Assembly (NCBI GenBank): GCA_947306365.1
Contig: CAMZGD010000020.1
Location: 1 to 44,896 of the forward strand
From: an uncultured Bacteroidales bacterium
GTDB taxonomy: Bacteria; Bacteroidota; Bacteroidia; Bacteroidales; UBA932
DNA length: 44,896 nucleotides
Reading direction: 5' to 3'
Under the pieces are notes generated by a model. It had not been told where the DNA came from, did not search any database, and saw only the letters and a program-made list of their open reading frames with translations. The position numbers and the translations under genes are program-made. Positions 1-44,896 of the stretch are shown here, piece after piece (position 1 is the first letter of the stretch; each line of letters opens with the position of its first letter).

Positions 1-52
1 AAAACTATTTTTGAATATTATTGTTCTTGAAAATGGAGTCCTATGCTCCACG

Positions 53-86
53 AAATAGAGGTGTTGCTACTGCAACACCTCTATTT
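53..86. terminator. Perfect 15-bp hairpin, probable bidirectional terminator
   Basis: Positions 53-67 pair perfectly with 72-86 around the loop TACT. On the plus strand the stem runs into a short T tract (84-88). On the minus strand the hairpin contains the TAG stop (81-83) of the DUF4298 gene, so it would end that operon. The plus-strand T tract suggests that something transcribed rightward also ends here, but bases 1-52 show only a small hairpin (34-50) and no recognisable gene. Confidence 0.75.
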
Positions 87-374
87 TTGTTCAAGGAAGC
101 GGGCGCGCAGCGCATCGAGGTCGGCCAGGAGATCATAGAGACCGTCCTGGGAAAGGACGGAGCGGTTGACTTCCGCAGGAATCTCGCCCCGTTCGTCGGC
201 CTCGTAGTCCTGTAGCCACTTGCCGGACGACTGGTACGCCTTGAGTTTCTTCACTTCCGGAAGGAGGGTTTCCAGTTCGTCCAGCCGCTTTTCCAACTCC
301 GCCACCACGATGGACAGACGGTCGAAGGAAGCGCTCATCCGCGCAATCCGTGCATCCCTGGACCGATGTTGCAT
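81..374 (-). CDS. DUF4298 family small protein
   Basis: A 97-residue, mostly helical protein. It has an RIARM-SASFDRL start region, a predicted coiled-coil helix (roughly residues 20-45), then GKWLQDYEADERGEIP and a VLSQDGLYDLL block, which I recognise as the DUF4298 family pattern. Its function is unknown. The ATG at 374 was chosen because it lies 8 bp after the preceding stop and gives the usual family length; ATG 338 is a possible alternative. It is the last gene of the aromatic-biosynthesis run, and its stop codon is inside the terminator hairpin. Confidence 0.75.
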   Translation of the reverse strand: MQHRSRDARIARMSASFDRLSIVVAELEKRLDELETLLPEVKKLKAYQSSGKWLQDYEADERGEIPAEVNRSVLSQDGLYDLLADLDALRARFLEQK

Positions 375-382
375 ACGGCTGT

Positions 383-1066
383 CTATTCGTTCAGATACAT
401 CACGTGGTACAACGCGGGCGATGCGTGCATCTGCTGGGGATTGGTACCGGGAGCTCCCTGCGGAACCGGCTCGCCCAGCTGCTCGAAAAGCCAGGTCCAA
501 TAGGCCGGCATCTCCCCTGCCGCATTCTTGAAATTCATCGGCACCGTCTCGAAATGGTGGGTGCCGTCGGCCTTCACATACAGGTCATAGACCAGTTCCG
601 TGCAGTAGTGCTTTCCGTTGGCGGGAAGGAAATGCAGGTCGTATTCTTCGCCCAGCAGGCCGTGCGACTGCTCTACATAGCGCCGGACATCGCTGTTGTC
701 GTGGAGACGCATCACCTCGAAGGTCGCCCTGGCATCCCCGCGATGCAGCGTAAACTGCGACAGCAAGGTATCGAGCGGATGCCGGTCCACACCGTAGGCA
801 ATCGTCGCGTCGATGACCCATACGGCGCCGAGCGAATCGACTTCCAGCATCGCTGTATGGATGAAATTCTGTTCCCCGTCGTCAGAGGTGGCGTCGGCGA
901 TGGCCTGCGCCATGTCTTCTTCACCATAGTTCATCGGGATGCCGACGAACAGCAGGTCGCCCGTCTCGATCTTCGGGGTTTCAGGCACCTCGGCGGCCGG
1001 CTGATGCCGGCACGCAAAAACCGCCAGCAGGACGACTGCCAGCGACACGAACGCTATCCTTTTCAT
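383..1066 (-). CDS. YiiX-type permuted papain-like hydrolase, lipoprotein
   Basis: A 227-residue protein. The N-terminus is a lipoprotein signal (hydrophobic residues 4-18, VFAC with lipid Cys19), so it should be membrane anchored and face the periplasm. Downstream are the features of the YiiX/YebB group of permuted NlpC/P60-like cysteine hydrolases: IETGDLLF (33-40), FIHTAM with His70, and KHYCTELVYD with Cys155. His70 and Cys155 are the likely catalytic pair. Members are thought to act on amide bonds of peptidoglycan or lipids; the substrate here is unknown. ATG 1066 was chosen because it gives the signal peptide. The gene follows the rubredoxin stop by 10 bp and so is probably co-transcribed with the aromatic genes without an obvious functional link. 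Confidence 0.8.
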   Translation of the reverse strand: MKRIAFVSLAVVLLAVFACRHQPAAEVPETPKIETGDLLFVGIPMNYGEEDMAQAIADATSDDGEQNFIHTAMLEVDSLGAVWVIDATIAYGVDRHPLDTLLSQFTLHRGDARATFEVMRLHDNSDVRRYVEQSHGLLGEEYDLHFLPANGKHYCTELVYDLYVKADGTHHFETVPMNFKNAAGEMPAYWTWLFEQLGEPVPQGAPGTNPQQMHASPALYHVMYLNE

Positions 1067-1076
1067 CGGGCAGCGC

Positions 1077-1529
1077 TTATTTGACCGGAGAAAAGTCTTC
1101 TTTCCCGGCACCGCAGAGCGGGCACACCCAGTCGGCGGGAATGTTCTCGAACGCAGTTCCAGGCGCTACGCCATTGTCCGGATCTCCGACTGCCGGGTCG
1201 TACTCATACCCGCACAGGTCACATACATACTTTGCCATATTCAAATTATCAGTGATGGTTGAACTACTCTTTTCGGAATCCTCCCGAAGCCGTTTACTCA
1301 GGGCGAACATCGTCTCATAAAGCTGGCTGACATACGGCTGGAGCGTTTCAGGAACCCCTCCGCACAGCCGGTTCACCACGGCCCGTTCCCGTACCGGGTC
1401 TTCAAAGGGGATTCCATTCTCCTGCTTATAGCGGCGCATCGCCTCTACGATATCCAGACGACGAAGCAGCAGACGCACGATTTCGTCGTCCACGGCATCG
1501 ATCTGCAAACGGGATTCAGACAAGTCCAT
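1077..1529 (-). CDS. Chorismate mutase (AroQ)-rubredoxin fusion
   Basis: One uninterrupted 150-residue frame. Residues 1-85 look like an AroQ-type chorismate mutase ([29 protein letters not shown], then a second helix rich in Arg). Residues 98-150 form a complete rubredoxin with iron-binding Cys103, Cys106, Cys136 and Cys139 ([20 protein letters not shown]). The linker (about 86-97) is coded by AT-rich DNA that looks like a former intergenic spacer, and an internal ATG at 1238 could start a separate 53-residue rubredoxin. Chorismate mutase makes prephenate from chorismate; rubredoxin carries single electrons. The gene starts 7 bp after the DAHP synthase stop, which supports a role of the first domain in Phe/Tyr synthesis. 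Whether the two domains are made as one chain is not known. Confidence 0.8.
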
Positions 1530-1536
1530 ATGACCT

Positions 1537-2403
1537 TCAGAGAATGGAACGGATCGCCTCGACCTTCCTGGCGAGCACAGCGAACGTCTCGGGCAGGATC
1601 GACTGGCGACCGTCGCTGCGCGCGTTCGCAGGATCGTCGTGCACTTCAATCAGGAGGCCGTCGGCACCGGCGGCGACGGCCGCCAGCGAAAGCCCCGGAA
1701 CGAGTTCGGCACGCCCGGTGGCGTGGCTCGGATCGACGATGACCGGCAGGTGCGACAGGTCCTTGACCAGCGGGACGATCGACAGGTCGAGCGAATTGCG
1801 GGTCAGCGGCTCGAAACTCCGGATGCCCCGTTCACAGAGAATAACCTGGTCGTTGCCGCCGGACAGCAGGTATTCCGCACTCAGCAGCCATTCTTTCACA
1901 GTATTCGAGAACCCGCGCTTGAGCAATACCGGCTTCCGAACACGGCTCAGCGCCTTGAGCAAGTCGAAATTCTGCATGTTGCGCGATCCGATCTGGATCA
2001 GGTCCACCTTCTCCAGGAAAAGGTCCAGGTACTTCTCGTTCATGATCTCCGAGACAATCGGCAGTCCGGTCGCGGCTTTCGCCCGGACCAGCAGGTCCAG
2101 CCCTTCTTCGCCAAGTCCCTGGAACGCATAGGGAGAAGTGCGGGGCTTGAATGCGCCGCCGCGCAACAGATTGGCGCCGGCGGCTTTCACCGCCGCGGCG
2201 ATCCGCATCACCTGGTCTTCCGATTCCACGGAACAAGGTCCCGCCATCAGCGCAAAATGGCCGCCGCCGATGCGGACGCAGGATGCGCCTTCACCCACCG
2301 TCACCACCGTGTCGGCATCCCTGTCACGGCCGCGGACGACACAGGGAAGCTCCTGTGCAAGGGCTTCCCGCTCCTTTTCGCTGAATAGAATCGTCTGGTT
2401 CAT
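1537..2403 (-). CDS. aroF: 3-deoxy-7-phosphoheptulonate (DAHP) synthase, type I-beta-like
   Basis: A 288-residue TIM-barrel enzyme that joins phosphoenolpyruvate and erythrose 4-phosphate in the first step of the shikimate pathway. Visible motifs are GPCSVES with metal-ligand Cys57, [11 protein letters not shown] (86-96), GSRNMQNF and DPSHATGR near the C-terminus. Compared with Thermotoga-type I-beta enzymes, the part before GPCSVE is only about 54 residues rather than about 105, so the N-terminal ferredoxin-like regulatory domain is missing or reduced. In Prevotella nigrescens and relatives this enzyme carries a C-terminal chorismate mutase; here the mutase is a separate frame 7 bp downstream. 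ATG 2403 was chosen over an upstream alternative because of the promoter directly before it. Confidence 0.9.
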
Positions 2404-2408
2404 CTTGA

Positions 2409-2440
2409 CAAAGATACGACAGAATCCCGTTTCCTGCAAA
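2409..2440 (-). promoter_or_regulatory. Bacteroidota-type promoter for the DAHP synthase operon
   Basis: On the minus strand TTTG (2440-2437) is followed after 20 bp by TATCTTTG (2416-2409), matching TTTG-N19-21-TAnnTTTG. Transcription would start a few bases downstream, almost at the ATG at 2403, so the mRNA would have little or no leader. Confidence 0.7.
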
Positions 2441-2456
2441 TAAATCGTCTTTTCCG

Positions 2457-4283
2457 CTACAGCGTAACCGTAAAGGTCAACGTTTCGTTGAAATTGCGGA
2501 AGGTCACCCGGTATTCGCCCGAGGGAAGATACAGGCGATGCGACACCCTGTCGGGCGTCTTGTCGTCAACAACCGCCTGATAATTGAACCGGCTGCCACA
2601 GACAGTGCCTTCAAAGGATCCTTTCGCACACGTCAGGAACATTCCGTCGGTTTCCGTGGAGACCTCCCACCAGATGTCCTTGTACGCATCGAAATAAAGG
2701 TAAGGAATGTCGTCCACGAGGAGTTCGGACGGGCGTTCCACGGAATAACCGACCGTCACCATATCGGACAGTCTCCGAAAACGGTCAAAGACCACATAGT
2801 TGATCCGCGGCTGGTAAAGCGGCGTCCATACGTCCCCGTCTTTCCTGGACAGAAGGAGCTGGTCGCCACTGGTGACCGGAGCGGAAACCCGGCAACGGGT
2901 TTCCGGCATCACCGAATCGTCACTGGATACGGAAACCGGTTCGGAAACCGCTTCCTTGAAGCGGCCCTCCGCGTCGAACAGACAGTATCCTAGAAGCACG
3001 CTTCCGCTCACCGTGGAATAGAAATTCCAGAGCCAGTGCGGGTACACGGTAAATGAATCACCGGCAAAATCCCAGGGGAAAGGGGTATACTCCGTGGTAC
3101 CCTGCAGATTGACATAGCCCTCCCCGCCCTGGTCAGGCATGATGTGCGTGACCATATCCTGCCACTTGGTATATTTCGTCAAGTCACGGTCTTGTCCGGA
3201 GACGGGCGGCGTCAGCAGATAGAACGCACTGCCCCTGTCCCAGCCGTAGTTGATGCTGAAATAATTGTCCCGGTAGCCGTCGATTACGAAGGCATGGCCT
3301 CCCCCGTTCTCCGAAAAGCCGCAGTGGAAAACCGGACGCCCCGCATCGATCTCGTCCCGGATCGCCTGTTCCCACTGTTGGTCGGTGAGCATCTCCCGGT
3401 CCAGATAGCGCATGTCTTTATCATAGCCGAAATGCTCCGTCAGCTCGAGCGGAGACAACGATGACGCCCCGGACCCGTCCGGCGCATAATGCATCCGGGA
3501 CATCACGCCCAGGTCGTACATCAACTGCGCCACCTGGTTTCCCTCCTCCTCCGAATACCCCCGGTTGTAGCTGGTCGGCATCTTGTCCCACAGATAAGGA
3601 TGTCCGAGGGAATAGCCGTCGATATGATACGTATACTTTTGTTCCGTGTCGTCCCATCCGAAATCGTAGTCCTCCAGTGTGCCGGTCCCCCGTTCCGGAT
3701 GCTTGTGATAGCGCAGGATGATGGCCATCGCCGTCGCCACACAACCGGAAGGACATTTCGTGCTGTCGACGACAGGACACAGCCGGTTGAAGGGTTCCCC
3801 CTGTCCCCACCTGGCCGTATTCAGCACCACTTCACCGGATCCGGTCGAACCGGAAGCGTTCACGGCGCCGGCCCATCGGGATGCCGTCTCCGCATCGGGC
3901 TTCCAGCCCTCGCTGCGCGCATACTCGATGACGGCAGCCTGCCATTCCAGGAGACTGCGCAGGTTAACCGGCATATCCGATGCGGGAAAACGTCCGGTAC
4001 GCGAATAACCGGTCACCGGAACCGCGACGTCGTCGCCGGAAACGACCACAAAACCGCCGGCGGGATGTTCGAAGACATAAAGGGCCGGTGCAATGCCGGG
4101 CGCCTTGGTCCTTGCTTCCGGAAAGGTGGCAACCAGGTGTACGGATGCCCACGGCGCCTTGGTGGAGGCCGATGAGAAGAAAGCCGCGGCGACGGAAGCG
4201 GCGCGGTCGGGCGAAACGACGTCCGCGCGGCTCGAAAGCGAGCCCGCAAGCAGGATGATAAGAATAGATACGAGTCTTTTCAT
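2457..4283 (-). CDS. Secreted C10 (streptopain-like) cysteine protease
   Basis: A 608-residue protein with an N-terminal signal peptide (residues 1-20), so it is exported. Residues about 20-150 resemble the inhibitory pro-domain of the C10 family ([25 protein letters not shown]). The catalytic domain shows [11 protein letters not shown] (157-167), [11 protein letters not shown] with nucleophile Cys181, [11 protein letters not shown] with His330 and the NYGWDRG block near 345. The roughly 230 residues after the protease domain are beta-rich and probably adhesive or sorting modules. Streptopain and the Bacteroides C10 enzymes are secreted broad-specificity proteases. ATG 4283 fits the signal peptide; an upstream GTG is less likely. 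It lies 15 bp after the BACON lipoprotein and is the last gene of the long minus-strand run. Confidence 0.9.
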
Positions 4284-4298
4284 GGTGTCGTTCACGCT

Positions 4299-5768
4299 TT
4301 ACTTGTGAAGGTCCGAAAAATCCAGATGCATGCCGTCGGCAGGATGTCCGAACTGTATGTCGGTCAGCCGGCGTCCCTCCACCAGAACCGTATGCCAGTC
4401 AACGGTATCATATACGTGCACCAGGCCCGGTTCGTACACATCGTACGTACCGTCTCCCCAAAGGACAAAGGTCATCAGATCGGGAGCATCCAGATCCGGC
4501 GCCCAGACTTCAGGCCCCGCAGCCGAATAGGTGAAACTCCTGAGCCGTTCCGGCTGGACGACGGATACCTCGTCCGGGACTTCGAATCCGTCCAGATAGA
4601 CGCGGACCTTCGCCGTCCGCTGAGCGTCACCCTCATTTGCGGATGACCGGAAAAGGAAACAGACGCCCGATGCATCCGCCAGGATACGCTCCTGTGCTAT
4701 CCAGCGGTCGGACACCTCAAACCGGTATTGTTCCGGATCCTCTCCGCAGACACGAAGGGAGAAAACCGCTTCGTGCGACGGAACCAGGACGTCTTCCGTC
4801 GAAAGCAGGATGTGCCGGCAATCCTGATAAACCCGGACCGTGTCGGCGATTCCGTAGGTTTCATTCCGGAAAACCAGCTGGCAAATCCGTTCAGACCGGC
4901 TGACGTTCTGCGCGACGGAAAACACATAGGTATTCGTCGAAAGGGATTTCGTGGTAATATCCTGTATCCAGGACGCATCGGCCGGTTTCACGATCTCCAC
5001 GTCGAGATTACTCGTCACCTGCACGTCGAAAATGCCGCCTTCCGGCGCCATATCGACCGATTTGCCGCTGATTACCAGCGCCGGTGCCTCCCCCTGCTGG
5101 TATACGTGGACCACTTCCTGACCCAGGGAACTGCGGATCGTCACGCTGCCTTCGCGGGGTTCGAGCGAATCGTTGGCCTCCGCCTGAAAAAGAAGCTGCC
5201 GCGTGGTCAGGGCCTTGGTCCCGGTCGCGTGGATCCATCCGGATGGTGCATTCCCCTGCGGATACGCTACGGCATAATCATACTCGACATTCGCCCGCAC
5301 TTCAATCTGGAACGAACCGCCGTCCGACGGCAGTTCGATCCGGCCTGCGGAGACGACCAGCGCATCGTGCTGTTTCTGTGTCACGACGATGGTCTTCCGG
5401 GCATCGCCGCAGGTAAAGAGCACGGAAGCGGAACGCTCGTCGTACGCTTCGTTCGGCGCAACATGCACGGTCAGCGTTAACGTTCCGCGTTTCCCTTCTT
5501 CGGCTGAAAGGAAGCACCATTCTTTCGCCCGGTCATTGACGAATGCCGCTGTCCAGGCACGGGAAGCCGTCAGTTCCAACGAGGCAGTCCCGCTTCCGGA
5601 ACCGAACAGGATCGTGACCGTACCGTCCGTATCCGATCCCTTTGAAACCGTAGCATCCGACGAACGGAAGGAATTCTCCACGAATTCGATATCCGGCCGG
5701 CAGGCGCAGATGGACAAAGCCAGGCACGCCAGCACGAAGCACTTTTTCAAATAAACAAGTCGTTTCAT
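4299..5768 (-). CDS. BACON-repeat lipoprotein
   Basis: A 489-residue surface-type lipoprotein. The signal sequence ends in SICAC with lipid Cys23. It is followed by about four beta-sandwich repeats of the BACON type, each ending in a V-x-Q motif (VVTQKQ, HVYQQG, RVYQD, SVVQPE), with typical cores such as SRAWTAAF and LPSDGGSFQIEV. The last 80 residues form a separate small domain of unknown type. BACON domains are common in Bacteroidota surface proteins and are thought to bind carbohydrate or protein or to act as spacers. The ATG at 5768 overlaps the stop of the CobW gene as ATGA, which suggests coupled translation. No enzymatic motif was seen. Confidence 0.85.
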   Translation of the reverse strand: MKRLVYLKKCFVLACLALSICACRPDIEFVENSFRSSDATVSKGSDTDGTVTILFGSGSGTASLELTASRAWTAAFVNDRAKEWCFLSAEEGKRGTLTLTVHVAPNEAYDERSASVLFTCGDARKTIVVTQKQHDALVVSAGRIELPSDGGSFQIEVRANVEYDYAVAYPQGNAPSGWIHATGTKALTTRQLLFQAEANDSLEPREGSVTIRSSLGQEVVHVYQQGEAPALVISGKSVDMAPEGGIFDVQVTSNLDVEIVKPADASWIQDITTKSLSTNTYVFSVAQNVSRSERICQLVFRNETYGIADTVRVYQDCRHILLSTEDVLVPSHEAVFSLRVCGEDPEQYRFEVSDRWIAQERILADASGVCFLFRSSANEGDAQRTAKVRVYLDGFEVPDEVSVVQPERLRSFTYSAAGPEVWAPDLDAPDLMTFVLWGDGTYDVYEPGLVHVYDTVDWHTVLVEGRRLTDIQFGHPADGMHLDFSDLHK

Positions 5769-6943
5769 TCGAACAGGCATTTATCCAATTCCTCCTTGAG
5801 ATAATCCGCATCCAGATGCTGTCCGATGAACACCAGTTTCTGCATCCGGTCGCCATAGGTCGGATCCCAGTCGTTGAGCAAATAGGGTTCCTCGCGCAGT
5901 TTCTCGATCAGTTCCTCTTCGGGCATCGTGGCGAACCAGTTTCCCACATTCTTCAGTACGAACTGCCGGCCGGCCTGTTCGAACAGGTAACAGGTGTCGA
6001 ATTCCTCGCTGAAATAGCAGATGCCCTTGGCGCGGATCACGTTCTTCGGCCATTTTTTCGCCACGAAGTTGTCGAACGTATTGAGGTCGAACGGACGGCG
6101 CGCCTGATAGACGAACGTCCCGATGCCGTATTCCTCGGCCTCTCCCTCGTCGTGATGATGGTGATGATGCGCGTGTCCGTCATCATCGTCATCATCATCG
6201 TCATCATCGTGATGCTCGACTTCCTGGATCCAGGTGGCGGACGCTGCTACGTCGTCGAACTGGAAGGAGCCCGTGTCAAGGATCTCGTCGAGGTCGAAAC
6301 TTCCGTAGTCGCATTCGATGACCTTCGCCCGCGGCTGAAGCGTATGGACGATGGCGCGGATGCGGCCCAGCTCTTCCGGCCGGACATCGGACACTTTGTT
6401 GAGCACGATGACGTTGCAGAACTCGATCTGCTGGATCACCAGGCTCTCGATGTCATCTTCGTCCAGCTGCGGCTTCCGCAGCGCGTCGCCGCAGGCGAAC
6501 TCGCTCTGCATCCGCATCGCATCCACCACCGTGACCACGCAGTCCAGCACGGGTATGCCGTTCTTCACATACTCGTAACTCAGGGCGGGAATCGAGCAGA
6601 TGGTCTGTGCGATCGGCTCCGGCTCGCAGATGCCGCTCGCCTCGATCACGATGTAGTCGAACGTCTGGCGGCTCGTGATCTCACACAGCTGCCGGATCAG
6701 GTCGCCCTTGAGCGTACAGCAGATACAGCCGTTCTGCAGGGCTACCAGACTGTCGTCCTTCTGGTTGACGACGCCGCCCCGCTGGATCAGGTCGGCATCG
6801 ATGTTGACTTCTCCGATATCGTTGACGATCACCGCGAAGCGGATGCCCCTGCGGTTGTTCAGGATCTTGTTGACCAGCGTAGTCTTTCCGCTGCCGAGAT
6901 AACCGGTCAGCAGCAGGACCGGGATTTCCTTCAATTCTTCCAT
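5765..6943 (-). CDS. CobW/COG0523 G3E GTPase, metal chaperone-like
   Basis: A 392-residue G3E-family P-loop GTPase. It has Walker A GYLGSGKTT (residues 14-22), the family CxCC metal site GCICC (72-76), IVIEASGICEP and the guanine-specificity motif NKVSD. A low-complexity Asp/His tract at about 244-264 precedes the C-terminal CobW_C domain. COG0523 proteins deliver or insert metals such as zinc, cobalt or iron; the target cannot be read from sequence. The start is ATG 6943, 4 bp after the preceding stop; an upstream TTG would overlap that gene. Its place behind a B12-dependent pathway makes cobalt one option, but zinc is equally possible. Confidence 0.88.
   Translation of the reverse strand: MEELKEIPVLLLTGYLGSGKTTLVNKILNNRRGIRFAVIVNDIGEVNIDADLIQRGGVVNQKDDSLVALQNGCICCTLKGDLIRQLCEITSRQTFDYIVIEASGICEPEPIAQTICSIPALSYEYVKNGIPVLDCVVTVVDAMRMQSEFACGDALRKPQLDEDDIESLVIQQIEFCNVIVLNKVSDVRPEELGRIRAIVHTLQPRAKVIECDYGSFDLDEILDTGSFQFDDVAASATWIQEVEHHDDDDDDDDDDGHAHHHHHHDEGEAEEYGIGTFVYQARRPFDLNTFDNFVAKKWPKNVIRAKGICYFSEEFDTCYLFEQAGRQFVLKNVGNWFATMPEEELIEKLREEPYLLNDWDPTYGDRMQKLVFIGQHLDADYLKEELDKCLFE
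6149..6214 (-). repeat. In-frame trinucleotide repeat coding for an Asp/His metal-binding tract
   Basis: Tandem GAT/GAC codons (6179-6208) encode ten Asp residues after two His, followed by a run of CAC/CAT codons giving HAHHHHHH. The repeat lies inside the CobW-type gene and sits where many COG0523 proteins have a His-rich loop. Repeat-number changes would stay in frame. Confidence 0.85.
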
Positions 6944-6947
6944 ACTG

Positions 6948-8867
6948 TCATTTCTCAAAATGTTGGTAATCCTTCACGGAATGCCAGGCGCCGCCCCATT
7001 TGAAGCCCCGCGAACGGAACAGCTTGCAGCACAGGTCGTCGGCCGTGATCTTGTGTTCGAAATCGACGGTCCGGTCGGCATATTCCCGCGCCGATTCCGG
7101 CTCGACCACCGTCCCCTTCACATAGGGGTTCTGCAGCGGATTGACGTCCACGGCCATTCCGCGGGCATGGGCCGACAGTACGCTCGACGAATTCGTGGCC
7201 GTGCGATGGTTGAAGCAGGAGGTGTTGTTGGCCTCCATCGACCGGATGTCGTCGGCGTCGAAATCGTCGATGAGCCGGATGCTGGCGATGGGATACTTCG
7301 CCTTGTAGAGTTCCTTGAAGATATAGAGCAGGTCGTCGGAAATGGCCTTGTTGCAGACCATCTCGCCCTTGCGGACGCGACCGTTGAAATCGTAGTAGAG
7401 CAGCCGGAGATAGCGCAGGTCGGACAGCGCCGTCCGCGCTCCCTCTTCGGGATAAGACTTTCCGGCCATCCGCAGCCGGACGGCTTCCGGGATCGTGTCG
7501 CTGCTGAAGGCGGAGAGACCGGGATCGCTCGGATTGAGGAATTTGCGATACCGGCTGTACGTGTAGTTCACGCACGTATTGGTGATGTTGTTGGCGAAAA
7601 GGATGTCGGTGATGCGGTTCTCGTCCACGTAACTCACGACATCCTTCGTGAAATACCGGAAATCCGCGACGTGCACCTCCTCGAACGAATGGAAGAGATA
7701 GCCCGGAACCGGATTGCCGAAACTGTCTTTGAAAACCAGCAGCCGTCGTCCGTTCCGCACGGACGTTTCCACCCGCGTCAGTTTCCGGTCACCGCCCATG
7801 AAAGTCGAGTACGCTGCACCGCTTCCGTCCTTGAACGCACCGAAATATTTGCCCTTGAAGGGCTTCGACTCGGAGATGACATGATAATCCTCGTCGAGCG
7901 TATAGTTCACATAGGTGGTAGTATATTCCACGCCGGTCGGAATATGGTACACGAAATCCTCCGGCGCCTTCTTTACGGCGAGGTTGTGCGTGTAGCCGTA
8001 CATACTCCCCACGAAGTGATGCACGACATGTTCTTCATAAGTGGAGAGATCCTTGAAAGGGACACCCGCCAGCTGTGCGAACCGCCGGGCCGCATAATAG
8101 GCACCCAGCGGTGCCCAGTGATGGTCGGTACGGAGATAGATGGGCTCATCGGCGTGTTCGGCCAGCACGGAATAGATATCCACAGGCCGGACGCCGTTCG
8201 ACAGGTTCGAGAAGATGCTGTTGAATACCGGCCACTGTTTCCGGGTAAACCGGGCGGCCTCCTCCGGGCAGTAGAATTCCGTGGACGTGGGAATGGGCAT
8301 GCACCAGACGCGCACCGACTTGCCGAAGACCGCCCCGTACTGGTTGATCACCTCGGCGTATTTGGCGCCGCCCCGTTCCGTACCGAAAAAGCCCATCAGC
8401 GCACGGACGTTTTCGCCGGTTCCCACCAGGATGATGCCGGAACTGGCTACCTTGGCCACATCTTCCGCACCCCCGTCGGGGACATCGTACTCCAGGACCT
8501 TCACGGACTGGACGGTATCGGCGGCAAGGACGGGATCGGGCTCCTCCGCCGCGGATTCGACTGCCTTGTCACCGTCCTGGGCCACAAACTGGATGTTCCG
8601 CGCACCGAAACGCACACCGAGCAGGTCCTGGAACTGCATGCTCAGGTACATCAGCGTATCGCGGTACGGCTCTGTGTCGCTGTACCACGACGAGATGGAT
8701 GCCGTATACGTCCCGTCGGCCAGCGAATCGAAGGTAAAGGCAGGAAACCGCTTCAATTCCCGCTTCTCCAGTTCGGAATACCCGCTGCGCGGCAGCAGGT
8801 TGAAAGCCGCCGTGAACGCCAGGTAGACCAGCGCGATGACCGAAACGAAGAAGACGCCTTTTTTCAT
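6948..8867 (-). CDS. DHHW (AlgJ/AlgX-like) protein fused to M15 D-Ala-D-Ala peptidase domain
   Basis: A 639-residue two-domain protein. It has one N-terminal membrane anchor (about 4-24), so the rest should lie in the periplasm. Residues about 30-445 are a DHHW/SGNH-like domain with DHHWAPLG (Asp248, His250) and KDSFGNP (Ser382), which match the catalytic Asp/His/Ser of AlgJ/AlgX O-acetyltransferases. Residues about 460-639 are an M15 metallopeptidase domain (LRYLRLLYYDFNG, SAHARGMAVD with His567 and Asp574, and DYQHFE with His636), a zinc carboxypeptidase family acting on peptidoglycan stem peptides. The two domains are normally separate genes. The start is 1 bp after the MBOAT stop, so an AlgI-AlgJ-type pair is likely. 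Confidence 0.87.
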   Translation of the reverse strand: MKKGVFFVSVIALVYLAFTAAFNLLPRSGYSELEKRELKRFPAFTFDSLADGTYTASISSWYSDTEPYRDTLMYLSMQFQDLLGVRFGARNIQFVAQDGDKAVESAAEEPDPVLAADTVQSVKVLEYDVPDGGAEDVAKVASSGIILVGTGENVRALMGFFGTERGGAKYAEVINQYGAVFGKSVRVWCMPIPTSTEFYCPEEAARFTRKQWPVFNSIFSNLSNGVRPVDIYSVLAEHADEPIYLRTDHHWAPLGAYYAARRFAQLAGVPFKDLSTYEEHVVHHFVGSMYGYTHNLAVKKAPEDFVYHIPTGVEYTTTYVNYTLDEDYHVISESKPFKGKYFGAFKDGSGAAYSTFMGGDRKLTRVETSVRNGRRLLVFKDSFGNPVPGYLFHSFEEVHVADFRYFTKDVVSYVDENRITDILFANNITNTCVNYTYSRYRKFLNPSDPGLSAFSSDTIPEAVRLRMAGKSYPEEGARTALSDLRYLRLLYYDFNGRVRKGEMVCNKAISDDLLYIFKELYKAKYPIASIRLIDDFDADDIRSMEANNTSCFNHRTATNSSSVLSAHARGMAVDVNPLQNPYVKGTVVEPESAREYADRTVDFEHKITADDLCCKLFRSRGFKWGGAWHSVKDYQHFEK

Positions 8868-8868
8868 C

Positions 8869-10215
8869 TCAGAACCGGGTGTAGATGAATGGATTGTTGG
8901 TGGCGCCGACCAGCAGGGCCGTGCTGATGCACAGCAGGGCGACCGCGAAGACGAGTTTCGAGACCGTCAGGACGCCGCCGGACAGGCGACTACTGCTCGC
9001 CAGGCGGGCCATCCAGCGGCCCAGCGGCAGACAGCAGGCCACCGCCGCGATCCAGAGCCAGAACCGGGAACGCAGCGCACTGCCGACGGTAAAGTCGGTC
9101 AGCGAAGCGGCATTTCCGAAGAGTATCCGGAAAAAGTCGGCCATCCGGCTGAAATCCACGAAATAGAAAATGCCCCACCCCAGGATGACGAGCAGCAGGC
9201 TGCCGGCGTGACGTACCACGGCAGGGACCTTCCAGCGCAGGACCGTGTATTTTTCCACCGCCACGATCATTCCGAAATAGAGGCCCCACACCACGAAATT
9301 CCAGCTGGCACCGTGCCAAAGGCCCGTCAGGAACCAGACGACCAGGATGTTCAGGAACTGGTGACGGCGGTTTCCGCCCATCGGGATATAGAGGTAATCG
9401 CGGAAGAAGCTGCCCAGCGAGATGTGCCAGCGACGCCAGAAATCCGTGATCGAGTCACAGCAGTACGGATGGTCGAAGTTTTCCTTGAAATGGAATCCCA
9501 GGCAGCGTCCGATGCCGATGGCCATGTCGGAATAGCCGGAAAAGTCGAAATAGATCTGCAGCGTGAAGGCCAGCAGGCCCACCCAGGCCCCCGCCGTCGA
9601 AAGCCCGGCCAGGTCGCCGGCCAGGAACTGGTCGGAAATCCCGGACAACTGGTTGGCGAGGATCACTTTCTTGCCCAGGCCGACCAGGAAGCGGAAACTG
9701 CCGTCAGCCACGTCGTCCAAGCCGACGTGCCGGTCGGAAATCTCCCGGGCGATCGTACCGTAGCGCACGATCGGGCCCGCGATCAGCTGCGGGAACATCG
9801 AGATGTAGAGCAGCAGGTCGCCGAAACGGCGCTGAGCCGGACTCTCCTTCCGGTAAACGTCAATCAGATAGGAGATCGACTGGAACGTGTAGAAACTGAT
9901 GCCGATGGGCAGCGAGAACACGCCCAGGTACTTGAATGCGCCCAGGATGGCGATGTTGCAGGTCAGTCCCGCCACCAGGAAGAACGTCCTTCCCTTCCCC
10001 TTGCGGTCGATGCCCCGGCCGAACAGCCAGTTCAGCAGCGCACAAAGGATGAGCAGGATGACGTAGACCGGTTCGCCCCACGCATAAAAGAGCAGCGAGA
10101 AAGCGACCAGCACGCCATTCTTCACCCGATTGCCTTCCGCCAGGCCCGCGAGCAGATAGCAGATCGCGAAGGCCGGCAGGAAGGCAAAGAGGAAGAAAAG
10201 GTCGGCAAATACCAT
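8869..10215 (-). CDS. AlgI-like MBOAT membrane O-acyltransferase
   Basis: A 448-residue polytopic membrane protein of the MBOAT family. It has the conserved region around residues 215-305: FDFSGYSDMAIG, DFWRRWHISLG, RDYLYIPMGGN and TGLWHGASWNF, where His301 is the expected catalytic residue and His264 is also conserved. Relatives such as AlgI and PatA pass acetyl groups across the membrane to a periplasmic partner that O-acetylates a polysaccharide or peptidoglycan. The adjacent DHHW protein is the natural partner. The ATG abuts the etfA stop codon with no gap, so this gene appears joined to the butyrate operon. Confidence 0.92.
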   Translation of the reverse strand: MVFADLFFLFAFLPAFAICYLLAGLAEGNRVKNGVLVAFSLLFYAWGEPVYVILLILCALLNWLFGRGIDRKGKGRTFFLVAGLTCNIAILGAFKYLGVFSLPIGISFYTFQSISYLIDVYRKESPAQRRFGDLLLYISMFPQLIAGPIVRYGTIAREISDRHVGLDDVADGSFRFLVGLGKKVILANQLSGISDQFLAGDLAGLSTAGAWVGLLAFTLQIYFDFSGYSDMAIGIGRCLGFHFKENFDHPYCCDSITDFWRRWHISLGSFFRDYLYIPMGGNRRHQFLNILVVWFLTGLWHGASWNFVVWGLYFGMIVAVEKYTVLRWKVPAVVRHAGSLLLVILGWGIFYFVDFSRMADFFRILFGNAASLTDFTVGSALRSRFWLWIAAVACCLPLGRWMARLASSSRLSGGVLTVSKLVFAVALLCISTALLVGATNNPFIYTRF

Positions 10216-11223
10216 TTAGTCGGCAAGATCCTTCTTCAGGCGCTCCGTGAGCAGCGGCACGACCTTGTTCAGGTCACACACGATGCCCAGGTCAGAGACG
10301 CTGAAGATCGGCGCGAACTTGTCCTTGTTGACGGCGATGATCGTCTCGGACTCCTCCATGCCGGCCAGGTGCTGGATGGCGCCGGAGATGCCCAGGGCGA
10401 AATAGACGGCCGGACGCACGGTCTTGCCGGTCTGCCCTACCTGACGGTCGTGCGGCATCACGCCGGCATCGACCATCGCGCGGGAAGACGACACCTCGCC
10501 GCCCAGGACCGTTGCCAGTTCCTGCAGCATCGCGAAGCCTTCCTTGCAGCCGACACCGCGGCCGCCAGACACCAGGATCTTGGCGTCAGCGATGTCGACC
10601 GCCGTCTTCTGTTCCTTCACCGTCTTGACGAGCTTGACCACGAACTTGCTTTCGTCGAACTTCGGCCGGAAATCGACGATCTCGGCCTTGCGTCCGAAGT
10701 CGGGAACCGCCTTCGGCATCACGCCGGGACGCACGGTGGACATCTGCGGACGGTGCTCGGGACACTTGATGGTGGCCATCAGGTTGCCGCCGAAAGCCGG
10801 ACGGGTCATTTCGAACTCGTGCGTTTCCTCGTTGATCGTCAGCTTGGTGCAGTCGGCCGTCAGGCCGGTTCCCAGGCGCGCCGCGATGCGTGGTGCCAGG
10901 TCGCGGCCGATGGTCGTGGCGCCATACATCAGGATCGAGGGCTTGAAGGCGTTCACCGCCTGGAAGACAGCCTGCGTGTACTGTTCGGTCACATAATCCT
11001 TGAGCAGCACGTCATCGATCACGATCACCTTGTCGGCGCCGTACGCCACGAGCGTCTGCGCCTTGTCGGCGATCTGGTAGCCCGCCAGGATGGCGACGAC
11101 CTTCTCGCCGGTAACGGCGGCCAGGTCGCGCGCCTTGCCGATCAGTTCCAGGGCGACCGGTTGGATCTCACCGTCCCGCTGTTCGGCAAATACATAGATA
11201 TCTTTATATTCAGAAAAATCCAT
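10216..11223 (-). CDS. etfA: Electron transfer flavoprotein alpha subunit
   Basis: A 335-residue EtfA. The C-terminal FAD domain is clear: [47 protein letters not shown] and [15 protein letters not shown]. With EtfB it forms the partner of butyryl-CoA dehydrogenase. In anaerobes such Bcd-Etf complexes bifurcate electrons from NADH to crotonyl-CoA and ferredoxin; bifurcation here is inferred from the bcd-etfB-etfA context. No ferredoxin domain is fused to it. It lies 19 bp after etfB. Confidence 0.95.
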
Positions 11224-11242
11224 AGCGTTACGTTTTAGACGG

Positions 11243-12028
11243 TTAGATGATGTGTTTCTCCTTCAGTTTGGCAACGATCAGCTCCACGGCCGCTTCCGCG
11301 TCCACTTCGTGGATCTGGCCGGGGGCTTTCAGTTCCTTGGTGAACGACTTGACGACCTTGGTCGGGGAGCCCTTGAGGCCGAGTTCGGTCTCGGGCACGT
11401 CGATCCGGTCGGCGCCCCAGACTTCCACTTCCTTCCCGTAGGCATCCACGATGCCGCCCACGCTCATATAGCGCGGCTTGACAGCCGACGCGAGGCAGGT
11501 AAGCAGCGCCTTGCCCTGGAATTCGAGGACCTGGTAGCCGTCTTCCGTTTCCTTGGTCACCGTGAACTTCTTCGCGGCTTCGTCGTATTCGAGGCCGGCG
11601 ACATACGAGATCTGCGGGATGCCCAGATGCTCGGAAATCTCCGGACCTACCTGCGCGGTGTCACCGTCGATGGCCTGTCGGCCGGCGATGATCAGGTCCC
11701 ACTCGAGCTTGCGCGCCACACCGGCAAGGGCCTTGGAGGTAGCCAGGGTGTCGGCGCCGCCGAGCTTGCGGTCGGTCAGCAGGATAGCGCGGTCGGCGCC
11801 CATCGCGAAGGCTTCGCGCAGGATGATCTCAGCCGCGGGGATGCCCATCGTAACGACAGTCACCTCGGCGCCGAAACGGTCCTTGAGCTGCAGTGCGAAT
11901 TCAAGACCGCCCTTGTCGTCCGGATTCATGATGGCGGGGACGCCTTCGCGGACCAGGGTCTTGGTCACCGGATCGATCTTGATCTCGGTGGTATCGGGAA
12001 CTTGCTTGATACAGACTAGAATTTTCAT
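11243..12028 (-). CDS. etfB: Electron transfer flavoprotein beta subunit
   Basis: A 261-residue EtfB, normal length. It begins MKILVCIKQVPDT and carries AGRQAIDGDTAQVGPE (about 115-130), a flavin-binding segment typical of the clostridial and Bacteroidota butyryl-CoA dehydrogenase-linked Etf group. It pairs with the following EtfA and transfers electrons with the acyl-CoA dehydrogenase encoded 12 bp upstream. Confidence 0.95.
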   Translation of the reverse strand: MKILVCIKQVPDTTEIKIDPVTKTLVREGVPAIMNPDDKGGLEFALQLKDRFGAEVTVVTMGIPAAEIILREAFAMGADRAILLTDRKLGGADTLATSKALAGVARKLEWDLIIAGRQAIDGDTAQVGPEISEHLGIPQISYVAGLEYDEAAKKFTVTKETEDGYQVLEFQGKALLTCLASAVKPRYMSVGGIVDAYGKEVEVWGADRIDVPETELGLKGSPTKVVKSFTKELKAPGQIHEVDAEAAVELIVAKLKEKHII

Positions 12029-12040
12029 CGTACGCTCCTC

Positions 12041-13204
12041 CTACTTGATTTTACCGAACAGTTTACCTGCAATGACCATACGCTGGACTTCAGACGTGCC
12101 CTCGTAGATCTCCGTGATCTTGGCGTCGCGCATCATCCGTTCCACCGGATACTCGCGGGTATAGCCGTAACCGCCGTGGAACTGCACGCACTTGGTGGTC
12201 ACCTCCATCGCGACTTCGGCGGCATAGAGTTTCGCCATCGCCGCGTCGGCGGAGAAATTGACGCGCGGATTGGCCACATGCTCGTCTTCCTTGAACGCTG
12301 CGCTGCGCACCAGCAGGCGCGCCGCCTCGATCTTGGTCTTGAGGTCGGCCATCTGGAACTGCGTGTTCTGGAACTTGGCGATCGCCTTGCCGAACTGCTT
12401 GCGCTCCTTGGTGTACTTGACGGTCTCGTCGAGGGCGCCCTGGGCGATGCCGAGGGCCTGCGAGGCGATGCCGATACGGCCGCCGTCGAGCGTCATCATC
12501 GCGATCTTGAAGCCCTCGCCCACCTTGCCGAGCAGGTTTTCCTTCGGAATGCGGCAGTTCGTGAAGATCAGTTCGGCCGTGGCGCTGCCGCGGATACCCA
12601 TCTTCAGTTCTTTCTTGCCCACGGCGAAGCCGGGCGTCGTCGCCTCCACGATGAAGGCCGAAATGCCCTTCGTGCCGAGCGACTTGTCGGTCATCGCGAT
12701 GACGATGTACACGTCGGCATGTCCGGCGTTGGTGATGAAGATCTTGTTGCCGTTGATCACCCATTCGTCCCCGACGGGCACGGCCGTCGTCTGCTGGCCG
12801 GCCGCATCCGTACCGGCGTTCGGCTCAGTGAGGCCGAAGGCGCCGATCCACTCGCCGGAGGCGAGCTTGGGGACATACTTCATCTTCTGCTCCTCCGTGC
12901 CGAACTGGAGGATCGGCGACATGCAGAGCGATGTGTGGGCGGAAACGACCACACCGGTCGTGGCGCAGCAGCGCGAAAGCTCTTCGACGGCGATGGAATA
13001 CATGATGTTGTCGCCGCCGGCCCCGCCGTACTGCTTCGGGACGGGAATGCCGAAGATGCCCAGACGGGCCATCTTTTCGACCGTTTCCTGCGGGAAGCGT
13101 TCCTGCTCGTCGATCTCGGCAGCCAGCGGCTTGACCTCCTTTTCGGCGAACTCGCGGATCATCTGGCGGAACAGTTCCTGGGTCTTATTGAGATTGAAAT
13201 CCAT
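12041..13204 (-). CDS. bcd: Short-chain acyl-CoA (butyryl-CoA) dehydrogenase
   Basis: A 387-residue acyl-CoA dehydrogenase of full length. It has the FAD-binding AFGLTEPNAGTDA (122-134) and FITNAGHADVY segments, the RKQFGKAIAKFQ region and YEGTSEVQR, in which Glu368 is the expected catalytic base. It reduces crotonyl-CoA to butyryl-CoA, the electron-accepting step of the pathway. The context with etfBA and kal supports butyryl-CoA specificity; sequence alone cannot exclude another short-chain substrate. Confidence 0.93.
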   Translation of the reverse strand: MDFNLNKTQELFRQMIREFAEKEVKPLAAEIDEQERFPQETVEKMARLGIFGIPVPKQYGGAGGDNIMYSIAVEELSRCCATTGVVVSAHTSLCMSPILQFGTEEQKMKYVPKLASGEWIGAFGLTEPNAGTDAAGQQTTAVPVGDEWVINGNKIFITNAGHADVYIVIAMTDKSLGTKGISAFIVEATTPGFAVGKKELKMGIRGSATAELIFTNCRIPKENLLGKVGEGFKIAMMTLDGGRIGIASQALGIAQGALDETVKYTKERKQFGKAIAKFQNTQFQMADLKTKIEAARLLVRSAAFKEDEHVANPRVNFSADAAMAKLYAAEVAMEVTTKCVQFHGGYGYTREYPVERMMRDAKITEIYEGTSEVQRMVIAGKLFGKIK

Positions 13205-13227
13205 ACTGAATGAACGGTTTTCTTCGA

Positions 13228-14064
13228 TTAATACTTGTAGAATCCCTCACCGGTCTTGCGGCCGAGCAGGCCGGCACGCACCATCTTGCGGAGCAGCGGA
13301 TGCGGACGGTATTTCGGATCGCCGAATTCCTTATACAGCACTTCCATAATAGCCAGGTTTACATCGTTTCCGATCAGGTCGGCCAGCGCCAGCGGGCCCA
13401 TCGGATGGTTGGCTCCAAGCATCATGCACTTGTCGATGTCTTCGGCGGTAGCGATGCCGTCGGCAAGGATGCCGACCGCCTCGTTGATCATCGGGATCAG
13501 GATGCGGTTCACCACGAAGCCGGGGGCTTCCTTCACCTCGACGGGCTGCTTGCCGATGGAGGCAGCCAGGTCGACGACGCACTTGCAAACCTCGTCGCTG
13601 GTCAGCTGGCCGCGGATCACCTCTACAAGCGCCATCCGGTCAGCCGGATTGAAGAAATGCATGCCGATGAACTGTGCCGGACGGCTGGTGCAGGCCGCAA
13701 TCTCGGTGATGCTCAGCGAGCTGCTGTTGGTGGCGAAGACGGTTTCAGGCTTGCAGATACCGTCCAGCAGCGTGAAGACATCTTTCTTGAGCTGCATATC
13801 CTCGACGGCAGCCTCGATGACGAGGTCGGCGTCAGCGAAAGTGGAATACTCCGTTGTGGTCGTGATGTTCGCCAGAATGGCATCCATCGCGTCCTGGGCG
13901 ATCTTGCCCTTTTCGACGAGCTTGCTGTAGCCCTTCGAAATGGAAGCCATAGCCTTGTCGAGGCTGGCTTGGGTACGGCTCTTCATGACGACGGGCATCT
14001 TGGCGGCAAAAGCCTTCACGATGCCTTTAGCCATCGTACCGGTTCCAATAACGCAAATTTTCAT
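13228..14064 (-). CDS. hbd: 3-hydroxybutyryl-CoA dehydrogenase
   Basis: A 278-residue NAD(P)-dependent dehydrogenase. The N-terminal Rossmann motif is [15 protein letters not shown], followed by [14 protein letters not shown] and [11 protein letters not shown], where the His is catalytic. The C-terminal domain has [18 protein letters not shown] and ends NPMGP-like plus [11 protein letters not shown]. It interconverts acetoacetyl-CoA and 3-hydroxybutyryl-CoA. This step is not needed for the core lysine route; it would connect the acetoacetyl-CoA made by AtoDA to crotonyl-CoA. Confidence 0.93.
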
Positions 14065-14086
14065 AGGGTTGATTATTTAATGTTTG

Positions 14087-14866
14087 TCATTCATTCTTGA
14101 AAACGGCGGGACGCTTCCCGAGGAAGGCGGCCATGCCCTCCTTCTGGTCGGCCGTCGCGAAGCACTTCGCGAAATACTGGTTCTCGAGGGCGAGCGATTC
14201 ATCCACGTCAAGATCGTAATTCTCGTTGATGCAGGCCTTTGCATAGCCCACTGCGATGGGAGCGTTCTTCAGGATGGCGTTGACGACGGCATCCACGGCC
14301 GGCATCAGCTCCTCCGGGGTCACCACGCTGTTTACGAGCCCGATGCGCAATGCCTCGGCGGCATCGATCATCCGTCCCGTGTAGATGAGTTCCTTGGCGA
14401 TTCCCTGCCCCACCAGCTTCGGAAGCCGGTACGTGCCGGAGAATCCGGGGATGATGCCAAGTCCCACCTCGGGCTGGCCAAAGCGCGCCTTCGCCGACGC
14501 GATGCGGATGTCACAGGCCATCGCCAGCTCGCAGCCGCCGCCCAGGGCGAAACCGTTGACAGCTGCGATTACCGGGAACGGCAGGTCCTCGATCTTCTTG
14601 AAGACCGCCGCGCCGCGTCGGCCGAAGGCCAGTCCTTCCTGCTCGGAAAGATGCGCCATCTCCGAGATGTCGGCGCCGGCCACGAACGCCTTGCCTTCTC
14701 CCGTGATCACCAGCACCCGCATGGTATCAGGGTCCAGCGCATCGACAAACGCGTCCAATTCGCCGAGAATCGTCGAATTGAGGGCATTCAGCGTGGAGGG
14801 CGACGAGATGGTCAGCACGACGACGCCCTCCCGGGGGGAATGCTGTTTCAGAAACTGGTATTCCAT
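14087..14866 (-). CDS. crt: Enoyl-CoA hydratase (crotonase)
   Basis: A 259-residue crotonase-fold enzyme. The oxyanion-hole segments and both catalytic acidic positions are present: AGADISEM, then NGFALGGGCELAMACD and FGQPEVGLGIIPGFSGT. It hydrates crotonyl-CoA to 3-hydroxybutyryl-CoA or runs in reverse. It lies between atoA (12 bp) and hbd (22 bp), so it probably works with Hbd to join acetoacetyl-CoA and crotonyl-CoA. Confidence 0.93.
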   Translation of the reverse strand: MEYQFLKQHSPREGVVVLTISSPSTLNALNSTILGELDAFVDALDPDTMRVLVITGEGKAFVAGADISEMAHLSEQEGLAFGRRGAAVFKKIEDLPFPVIAAVNGFALGGGCELAMACDIRIASAKARFGQPEVGLGIIPGFSGTYRLPKLVGQGIAKELIYTGRMIDAAEALRIGLVNSVVTPEELMPAVDAVVNAILKNAPIAVGYAKACINENYDLDVDESLALENQYFAKCFATADQKEGMAAFLGKRPAVFKNE

Positions 14867-14878
14867 CGTCTGCCTTCG

Positions 14879-15538
14879 TTACTGGGCCATCGGCTTGAGG
14901 TCCGGGGCAATGATGAGTATCGCCTGCGTGGCTTCCTGCACCTGTTCCACGGTGAATTCCGGATTGATCTCCCGGAGCACGAGGCCTTCGGGGGTCACGT
15001 CCATCACGCCCATCTCGGTGATGATCATGTTGACCTGATGCGCAGCCGTGAGCGGAAGGTTGCACTCCTTCATGATCTTGTGGTTGCCCTTCTGGGTATG
15101 TTCCATCGCCACGATCACGCGCTTGGCGCCGACGACGAGGTCCATCGCACCGCCCATGCCCGGCGTCAGCTTGCCCGGAATCATCCAGTTGGCCAGGTTG
15201 CCCTTCTCGTCCACCTGCATGGCGCCCAGGAACGTGCAGTCCACGTGACCGCCGCGGATGATCAGGAAAGAATCGGCCGAAGAGCAGGCATACGCACCCG
15301 GATACGCCGTGATGTAGGCGCCGCCGGCGTTGACGTAATCCTTGTCTTCCTTGCCGGGCTCCGGAGCCGGACCCATGCCGACCAGGCCGTTCTCGGACTG
15401 GAGCGTCACGTTCACGCCTTCGGGAAGGTAGTTTGGAATCGCGGTCGGAAGGCCGATGCCGAGGTTCACCACGTCGCCGTCCTTGAGTTCCAGGGCCGCA
15501 CGGCGCGCAATCGTTTCTCTGATTTGTGCTTTGTCCAT
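14879..15538 (-). CDS. atoA: Acetoacetate:butyryl-CoA CoA-transferase, subunit B
   Basis: A 219-residue family I CoA-transferase beta subunit. The catalytic Glu lies in [10 protein letters not shown] (Glu49), which forms the glutamyl-CoA intermediate. [23 protein letters not shown] is the usual following block. In the lysine pathway the enzyme passes CoA from butyryl-CoA to acetoacetate, giving butyrate and acetoacetyl-CoA. Its partner subunit atoD is the first gene of the same run about 8 kb upstream, an unusual separation. Confidence 0.92.
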
Positions 15539-15559
15539 ACTTGTAAGATTTTGATATTG

Positions 15560-16354
15560 TTATTTCTTGGTATTCATTCTCTTGACGAATTCTTGCGCAA
15601 CGAACGAAGCCACATCGTCGGCATACGTTCCAGCGCCGAACCCGGCGTCGTAACCCAGCTCCTTCGCGAGCTCGTGCGAGATGCGAGGACCACCGCACAC
15701 CACAATCAGCTTGTCGCGGAGGTTTTCCGCTTCCAACAGTTCGATCAGTTCCGTGAGGTTCTTGATGTGCACATCCTTCTGCGTGACCGTCTGCGACACA
15801 AGCAGGGCGTCGGCGTGGAGTTCGAGCGCTTTGGCAATGAATTCCTCGTTCGGCACCTGGCTGCCCATGTTATAGGCCTCGAACATGTCGTACCGTTCGA
15901 TGCCGTAGTGGCCCGCATAGCCTTTCATGTTCATGATGGCGTCAATGCCCACCGTATGGGCGTCGGTTCCCGTAGAGGCGCCCACCACGACCAGTTTCCG
16001 GCCGATGTTCTGCCGGATGTATTCGTCGGTCTCCTTCATTTCCATCACCGAAGATTCGACCTTCGGCACATAGATGGACGTGTAATCCACGGTATAGACG
16101 GTGCTTCCGTAGCAGTTGAAGAACGTGTAACCCGGGGTAAGCTCCTGATAGAACACCACCAGCGGGTTGTTGAAGCCCATCTCCTTGAGCAGCTGCTTGG
16201 CCGCTTCCACCGCCTCCGGGCCGCACGGGACGGGCAGCGTGAAGCTCAGCTGCACCTTCCCGTCGTTCATCGTATCCCCGTACGGTTTTACTTTCGTAAG
16301 GTCCAAGGTCTTGTCGAAATCCTTGGCATCCATTGAATAAAGTCCGCCACTCAT
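15560..16354 (-). CDS. kamE: Lysine 5,6-aminomutase beta subunit (cobalamin-binding)
   Basis: A 264-residue KamE. The cobalamin motif DxHxxG is at 131-136 (DAHTVG), so His133 is the lower cobalt ligand, and Lys144 in NMKGYAGHYG is the lysine that binds pyridoxal phosphate; both numbers match the Clostridium sticklandii enzyme when the first ATG is used. A Rossmann-like B12 domain follows (LLVSQTVTQKDVH, VVCGGPRIS). With KamD it moves the terminal amino group of beta-lysine to give 3,5-diaminohexanoate. It starts 2 bp after kamD. Confidence 0.96.
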   Translation of the reverse strand: MSGGLYSMDAKDFDKTLDLTKVKPYGDTMNDGKVQLSFTLPVPCGPEAVEAAKQLLKEMGFNNPLVVFYQELTPGYTFFNCYGSTVYTVDYTSIYVPKVESSVMEMKETDEYIRQNIGRKLVVVGASTGTDAHTVGIDAIMNMKGYAGHYGIERYDMFEAYNMGSQVPNEEFIAKALELHADALLVSQTVTQKDVHIKNLTELIELLEAENLRDKLIVVCGGPRISHELAKELGYDAGFGAGTYADDVASFVAQEFVKRMNTKK

Positions 16355-16356
16355 CG

Positions 16357-17913
16357 TTATCTCCTCCCTTTCATCAAATCAATAAACGGATTGGAATAAT
16401 TCGCTCCCTTGGGAACAACGCCGTCAAGGCCCTTGCCACCGTCCTTCGGACGCTTCACGTCGCCGAACTTGCCCTTCTCAAGGGCGTTGAAAAGCCCTTC
16501 CTTGACGAGTTCCTCGAGCAGCGCGACGGCATTGTCCAGCACCAGCGCGGCACGCTGGCGGATGATGCCGCCCTCCTTGAACTCCATCTCCTCGCCGATG
16601 TCCCGCATATTGTTGAAAATGTAGCGGGCATTCTCGATGGAAAGATAGCGGTCGCTCATGAAGGGCGTATGGATGGCCTCGGTCGGCATACCCAGCAGCT
16701 GGATGCCCTGATGGGTCCAGATGCCGATGATGTTGAACAGGGCGTCCTGGATATGGCCACGGAAGATGTTGCCGGTCATGAACTTGGTCGGCGGCATATA
16801 TTTCAGCGTGGCTTTCGGGAAGATCTCGCGCGTCATCTGGGCCTGCGCCAGTTCGTACAGGAAACCGTTGGTCAGCATCGGATCCATCTCGAAGGCGTGC
16901 CCCAGGCCCATCTGTTCCTCGGGCAGCCCGGCCAGCAGGGCCAGCTGCTCGTTGATGATGTCGGAAGCCAGCACCGTGTGGGCGGCCTCCACCGCGTCGG
17001 CGGTGGTCAGGTAGTTGTCCTCGCCCGTATTGATGATCACACCGGCGAAGCCGTTGATCACGCGCGAGAAGAACTGGTCCACCAGCGTACGCTGCATGTT
17101 GATGTCGCGGAACAGGATGCCGTAGAGCGCGTCGTTGAGCATCACGTCGAGGCCCTCGAAAGCGCCCATGATGGCGATTTCAGGCATGCACAGGCCCGAG
17201 CAGTAGTTGCACAGACGGATGTAGCGGCCCACCTCCTCGCCCACCTTGTCGAGGGCGGCGCGCATGATGCGGAAATTCTCCTGCGTGGCGAAGGTGCCGC
17301 CGAAGCCTTCGGTCGTAGCGCCATAGGGAACGTAATCGAGCAGCGACTGGCCCGTCGTACGGATGACCGCGATCACGTCGGCACCCTGCCTGGCGCCGGC
17401 CTCGGCCTGGACTACGTCTTCATAGATGTTGCCGGTGGCCACGATGATATAAAGGTATGGCTTGGGGCCTTCCCCCAGCGTTTTCAGATACGCCTCGCGC
17501 CGGCTGCGGCGTGCCCGTATCCGTTCGATCGAACCATTGATGACAGGTTGCAGGGCGGCTTCCGCTTTCTTTCTGTCGGCAATGCCGACTTTTGTCAGGT
17601 CGAGGGAACCATCGGCAACCGCCTCTGCGATTTCCTGCGGCGTCCTGCCCGTAGCGACCATGGCATTGCCGATGTAGAACATCACGCCCTGCCCCAGCAC
17701 GCCGGCCCCCTTGAGGGAGTCGACGACTACGTTCGGCAGCGGGACCTGATTCTCATCGACACCGTCGATGCCCAGCAGCCGGCAGATGGTACGCTCCACG
17801 GCCACGGTCGTGTACCCGTCGGCGAACGATTGCACGTCTTCCGCAATCTGTCGCGCCAGGAACCGCGCCCTGTCGACCTTCCGCTGGTCCAGTCCAAGTT
17901 TGCTCTTATTCAT
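16357..17913 (-). CDS. kamD: Lysine 5,6-aminomutase alpha subunit
   Basis: A 518-residue catalytic TIM-barrel subunit with the expected full length. It opens with GLDQRKVDRARFLARQIAEDV and contains VATGNIYEDVVQAEAGARQGADVIAVIRTTGQSLLDYVP-type segments (about 240-280) that hold the pyridoxal phosphate and adenosylcobalamin site. It acts on beta-lysine from KamA together with KamE. The start overlaps the kamC stop by 8 bp, a sign of coupled translation with the reactivase gene. Confidence 0.96.
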   Translation of the reverse strand: MNKSKLGLDQRKVDRARFLARQIAEDVQSFADGYTTVAVERTICRLLGIDGVDENQVPLPNVVVDSLKGAGVLGQGVMFYIGNAMVATGRTPQEIAEAVADGSLDLTKVGIADRKKAEAALQPVINGSIERIRARRSRREAYLKTLGEGPKPYLYIIVATGNIYEDVVQAEAGARQGADVIAVIRTTGQSLLDYVPYGATTEGFGGTFATQENFRIMRAALDKVGEEVGRYIRLCNYCSGLCMPEIAIMGAFEGLDVMLNDALYGILFRDINMQRTLVDQFFSRVINGFAGVIINTGEDNYLTTADAVEAAHTVLASDIINEQLALLAGLPEEQMGLGHAFEMDPMLTNGFLYELAQAQMTREIFPKATLKYMPPTKFMTGNIFRGHIQDALFNIIGIWTHQGIQLLGMPTEAIHTPFMSDRYLSIENARYIFNNMRDIGEEMEFKEGGIIRQRAALVLDNAVALLEELVKEGLFNALEKGKFGDVKRPKDGGKGLDGVVPKGANYSNPFIDLMKGRR

Positions 17914-19219
17914 ATTGTCGTTTCATTATAGTGTCTGCCAAATCAATCCAGCGCGGATCGATGCCGAGTTCCCGCGCGATGTTGAGTGCCTCGTGCGGCA
18001 CTTCGTGGCTCGTCGTCTTCACGAGCCTGTAATCCATGGTCCGGCCTTTCGTGCCCGGCAGCAGTCCCCTGACACGCCAGCACTGGCCGTCGTGCGCCAC
18101 CGTGTAATGCGTCGTCATGACCAGCGCCAGATTGGGCCGGTCCGCCAACCGTTCCAGCAGGGCCGCCACGAGCGCCGTCCCTTCGACGGGGTTGGTCGTA
18201 CGGGCGGGTTCATCCACCAGCAGCAGGACCCGGCCGCCCTTTTCCACGGCGGCCACGGCCTGGTCGATGCGCTGCATTTCCGCAGCGAAGGAAGAAAGGC
18301 CCGTCTTCTCGTTCTGCTCGTCACCGATGCAGAACCGGATATCGTCGAAAGGCGTCATCACAGCCGAGGCGGCCGGCAGGGCGAAACCGAACTGATACAG
18401 ATACTGCATCATGCACAGTGTCTTGAGCGCAACGGTCTTGCCGCCCATGTTGGCGCCGATTACGGTGGCCGGAACCCCGCGCCGGAACGAGAAGTCAACC
18501 GGCTGGAAATCGCGTCCCTTTGCCTTGAGGGCCGCCCGCACACCCGGATGGAACATCCCGGTAATCTCCGTCTCCTGTCCCGATGTCGGGATGGACAGTC
18601 CTTCCACGTTCATCTGGACGGCCAGGGCCAGGGAGATATCCAGTTCGGCCATTTCGCGAAGCGTCTGCAGCAATCCACGCGCATACGGCCGCAATTTGTC
18701 GCTGATGACTTTCTTCAGCCGGTCTTCTTCGACCGCCAGCTGTTCCTGAAGCCCGCCGTCGTCCGGATCCTGTTCCACGGCGGCGCGCAGACGCCGCAGC
18801 TCCACCGAATAGGAATCATAGAGGTAGAACGTGCCGATCCGCAGCCCGTCCGGGTCCAGGATCCCGATTACGGCATCCAGGTCCGTCCCCATCGCCAGCG
18901 ATTCGGCCAGCAGGGCCATATGCTTGATCTCGAAAAATTCAATCTCATCCAGGGTCGCTCCCTCCGCCAGGGAGGAAAGCGTTCCGGAGATATCGCGGAG
19001 TCCCTGCAGGCGGAAGCGCATGTCTTCCACACTGCGACGGTCGGTCACGACCAGGTCGAAGAACCTGCGCAAGGTGGCATACGCCGCATCGATCCTGCCG
19101 GAATCGGTCATCATTTCCCGATCCAGCAAGACCTTGCGTGCATATCCGCTCTGCAGGCCCAGTTCGTCGAACAGGCAGCGGATGCCACAGGGGCTCTCAA
19201 CGATTTCCTTAAATTTCAT
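17906..19219 (-). CDS. kamC: Lysine 5,6-aminomutase reactivase ATPase (MutS-like)
   Basis: A 437-residue protein with a MutS-family C-terminal ATPase. Walker A is GANMGGKT (255-262), a Ser-rich signature GLSSFAAEM follows (307-315), and Walker B is LLLVDEPAR (332-340). The N-terminal half resembles MutS core helices but there is no mismatch-binding domain. In lysine-fermenting bacteria this gene sits between kamA and kamDE, and its product is annotated as an ATPase that frees the aminomutase from inactive cobalamin; direct proof is limited. ATG 19219 was chosen because it overlaps kamB by only 11 bp and starts the conserved region. Confidence 0.88.
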   Translation of the reverse strand: MKFKEIVESPCGIRCLFDELGLQSGYARKVLLDREMMTDSGRIDAAYATLRRFFDLVVTDRRSVEDMRFRLQGLRDISGTLSSLAEGATLDEIEFFEIKHMALLAESLAMGTDLDAVIGILDPDGLRIGTFYLYDSYSVELRRLRAAVEQDPDDGGLQEQLAVEEDRLKKVISDKLRPYARGLLQTLREMAELDISLALAVQMNVEGLSIPTSGQETEITGMFHPGVRAALKAKGRDFQPVDFSFRRGVPATVIGANMGGKTVALKTLCMMQYLYQFGFALPAASAVMTPFDDIRFCIGDEQNEKTGLSSFAAEMQRIDQAVAAVEKGGRVLLLVDEPARTTNPVEGTALVAALLERLADRPNLALVMTTHYTVAHDGQCWRVRGLLPGTKGRTMDYRLVKTTSHEVPHEALNIARELGIDPRWIDLADTIMKRQYE

Positions 19220-20159
19220 AGTCGTTCTTAACAATATCATACACGGGCAGACCGATCCGCTGCGAAAGCTCCCGGCAGAGCGTGTCCGAATCCAGGACGA
19301 TGCCGTTGGGCGCCACGGGGTTGACACACACCGCTAGCAACTCGCTCTTCATCCGGACGGAAATCCTGCCGCCGCGCCGGACAAAGGCGCGATACAGTTC
19401 CTGCGAGCAGAACACCTTGGTGAAGTCTCCGACCACCAGTTCCGTCTCTTCCTCACCAAGTCCTTGACGTACCTTCTGCAACAGCCTGTCGGTCAGTGCG
19501 CCTTCGACCTCGATGACACGGTTTCCCTTCAAGTCGGCCGCGTCAAGCGAGGAGAACGAAGACACCCGTATCCCGGGTTCCGGCCCCACATACAGCGGGA
19601 GCCGGATCAATTCCACCACGAACGCCGTCTTGCCGACCAGTTCGCGGATGTTCGCCGAATACGCAGCGCCCGTCGACAGCACCATCGCCTCGCTCACGGC
19701 GGGCGACGCGGTACTCAGACGGGAAAGCGCGCCGTCGATCAGGATCAAGTCTATCCCAAAATCATTCAATGAACGCATCCATCGTTTCAGGGCCGCAGCG
19801 CCGGAAGGGCCGCTCAGCAGCACTTTTCCTTCCTGCAGGGCCTTGGCCGTCACCACGCGCCCGAGGGCCGTGTCCTCATCGCTCACCGCATACAGTTCGG
19901 AAAGGGGACGTTTCTGCCGGAAATGCTTTTCGCTGGTCGCAAAGAACATCCCCTCCCGTACTGTGATCTCGGGCTTGACGGTACCTGTCACCTGGTCGGT
20001 CGTTTCCCCGTCGATCCCGATCGAAGTCACCGCCACGTTGAACCAGCCGAGCGGCAACCGTTTGATGATGTAGTTGAGACACTCCGTCTTGCCGGCGTTC
20101 TTGGCAAGGCCGACGATCGACACGCTCTTATGTTTGAGTATCTCCCCTACGAAAGGCAT
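19209..20159 (-). CDS. kamB: Lysine 5,6-aminomutase reactivase subunit
   Basis: A 316-residue protein with a P-loop at the N-terminus (GLAKNAGKTE, residues 17-26) and a following GIDGE segment. The rest has no other family motif that I recognise. The gene lies between kamA and the MutS-like gene, the position of kamB in Fusobacterium, Porphyromonas and clostridial lysine clusters. The proposed role is to work with KamC in repair of the B12 enzyme. ATG overlaps the kamA stop as TAATG. Confidence 0.85.
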   Translation of the reverse strand: MPFVGEILKHKSVSIVGLAKNAGKTECLNYIIKRLPLGWFNVAVTSIGIDGETTDQVTGTVKPEITVREGMFFATSEKHFRQKRPLSELYAVSDEDTALGRVVTAKALQEGKVLLSGPSGAAALKRWMRSLNDFGIDLILIDGALSRLSTASPAVSEAMVLSTGAAYSANIRELVGKTAFVVELIRLPLYVGPEPGIRVSSFSSLDAADLKGNRVIEVEGALTDRLLQKVRQGLGEEETELVVGDFTKVFCSQELYRAFVRRGGRISVRMKSELLAVCVNPVAPNGIVLDSDTLCRELSQRIGLPVYDIVKNDYEI

Positions 20160-21403
20160 TACCTGCGTCTTTTGCTGCGCTCGACCCGTTCCAGGTAGGC
20201 CGGCTCGATCGCCATCAGCTGGCCTTCCAGCAGCCCGGCCACGCCCTCAAGCTTCTTCCTGCATTCCGGACAGTGGCATTCCTGATGATACTCCGCAGGT
20301 TCGGTATAGGTGGTGATCACGCCCTCGAAGTTGCGGAGGACCACCTTGCCCGGCGCCTGGGAGATCACATACTGCGGCATCACCGGCGTCTTGCCGCCTC
20401 CGCCCGGCGCATCCACCACGAACGTGGGAACGGCATAGCCGGAGGTGTGTCCCCGAAGCGCCTCGATGATCTCGATGCCCTTGGAAACCGGCGTCCGGAA
20501 ATGCTCCAGTCCCATCGACAGGTCGCACTGGTAGATGTAGTACGGGCGCACCCGCATCTTCACCAGCTCGTGGACGAGTTTCTTCATCACGTGGACGCAG
20601 TCGTTCACGCCGCGCAGCAGCACCGACTGGTTGCCCAGCGGAATGCCGGCGTCGGCCAGGCGGGCGCAGGCGGCCGCCGATTCGGCGGTCACTTCGTTCG
20701 GATGGTTGAAATGCGTGTTGAGCCAGATCGGATGATACTTCCTGAGCATGTTGCAGAGCTCAGGCGTGATGCGCTGCGGGCACACCACCGGCGTACGGCT
20801 GCCGATGCGGACAATCTCCACGTGGGGGATCTCGCGGAGCCGGCGGATGATGTCCTCCAGCCACGCGTCGCTCACCATCAGGGCGTCGCCGCCCGACAGG
20901 AGCACGTCGCGCACCTCGGGCGTGTTGCGGATGTATTCGATGGCCTTGTCGATGCGCTCGCGGGGGCTTTCATCGTCCTTCTGGCCGGCGAAGCGGCGGC
21001 GGGTGCAGTGGCGGCAGTACATCGAGCACATATCGGTGATCAGCAGCAGCACGCGGTCCGGGTAGCGGTGTGTCAGGCCCGGTGTCGGGCTGTCGGTGTC
21101 CTCGTGGAGCGGGTCGAGCAGGTCGGCGGCGGACTGGTGCGTCTCGGCGGCCGTCGGAATGCACTGACGGCGCACGGGATCGAACGGATCGTCCGGGTCG
21201 ATCAGGGAGATATAATAGGGCGTGATGGCCATCCGCAGGGTGGACAGGCATTTCTTCACGCCCTCCTCCTCTTCCGGCGTCAGCTTCACGTATTTCTTCA
21301 GCTCGTCCAGTGTCTCGATCCGGTTCTTGACCTGCCATTTCCAGTCGTTCCACTGGGCGTCGGTCACCTCCGGAAAAAGATCATTTCTACGGGAAACGTT
21401 CAT
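20159..21403 (-). CDS. kamA: Lysine 2,3-aminomutase
   Basis: A 414-residue radical-SAM enzyme. The iron-sulfur cluster motif is CSMYCRHC (Cys126, Cys130, Cys133). Lys338 in APGGGGKTP is the pyridoxal phosphate lysine, Asp294 and Asp331 match the substrate-binding pair of the Clostridium subterminale enzyme (shifted by one), and the C-terminal CHCPEC provides zinc ligands. It converts L-lysine to beta-lysine, the first step of the pathway. All key residues are present, which separates it from EpmB-type paralogs. Confidence 0.96.
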   Translation of the reverse strand: MNVSRRNDLFPEVTDAQWNDWKWQVKNRIETLDELKKYVKLTPEEEEGVKKCLSTLRMAITPYYISLIDPDDPFDPVRRQCIPTAAETHQSAADLLDPLHEDTDSPTPGLTHRYPDRVLLLITDMCSMYCRHCTRRRFAGQKDDESPRERIDKAIEYIRNTPEVRDVLLSGGDALMVSDAWLEDIIRRLREIPHVEIVRIGSRTPVVCPQRITPELCNMLRKYHPIWLNTHFNHPNEVTAESAAACARLADAGIPLGNQSVLLRGVNDCVHVMKKLVHELVKMRVRPYYIYQCDLSMGLEHFRTPVSKGIEIIEALRGHTSGYAVPTFVVDAPGGGGKTPVMPQYVISQAPGKVVLRNFEGVITTYTEPAEYHQECHCPECRKKLEGVAGLLEGQLMAIEPAYLERVERSKRRR

Positions 21404-21409
21404 GGTGCC

Positions 21410-22486
21410 TTATGCGTAAAGTTCCTCAAAGATCTTCCGGAGTTTCGGACATTCGCGCAGCTCCTGCAACGTGAACTCGGCGTGGCCCTTGGTATAGCCG
21501 TTGCCCATGATCATGTTCACGTCCGCACCGATGCCTTCCGCACCCAGGGAGGCCTTGGTGAAGCTGGTGGCCATCGAGAAGAAATACACGATGCCGTCGT
21601 CCTTCGTGCAGAGCACGGCCGTCATTTCCTGGTCGGGCACGTTCACGCAGTTGATGGTCACGTCGGCCATCTTGCCGCCGGTCAGTTTCTCGACGAGTTC
21701 ATAGACCTGCACGGGGGTCATGCCGGCCGCGCTTTCCACGACGTCGCAGAAGCCGAGGTCCTTGATGCGCTGGGTAGAACGGGGACTGTTCGCAATGCCG
21801 ATCACCTTGCCGGTCACGCCGACGCGCTTCTTCGCCTCATACGCGCAGAGCATGCCGCTCTTGCCGCCGGCTCCCAGAATGACGACCGTCTGGCCATACT
21901 GGCAGAGCTTCGCGGTCTGGGCGGGCGCGCCGGCCACGTCGAGTGCGGAAAGGGCGAGCTTCTCCGGCATGTCGGTCGGAATCTTCGCATAGATGCCGCT
22001 CTCGAAGAGGATGGCCTTGCCCTTGATGTCCACCTGGTCCACGTCGGGACGGATGGCGAGGATCTCGTCTATGCGCAGCGGGGTCAGCGAGAGGCTGACC
22101 AGCGTGGCGATGCGGTCGCCTTCCTTCAGGTCGATTTTTCCCTTGAGGGCGTCGCCGATCTTCTCGACCTTGCCGAGCAGCATGCCACCCGAACCCGTAC
22201 GGCGGTTGCGGTGCTTGCCCTGCAGTTCGACGTTGAGCAGCATCTCCTTCTTTACCTCTTCCATGATTCTCTCCTCGCTGGCACCTTCGCCGGCCTGCTG
22301 GCGGGCGTAGTTGTGGATGTCGGTGAACGACGCGGAGTCGATGTTGAGGGTCTGGACGTCGATCAGGATCTCGTTGTCCCAGATTTCGTCCATGTTGTTG
22401 TCGAGTTTGTTTGCCGGTTGCGGAAGGACACCCTTCGGTTCGATGACGCGGTGCGTTCCGTACTTGTTTCCGTGTTTCTGTGCCAT
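21410..22486 (-). CDS. kdd: L-erythro-3,5-diaminohexanoate dehydrogenase
   Basis: A 358-residue NAD(P)-dependent dehydrogenase. It opens with GTHRVIEPKGVLPQPA, a family-specific start, and has a Rossmann motif VILGAGGKSGMLCAYEAKK (about 190-208). Kdd oxidatively deaminates 3,5-diaminohexanoate to 3-keto-5-aminohexanoate. The 42-bp space before it is the largest in the lysine cluster and has no clear promoter. It is 6 bp before kamA. Confidence 0.94.
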   Translation of the reverse strand: MAQKHGNKYGTHRVIEPKGVLPQPANKLDNNMDEIWDNEILIDVQTLNIDSASFTDIHNYARQQAGEGASEERIMEEVKKEMLLNVELQGKHRNRRTGSGGMLLGKVEKIGDALKGKIDLKEGDRIATLVSLSLTPLRIDEILAIRPDVDQVDIKGKAILFESGIYAKIPTDMPEKLALSALDVAGAPAQTAKLCQYGQTVVILGAGGKSGMLCAYEAKKRVGVTGKVIGIANSPRSTQRIKDLGFCDVVESAAGMTPVQVYELVEKLTGGKMADVTINCVNVPDQEMTAVLCTKDDGIVYFFSMATSFTKASLGAEGIGADVNMIMGNGYTKGHAEFTLQELRECPKLRKIFEELYA

Positions 22487-22528
22487 ATTACGTTATAAAG
22501 TTTATTGTTTCCTTTTTTGGAGGGATTA

Positions 22529-23356
22529 TCATTTTTTAAGACCCAATATCTCGCGGGCTTCGTCGCTCGTGGCGACGGGACGGCCCAGTTCAGCGGCAAG
22601 GCGGACGACCTTGGCGACCAGTTCGCCGTTATTCCTGGCCAGGACGCCTTTCGAGAGATAGAGATTGTCCTCGAAACCGACGCGGACATTACCGCCCATG
22701 GCGATGGCCGCGGCGGCCATCGGGAATGCGTGACGGCCTACGCCGGTCACCGTCCAGGTCGAGCCGGCCGGAATGCCGTTCACCAGCCAGCAGAGGTTGG
22801 CGACGGTGGCAGGCGTGCACCCGGGGACGCCCAGCACGAAGTTGAACTGCATGGGAGCGCCGGGAGCCTGCCCCTTCCTGGCCATGTTGAGGATGGTGTC
22901 GAGGTGCCCCATCTCAAAGCATTCGTATTCGGGCTTGATGCCGCGTTCCATCATGCGTTTGCCGAAGGCGCGCATGGTCGGCATCGTGTTGTCGAAGATC
23001 TCGTCGCCGAAGTTGCAGGTACCGCAGTCGAGGGTGGCCATTTCGGGCAGCGGGTCGGTGTCGGTGGACTGGAGGCGTTCGTCGGGTGTCATGCCGACGG
23101 CTCCGCCGGTGGAAGGGATCAGGATGACATTGGGGCACACCTTCAGGATGGCCTCTTCACATTCCTGGAAACGACCCCGGTCCTGCGTGGGCGTGCCGTC
23201 GTCCCAGCGGACGTGCAGGTGGACGATCGCGGCGCCGGCGTCGACGGCCGACTTCGCTTCGCGGACGATCTCCTCCACGGTATAGGGCACGGCGGGATTC
23301 TGCTCCTTCGTGACTTCCGCGCCGCAGATGGCGGCGGTAATGATCAGCTTGTCCAT
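22529..23356 (-). CDS. kce: 3-keto-5-aminohexanoate cleavage enzyme (BKACE family)
   Basis: A 275-residue DUF849/BKACE protein. The zinc and substrate residues reported for Kce align well: Glu14 (CGAE), His46 and His48 (HLHVR) and Glu229 in RVGFEDN (230 in the reference enzyme). It reacts 3-keto-5-aminohexanoate with acetyl-CoA to give acetoacetate and 3-aminobutyryl-CoA. The ATG overlaps the kal stop as TAATG. Confidence 0.95.
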   Translation of the reverse strand: MDKLIITAAICGAEVTKEQNPAVPYTVEEIVREAKSAVDAGAAIVHLHVRWDDGTPTQDRGRFQECEEAILKVCPNVILIPSTGGAVGMTPDERLQSTDTDPLPEMATLDCGTCNFGDEIFDNTMPTMRAFGKRMMERGIKPEYECFEMGHLDTILNMARKGQAPGAPMQFNFVLGVPGCTPATVANLCWLVNGIPAGSTWTVTGVGRHAFPMAAAAIAMGGNVRVGFEDNLYLSKGVLARNNGELVAKVVRLAAELGRPVATSDEAREILGLKK

Positions 23357-23745
23357 TATTTACGCTGGCATTTCTTGGGGGTTACACACGTACCGCTGGC
23401 GCGGCATACCACGACCGGCTCCTCGAGCAGGTCGGCGGCGGAATCAGAAATGTCCGGACGCGGCGCGATGACCTTGCGGGCCTCGAACACCATCTTGCGG
23501 GAGGTATTGCCTTCCGAGACGATCTCGCCCGTGGCTTCGATGAAATCGCCCGCATAGACCGGGGCGATGAATTCGACCATGTCATAGGCCTTGAACAGGC
23601 CTTCGTCGCCGTCGCGGAGGATCAGCAGTTCGGTGGCGACGTCACCGAACAGATGCAGCATGTGCGCGCCGTCCACCAGGTTTCCGCCGTAATGTGCGTC
23701 CTTGGCGCTCATCCGGACGCGGATCATGGATTTGTATTCTGCCAT
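23356..23745 (-). CDS. kal: 3-aminobutyryl-CoA ammonia-lyase
   Basis: A 129-residue hotdog-fold protein of the size known for Kal. The central region [25 protein letters not shown] is characteristic. It removes ammonia from L-3-aminobutyryl-CoA to give crotonyl-CoA. Identification rests on its length, the hotdog features and its fixed place next to kce. Confidence 0.93.
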
Positions 23746-23760
23746 AGCCTGTACGGATCG

Positions 23761-24411
23761 TTACTGTTCGACATAGATATAGTCCACGAAGAGGGCGGGC
23801 GTATGCACGGCCTCCGGCTCGATCTCGCCCACCTTGACCAGTTTCTCGGCCTCCACGATCACCGTTTCGGCCGCCTGGGCCATCATCGGGTTGAAGTTCT
23901 TGGTCGTGCCGCGGTAGAACACGTTGCCCGACTCGTCCACGATGCTGCCGCCGATCAGCGCGAAATCGGCGCCGAGCGGTTTTTCGAGCAGATACTGCTT
24001 GCCGTCCACCGTAAGGATCTCCTTTCCTTCCTGGACCACGGTGCCCAGACCGGTCGGCGTCAGGATGCCGCCCAGGCCCGCACCCTTGGCACGGATGCGC
24101 TCGGCCAGCGTTCCCTGCGGAACCAGGTTCATCTTCAGGTCACCGTTGTTCATCTGCTCGATCGAAGCCTTGCTGCCTCCGATGTAAGAAGCATAGATTT
24201 CCTTTACCTGATGGTTTTCAATCAGCTTGCTCCAGCCCTTTCCGTCAAAGACCGTATCGTTGCAGATGACGGTCAGGTTCTTGACGCCGCTTTCGGCCAG
24301 TGCATCGACAATCTGTTTGGGGGCGCCCGTTCCCAGGAAGCCGCCGATCATAATCGTGGAGCCGTCCTTGATCATAGCGACAGCTTCTTTCAGCGTTATG
24401 TTCTTTTTCAT
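23761..24411 (-). CDS. atoD: Acetoacetate:butyryl-CoA CoA-transferase, subunit A
   Basis: A 216-residue family I CoA-transferase alpha subunit. The CoA-binding GGFLGTGAPKQIVDAL segment (23-38) and GGSIVDESGNVFYRGTTKNFNP are typical. Together with AtoA it moves CoA from butyryl-CoA to acetoacetate. It is the first gene of the lysine run; ATG 24411 was chosen because the upstream extension is poorly conserved and AT-rich. Confidence 0.93.
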   Translation of the reverse strand: MKKNITLKEAVAMIKDGSTIMIGGFLGTGAPKQIVDALAESGVKNLTVICNDTVFDGKGWSKLIENHQVKEIYASYIGGSKASIEQMNNGDLKMNLVPQGTLAERIRAKGAGLGGILTPTGLGTVVQEGKEILTVDGKQYLLEKPLGADFALIGGSIVDESGNVFYRGTTKNFNPMMAQAAETVIVEAEKLVKVGEIEPEAVHTPALFVDYIYVEQ

Positions 24412-24456
24412 ATCGATAGAAATAATTGTTGTTTTTACAGAATCAACCTTAATCTG

Positions 24457-24464
24457 CAAATTTA
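24457..24464 (-). promoter_or_regulatory. Probable -7 element for the lysine operon
   Basis: TAAATTTG on the minus strand (24464-24457) fits TAnnTTTG and lies 46 bp before the atoD start. A TTTG at the standard distance upstream is missing: the nearest copies are 14 and 25 bp away. The call is therefore tentative. No riboswitch-like fold was seen in the 128 bp between 24412 and 24539. Confidence 0.45.
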
Positions 24465-24490
24465 ATCATTTTTACAGACAAATAAAAGAC

Positions 24491-24514
24491 AAATCGGGCC
24501 GTCAGACCCGATTT
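24491..24514 (-). terminator. Probable terminator after the HX4D acyltransferase gene
   Basis: AAATCGGG (24491-24498) pairs with CCCGATTT (24507-24514) around an 8-base loop. On the minus strand it is followed by a T-rich stretch, and it lies 26 bp after the acyltransferase stop. This separates that gene from the lysine run. Confidence 0.65.
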
Positions 24515-24539
24515 ACGAACAAATGTGATGCGGGCGGAA

Positions 24540-25658
24540 TCAGAAACCCTTGCGCAGGACCGGCGTCGCGTAGATCTTGACGAGGATGTCGCGGATGCAG
24601 CGGCGGTCCACACGGTGCTTGGGCAGCGTGTTGAGCTCTTCCTTGAGATACTTCTCAAACTGCTCGTACACGTGCCGGTCGGACGGTTCCCGCCCGGTCA
24701 GCATTTCGGCGGCGGCGATGTTGTTCGGCCAGATCCGGTAGGATTCGAGGATGCGCTCGTCGACGATCCGGGCCAGTTGGCGGAACCGTTCGTTCTTGTC
24801 GAGCGCGGCGCAGGCTTCGAGCTCAGCCCGGGTGATGGGCTTGCAGAAGGCGACATGCACCCGCCCCTTCTGCTGCATGATGCCCAGGATGATGCTCTCC
24901 AGATCCTCGCCGGGACGTTTGACGTACGAACCCATCATCTGCTTGATGTAAACCTCGTAAGCCTTTTTGATTCCGCAGCTTTCGATCTCATAGGAGACCG
25001 CGACCGGCATCAGGCGGAGTTCGCCCATGTTTTCGGCGAAGTCGCGGCTTCCGCTCATCGAGAGCATCTTGAGCAACCCCTGTTCGGTAGTGTCATTCCC
25101 GTCTTTCGTGCGTCCGTTGCGGTGCGAAATCCAGATCGAGGCCGGATGTTCGTCGCAGAGCCGCATCCGGATGTAGGACGAAAGTTCGCGCGACGTTTCG
25201 TAGAGTTCCTTCGGGCTCGTGCTGCGGGCCACCTTGATCATCCGGTTGGAACGCATCAGGTCTTCCACGAACTGATTGTAGATCAGGTTGTCCCCCACTG
25301 CGATCTCGGACAGCGGAAGGCCGTTGTCCTTGAAGATATACTGGATGAACGCCGAGTCGAGCACGATGTCGCGGTGCGACGAGAGCATCGTATAACGCCC
25401 GCCGCCCTCGAACCAGTCCAGACCTTCGTAGGTAAGCCCTTTCGTGGTCTTGCCCAGGATGCTGCGCACGGCCGGATACATCACGCGGGTCTGGAAATCA
25501 TCGACGCCGTGGATCGTATTGAGCGTATTGCGCAGGATGTCCGTATCCTTTCCCGGAAACAGGAAGGCGGAAATCTGCTCCATCAGCCGGTTGTTGGACG
25601 CACGCTTGAGCGCCTGCGCCGTCTCCGCATCATTGTAGGGTCGAATGTTCTCGTACAT
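24540..25658 (-). CDS. HX4D-motif glycerolipid acyltransferase-like protein
   Basis: A 372-residue protein of the glycerol-3-phosphate/1-acylglycerol-3-phosphate acyltransferase type. The catalytic HX4D motif is SSHRDIVLD (about residues 92-100), and further blocks are AVGDNLIYNQF and SIWISHRNGRTKDGND (about 190-205). It has no clear transmembrane span, so it is probably peripheral. The substrate may be a lysophospholipid or another lipid. It abuts the upstream membrane-protein gene without a gap. Confidence 0.8.
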   Translation of the reverse strand: MYENIRPYNDAETAQALKRASNNRLMEQISAFLFPGKDTDILRNTLNTIHGVDDFQTRVMYPAVRSILGKTTKGLTYEGLDWFEGGGRYTMLSSHRDIVLDSAFIQYIFKDNGLPLSEIAVGDNLIYNQFVEDLMRSNRMIKVARSTSPKELYETSRELSSYIRMRLCDEHPASIWISHRNGRTKDGNDTTEQGLLKMLSMSGSRDFAENMGELRLMPVAVSYEIESCGIKKAYEVYIKQMMGSYVKRPGEDLESIILGIMQQKGRVHVAFCKPITRAELEACAALDKNERFRQLARIVDERILESYRIWPNNIAAAEMLTGREPSDRHVYEQFEKYLKEELNTLPKHRVDRRCIRDILVKIYATPVLRKGF

Positions 25659-26378
25659 CTATCGCTGCTTTAGGAATGAAAGGGCAAATAGCGGAAGGAC
25701 AGCTGAAAGATAGAGCGGAATCAGCGCCAGCAGCGGCGTATAGCCGAAGCGTGTCACGGCCAGTGCATTCTGGATCATCAGGAACGCATAGCCCAAAATG
25801 AGCAGGCCGCCCAGCAGGAACCACACGCGGAAGTGCGTCAGGCAGAACAGCAGCACGGACAGCACGACGAACAGCATCGGAACCAGCAGATGGATCATGC
25901 TGTCGCCCCCGACCGCCCTGACGCCGCAAATAACGGACGAGACCAGCATTCCGGCGAACAGCAGCGCAAAGCAGTATTTCGCAGCGCCGCTGTCGGCCGC
26001 GCTTTTTCGGATCGCATTGGCCGAAACCTTGTCGGCGACGTGTTTTTTCCGTTTCTGGAAATACAGCACATACAACAGGGCGACGACAGCGCCCGCCACG
26101 CACCAGACCAGTGCGGGGCGTCCCGGTTCCCAAAGCGGTTTCTTGTCGCCGAAAGGCCAGAACGTGATGAAACTCAACGCCACCAGTCCGAAGTACCAGA
26201 GCGCCGTCCAGCCCGTTTCAATGAACAGCTGGCGCACTTTCACCCGCCCCCGGCGCGCAAGCAGCACGAAGCACAGGCATAACAGGGCGAACAGGATGGC
26301 GGCGGCCAGCAACCACTGGCCATAGGAGAAGCCGACCCGCTCCACAATGTATCTGTTGATATCGAATAGACTCTTCAT
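25659..26378 (-). CDS. Hypothetical polytopic membrane protein
   Basis: A 239-residue protein with about six or seven hydrophobic spans (for example 20-40, 50-72, 85-100, 125-145, 150-165, 170-190, 205-235). A short basic loop with KKHVADKVSANAIRK lies mid-protein. I do not recognise a family. The start chosen is ATG 26378, since the longer frame begins inside queA. Position directly before the acyltransferase and probable co-transcription hint at an envelope role, but this is inference. Confidence 0.65.
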   Translation of the reverse strand: MKSLFDINRYIVERVGFSYGQWLLAAAILFALLCLCFVLLARRGRVKVRQLFIETGWTALWYFGLVALSFITFWPFGDKKPLWEPGRPALVWCVAGAVVALLYVLYFQKRKKHVADKVSANAIRKSAADSGAAKYCFALLFAGMLVSSVICGVRAVGGDSMIHLLVPMLFVVLSVLLFCLTHFRVWFLLGGLLILGYAFLMIQNALAVTRFGYTPLLALIPLYLSAVLPLFALSFLKQR

Positions 26379-26401
26379 GGCAATTATCCGTATTACTTCT
26401 G

Positions 26402-26409
26402 CAAATATA
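26402..26409 (-). promoter_or_regulatory. Possible -7 element for the membrane-protein gene
   Basis: TATATTTG on the minus strand lies 24 bp before ATG 26378, just past the queA stop. No TTTG is found at the expected distance upstream, so it could also be chance or the operon may be transcribed from the queA promoter. Confidence 0.4.
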
Positions 26410-27639
26410 TCAAACTTTCTGTAATAATGACGAATCTCCGTAACTGAGGAAACGGTATCCGTTTTCCAGGGCGAAACGGTAGATGTCCCGCCACGCATCC
26501 CCCACCAGGGCGCTGATCAGCAGCAGCAGCGTGCTCTTGGGCTGGTGGAAATTGGTGACCAGGTAGTCGATGACCCGGAACCGGTATCCCGGTACGATGA
26601 TGATCTGCGTACGGGCGGAAAGCACGTCCCGGCCGTTCCGTTCAAGATAGTCAACCAGCGCAAGCAGGGCTTCGGAAAGCGGATACGCATAGCCTTCCGG
26701 CCGGTAGGGCTCCCACTGGCCGACACAGTCGGGTTCACCGCCCTCCAGGCAGCGGACCCCGAGGAAATACAGCGACTCCAGGCAGCGCGTGGATGTCGTC
26801 CCGACAGCGGTAAGCTGTCGGTCTCCCTTGGCGGCCAGCGCCTTGAGAAACGCCTTGGTTACCGAAAACGGCTCGCTGTGCATCGCGTGACCGCCGATCG
26901 TCTCGCTCTTGACCGGCAGGAACGTGCCTGCGCCCACGTGGAGACACAGGTTCAGCCGATCGATGCCCTTTGCAGCCAGCGCATCCAGCTCCCGTCCGGT
27001 AAAATGGAGCCCCGCCGTAGGGGCGGCCACGGACCCTTCCTGCCGCGCATACCAGGTCTGATAGCGCTCACGGTCGATGGATTCCGAATCCCGCTTCAAA
27101 TAGGGCGGGATCGGAATGCGTCCCGCAAGCCCCATTACCTGCGAAAAAGAATACCCGCCCTGCCAATGGAACGAAACGACGGGACTTTCCGACCGTTCGA
27201 CGCGTTCTGCTTCCAGCGAAATAGCCTCCAGCAGTGCGGCATCGGGATTGCCGGTTCCGACATACAGGCGCAGACGGCCGTTTTTCCAGCGCTTCGCATT
27301 ACCCAGGATGACTTTCCAGCAGCACGATTCCGTCGCGGCAAAACAAAGCTGATAATCAGCCGGATCGGCGGGCTCAAGACAGAATACCTCGATCAGGGCG
27401 CCCGTTTCCTTTTGGAAGAGGAGACGGGCCGGAACCACCTTCGTTTCGTTGAACACGATCATCGATTTCTCCGGGAGACAGTCGGCAAGGTCCGGAAATT
27501 TTCGATTCTCAGGCACTCTACCGCTAGAATTCGTGAATACAAGCAACTTTGAATCATCGCGTTGCGGCAACGGATAACGCGCTATCCGCTCGTCAGGAAG
27601 CGGATAATCATAGTTTTCTATGCGGATGTCCTGGACCAT
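26410..27639 (-). CDS. queA: S-adenosylmethionine:tRNA ribosyltransferase-isomerase
   Basis: A 409-residue QueA. Motifs are YDYPLPDERIARYPL at the N-terminus, FNETKVVPARL, AAPTAGLHFT, HVGAGTFLPVK and NFHQPKSTLLLL. It adds the ribosyl part of S-adenosylmethionine to preQ1 in tRNA wobble position 34, making epoxyqueuosine. ATG 27639 fits the conserved start and the promoter; a longer reading frame upstream is unlikely. It is longer than the E. coli enzyme by about 50 residues, with the extra sequence in the middle. Confidence 0.94.
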   Translation of the reverse strand: MVQDIRIENYDYPLPDERIARYPLPQRDDSKLLVFTNSSGRVPENRKFPDLADCLPEKSMIVFNETKVVPARLLFQKETGALIEVFCLEPADPADYQLCFAATESCCWKVILGNAKRWKNGRLRLYVGTGNPDAALLEAISLEAERVERSESPVVSFHWQGGYSFSQVMGLAGRIPIPPYLKRDSESIDRERYQTWYARQEGSVAAPTAGLHFTGRELDALAAKGIDRLNLCLHVGAGTFLPVKSETIGGHAMHSEPFSVTKAFLKALAAKGDRQLTAVGTTSTRCLESLYFLGVRCLEGGEPDCVGQWEPYRPEGYAYPLSEALLALVDYLERNGRDVLSARTQIIIVPGYRFRVIDYLVTNFHQPKSTLLLLISALVGDAWRDIYRFALENGYRFLSYGDSSLLQKV

Positions 27640-27658
27640 CGCTAAGTTTTTTGGCCTA

Positions 27659-27690
27659 CAAAAATACATCATTGTCAACGGAAATACAAA
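27659..27690 (-). promoter_or_regulatory. Bacteroidota-type promoter of queA
   Basis: TTTG (27690-27687) is separated by 20 bp from TATTTTTG (27666-27659) on the minus strand, an exact match to the consensus layout. The start of transcription would be about 15 bases before ATG 27639. Confidence 0.75.
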
Positions 27691-28095
27691 AGCAATCATC
27701 CGGCGTAAAAATGTTTACAAAATAAAACGTACGAAACAGGTTTACAATTCTGAATTCAGAAACATACCCGATACGCCCAAGCAATCCACGCCGCAAAGCA
27801 AAAAGTCACAAAAATATCCATCTTTCTCCGACTGTATTATCATATTATATTAATTCCCAGCTATTTATAATATCGTTCTAAACCTTTACTTTGGTTAAAA
27901 TCCTAACCTGTCCCGCGAAATGGGCGAAAAATACCGGGAATATATCTATAAATAGTTCGAAATCCCAGTAAGTTACATACTCTATCTATTTCTTTACTTT
28001 AATGAATTAACATAGGGATGTTGTCTTATTTTGGAAACAACCCGAGTAATTACAAATGTAATCGTTTAAAGGCGTATAAAACTTGCGCCAGATGT
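27691..28095. other. AT-rich divergent intergenic region
   Basis: Between queA and the HTH gene there is no credible coding frame. The base composition is much more AT-rich than the flanking genes. I see a perfect 14-bp palindrome TTCTGAATTCAGAA (27748-27761), a 9-bp inverted repeat CTATTTATA/TATAAATAG (27861-27869 and 27947-27955), a 5-bp inverted repeat GGTTA/TAACC (27893-27908) and a 14-bp imperfect palindrome (28049-28062). These may be operators or part of an untranslated RNA; no RNA family was recognised. Confidence 0.55.
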
Positions 28096-28126
28096 TTTGT
28101 CGTTCCGATTATTATTGTTACATTTG
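28096..28126 (+). promoter_or_regulatory. Bacteroidota-type promoter of the HTH gene
   Basis: TTTG (28096-28099), 19 bp, then TACATTTG (28119-28126). This gives a leader of about 18 bases to ATG 28148 and argues against the earlier in-frame start at 28097, which would lie upstream of the transcript. Confidence 0.75.
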
Positions 28127-28147
28127 TATATCCAAGAAAAACGCCCT

Positions 28148-28600
28148 ATGCAAGACCGTCTGAAACAATTCCTCACGATGGAAAACCTCTCCCCCGCCCG
28201 GTTTGCGGAGGTAATGGGCATCCAGCGTTCCGGCATCTCCCATTTGCTCGCGGGTAGGAACAATCCGAATTTCGAATTCATCCAGAAAATGTTGACCGCC
28301 TACCCCGACCTCAACCCCGAATGGCTGATTCTCGGAAAGGGCCGTCCCTACAAAAGTGACTGTCGGCAGCCGGAAACCGGAGAAACAAAGGACCTTTTTT
28401 CTGAACCGTCCCTCATCGATACAGAGGAGACGCCATCACTACTGACTGAAGATCAATCTATTATAGACGAAATGGCGACGTCTCAACCCGCTGAGAATCG
28501 CATATTCGAGCAATCGTCCATGCCCGCCCTGCCGAAAACCGCCCGAAGAATCGCCCGCATCATCGTCTTTTTCAACGACGGAACCTACGAAGAGAAATAA
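28148..28600 (+). CDS. HTH (XRE-like) regulator
   Basis: A 150-residue protein. Residues about 2-60 form a helix-turn-helix of the XRE/repressor type (RFAEVMGIQRSGISHLLAGRNN, with NPEWLILGKG after the fourth helix). The remainder is acidic and poorly ordered, and a conserved-looking C-terminal tail ends ARRIARIIVFFNDGTYEEK. Such small regulators occur in many Bacteroidales; the target is unknown. The palindromes in the intergenic region upstream are candidate sites. Confidence 0.82.
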   Translation: MQDRLKQFLTMENLSPARFAEVMGIQRSGISHLLAGRNNPNFEFIQKMLTAYPDLNPEWLILGKGRPYKSDCRQPETGETKDLFSEPSLIDTEETPSLLTEDQSIIDEMATSQPAENRIFEQSSMPALPKTARRIARIIVFFNDGTYEEK

Positions 28601-28604
28601 ATCG

Positions 28605-28612
28605 TACCTTTG
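28605..28612 (+). promoter_or_regulatory. Possible -7 element before the DHODH-like gene
   Basis: TACCTTTG lies 22 bp before ATG 28634, with no good TTTG at the expected distance upstream. It supports starting the next gene at 28634 and not at the earlier TTG. Confidence 0.45.
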
Positions 28613-28633
28613 TATATTGCGATACAAACGGCG

Positions 28634-29368
28634 ATGAACGCATCTTCGAATATCCCCTTCCTCCGCGTACTCAAGCACGTTCCTTTCCTGCATCCGCTGG
28701 TCCGCTTCTTCTATCAGCGGCACGAGACGGGGCTGGACAAGCAGTTGATGGGCATCCGCTTCGCCCATCCGGTCGGCGTGGCAGCCGGCATCGACAAGCA
28801 CGGCGAATTCACCGACGCGATGTCCTGTTTCTCGCCCGCCTTCATCGAGATCGGTCCCGTCCGGGATATCCGGTTCACCGTCAGTAACCTGCAGAAACGG
28901 ACCGCCGATACGGTCATCCTGGGCAACCTGACCAATTCCAAGGACCTGGTCAAGGCTTTCACGCTCATCTACGATTTCGTGGACGGCATCGTCCTCAACG
29001 TATCGATGAACAGTTCCGTCTCCAAGGTCATCGACCACCTGCTCGAGCTCCGACGCTACAATGACACCTATAAACCGGTGATATTCAAGCTTTATCCGGA
29101 TTTGACGACCGACCAGCTCGAAGACGTGTCGGCCTATATGCTGGGAAGCGGCATCGACGGCGTGATGGTGGGCGCCGAATTTGTGGAGAAGGTCCGCGAC
29201 ATCACGCAGGGCCTGCTTCCCGTCATCGCGACCGGGGAGATTGCCACGCCGGAACGCGCAGCCCAGCTGCTCGATACCGGAGCCGACCTGGTCGCTGTGA
29301 CCAATTCCCCGTCGCACTATGGCCCCCGCTTACTCTATCGAATCGTTAAATATCTGGAAAAGAGATGA
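28634..29368 (+). CDS. Shortened dihydroorotate dehydrogenase-like protein
   Basis: A 244-residue barrel protein that resembles class 2 dihydroorotate dehydrogenase: GIRFAHPVGVAAGIDKHGEF, FIEIGPV, VILGNLTNSKD, VLNVSMNSS, PVIFKLYPDLTTDQL, GVMVGAE and ATGEIATPERAAQLLDTGADLV. True PyrD proteins are about 320-340 residues. Here the PR-FRL-INRMGFNN loop and the TNTT loop are missing, and the NxSSPNT motif reads NVSMNSS, so the catalytic Ser and substrate-binding Asn positions are changed. It may bind flavin without being a normal pyrimidine enzyme. Its stop overlaps the cinA start as ATGA. Confidence 0.72.
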   Translation: MNASSNIPFLRVLKHVPFLHPLVRFFYQRHETGLDKQLMGIRFAHPVGVAAGIDKHGEFTDAMSCFSPAFIEIGPVRDIRFTVSNLQKRTADTVILGNLTNSKDLVKAFTLIYDFVDGIVLNVSMNSSVSKVIDHLLELRRYNDTYKPVIFKLYPDLTTDQLEDVSAYMLGSGIDGVMVGAEFVEKVRDITQGLLPVIATGEIATPERAAQLLDTGADLVAVTNSPSHYGPRLLYRIVKYLEKR

Positions 29369-30615
29369 AAACAGCTGCAATCTGTACCATCGGCGATGAG
29401 ATTCTCATCGGCCAGATCGTCGATACGAACTCTGCACACATCGCCCGTGAACTCAATCTGCTGGGCATCCAGGTCAAGCATATGACCTCGATCGGCGACG
29501 ATCGGGGCCGGATCCTTGCAGAACTGGGCAACTGCCTCGACCAGAACGATATCGTCATCGTCACCGGCGGCCTGGGACCCACGAAGGACGACATCACGAA
29601 AGATGCGCTCCGCGAACTCTCCGGCTCCCGTGGCTACAAGGAATCGCCCGAACAGATGGCGCACATCGAACGGATCCTGGGCGCCCGCGGCATTCCGCTG
29701 ATCGACACCAACCGGGCACAGGCCCTCGTCCCGGATGCATGTACGGTGATTCCCAACAAGCTGGGAACCGCCCCGTGCATGGCATTCTACGGCCTGGGCG
29801 CCCGGGGACAGGCTGCACTGTATTCCCTTCCCGGCGTGCCGTTCGAGGCAATCGGTCTCCTGCCCGACGTGATGGACGACATCCGGCGCCATTTCGCCCT
29901 GGAAGCCATCACCCACCACACCGTCGTCACGTTCGGCATCCCCGAATCGACGCTGGCCAAACAGATTGAAGCCTGGGAAGACGCGCTGCCCGCCAACATT
30001 CACCTGGCCTACCTGCCGAATCCGACCATCGGCGTCCGGCTTCGTCTCACGCAGTTCGGCGGCAAGGCCGACTTTACGCCCTACCTCAAGCAGCTGCAGG
30101 CCATCCTGGGCGACGCCATCTATGGCGAAGGCGAAGACACGCTTCAGGAAGTGATCGGCCGGAAACTCCGCTCCGCAGGCAAGACCCTGGCCCTGGCCGA
30201 GTCCTGCACGGGCGGCCATCTCTCCGAACTCATCACCTCCGTCCCGGGATGCAGCGACTACTACAAGGGATCCGTAACATCCTACTCCAACGAGGTGAAA
30301 ATGAATGTATTAGGCGTACGTTCCGAGACATTGTCCCGCTTTGGCGCCGTCAGCGAACCCTGCGTGCGCGAAATGGCCGCAGGGGTCCTTCGGGTGCTCG
30401 ACACCGACTATGCCGTGGCCACCTCGGGCATTGCCGGCCCTGGGGGCGGATCGCTTGAAAAGCCGGTCGGAACCGCGTGGCTGGCCGCAGCGAAAAAGCA
30501 AGCCGACGGCAGCGTGACGGTCGCCACGCAATGCGTCCGTTTCGCCGCATCGCGCGCCGTCAACATCGAACGCTTCGCCTCGCACGCCCTCGACCTCCTT
30601 CGCCGGAACCTGTAA
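29365..30615 (+). CDS. cinA: CinA, nicotinamide-nucleotide amidohydrolase family
   Basis: A 416-residue full-length CinA. The N-terminal MoeA/MogA-like domain has TIGDEILIGQIVDTN and VTGGLGPTKDD, and LPGVPFEA follows. The C-terminal PncC domain has LALAESCTGGHLSELIT, GSVTSYSNEVK and ATSGIAGPGGGS. It deamidates nicotinamide mononucleotide in NAD recycling; the N-terminal domain is linked to ADP-ribose pyrophosphatase activity in some members. It is coupled to the preceding gene by ATGA. Confidence 0.93.
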   Translation: MKTAAICTIGDEILIGQIVDTNSAHIARELNLLGIQVKHMTSIGDDRGRILAELGNCLDQNDIVIVTGGLGPTKDDITKDALRELSGSRGYKESPEQMAHIERILGARGIPLIDTNRAQALVPDACTVIPNKLGTAPCMAFYGLGARGQAALYSLPGVPFEAIGLLPDVMDDIRRHFALEAITHHTVVTFGIPESTLAKQIEAWEDALPANIHLAYLPNPTIGVRLRLTQFGGKADFTPYLKQLQAILGDAIYGEGEDTLQEVIGRKLRSAGKTLALAESCTGGHLSELITSVPGCSDYYKGSVTSYSNEVKMNVLGVRSETLSRFGAVSEPCVREMAAGVLRVLDTDYAVATSGIAGPGGGSLEKPVGTAWLAAAKKQADGSVTVATQCVRFAASRAVNIERFASHALDLLRRNL

Positions 30616-30627
30616 TCCCCTCCATCT

Positions 30628-31776
30628 ATGAAAAAACTGTCTTTCTTCCTCCTGATTTCCCTTACCCTTATGGTTTCCTGCAAGCAGAACACGGCACAAC
30701 TCGACCGCCTCTTCTCCGGAATGTTCCCGCCCGACGAACCCGGCGCGGCCGTCCTGATCCTGAAAGGCGATGACATCCTCTTCGACAAGGGCTACGGCGT
30801 CGCCGACCTGGAGACGAAAAAGCCCATCGACGGGAATACCTTCTTCAACATCGCCTCGGTATCGAAACAGTTCACGGCCGTGGCGATCCTGCAACTGGCC
30901 GAAGCGGGCAAGCTGTCGTTGGAAGATCCCGTGGCCATGTACTTTCCTTTCGAGCAGGCTTTCTGGAAAGAAGTGCGGATCAAGCATCTCCTCTCCCATT
31001 CCTCCGGCGTACCGGATGCCCGCGGCGGCATTCCCCGCGAGCTCAAGATCACGGGCGACGAAGCCCTGGCGCTTTCCTATCTCCCGGATGTAACGGAACT
31101 ACATTTCCTGCCCGGCTCGGCCTACGAATACATCAATCCCACGTACGTACTCTGCGGGGCCATCGTGGAAAAAGTCAGCGGACAACCGTTCGACACGTAC
31201 GTTACGGAACACATCTTCCTGCCGGCCGGGATGAAGCAGACGCTGTACTTCGACCCGGCGCACCAGGACCGGATTCCCAATATGGCCCACGGCTACGAAT
31301 ATGCCGACGTGGAAGAGATGCCGGAGGAACGGACGGCCGACACAAAACCGGCCGACGGACCGAAACAATGGTATGAATACGATTATGGCGAGGAGACCTT
31401 CTTCGCCACCCGGCCCGACGGCGGCATCTATACCTCTACGCACGAATTCGTGCAGTGGGAGAAAGCCCTTCGGGCGAACACGGTGCTCCCGGAAGCTTCC
31501 CGCAGGAATGCGCAGTCCCCGCACACCTCCGTAAGCGACAGTCCCTGGAGCGATTACCAGAACCGTCCGAACACCTGGTACGGCTACGGCTGGTTCATCG
31601 AGCCGAAGACCGATACCTCGAAAGAGGTGATCTACCACACCGGCGACAACGGCGGCTTCAAGATTCTTGCCGCCCGCTACCCCGAAGACGACGCCCTCGT
31701 GCTGATCTTCGCCAACCGCGCCGACTGGGACCGTTACGATACCATGCAGAAAGTCGAGGCAATCCTCGGCCTATGA
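30628..31776 (+). CDS. Beta-lactamase-fold serine hydrolase lipoprotein
   Basis: A 382-residue class C beta-lactamase/penicillin-binding-fold protein with a lipoprotein signal (LMVSC, lipid Cys18). The catalytic set is SVSK (Ser77, Lys80), YIN (Tyr168, Asn170) and an HTGDNGG motif in place of KTG near the end. Such proteins are often esterases or D-aminopeptidases; sequence gives no proof of beta-lactam resistance. Its stop codon lies in a hairpin shared with the convergent PII gene. Confidence 0.87.
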   Translation: MKKLSFFLLISLTLMVSCKQNTAQLDRLFSGMFPPDEPGAAVLILKGDDILFDKGYGVADLETKKPIDGNTFFNIASVSKQFTAVAILQLAEAGKLSLEDPVAMYFPFEQAFWKEVRIKHLLSHSSGVPDARGGIPRELKITGDEALALSYLPDVTELHFLPGSAYEYINPTYVLCGAIVEKVSGQPFDTYVTEHIFLPAGMKQTLYFDPAHQDRIPNMAHGYEYADVEEMPEERTADTKPADGPKQWYEYDYGEETFFATRPDGGIYTSTHEFVQWEKALRANTVLPEASRRNAQSPHTSVSDSPWSDYQNRPNTWYGYGWFIEPKTDTSKEVIYHTGDNGGFKILAARYPEDDALVLIFANRADWDRYDTMQKVEAILGL

Positions 31777-31784
31777 GAGGCCGA
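31766..31784. terminator. Short hairpin over two convergent stop codons
   Basis: TCGGCCT (31766-31772) pairs with AGGCCGA (31778-31784). Both stop codons, TGA of the hydrolase and TAG of the PII gene, fall in or beside the loop. There is no T tract, so termination efficiency is uncertain. Confidence 0.4.
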
Positions 31785-32082
31785 CGGCCTTGCTGACCGG
31801 CAGCGAAAAGGCGATGCCCTGGCTTTCGGCGCCGAGGCCTGCCTCCTGATAGACAGCGCGCAGCACGTCATCCTTGATGCCGGCGGGGACGATAATCATC
31901 ACGATTTCCTTGTCGGGCTGGACGGAAATCTTGAATAACTGTTCGGATTCCGGATCGGCCGTGCCCCGGCCGCGGATGATGGTTCCGCCCTTGGCACCCG
32001 CCTTCTTGGCCGCTTCCATGACTACCTGTGAAAAGCCCGCGTTGATGATGCAGAAGATGATTTCGTGTTTGTTGTCTGCCAT
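31771..32082 (-). CDS. PII-type signalling protein
   Basis: A 103-residue protein with a ferredoxin-like PII fold pattern: HEIIFCIINAGFSQVVMEAAKKAGAKGG, then GTIIRGRGT before a short T-loop and IVMIIVPAGIKDDVLRAV. It is the third gene after a DUF1538 membrane protein and another PII-type gene, with gaps of 5 and 3 bp. PII proteins bind ATP/ADP and small metabolites and control partner proteins, usually transporters. ATG 32082 was chosen, since the longer frame overlaps the preceding gene. Confidence 0.85.
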   Translation of the reverse strand: MADNKHEIIFCIINAGFSQVVMEAAKKAGAKGGTIIRGRGTADPESEQLFKISVQPDKEIVMIIVPAGIKDDVLRAVYQEAGLGAESQGIAFSLPVSKAVGLS

Positions 32083-32087
32083 ATCCG

Positions 32088-32471
32088 TTATTCTTTCACT
32101 GTTCGTTGATCGTTGCTCAGGAAACCGTAAATCTGCCGGCCGATGACGCTCGAGAGCGGCACGGCCACCGACACGCCCCTTCCCTCCTTCACGGTCCGGA
32201 ACTTTTCCTGGAGCGTCTCCATCAGCTCCGGAAGCCGGTCCTCCCTGACCACGCAAAAAATGATGCCCTTGGTCGTCTGGTTGAGTCCCAGCAGGTCGAT
32301 GATGTTCAGTTTCGACGTGCCGATGCCCTGGGCGGTGAAAAGGAAGTTCACATCCATCGACTGGATGATGTTGGAATAGTACTGTACCCGCGACAGACGG
32401 ACCACGGTGATCAGCAGCTCCAGCTTGACGGGTGCCAGATTCCGGCCGTTTTGTGCGTTCTTGGTTGCCAT
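32088..32471 (-). CDS. PII-type signalling protein, longer paralog
   Basis: A 127-residue PII-like protein. The N-terminal part has KLELLITVVRLSRVQYYSNIIQSMDV and a following FLFTAQGIGTSKLNIIDLLGL loop, with KGIIFCVVREDRLPELMETLQEKF in the second half. It resembles its neighbour in fold but not closely in sequence. The pair may act as a heteromeric sensor on the DUF1538 protein encoded just upstream. This is inferred from gene order only. Confidence 0.82.
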   Translation of the reverse strand: MATKNAQNGRNLAPVKLELLITVVRLSRVQYYSNIIQSMDVNFLFTAQGIGTSKLNIIDLLGLNQTTKGIIFCVVREDRLPELMETLQEKFRTVKEGRGVSVAVPLSSVIGRQIYGFLSNDQRTVKE

Positions 32472-32474
32472 GGT

Positions 32475-34025
32475 TCAGTTGAAATAGATGATCTGGTCGT
32501 CGTCGGCTTCGAGGATCCGCTTCACGGCGATGTTGCTGCGCATCCGCAGGTTCATCTCGGAACGGAAGCCGAGGGTCTGGATGGTGATGAGCGGGGTCAT
32601 CGCGACCATGGCCACGATGCCGAAAGCATAGTCAAGCACCTGGCTCTCGCCGCAGAGCGAAACGCAGGCGCCGATGGCGAGCGGAAGGATGAAACTCGAG
32701 GTGAGCGGTCCGCTGGCCACACCGCCCGAGTCGAAAGCGATGGCCGTATAGATCTTCGGCACGAAAAACGACAGGCCGAGCGAAAGCAGGTAGCCGGGAA
32801 TCAGGTAGTAGAGCAGCGAGAACCCGTAGTAGATCCGCAGTACGGAAAGACCGATGGAAATGCCCACACCGATGGACAGGGCGACCATCATCTGACGCCG
32901 GGTCACTTGGCCGTTGGTGATGTCCTCCACTTGGTTGTTGAGCACGTGCACGGCCGGCTCCGCAAGGACGACCACCATGCCCAGCACGAATGAGAATACG
33001 ATCAGCGCCGCAGGACTTTCCAAGGCCAGCTGGCTGCCGATACGGTAGCCGACCGGCATGAATCCGACGGCGACCGCCGCGAGGAAGACCACGAGCCCGA
33101 TGAACGTATAGCCGATGCCGATCAGGATCTGCAGCAGCTTCCGCCGGGGCAGCTTCAACACCGCAAACTGCAGGATGAAGAAGAATACCACCACCAGGAT
33201 CAGCGACTTGAACACGTCCCACATCGTCTTGAGCACCTCGTCGCCCACGCCTCCATGAAGGATTGTTTCCATCGAGTAATCGGGGATCGCATAGGTAAGA
33301 TTCCCCCTGGCGGCCATCGAAAGGAACAGCACGGCGATGACCGGTCCGATGGAGCAGAGCGCGATGAGACCGAAGCTGTTCTCGTTGGCCCGTCGTCCGC
33401 CGACCGTCAGCGCGATGCCCACGCCGAGGGCCATGATGAAAGGCACGGTGATGGGGCCCGTGGTCACGCCGCCGGAATCGAACGACAACGGCAGGAACGC
33501 ACCGTTCCCCCTGTCGATCAGCAGCGCCACCAAACTGAAGAGCAGCATATAGAAGAAAAGGAGCAGCATCGTCAGGTCGGTGCGCGTCACAATCTTGATT
33601 ACGGCGAGCAGGAGGAACAGGCCGACGCCCACGCCCACGGTGGTGATCAGGACCGTCCCGTTCATCACGGCGCTCACCTGTCCCGCCAGCACCGAGAGGT
33701 CGGGTTCGGCGATGGTGATCAGGAGCCCCATCACGAAACACACCGAAAACAGGACACTGATCCGCTTCGACTTCGTGAGTCCTTCGCCGATATGCTGGCC
33801 CATCGGCGTCATGGCCAGGTCGGCACCCAGGTTGAACAGCGCGATTCCTACGATGAGCGCGACGGCGGAGATGCCGAACACCACGAGTTCCCGCGTCGAC
33901 AGGTCGACCAGCGGCGTGAGACCGAGGATCAGGACGATGGCCCCGACAGGGACCACCGAAACGAGCGCCTCCCGCAATTTCCGGCAGAGCGCAGACCATA
34001 ATTCAAATTTTGCAGATTTGTCCAT
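32475..34025 (-). CDS. Duplicated DUF1538 membrane protein, probable transporter
   Basis: A 516-residue polytopic membrane protein made of two similar halves. AEPDLSVLAGQV (106-117) is echoed by AEPAVHVLNNQV (355-366), and FDSGGVTTGPITVPF (182-196) by FDSGGVASGPLTSSF (431-445), an offset of about 249 residues. This is the DUF1538 family. A related Halomonas pair, UmpA/UmpB, has been described as a cation/proton antiporter, so a transport role is plausible. The co-encoded PII proteins suggest control by a nitrogen, carbon or nucleotide signal. ATG 34025 follows a promoter-like element by about 26 bp. Confidence 0.88.
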   Translation of the reverse strand: MDKSAKFELWSALCRKLREALVSVVPVGAIVLILGLTPLVDLSTRELVVFGISAVALIVGIALFNLGADLAMTPMGQHIGEGLTKSKRISVLFSVCFVMGLLITIAEPDLSVLAGQVSAVMNGTVLITTVGVGVGLFLLLAVIKIVTRTDLTMLLLFFYMLLFSLVALLIDRGNGAFLPLSFDSGGVTTGPITVPFIMALGVGIALTVGGRRANENSFGLIALCSIGPVIAVLFLSMAARGNLTYAIPDYSMETILHGGVGDEVLKTMWDVFKSLILVVVFFFILQFAVLKLPRRKLLQILIGIGYTFIGLVVFLAAVAVGFMPVGYRIGSQLALESPAALIVFSFVLGMVVVLAEPAVHVLNNQVEDITNGQVTRRQMMVALSIGVGISIGLSVLRIYYGFSLLYYLIPGYLLSLGLSFFVPKIYTAIAFDSGGVASGPLTSSFILPLAIGACVSLCGESQVLDYAFGIVAMVAMTPLITIQTLGFRSEMNLRMRSNIAVKRILEADDDQIIYFN

Positions 34026-34050
34026 GCAAGGATGAATGATGCTCAACCGA

Positions 34051-34058
34051 CAAAAGTA
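34051..34058 (-). promoter_or_regulatory. Possible -7 element for the DUF1538-PII genes
   Basis: TACTTTTG on the minus strand lies 26 bp before ATG 34025 and fits TAnnTTTG. No TTTG was found 19-21 bp further upstream. Confidence 0.45.
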
Positions 34059-34103
34059 CGATTTTTTCGTCACCTTGCCTTGCATTTCCTCAAAAATGTC
34101 CCC

Positions 34104-35201
34104 CTATTGGCGGATCCAGTCGTTCAAGGGCAGGTCTTCTCCCGTAAGCTGCTTCAGGAAAGGATCCAGCAGGTCGTGGCCGGTGGCCCGGTCGGAGAAA
34201 TAGACGAAGCCTTCCTTCGTGGCGGGATGCAGCAGCCAGAGCGCCTTGAAATTGCCGTTGTCGCCCCAGTGCCAGTAGTAATCATCGTTCACGGCACCGA
34301 AGCCCAGACACCAGTATACGGTGCTGTCGCAGGCACGCGGATTCTCCGCATAGCGGCGGGCGTGCACCTGGTGCGTGAACATTTCCCGATGTGCCGCCTC
34401 AGACAGGCCTTCGCCCGCGAGCAGGCCGCGCCGGAGGAAGCGGGCATATTCCGTCGCATTTGTCCGGAGCGTGTACGCGCTGTTGGCACGCGGATGGCGG
34501 CCCTGTCCCCGGTTTTCCCCTTCACGGTTGAATCCCGGCAGCGCAATCGAATCGTAGGCCGGCAGCCAGGCATAGGAAGTCGTCGGCATATCGAACGGCT
34601 CAAATACTTCGCGCCGCGCCACGGCATCCAGCGGTTCACCGGCTATCGCTTCGACCGCCCGTTGGAGGAACGCATAGCCTTCGCCCGAATAGGCGAAGCA
34701 GGAATCCACCGGATACTTGAAGACGATACGGCTCGCGGGCCATTCGTCCGAAGACGGACCGGCCGCCCAGTTGGGCAGCCCCGTCCGGTGCGAAAGCACG
34801 ATCCGCGGCGTGATCCGCCGCGCCATTTCCTTGTCGTCGAAGCGGTCGATGTCCGTATAGTCGGCCACCGGGCGGTCCAGGTCAATCTCCCCGCGGTCCG
34901 CCATCCGCATCACGATATAGGCGAACACCGGCTTGCTGAGCGACGCCGCCTGGAAGATGCTCTGTTCGTTTACCGGCTGATCGATCGCGAAAGCCTCATC
35001 CTGCCACCAGACTATGCCGTGGCGGTCGCCCTGGGGCGAGAAATAATAATACTGAAGCGCCGGGATCCCGTTTTCAGCCACCAGCGCCGGCAGCGAATCC
35101 AGCGCGGCAACCACCCGCGGATTCACCGGCTGCCGCTGCGTACCGCAGCCGGAAAGCGACACCAGCAGCACCATTGCCGCCAACCATCTTTTCCGTATCA
35201 T
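34104..35201 (-). CDS. Beta-lactamase-fold serine hydrolase lipoprotein
   Basis: A 365-residue class C beta-lactamase-fold protein. The signal ends LSGC (lipid Cys19). SLSK (Ser87, Lys90) is the nucleophile motif, AYSGEGY the tyrosine motif and HWGDNGNF the third element. It is only distantly similar to the hydrolase at 30628-31776. An ATG at 35216 in the same frame is possible; 35201 gives a more typical signal sequence. Function is probably peptidase or esterase; the substrate is not known. Confidence 0.86.
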   Translation of the reverse strand: MIRKRWLAAMVLLVSLSGCGTQRQPVNPRVVAALDSLPALVAENGIPALQYYYFSPQGDRHGIVWWQDEAFAIDQPVNEQSIFQAASLSKPVFAYIVMRMADRGEIDLDRPVADYTDIDRFDDKEMARRITPRIVLSHRTGLPNWAAGPSSDEWPASRIVFKYPVDSCFAYSGEGYAFLQRAVEAIAGEPLDAVARREVFEPFDMPTTSYAWLPAYDSIALPGFNREGENRGQGRHPRANSAYTLRTNATEYARFLRRGLLAGEGLSEAAHREMFTHQVHARRYAENPRACDSTVYWCLGFGAVNDDYYWHWGDNGNFKALWLLHPATKEGFVYFSDRATGHDLLDPFLKQLTGEDLPLNDWIRQ

Positions 35202-35221
35202 AACTACCTTGAACATCAAAT

Positions 35222-35252
35222 TTTGCGAATTCTCAAAAAGTTCCTATTTTTG
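35222..35252 (+). promoter_or_regulatory. Bacteroidota-type promoter of tRNA-Val
   Basis: TTTG (35222-35225), 19 bp, then TATTTTTG (35245-35252), 12 bp before the tRNA. It matches the consensus exactly. Confidence 0.8.
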
Positions 35253-35264
35253 CAGTCCCAAACC

Positions 35265-35339
35265 GGAAGCATAGCTCAGCTGGTTTAGAGCACCTGCCTT
35301 ACAAGCAGGGGGTCACTGGTTCGAATCCAGTTGTTTCCA
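35265..35339 (+). tRNA. tRNA-Val (anticodon UAC)
   Basis: A full cloverleaf can be drawn. The acceptor GGAAGCA pairs with TGTTTCC (one G-U), the anticodon stem CCTGC/GCAGG holds the loop CTTACAA with anticodon TAC, and GGTTCGAATCC forms the T arm. CCA is not encoded. Confidence 0.93.
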
Positions 35340-35340
35340 C

Positions 35341-35376
35341 AAACCGCTGCAGAAGACTACTCTTCTGCAGCGGTTT
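35341..35376 (+). terminator. Perfect 16-bp hairpin after tRNA-Val
   Basis: Positions 35341-35356 pair with 35361-35376 around the loop CTAC. It starts 2 bp after the tRNA, and the stop codon (35357-35359) and last codons of the convergent lipoprotein gene lie inside it. The T tract is short. Confidence 0.75.
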
Positions 35377-35935
35377 CCTTGAAACTGTCGAGCAATTCCT
35401 TGTATCCGGGAATCACGAGGCCGGTGGCCTTGTGGAGGTCCTTGCGGTCGGCTGCATACGTCAGGACGCGTCCGTCGGGCGTCACCGTCGCAAAGGCCTT
35501 TTTGGGTGCAATCTTCTGTCCGCCGACCGTCCCCTTGTAGGTAAACGCATAATCGTAGTACGCCGTCTTCAGCGTATCGTCCCCCATCAACTCCTTCATC
35601 ACATTGAGTTCGTTGTAAATCTTCGTATCCCGCTTGAGCGCTTCGTATTTTCTTGTGGCATTCGTCGTCATGCCTTCGTTGACATACTTCTCGAAAAGTG
35701 TCATGTTCTGATCCAGACGGATGTCGTAAATACTGATGCGGCGCTGGAATTCCGTGGCGAACGAAGTGGAGTCGAGCCGGCTGAGGTCGAAGACCCGGAT
35801 ATCGTACGGCTGGTCGATGTCTTTCATCATTTCGGCGACGATGGCATCGGCCACCGGATCCGCCTGTTTCTGGGTGCAGGCGCATACAGCGAGGAGCGCA
35901 CTGGCGAGCAGGAGCATCTTTTTCATATGATTCAT
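35357..35935 (-). CDS. Hypothetical Bacteroidales lipoprotein
   Basis: A 192-residue lipoprotein with AVCAC at the end of the signal. The mature part is mainly helical (VADAIVAEMMKDIDQ, TEFQRRISIYDIRLDQ), followed by a YDYAFTYKGTVGGQ segment. No family was recognised. Its start ATG 35935 overlaps the anmK stop as ATGA; ATG 35926 would also give a signal peptide. The C-terminal codons are part of the tRNA-Val terminator stem. Confidence 0.78.
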   Translation of the reverse strand: MNHMKKMLLLASALLAVCACTQKQADPVADAIVAEMMKDIDQPYDIRVFDLSRLDSTSFATEFQRRISIYDIRLDQNMTLFEKYVNEGMTTNATRKYEALKRDTKIYNELNVMKELMGDDTLKTAYYDYAFTYKGTVGGQKIAPKKAFATVTPDGRVLTYAADRKDLHKATGLVIPGYKELLDSFKETAAEE

Positions 35936-37005
35936 CTGTTTGGATTACCTTTATAGAGACAGCCGCCGATGTTGTCGTGCAAGGCGCCCGTCACCGAAGA
36001 CAGGCAGTTCGGCCGGTCTGCGACATACAGTGCCCCGAGCAGGGCGAAGATCAGCGCTTCCTTGAAATCGACGGTCAACGGATCGGGAATCACGTAACGG
36101 GCTTGCGGGGCGCAGGCCTGCATCCGTTCCACCAGGAAGCCGTTGCGCGCGCCGCCGCCAGTGACCAGCACCCGGCCGCCCTTCACCTGCCGGCCGACCT
36201 GCAGCGCGACGTGTTCCACAAACGTGGCGAGCACGTCCGCTTCCGGAAGCCCGAACGAATCAATCAGCGGATAGACGTCCGATTCCACCCACTCACGGCC
36301 CAGTGACTTGGGGCCCTGTTGCGTGTAAAACGGCAGGGCGTTCAACGCCGCCAGCAGCTCCACACACACATGGCCGCCCCGCGCCAGCGCCCCGTCGCGG
36401 TCGTACGGAAGGCCGAGCCGGCCGGCATAGCGGTTGAGCACGAAGTTCACCGGACAGATGTCGTACGCCAGCCTCTTCTCCCCTTCCGCAAACGAAATGT
36501 TCGAGAAGCCGCCGAGATTCAGGCAGGCATCGTAGTCGCCGAACAGCACCGCATCGCCGATCGGGACCAGTGGCGCACCCTGGCCGCCCAGCGCGACGTC
36601 CGTCGTCCGGAAATCACACACCGTGTCGATGCCCGAGACCGCGGCAATTCCCGCCCCCGAGCCAATCTGCGCCGTAAAGCGCACGCCCGGCTGGTGGAAG
36701 ATCGTCTGTCCGTGCGAGGCAACCAGGTCCGGTTCCAGCCCGTAGCGTTCCACGAACGCCTTTACCTGAGCGCCCAGATACAGTCCGTAATCCGAATGCA
36801 GACGGGCGTATTCCAGCGCCGTCATCGACTGTGCAGTAGCCAGTTTCCCGCGCAGGTCCGCCGGATAATCCACGCTCTCCGCCTGCACGATCCGGTAATG
36901 CCAGCGGCCGTCGTAGTCGAACGCCACGCAGCAAAGGTCGAGACCGTCGAGCGACGTACCCGACATCAGTCCGACCACATCAATATGAAAATTCGCGGGT
37001 TTCAT
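35932..37005 (-). CDS. anmK: Anhydro-N-acetylmuramic acid kinase
   Basis: A 357-residue AnmK. It has GLMSGTSLDGLDLC (about 12-25), ASHGQTIFHQPG, GQGAPLVPIGDAVLF, NLGGFSNIS and VTGGGARNGFL. It phosphorylates anhydro-MurNAc released from peptidoglycan turnover, giving MurNAc 6-phosphate for recycling. Its start overlaps the M23 peptidase 3-prime end by 26 bp, linking wall hydrolysis with recycling. Confidence 0.94.
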   Translation of the reverse strand: MKPANFHIDVVGLMSGTSLDGLDLCCVAFDYDGRWHYRIVQAESVDYPADLRGKLATAQSMTALEYARLHSDYGLYLGAQVKAFVERYGLEPDLVASHGQTIFHQPGVRFTAQIGSGAGIAAVSGIDTVCDFRTTDVALGGQGAPLVPIGDAVLFGDYDACLNLGGFSNISFAEGEKRLAYDICPVNFVLNRYAGRLGLPYDRDGALARGGHVCVELLAALNALPFYTQQGPKSLGREWVESDVYPLIDSFGLPEADVLATFVEHVALQVGRQVKGGRVLVTGGGARNGFLVERMQACAPQARYVIPDPLTVDFKEALIFALLGALYVADRPNCLSSVTGALHDNIGGCLYKGNPNR

Positions 37006-38617
37006 AGGATTCGTTGCCGCAATTGTCGGTGACCCGTATGCTGATCTCGTGCTTGCCGCGGTCGATCCGATCCTCCCTGAGTTCGAGCGAAACGATGTCG
37101 CGCTTGAGCATCGAGAGGTACCAGTGTCCGTCTATCTCCACGCGGGCGTCGGCGACGCCGGAAGCATCGTCCTGCACCCGGATTCGGATCGTGTTGCCGT
37201 TGACCACATTGCCCTTGCTCCCAAGGAACTGGATGGACGGCGCCGTCGTATCGACGGCGACACAGTATGTGCCGAAGCGCACCTGCGCACCGGTATAGGT
37301 AAGCTTGTCTCCGTAATTGGCCAGATAGGCCTTGTCCGCCAGGTTTTCCGGGATATCCGCCACGATTTCCAGTTCGCCCGGAAGCTGCAGCGGGATATCC
37401 GGCGAACCGACCTGCCACACGTCGGAAAAGACGCCGCGGGCCGGGTCGGGATCCGCCACTTTCCGCCAGGGGAAATTGATGTCGCCGTACAGGGCGCCGG
37501 CCGGCAGAAAAAACGTCATCGTCCCGTCGGAGACCACGTTCTGCACATACCAGAGCCATGGCGTCCAGTTGTACGTCGTATCGCGTTCCGGGAACGGGAT
37601 GCCGTCGTCGCGCCGAACCCGGTAGCGGACCGAAGCCCGGTTTCCGAACCCGTCCGAAGCGTCGAGCCGCACCGTATGCACGGCATCGTCGTCCAGGACG
37701 ATCAATCCGCCGTTACGGCTGGTGATCTTGCCGGAAAGCAGGTTGTTCGGATCGACCCGGCTCTTCACAAGGTCGCGGCCGCCGCCGCGGCTCTCACGGA
37801 ACTCGATCAGCGACTTGATGTACCGGCCCTCGTCGAAGGACACGTCACCTACCTTGAACGCGAAGAGCAAGGTATCGTCGAGCGAGACGCGGTATTCCTC
37901 CACGGCCAGCTTGCCCGGCGTCCCCTCCTGCCGGTCGGTGACGTCGAAAGCGACATAGCTCCGCTGCGGCAGCAGCAGGGTGTCACGCACCGCGGTCGGA
38001 TTCGTGAGGTTGTGGATCCGCCAAGTCCCGGGAACGGGAAGCGTGTCAAGTCCGTAGAAACATACGCGGTGAAACTGGGGGCTCGTCCTGTCGACGGGCC
38101 GGTAAACGCCCTGCGAAAGGTAGTTCAGCGGCAGTTCCCGCTCCGTATCCCGGATCTCCATATGGAGATGCGGGCCGGCCGAGGAACCCGTGTTGCCCAC
38201 CAGCCCGACGATGTCGCCCTGCTGAACAGGGAACGCCTCGGGACCGAAAGTCAGGTCCACGCTGAAGCGTTCGCGGTCGTACTGCGCCTGCTCCACAAAG
38301 CGGGCCACCGCATCGCTGAAGCGCAGCAGATGGCCGTACACCGAGGTCGTCCCGTCGGGATGCGTGATATAGAGTCCGTTTCCGTAACCCCAGGGAGAAA
38401 CCGTCACGCGGGAGATATAGCCGCTCTTGATGGCGTGGACCGGGTCGCCCACCTTTCCGCCGACGCGCCAGTCGAGGCCGCCGTGGAAATGGTCGTGCCG
38501 CAGTTCACCGTAATTGCCGGAAAACGACATCGGCACATCGAGCGGCGGAATCGCCGGCTCCTGTGCCAATGCGCTTGCACTCATCAGGAGTGCGACCATC
38601 CATCCCAGCCGCTTCAT
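36980..38617 (-). CDS. M23 (LytM) family metallopeptidase
   Basis: A 545-residue exported protein (signal 1-18, ending SALAQ). The M23 zinc motifs are HFHGGLDWR (His45, Asp49) and GPHLHMEIRD. The roughly 350 residues after it are beta-rich, without further motif recognised. M23 enzymes cut peptide bridges of peptidoglycan. ATG 38617 overlaps the dnaJ stop by one base (TGATG). The next gene, anmK, recycles wall sugar. Confidence 0.91.
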   Translation of the reverse strand: MKRLGWMVALLMSASALAQEPAIPPLDVPMSFSGNYGELRHDHFHGGLDWRVGGKVGDPVHAIKSGYISRVTVSPWGYGNGLYITHPDGTTSVYGHLLRFSDAVARFVEQAQYDRERFSVDLTFGPEAFPVQQGDIVGLVGNTGSSAGPHLHMEIRDTERELPLNYLSQGVYRPVDRTSPQFHRVCFYGLDTLPVPGTWRIHNLTNPTAVRDTLLLPQRSYVAFDVTDRQEGTPGKLAVEEYRVSLDDTLLFAFKVGDVSFDEGRYIKSLIEFRESRGGGRDLVKSRVDPNNLLSGKITSRNGGLIVLDDDAVHTVRLDASDGFGNRASVRYRVRRDDGIPFPERDTTYNWTPWLWYVQNVVSDGTMTFFLPAGALYGDINFPWRKVADPDPARGVFSDVWQVGSPDIPLQLPGELEIVADIPENLADKAYLANYGDKLTYTGAQVRFGTYCVAVDTTAPSIQFLGSKGNVVNGNTIRIRVQDDASGVADARVEIDGHWYLSMLKRDIVSLELREDRIDRGKHEISIRVTDNCGNESYETREFSY

Positions 38618-39735
38618 CACGATTTCGGCGTGAACGACGATGAATTCCGCCAGCCTTCCACAATCTCCTTCTCCTTGCGGTCGAGCCGTTTGGGCACATA
38701 GACCTGCACGTAGATCAGGTAATCGCCCGTTCCGTAGCCGTTGACTTCCGGGATGCCTTTTCCGCGCAGTTTGAGGATCTTGCCCGGCTGCGTGCCGGGA
38801 TCGATCTTGATCTTGAGCTTGCTGTCGATATAGGGAATCTCCACCGAGCAGCCGAGAATGGCGTCGGGGATGGACAGGTTCAGCGTATATACCAGGTCGT
38901 TTCCGTCGCGCTGGAGCCCGCCTTCCTTCGGCGCTTCCTCCTCGATCACCACCAGCAGGTTGCCGGGCACACCGCCGTTGCGGGCCGCATTGCCCTTGCC
39001 CTGGATGGTGAGCTGCATGCCTTCCTGCACGCCGGCCGGAATCTTGAACGTGATCTCCTCCGCATTCTTCACAAGACCGGTGCCGCTGCATTTACGGCAG
39101 GGGTTGGTGATCTTCTTGCCTTCCCCGCCGCAATACGGGCACGGTGAAGTAGTCTGCATCTGGCCGAGGATCGTGTTGGCGATCTTCGTCACCACGCCGG
39201 TGCCGTGGCAATGGTCGCACGTCTTGATATCCGCTTCCGATGCGGCGCCCCGTCCCTGGCAGTCGGGACAGGTCACCATCTTGTTGATCTTGACCGTTTT
39301 CTCGACGCCTTTCACGACCTCCGCAAGGCTCAGCTTCACCTTGATGCGGATGTCGCTGCCCCGGGTCGTCCGCCGGGCGCTGCTCCGCGATCCGCCGAAG
39401 CCGCTGAAACCGCCGAAACCGCCGCCGAACGCACTGCCGAAGATGTCGCCGAACTGCGAGAAGATGTCTTCCATCGAGAAGCCGCCGCTGCTGAAACCGC
39501 CCTGGCCGCTCATGCCCGCATGGCCGAACTGGTCGTACCGGGCCCGCTTCTGCGGGTCGCTCAGCACATCGTACGCCTCGGCCGCCTCCTTGAATTTCTC
39601 TTCGGCCGCCTTGTCGCCCGGATTCTTGTCAGGATGATATTCGATGGCCTTCTTGCGGTAGGCCTTCTTGATTTCCTCCGCCGTGGCGCTCTTGTCCACG
39701 CCGAGGACCTCGTAGTAATCTCTTTTGTCCGCCAT
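38617..39735 (-). CDS. dnaJ: Chaperone DnaJ
   Basis: A 372-residue type I DnaJ. J domain [24 protein letters not shown] with HPD (about 34-36), a Gly/Phe-rich linker, four zinc motifs ([32 protein letters not shown]) and a C-terminal client-binding part. Works with DnaK and GrpE; lies 15 bp after grpE. Confidence 0.97.
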
Positions 39736-39750
39736 CGCTACCGTACCTCC

Positions 39751-40323
39751 TTAAATGCCGACCACAACCTTGGCGAAGCGGATCACCTTCCCGTTGAGGG
39801 TATATCCTTGCTGCGTCACGTCGATCACCGTATTCTTCTTCTCAGGATCCTCCACCGGGAACTGCGCGACCGCCTCGTGATAGTCGGTGTCGAACGCGGC
39901 GCCGAGCGCTTCGATGCGTTCCACGCCACGCTGGTTGAGATAACCCATCAACTTGTTGTAGATCAGCTCCGTACCCTCGACGGCCGCGGATGCGGCATCC
40001 GAATCCCGCAAGACCTTCATCGCACGTTCGCAATCGTCCAGCACGGGCAGGAAGCCCGCCAGGACATCCTTGGCGGCATTGTCGATCAGCTCAATCCGTT
40101 CCCGGGCGGTACGACGGCGGTAATTGTCCCATTCGGCCTGCAGCCGAAGGTACTGGTCACGCGCCTGCTCCACCTCGCCGGTCAGCGCCTTGATCTGTTC
40201 CGCCTGTTCGGCGATCTTCCGCTTCCTGCGGTCTTTTTCCTTCTCTTCCTTATGGGGCGCCTCCTGCGTTTCCGCGGGCGTCTCCAGGTTCTCTTCGATT
40301 ATTTCTTTTTCTTCGTTTTCCAT
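39751..40323 (-). CDS. grpE: Nucleotide exchange factor GrpE
   Basis: A 190-residue GrpE. The acidic N-terminus is followed by a long coiled coil (about 25-80, EQAEQIKALTGEVEQARDQY, RLQAEWDNYRRRTARE) and the family end GYTLNGKVIRFAKVVVG. It releases ADP from DnaK. First gene of the run grpE-dnaJ-M23-anmK-lipoprotein. Confidence 0.96.
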   Translation of the reverse strand: MENEEKEIIEENLETPAETQEAPHKEEKEKDRRKRKIAEQAEQIKALTGEVEQARDQYLRLQAEWDNYRRRTARERIELIDNAAKDVLAGFLPVLDDCERAMKVLRDSDAASAAVEGTELIYNKLMGYLNQRGVERIEALGAAFDTDYHEAVAQFPVEDPEKKNTVIDVTQQGYTLNGKVIRFAKVVVGI

Positions 40324-40347
40324 ATTCTTACGGACTATATCCGGTCA

Positions 40348-40378
40348 CAAAGATAATCAAAATACCTGCCATCGCGAA
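40348..40378 (-). promoter_or_regulatory. Probable promoter of grpE
   Basis: TATCTTTG (40355-40348) preceded at 19 bp by TTCG (40378-40375), one mismatch from TTTG. It lies 25 bp before the ATG. No CIRCE repeat is present. Confidence 0.6.
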
Positions 40379-40398
40379 ATGCCGGACAAAATGGCAGG
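40365..40398. repeat. 8-bp inverted repeat across the grpE promoter
   Basis: CCTGCCAT (40365-40372) and ATGGCAGG (40391-40398) form a perfect inverted repeat with an 18-base spacer. It spans the -33 region of the grpE promoter and could be an operator. Confidence 0.5.
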
Positions 40399-40421
40399 AA
40401 GGAACAGTTTTTCAAAAAACT

Positions 40422-40453
40422 ATTGGATTATTCAACTATTTGCCATACATTTG
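40422..40453 (+). promoter_or_regulatory. Bacteroidota-type promoter of tRNA-Glu
   Basis: ATTG (40422-40425, one mismatch) is followed after 20 bp by TACATTTG (40446-40453), 17 bp before the tRNA. Confidence 0.65.
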
Positions 40454-40470
40454 CAGTCCAATCTTGGAAC

Positions 40471-40543
40471 GGCGCTATCGAATAAGGGTTTAGTTCGCGG
40501 CCCTCTCAAGGCTGAAATCCGGGTTCGAATCCCGGTAGCGCTA
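40471..40543 (+). tRNA. tRNA-Glu (anticodon CUC)
   Basis: Acceptor GGCGCTA pairs with TAGCGCT (one G-U). The anticodon stem CGGCC/GGCTG holds the loop CTCTCAA, anticodon CTC, reading GAG. The T arm is CCGGGTTCGAATCCCGG. CCA is not encoded. Confidence 0.9.
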
Positions 40544-40545
40544 CA

Positions 40546-40579
40546 AAAATAAGCCTGGCAGATCTGCCAGGCTTATTTT
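40546..40579. terminator. 34-bp perfect palindrome shared by tRNA-Glu and nadD
   Basis: 17 bases on each side are fully complementary (center between 40562 and 40563), with A and T tracts at the ends. It follows the tRNA by 2 bp and includes the TAA stop of nadD (40573-40575), so it can end transcription from both sides. Confidence 0.8.
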
Positions 40580-41136
40580 GTACGTTGATTCCGGATTTCG
40601 GTGGACGAGATAGGGTTCTGGGGCGCGTCGGCAAAATACGTCACACCCTTGCAGGCGGGACCGGCATTCAGGCGGTCGACCACCGGACCGGCGTCGTATC
40701 CCGGCCGGGGATAGACCCAGACCGCAAAATCCCGCAGGATCTCGTCTCCCTTGTACCAGCGTTCCAGCGAACCGATGTTGTCGCCGCCCATCACCAGCAC
40801 GAATTCACGGTCAGGTTCCGTCTGCTGCAGGTGGCGCAGCGTATGGATGGTGTAGCAAGGGGGCGCCAGCCGGAACTCCACGTCCGAGACTGTCACGGCC
40901 AGGCCGGCCGCCGCAATGGCGGCACGGGCGTCCGAAAGCCGTTTCTGCGCATTGTCGAGCAGTCCCTGCCCCTCCTTGAACGGACTCTGCGGAGACACCA
41001 CCAGCCGCACCTCGGCCGCCTTCGTATGGTCGAGCAGATAGCGCAGGATGGCCAGATGGCCCTCGTGGATCGGATTGAACGACCCGAACAGGAGCGCCAC
41101 CACGGGCCGCTTCCGACTCCGGCGGAACAGGCACAT
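40573..41136 (-). CDS. nadD: Nicotinate-nucleotide adenylyltransferase, C-terminally short
   Basis: A 187-residue NadD with GSFNPIHEGHL (nucleotide-binding HxGH), VVSPQSPFK and PISSTEIR near the end. It converts nicotinate mononucleotide to deamido-NAD. Most relatives have some 20-30 residues after ISSTxIR; here only five remain before the stop inside the tRNA-Glu terminator. Neither other frame continues the family sequence. ATG 41136 is preferred to an overlapping GTG. It follows gmk by 4 bp. Confidence 0.9.
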   Translation of the reverse strand: MCLFRRSRKRPVVALLFGSFNPIHEGHLAILRYLLDHTKAAEVRLVVSPQSPFKEGQGLLDNAQKRLSDARAAIAAAGLAVTVSDVEFRLAPPCYTIHTLRHLQQTEPDREFVLVMGGDNIGSLERWYKGDEILRDFAVWVYPRPGYDAGPVVDRLNAGPACKGVTYFADAPQNPISSTEIRNQRTK

Positions 41137-41140
41137 CACC

Positions 41141-41704
41141 CTAGCGTTTCAGGAATTCCCCGACCACCCGGTCCGCTTCGGCCAGGCAGGTCGCCAGGTC
41201 GTCGTTGAGCAGGATATAGTCGAACTTGGGCTGGTACATCATCTCGACGCGCGCCTTGCGCACCCGTTCGTCGATGAATTCCGGCGAATCCGTGCCGCGC
41301 TTTTCCAGCCGCCGGCGGATCTCCTTGATGGACGGCGCCTTGATGAAGATGGAAAGTGCGTTCTCCCCGAAGTATTTCTTGAGGTTCACGCCGCCCTTCA
41401 CGTCGACGTCGAACAGGATCACCTTGTCCATGCCCCAGATCCGGTCCACCTCCGACTTCAGCGTGCCGTAGAACACACCGGCATATACCTGCTCGTGCTC
41501 GACGAACGCACCGGCCGCGATGCGGCGGCGGAACTCCGCTTCCGAAATGAAATAATACGCTTCCCCGTCCTTCTCGGTCCCGCGCGGGGCGCGGGTGGTC
41601 GCAGAGACCGAAAAGGCAAAACAGTCAAACGATTCCAGCAGATGATTGACCACCGTCGTCTTGCCCGATCCGGACGGAGCCGACACGATAACAACTTTTC
41701 CCAT
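41141..41704 (-). CDS. gmk: Guanylate kinase
   Basis: A 187-residue enzyme with the P-loop SAPSGSGKTT (8-17), the guanylate-binding SVSATTRAPRGTEKDG and YYFIS segments, and VKGGVNLK. It phosphorylates GMP. Promoter-like TATTTTTG lies upstream. Confidence 0.96.
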   Translation of the reverse strand: MGKVVIVSAPSGSGKTTVVNHLLESFDCFAFSVSATTRAPRGTEKDGEAYYFISEAEFRRRIAAGAFVEHEQVYAGVFYGTLKSEVDRIWGMDKVILFDVDVKGGVNLKKYFGENALSIFIKAPSIKEIRRRLEKRGTDSPEFIDERVRKARVEMMYQPKFDYILLNDDLATCLAEADRVVGEFLKR

Positions 41705-41727
41705 CGATAATAGCGATTAGTCGATTA

Positions 41728-41735
41728 CAAAAATA
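41728..41735 (-). promoter_or_regulatory. -7 element of the gmk-nadD pair
   Basis: TATTTTTG on the minus strand, 24 bp before ATG 41704. No TTTG lies at the expected upstream distance. Confidence 0.5.
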
Positions 41736-41757
41736 GGAATTCTTGGCGAAAATCCAC

Positions 41758-41765
41758 TATATTTG
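41758..41765 (+). promoter_or_regulatory. -7 element of the aldolase gene
   Basis: TATATTTG, 32 bp before ATG 41797. It is back to back with the gmk element, so the two genes share one short control region. Confidence 0.5.
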
Positions 41766-41796
41766 CAATTAAGAATTCTCTAAAAACAAACACGAT

Positions 41797-42798
41797 ATGG
41801 TTTCCTACAAAGAATTGGGCCTTGTCAACACCCGGGCGATGTTCGCCAAGGCAGTGAAAGGCGGCTACGCCATTCCGGCATTCAACTTCAACAACATGGA
41901 ACAACTGCAGGCCATCATCAAGGCCTCGGCCGAAACCAAGTCTCCCGTCATTCTCCAGATCTCCAAGGGCGCCCGCAACTACGCGAACCAGACGCTCCTC
42001 CGCTATATGGCGGAAGGCGCCGTCCAGTATGCGAAGGAACTGGGCTGGCGTCGTCCCCAGATCGTCCTGCACCTCGACCACGGCGACAGCTACGAGCTCT
42101 GCAAGAACTGCATCCAGATGGGCTTCTCCTCGGTGATGATCGACGGCAGCTCCCTGCCCTACGACGAGAACGTCGCCCTCACCAAGAAGGTGGTCCGCTA
42201 CGCACACCGTTACGATGTGACCGTGGAGGCCGAGCTCGGCGTCCTGGCCGGTGTCGAAGACGAAGTGTCCGCCGAAGAATCGCACTACACCAAGCCTGAG
42301 GAGGTGATCGACTTCGTGACCAAGACCGGCTGCGACTCCCTGGCCATCTCCATCGGAACGTCGCACGGCGCCTACAAGTTCAAACCCGAACAGTGCACCC
42401 GCGACCCGAAGACCGGCAAGCTCGTTCCGCCTCCGCTCGCATTCGACGTGCTGAAACAGATCGAGAAGAAGCTTCCGGGCTTCCCCATCGTCCTCCACGG
42501 ATCCTCCTCCGTCCCGCAGGAGTATGTGGACATCATCAATACGCACGGCGGCAAGCTCCCCGATGCGGTGGGCATCCCCGAGGAGCAGCTCCGCAAGGCC
42601 GCGAAGAGCGCCGTCTGCAAGATCAACATCGACTCCGACTCCCGCCTCGCGATGACGGCGGCCGTCCGCAAGGTCTTCGTCGACAAGCCCGGCGAATTCG
42701 ACCCGCGCAAATATCTGGGCCCCGCCCGCGACGAAATGGTCAAGCTTTACAAGCACAAGATCATCAACGTCCTCGGCTCTGACGGAAAAGCCAGATAA
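41797..42798 (+). CDS. fba: Class II fructose-bisphosphate aldolase
   Basis: A 333-residue zinc aldolase. IPAFNFNNMEQ, HLDHGDSYE (zinc ligand His), EAELGVLAGVED, GTSHGAYKF and HGSSSVP are present. It interconverts fructose 1,6-bisphosphate and triose phosphates in glycolysis and gluconeogenesis. It stands alone between two opposite genes and ends in a strong terminator. Confidence 0.95.
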   Translation: MVSYKELGLVNTRAMFAKAVKGGYAIPAFNFNNMEQLQAIIKASAETKSPVILQISKGARNYANQTLLRYMAEGAVQYAKELGWRRPQIVLHLDHGDSYELCKNCIQMGFSSVMIDGSSLPYDENVALTKKVVRYAHRYDVTVEAELGVLAGVEDEVSAEESHYTKPEEVIDFVTKTGCDSLAISIGTSHGAYKFKPEQCTRDPKTGKLVPPPLAFDVLKQIEKKLPGFPIVLHGSSSVPQEYVDIINTHGGKLPDAVGIPEEQLRKAAKSAVCKINIDSDSRLAMTAAVRKVFVDKPGEFDPRKYLGPARDEMVKLYKHKIINVLGSDGKAR

Positions 42799-42813
42799 TA
42801 AAAGCCAAACCAT

Positions 42814-42846
42814 AAAAAAAGAGGCTCTCGCGAGCCTCTTTTTTTT
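42814..42846. terminator. Strong bidirectional terminator
   Basis: Arms 42814-42827 and 42832-42845 form a 14-bp stem with loop TCGC. Seven A precede and eight T follow the GC part, so both strands have a U tract. The stop codon of the S9 peptidase (42845-42847) overlaps the tract. Confidence 0.9.
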
Positions 42847-44809
42847 ATTGCGTCACCTTGTCTATGAACTCCAGAATCGTCTTGTAGTAGAGGAACTGGT
42901 TGTCTATGCCCTTGTAGCCGTGCCCCTGCCCTTTCATCACCAGGAACTCGACGGGCTTTCCTTCGGCTTTCAGCGCATCGTAGAGCATCTGCGAACCGCC
43001 GATGTCCACGCGGTCGTCGTGGTCGCCGTGTATCAGCAGCAGCGGCCCTGAGATCTTGTCGACGTGGCTGATGGGCGATCGGTCCATCAGCTTGTCCTTC
43101 TCGGTCACCGGGTCGCCCGCCTCCAGATAATCCCAGTCGGGGATATTGCTGTGGTAGTGCTCGTAGATGATGTCGCAGAAACCCGCGACCGCCACGCCGA
43201 AGCCGAACGGGAACGAAGCCTTCGTACCGTTGACTTCACCCGGGAAGGTCATCAGGCGCATCGTTTCATAGCCGCCGTGGCTCATCCCGAAGCACCCCAC
43301 CCGCTCGGGCGGAATGCCCAGCATCTCGGACACATAGCGGGCGCAGCAGATCATGTCGATGGTCTCGTTGCCGCCCAGGTCGTGGTCGTTGAGCGCTGCG
43401 AAGTCGCGGCCGAAGCCGCTGGAGCCGCGCGGCGACGCGCTCAGCACATACATGCCGGCGTCGGTAAAGATCTGGTGTTCCATATCGTACATGTTCTCGC
43501 CGCCGTAGAACGACATCACCATCAAGACGGACTTGTCTTTCGGGAGCGGCTTTTCCGGAACCATCAGATAGGCGTGCAGCAGACGCGTCTCGCCCGTGGC
43601 CGGATCGATGTCGAACGTCGGGATGCTGAGCTTCTCGGCATACGACGAGACCATCCGCGACTTGATGCCGGCAGGCAGGTCGACCAGCACGGACTGCGTC
43701 AGTTCCCCGTCCTTGAAGGTGACCGTCCAGATCTGGAACAGGATGTCCGTGGCGCCCACCGTGAAGTACATCCTGTCTTCCACGGTGGTCTGCAGCGTCA
43801 GGGTCGCAGGATACTTCGCACGCGCCACTTCCGTCCCGTCCGGCCGCAGGACCGCGACGGTCGATTCCTCCGGCGTGGTGCGGACGGTGGCCAGCAGTTT
43901 CTCGCCGCCGGCCGTAATCCACTTCGCGGAGAGGTCCTGGTCGTAATCGGTCACCTGGGCGGTCTTCCCGCTCCGCCGGTCGTACGTATAGAGGTTGGCA
44001 TAGCCGCTCTGATCGGAAAGGAAGTATGCCACGTCATCGCTGTACCAGGGCGAGATCACCGCACAACCGCTGAGCGACGCCTCCATCGAGGGATCGGTCA
44101 CCACCGTGTACGCACCGGTCGCATAGTCCAGGTACGCGATGTTCGTATACGTGCGGTTCACGTTCTTGAGCACCGTGAGCAGGCATCCGCTGTCGTCCGG
44201 ACTGGAGGCGATCTCCGTCCAGGTCATCCGGAAGTCTGGCCGGTCGGTGCACACGGTCCGGTCTTCGAGGGTCTTCAGGTCCAGGATATGGAACTCGTCG
44301 GTGTGGTCGTCGCCCTGCTGGGCGATGCGCGCGACGTAGAAGGCCTTGTCCTTGGCGTCGTTGAAGCTCCAACCGTAAATGTACGGGACATCCGTGAAAC
44401 AGGTCGTCTCGCCGGTGGCGGGATCCATCCGGTACAGGTCGATCTTCTCGTCGTTCGCCTGGTCGCCCATCCAGTAGAGATAGCCGTCCTTGTCGTTGTA
44501 TGACGGGTGCCAGAAGTTCTTCTTCGACCAGTCGTCCGTGGAAATCACATCCCCCTTTTCGATGTCGGTGCTCTTGCGCAGGTCCAGCATCACGAGGGGG
44601 CTCGGCTCCGCATTGCGCAGATAATAGAGACGGGTTGCGTCGTCCGACAGGTAAAAGCCCCATGTCGTATACGGGAAACCCGTCAGGAACGACTTCACGT
44701 CTACGTCTCGGCCGGCGAACGGAACGGTTCCCTCCTTCGGCCGGTCACAGGTTAAGAAAAGGAATGCTGCCGTCAGCAGCAGCATTCCTTGCAAGAGAGA
44801 ACGTCTCAT
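42845..44809 (-). CDS. S9 family (DPP IV-like) peptidase lipoprotein
   Basis: A 654-residue lipoprotein (LFLTC, lipid Cys21). Residues about 40-400 form a beta-propeller with repeated Asp-rich strands; the C-terminal alpha/beta-hydrolase has GMSHGGYE with Ser510, then HGDHDDRVD and GQGHGYKG for the Asp and His. Such enzymes trim peptides, often after proline. The ATG overlaps the stop of the SusD-like gene by one base (TGATG), so it may belong to an outer-membrane peptide uptake locus. Confidence 0.9.
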   Translation of the reverse strand: MRRSLLQGMLLLTAAFLFLTCDRPKEGTVPFAGRDVDVKSFLTGFPYTTWGFYLSDDATRLYYLRNAEPSPLVMLDLRKSTDIEKGDVISTDDWSKKNFWHPSYNDKDGYLYWMGDQANDEKIDLYRMDPATGETTCFTDVPYIYGWSFNDAKDKAFYVARIAQQGDDHTDEFHILDLKTLEDRTVCTDRPDFRMTWTEIASSPDDSGCLLTVLKNVNRTYTNIAYLDYATGAYTVVTDPSMEASLSGCAVISPWYSDDVAYFLSDQSGYANLYTYDRRSGKTAQVTDYDQDLSAKWITAGGEKLLATVRTTPEESTVAVLRPDGTEVARAKYPATLTLQTTVEDRMYFTVGATDILFQIWTVTFKDGELTQSVLVDLPAGIKSRMVSSYAEKLSIPTFDIDPATGETRLLHAYLMVPEKPLPKDKSVLMVMSFYGGENMYDMEHQIFTDAGMYVLSASPRGSSGFGRDFAALNDHDLGGNETIDMICCARYVSEMLGIPPERVGCFGMSHGGYETMRLMTFPGEVNGTKASFPFGFGVAVAGFCDIIYEHYHSNIPDWDYLEAGDPVTEKDKLMDRSPISHVDKISGPLLLIHGDHDDRVDIGGSQMLYDALKAEGKPVEFLVMKGQGHGYKGIDNQFLYYKTILEFIDKVTQ

Positions 44810-44896
44810 CACTTCCTCCAGTATTCGTTCTGGTCAGCATTGGTGAGCGCCTTGTTGTAGAGCATCTCCACCTCGGGGATCGGCAGCATGAAGCGC
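44809..44896 (-). CDS. C-terminal end of a SusD/RagB-like protein (partial)
   Basis: Only the last 28 residues are in the window. RFMLPIPEVEM resembles the LPIP block close to the end of SusD/RagB outer-membrane lipoproteins, followed by a short tail ending NEYWRK. The rest of the gene lies beyond the right edge. Such proteins bind oligosaccharides or peptides for a SusC-type channel. Confidence 0.7.
   Translation of the reverse strand, partial: RFMLPIPEVEMLYNKALTNADQNEYWRK

Follow-up and report, generated by a model that had tools for sequence, protein, structure and literature searches.

The lysine fermentation scheme, as given in the accessible part of PMC3149608, ends in thiolase and acetate. 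KamA, KamDE, Kdd, Kce and AtoDA of that scheme recur in the gene run described here. The kam clusters treated there are those of Fusobacterium nucleatum, Cloacamonas and a digester Bacteroidetes contig, and the cluster figure includes a MutS-family gene, as does our run. The digester contig and Cloacamonas are without kal and have a transaminase instead, whereas the run here has kal, with crt-hbd replacing the thiolase. According to the available text of PMC4697335, Intestinimonas AF211 converts lysine to butyrate (established by 13C), runs the lysine and acetyl-CoA routes together with a junction at acetoacetyl-CoA, co-ferments the sugar and lysine of fructoselysine, and forms butyrate and acetate from lysine in nearly equimolar amounts. 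Its genes are in several operons, with thiolase adjoining atoDA, unlike the run here.

Butyrate producers without thiolase are already known in print: the accessible part of PMC5715108 describes a survey in which thiolase was not required, some producers having other routes to acetoacetyl-CoA. Conversion of acetoacetate to butyrate via Ato is attributed to a few bacteria (PMC5133246 and PMC8198195, in the portions available). In the same portion of PMC5133246, bcd lies with pyruvate-pathway genes and serves other pathways in trans; in our locus, by contrast, bcd-etf is within the lysine run. We found no account of crt-hbd or phaJ/phaB taking the place of thiolase in the literature searched, which included the accessible parts of butyrate gene surveys (PMC5715108, PMC5133246, PMC9403272) and a review (PMC8198195).

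Gene content and organization

The window is a stretch of 44,896 nucleotides from the genome of an uncultured Bacteroidales gut bacterium (a MAG, 87% complete). We identified 15 open reading frames that form one run on the minus strand, from 24411 (ATG of atoD) to 10216 (stop of etfA), with junctions of -11 to +42 bp (Table 1). A preliminary description had placed fifteen same-direction genes at 10216-24411, and all 15 are present there; the count is correct when kamB and kamC, which that description left unnamed, are included. The gene identities bear out its claim that a single run covers the way from lysine to butyrate completely, here in a member of the Bacteroidales. An MBOAT gene begins on the base directly after the etfA stop, and a common transcript of the run, if there is one, may extend into it.

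Table 1. Features of the lysine locus; genes are in their order along the run, with the junction to the following gene.
Feature	Position	Strand	Junction (bp)	Evidence
Terminator-like hairpin, between upstream plsC-like gene and atoD	24489..24516	-		12 pairs
Promoter-like TTTG...TAnnTTTG before atoD, Bacteroidota -33/-7 type	24457..24493	-		1 of 5 window matches, 0.26 expected
atoD, acetoacetate/butyryl-CoA CoA-transferase subunit A	23761..24411	-	+15	TIGR02429, 233 bits (cut-off 128.5)
kal	23356..23745	-	-1	NF052388, 194 bits (cut-off 160)
kce	22529..23356	-	+42	NF052387, 408 bits (cut-off 382)
kdd, 3,5-diaminohexanoate dehydrogenase	21410..22486	-	+6	NF052381, 242 bits (cut-off 200)
kamA, lysine 2,3-aminomutase, radical SAM	20159..21403	-	-1	TIGR03820, 621 bits (cut-off 525)
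kamB, lysine 5,6-aminomutase reactivase subunit	19209..20159	-	-11	NF052386, 302 bits (cut-off 210)
kamC, MutS-like reactivase ATPase	17906..19219 (about)	-	-8	NF052383, 332 bits (cut-off 300); PF00488
kamD, lysine 5,6-aminomutase alpha	16357..17913	-	+2	NF052384, 919 bits (cut-off 600)
kamE, lysine 5,6-aminomutase beta	15560..16354	-	+21	NF052385, 412 bits (cut-off 280)
atoA, CoA-transferase subunit B	14879..15538	-	+12	TIGR02428, over cut-off
crt, crotonase, first exit-cassette gene	14087..14866	-	+22	NF004475, 341 bits (below cut-off 394)
hbd, 3-hydroxybutyryl-CoA dehydrogenase, second exit-cassette gene	13228..14064	-	+23	NF004474, 413 bits (cut-off 408)
bcd, butyryl-CoA dehydrogenase	12041..13204	-	+12	Best PDB match 5ol2_C, E 2.8e-173
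etfB	11243..12028	-	+19	Best PDB match 5ol2_B
etfA	10216..11223	-		Best PDB matches 6fah_A, then 5ol2_A

The kam cluster set is complete (kamA, kamDE, kdd, kce, kal and atoDA together, with the reactivase genes kamB and kamC), and eight of the 15 genes pass curated NCBIfam cut-offs for lysine-fermentation or lysine-aminomutase models. KamA contains CSMYCRHC, which we take to be the radical SAM motif, and KamE contains DAHTVG, presumably the B12-binding motif. NF052384 was used for kamD; the Pfam model OAM_alpha (PF16552) gave zero matches in this genome and in the controls and is thus uninformative. AtoD and AtoA both pass 3-oxoacid CoA-transferase subunit subfamilies. Scanning of atoD was from TTG 24459, with ATG 24411 adopted as its start, and the kamC profile scans were run from GTG 19327. 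For kamC, ATG 19219 is more plausibly the start because GTG 19327 would overlap kamB by 119 bp.

Crt falls under the cut-off of every model among the 25 listed of 73. Its nearest solved relative is the short-chain enoyl-CoA hydratase 5z7r, and the alignment retains GGGCE and GQPEVG, presumably the sites of the catalytic glutamates. Hbd aligns full-length to 6aa8. Bcd, EtfB and EtfA have strong scores, yet are under every listed NCBIfam cut-off; the acryloyl-CoA reductase models score high among these, also below cut-off. We take 5ol2 to be the C. difficile Bcd-Etf complex, and both 5ol2 and 6fah to be characterised bifurcating complexes.

Terminator-like sites occur in the region at chance number (15 found vs. 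15.7 expected), as do Sigma-70-like sites. The Bacteroidota -33/-7 promoter consensus is TTTG...TAnnTTTG with a spacing of 19-21; the site before atoD has a spacing of 14 or 25, and so is a weak candidate.

Gene order among relatives

The identical 15-gene order recurs in 19 loci among the 80 best named ones, in 13 of the 21 genus loci and in 4 of the 59 loci of an order-wide sample. These three sets overlap, and many of the non-identical loci are truncated at contig ends or carry the cluster in split form; the genus set leaves out the short pieces L144-L147, while L191 and L192 both belong to a single genome. The synteny comparison suggested in the preliminary description shows that the same order recurs among kam loci and that the run is of an ordinary type; it gives no support for bcd-etf, crt and hbd being rare in one run.

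Porphyromonas endodontalis (L104) and a Candidatus Odoribacter faecigallinarum MAG (L106) have the same 15 genes, but with crt-hbd after etfA rather than between atoA and bcd. No thiolase was found in either genome (G088 and G090, respectively). Butyricimonas, Labilibaculum, Marinifilum and Ancylomarina (L091, L102, L105, L108) share the core and bcd-etfBA with our run, but in these clusters thiolase fills the slot that crt-hbd occupies here. Among these four, only Butyricimonas showed hbd elsewhere (E 1e-60 or better).

The slot between atoA and bcd

Across relatives, this slot holds crt-hbd, a thiolase, or a phaJ/phaB-like pair. We identified kamD in 25 of the 37 genomes of the genus: 19 of the 25 have hbd without thiolase, four have thiolase without hbd, none has both, and two have neither, their clusters being interrupted by contig ends. 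All four thiolases are between atoA and bcd. In the 12 congeners without kam genes, hbd is absent from all and thiolase from 11. The genome studied here has no thiolase over the TIGR01930 cut-off (best score 29 bits vs. 240.55), and none was found with this model in the other 18 hbd-bearing congeners, six of which are 92-98% complete (G003, G007, G011, G026, G029, G036). The preliminary description regarded crt and hbd as added to the lysine genes; instead, they occupy the thiolase position of relatives, in a genome where no thiolase was found. AU tests rejected a single origin within the genus, with p 1.8e-6 for hbd and 8.5e-5 for kdd.

The same alternation extends across the order. Among 58 kam-bearing Bacteroidales genomes that are at least 90% complete, hbd occurs alone in 26, thiolase alone in 22, both in two and neither in eight. 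Genomes of other families that are without kam genes rarely have hbd over cut-off (1 of 20). The crt-hbd genes take three positions relative to the core (in the slot, after etfA, or upstream of atoD in divergent orientation); in every case, the genomes searched showed no thiolase. The eight genomes with neither gene might seem to contradict the idea of alternative exits, but seven of them, all except G181, hold a close relative of the L085 phaB-like protein, and in seven of the eight a phaJ/phaB-like pair adjoins atoA. This search, with the L085 protein as query, covered 12 genomes; in the genus genomes G015 and G023 it gave only 43-45% SDRs, and both remain in the class with neither gene. Against the acetoacetyl-CoA reductase model the L085 SDR reaches 280 bits (cut-off 302), against FabG 297.8 (cut-off 297.75), and its MaoC-type neighbour is below every cut-off listed. 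The pair is a putative acetoacetyl-CoA reductase and (R)-enoyl-CoA hydratase, assigned by its slot.

Absolute mutual exclusion of thiolase and hbd was dropped, as both occur in G270 and G334 (the two of 58) and in the named genomes G080, G082 (Butyricimonas) and G085. Hbd was counted only above its curated cut-off, leaving out weaker relatives (about 264-278 bits, in longer proteins) that are present in 8 of the 24 order-sample genomes with thiolase (G041, G055, G147, G185, G193, G236, G356, G391); if these reduce acetoacetyl-CoA, genomes with both would rise to 10 of 58. Hbd was searched in 24 of the 32 named genomes that were searched for thiolase, and the named and order-sample sets were not summed, as G087/G236, G091/G427 and G077/G419 share coordinates.

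Fisher tests of hbd against thiolase gave p 1.2e-3 and 1.9e-7 with kin treated as independent. On a kamD tree of 79 rows (fragments G007, G010, G015 and G412 left out), six well-supported independent pairs differ in hbd (nine on all branches). On average, thiolase differs in the opposite direction in 2.7 of the six, in the same direction in 0.0 and not at all in 3.3, and the kinship-corrected sign test is not significant (median p 0.25).

Proposed metabolism and alternatives

We read the observed gene content and order, the exchange of cassettes among relatives and the lack of a detectable thiolase as a thiolase-free version of the kam operon in an uncultured Bacteroidales genus, in which crt-hbd probably (at a rough probability of 0.7) replaces thiolase as the acetoacetyl-CoA exit and yields a second butyryl-CoA per lysine. 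Because no thiolase was found for the corresponding step of the classical scheme, the run is classified as a variant of the scheme in the accessible part of PMC3149608, not as the classical route to butyrate plus acetate.

From the genes, we infer every enzyme activity and flux as follows. Kal would yield crotonyl-CoA, Bcd-EtfAB would convert it to butyryl-CoA, and AtoDA would swap the CoA, releasing butyrate and forming acetoacetyl-CoA. The classical scheme would have thiolase cleave this compound, with acetate following. Here, Hbd and Crt, encoded in the thiolase slot, would instead convert acetoacetyl-CoA to crotonyl-CoA, from which the same Bcd-EtfAB would make a second butyryl-CoA. The predicted net reaction is lysine + acetyl unit + 4[H] -> 2 butyrate + 2 NH3, and lysine would therefore need a donor, such as sugar, of both acetyl-CoA and electrons. 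The equation glucose + 2 lysine + 2 H2O -> 4 butyrate + 2 CO2 + 4 NH3 balances atoms, electrons and acetyl-CoA (by hand). The two genes in the place of thiolase suggest that lysine serves as an electron dump, with extra butyrate in place of acetate. The genome encodes RnfC and two PF02550 CoA-transferases, as would be required by a Bcd-Etf that bifurcates and by a butyryl-CoA:acetate step. Acetoacetate could leave by decarboxylation or export instead.

Alternatively, the lysine operon may be an ordinary one with an equally ordinary acetyl-CoA (pyruvate) butyrate pathway as its neighbour, crt-hbd-bcd-etf being only co-located and serving carbohydrate-derived acetyl-CoA. We consider this unlikely. 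That pathway, which the available part of PMC5133246 assigns to Porphyromonas and Odoribacter, uses these genes in its later steps (in our run, crt, bcd and etf score under the equivalog cut-offs); however, the pathway begins with thiolase, for which no gene over cut-off was found in the 19 hbd-bearing genus genomes (this one included) or in G088 and G090, and hbd is missing from the kam-free congeners. Less probable still is a thiolase that was overlooked, in an unassembled part of the genome or as a member of an unrecognised family. The genome is incomplete, and exits can be overlooked, as none of the three was found in G181 (99% complete) or G078. Against this, the same search detects thiolase in 22 of 54 kam-bearing relatives and in the slot of four congeners, and the six more complete hbd-bearing congeners are also without it.

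Crt and Hbd enzymes are generally reversible, and thus could work oxidatively, from crotonyl-CoA to acetoacetyl-CoA, for energy. This is very improbable: without thiolase, acetoacetyl-CoA has no onward route seen in this genome, and Bcd-EtfAB shares the run. 

Returning to crt-hbd as the exit from acetoacetyl-CoA, we tentatively suggest, at somewhat less than even odds, that the slot after atoA is the position of a metabolic switch. Bacteroidales lineages would have refilled it repeatedly, whether with thiolase, with crt-hbd or with an unrelated pair, phaJ/phaB. Lysine would thereby have turned from a self-sufficient substrate (giving butyrate, acetate and ATP) to one that accepts electrons from sugar fermentation, each lysine giving two butyrates and two Bcd-Etf turns feeding Rnf.

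Implications for butyrate production

Gut surveys treat crt-hbd-bcd genes as marks of carbohydrate-fed butyrate production. If our reading is true, these genes in this genus, Porphyromonas endodontalis, the Odoribacter MAG and many uncultured Bacteroidales would be part of lysine use. Such clusters would be expected to yield butyrate and little acetate, in amounts of butyrate that vary with the joint supply of protein and sugar. The exit cassettes thus give a testable prediction from genome to product, which sets the cultured thiolase-only organisms (Marinifilum, Ancylomarina, Labilibaculum) against those of the crt-hbd type.

Alternative gene sets between atoA and bcd

The lysine-to-butyrate pathway, the kam cluster and thiolase-free butyrate producers are already known. 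The excerpted text of PMC5715108 does not treat thiolase as a criterion: some producers reach acetoacetyl-CoA by other routes. No description of interchangeable exit cassettes from acetoacetyl-CoA was found in the literature searched; Vital 2014 and Kreimeyer 2007 lay outside that search.

The place between atoA and bcd (the slot), mapped by tblastn, holds crt-hbd in most genomes of the window's genus and thiolase in four (G005, G014, G017 and G020; G and L numbers denote genomes searched and kam loci compared). Genome-wide searches with TIGR01930 (thiolase) and NF004474 (hbd) identified hbd without thiolase in 19 of the 25 congeners that encode kamD, thiolase without hbd in four, both in none and neither in two (G015 and G023, where contig ends cut the cluster). 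By these counts, the difference between crt-hbd and thiolase is more than mere rearrangement. The 12 congeners without kamD yielded no hbd and one thiolase (G012, 51% complete). The four genomes with thiolase group together in the kamD tree, as a single clade (SH-aLRT 99) nested among crt-hbd genomes.

Other families have crt-hbd 3' of etfA (Porphyromonas endodontalis, L104; an Odoribacter MAG, L106; and six loci of the order sample, i.e., 58 kamD-encoding Bacteroidales genomes at least 90% complete) or divergent and upstream of atoD (L034, L035, L037 and L045). Thiolase was not found in the searched genomes of L034, L037, L045, L104, L106 and the order-sample loci with displaced crt-hbd.

Neither thiolase nor hbd was found in the Candidatus Merdivivens pullistercoris MAG (L085, G081), in which the slot encodes a hydratase and an SDR. 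This phaJ/phaB-like pair could convert acetoacetyl-CoA to the (R)-isomer and then to crotonyl-CoA. In 8/58 genomes of the order sample, likewise, neither thiolase nor hbd was found. With the L085 SDR as query, in a phaB-like search that covered 12 genomes, proteins 70-74% identical (background 38-45%) were identified in seven of these eight, and each of the seven has atoA and a phaJ-like gene next to it. The L085 SDR cannot be told from FabG by family models, and the phaB-like assignment therefore rests on position. Thiolase and the pair occur together in four loci (L156, L170, L178 and L199). In only one of the 58 genomes, G181, was no exit found among thiolase, hbd and a close phaB-like gene; among the named genomes, none of the three was found in G078.

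In one genus (f78 g81), six genomes (L154, L167, L175, L184, L193 and L200) encode kamD without an adjoining kamE. The pathway is dispersed in them: their phaJ/phaB-like genes, beside atoA and etfA, lie on contigs other than that of kamD. A transporter-like ORF, judged by eye, lies 5' of kamD in L154.

Strength of the exclusion pattern

Fisher tests of hbd against thiolase, which ignore kinship, gave 1.2e-3 (genus) and 1.9e-7 (order sample). The kamD tree implies at least seven thiolase changes and at least nine hbd changes. Across six well-supported independent pairs differing in hbd, thiolase differed oppositely in 2.7, in the same sense in 0.0 and not at all in 3.3 (averages); this kinship-corrected test has the expected direction and is not significant (median p 0.25). 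Five genomes have both genes (G270, G334, G080, G082 and G085), and 8/24 thiolase genomes of the order sample encode a weaker, below-cut-off hbd relative. To our mind, three different gene sets for acetoacetyl-CoA exit in one slot are, qualitatively, a stronger argument than the statistics.

The 15-gene run and its distribution

Features of the window and of locus L085
Feature	Location	Strand	Details
atoD, kal, kce, kdd, kamA, kamB, kamC, kamD, kamE, atoA, crt, hbd, bcd, etfB, etfA (5' to 3')	window 24411 -> 10216	minus	15 genes; junctions -11 to +42 bp
kce, kdd	window 21410-23356	minus
hbd	window 13228-14064	minus
MBOAT acyltransferase and DHHW genes	within window 5765-10215		3' of etfA, gaps 0 and 1 bp; DHHW protein 639 aa, C-terminal M15 peptidase domain
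CobW/ZigA-like GTPase gene	within window 5765-10215		after DHHW gene, overlap 11 bp
Two genes without Pfam match	window 24540-26498		upstream of operon; proteins of 372 aa (faint glycerol-3-phosphate acyltransferase signal, E 3.4e-4) and 279 aa
Protein with two BACON-domain stretches	window 4299-5780		no NCBIfam match
MaoC-type hydratase and SDR	L085 13027-14229		in slot; 135 and 247 aa

All 15 genes of the one-direction run in the preliminary description are present, including kamB and kamC, which it left unnamed; these two are among the eight that score above the curated thresholds of models for lysine fermentation or lysine aminomutase. The 128-bp gap 5' of atoD contains a 12-pair terminator-like hairpin and a promoter-like TTTG/TAnnTTTG element. 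The region has about as many terminator-like sites as chance predicts, and the promoter-like element deviates from the expected spacing, so that an operon limit in front of atoD is only suggested. The MBOAT gene starts on the base directly after the etfA stop, and the transcript may thus be longer than 15 genes. MBOAT and DHHW genes also follow etfA in 10 congener loci; elsewhere they are not inside the fetched stretch.

The emphasis placed earlier on an unbroken run was unwarranted, as the same order (one strand, gaps of at most 400 bp) recurs in 19/80 named loci (the best 80 of at least 588 kamD relatives), 13/21 congener loci and 4/59 order-wide loci; these sets overlap, and many non-matching loci run into a contig end or have the cluster in separate pieces. 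One survey states, in its excerpted text, that bcd works in trans for every pathway except the pyruvate one (PMC5133246). The distribution of kamD is patchy (25/37 genus genomes; 58/384 Bacteroidales genomes at least 90% complete). Among the matches listed, the closest named kamD loci are those of Bacteroidales bacterium Bact_11 and Bact_13 (96% and 95% amino acid identity), with RGIG2620 from goat omasum at 94% and Candidatus Cacconaster equi (Bacteroidales incertae sedis in NCBI) next at 85%. The window thus probably comes from a Bacteroidales genus of the gut, not yet cultured and near Bact_11.

The operon is a mosaic with gene-by-gene exchange inside it, and components such as hbd seem to pass from one lineage to another. 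In a DNA comparison with ten loci, picked after protein identities were seen, kce, kdd and hbd of the window share 82-84% identity with other-family loci L047 and L066 and 76, 78 and 69% with congener G002. For atoD, kal and kamB, identities are 78, 81 and 70% to G002 versus 67, 72-75 and 62% to other-family loci; for kamC they are about equal. A single genus clade was rejected by AU test for hbd and for kdd.

Metabolic implications

AtoDA would form acetoacetyl-CoA once per lysine. In the classical scheme, as excerpted from PMC3149608, this compound is cleaved by thiolase and then gives acetate (lysine + 2 H2O -> butyrate + acetate + 2 NH3). Where thiolase is missing, the carbon of acetoacetyl-CoA would leave reduced, via Hbd, Crt and a second turn of Bcd-EtfAB. 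The window's own assembly (2.14 Mb, 87% complete) encodes rnfC and two PF02550 CoA-transferases, consistent with bifurcation by Bcd-Etf and with a butyryl-CoA:acetate step. In Intestinimonas, lysine and acetyl-CoA routes run together, joined at acetoacetyl-CoA, according to the excerpted text of PMC4697335. For each lysine, the thiolase-free route would require one acetyl-CoA and two pairs of electrons from another source, and glucose would cover both needs exactly (glucose + 2 lysine + 2 H2O -> 4 butyrate + 2 CO2 + 4 NH3, balanced by hand).
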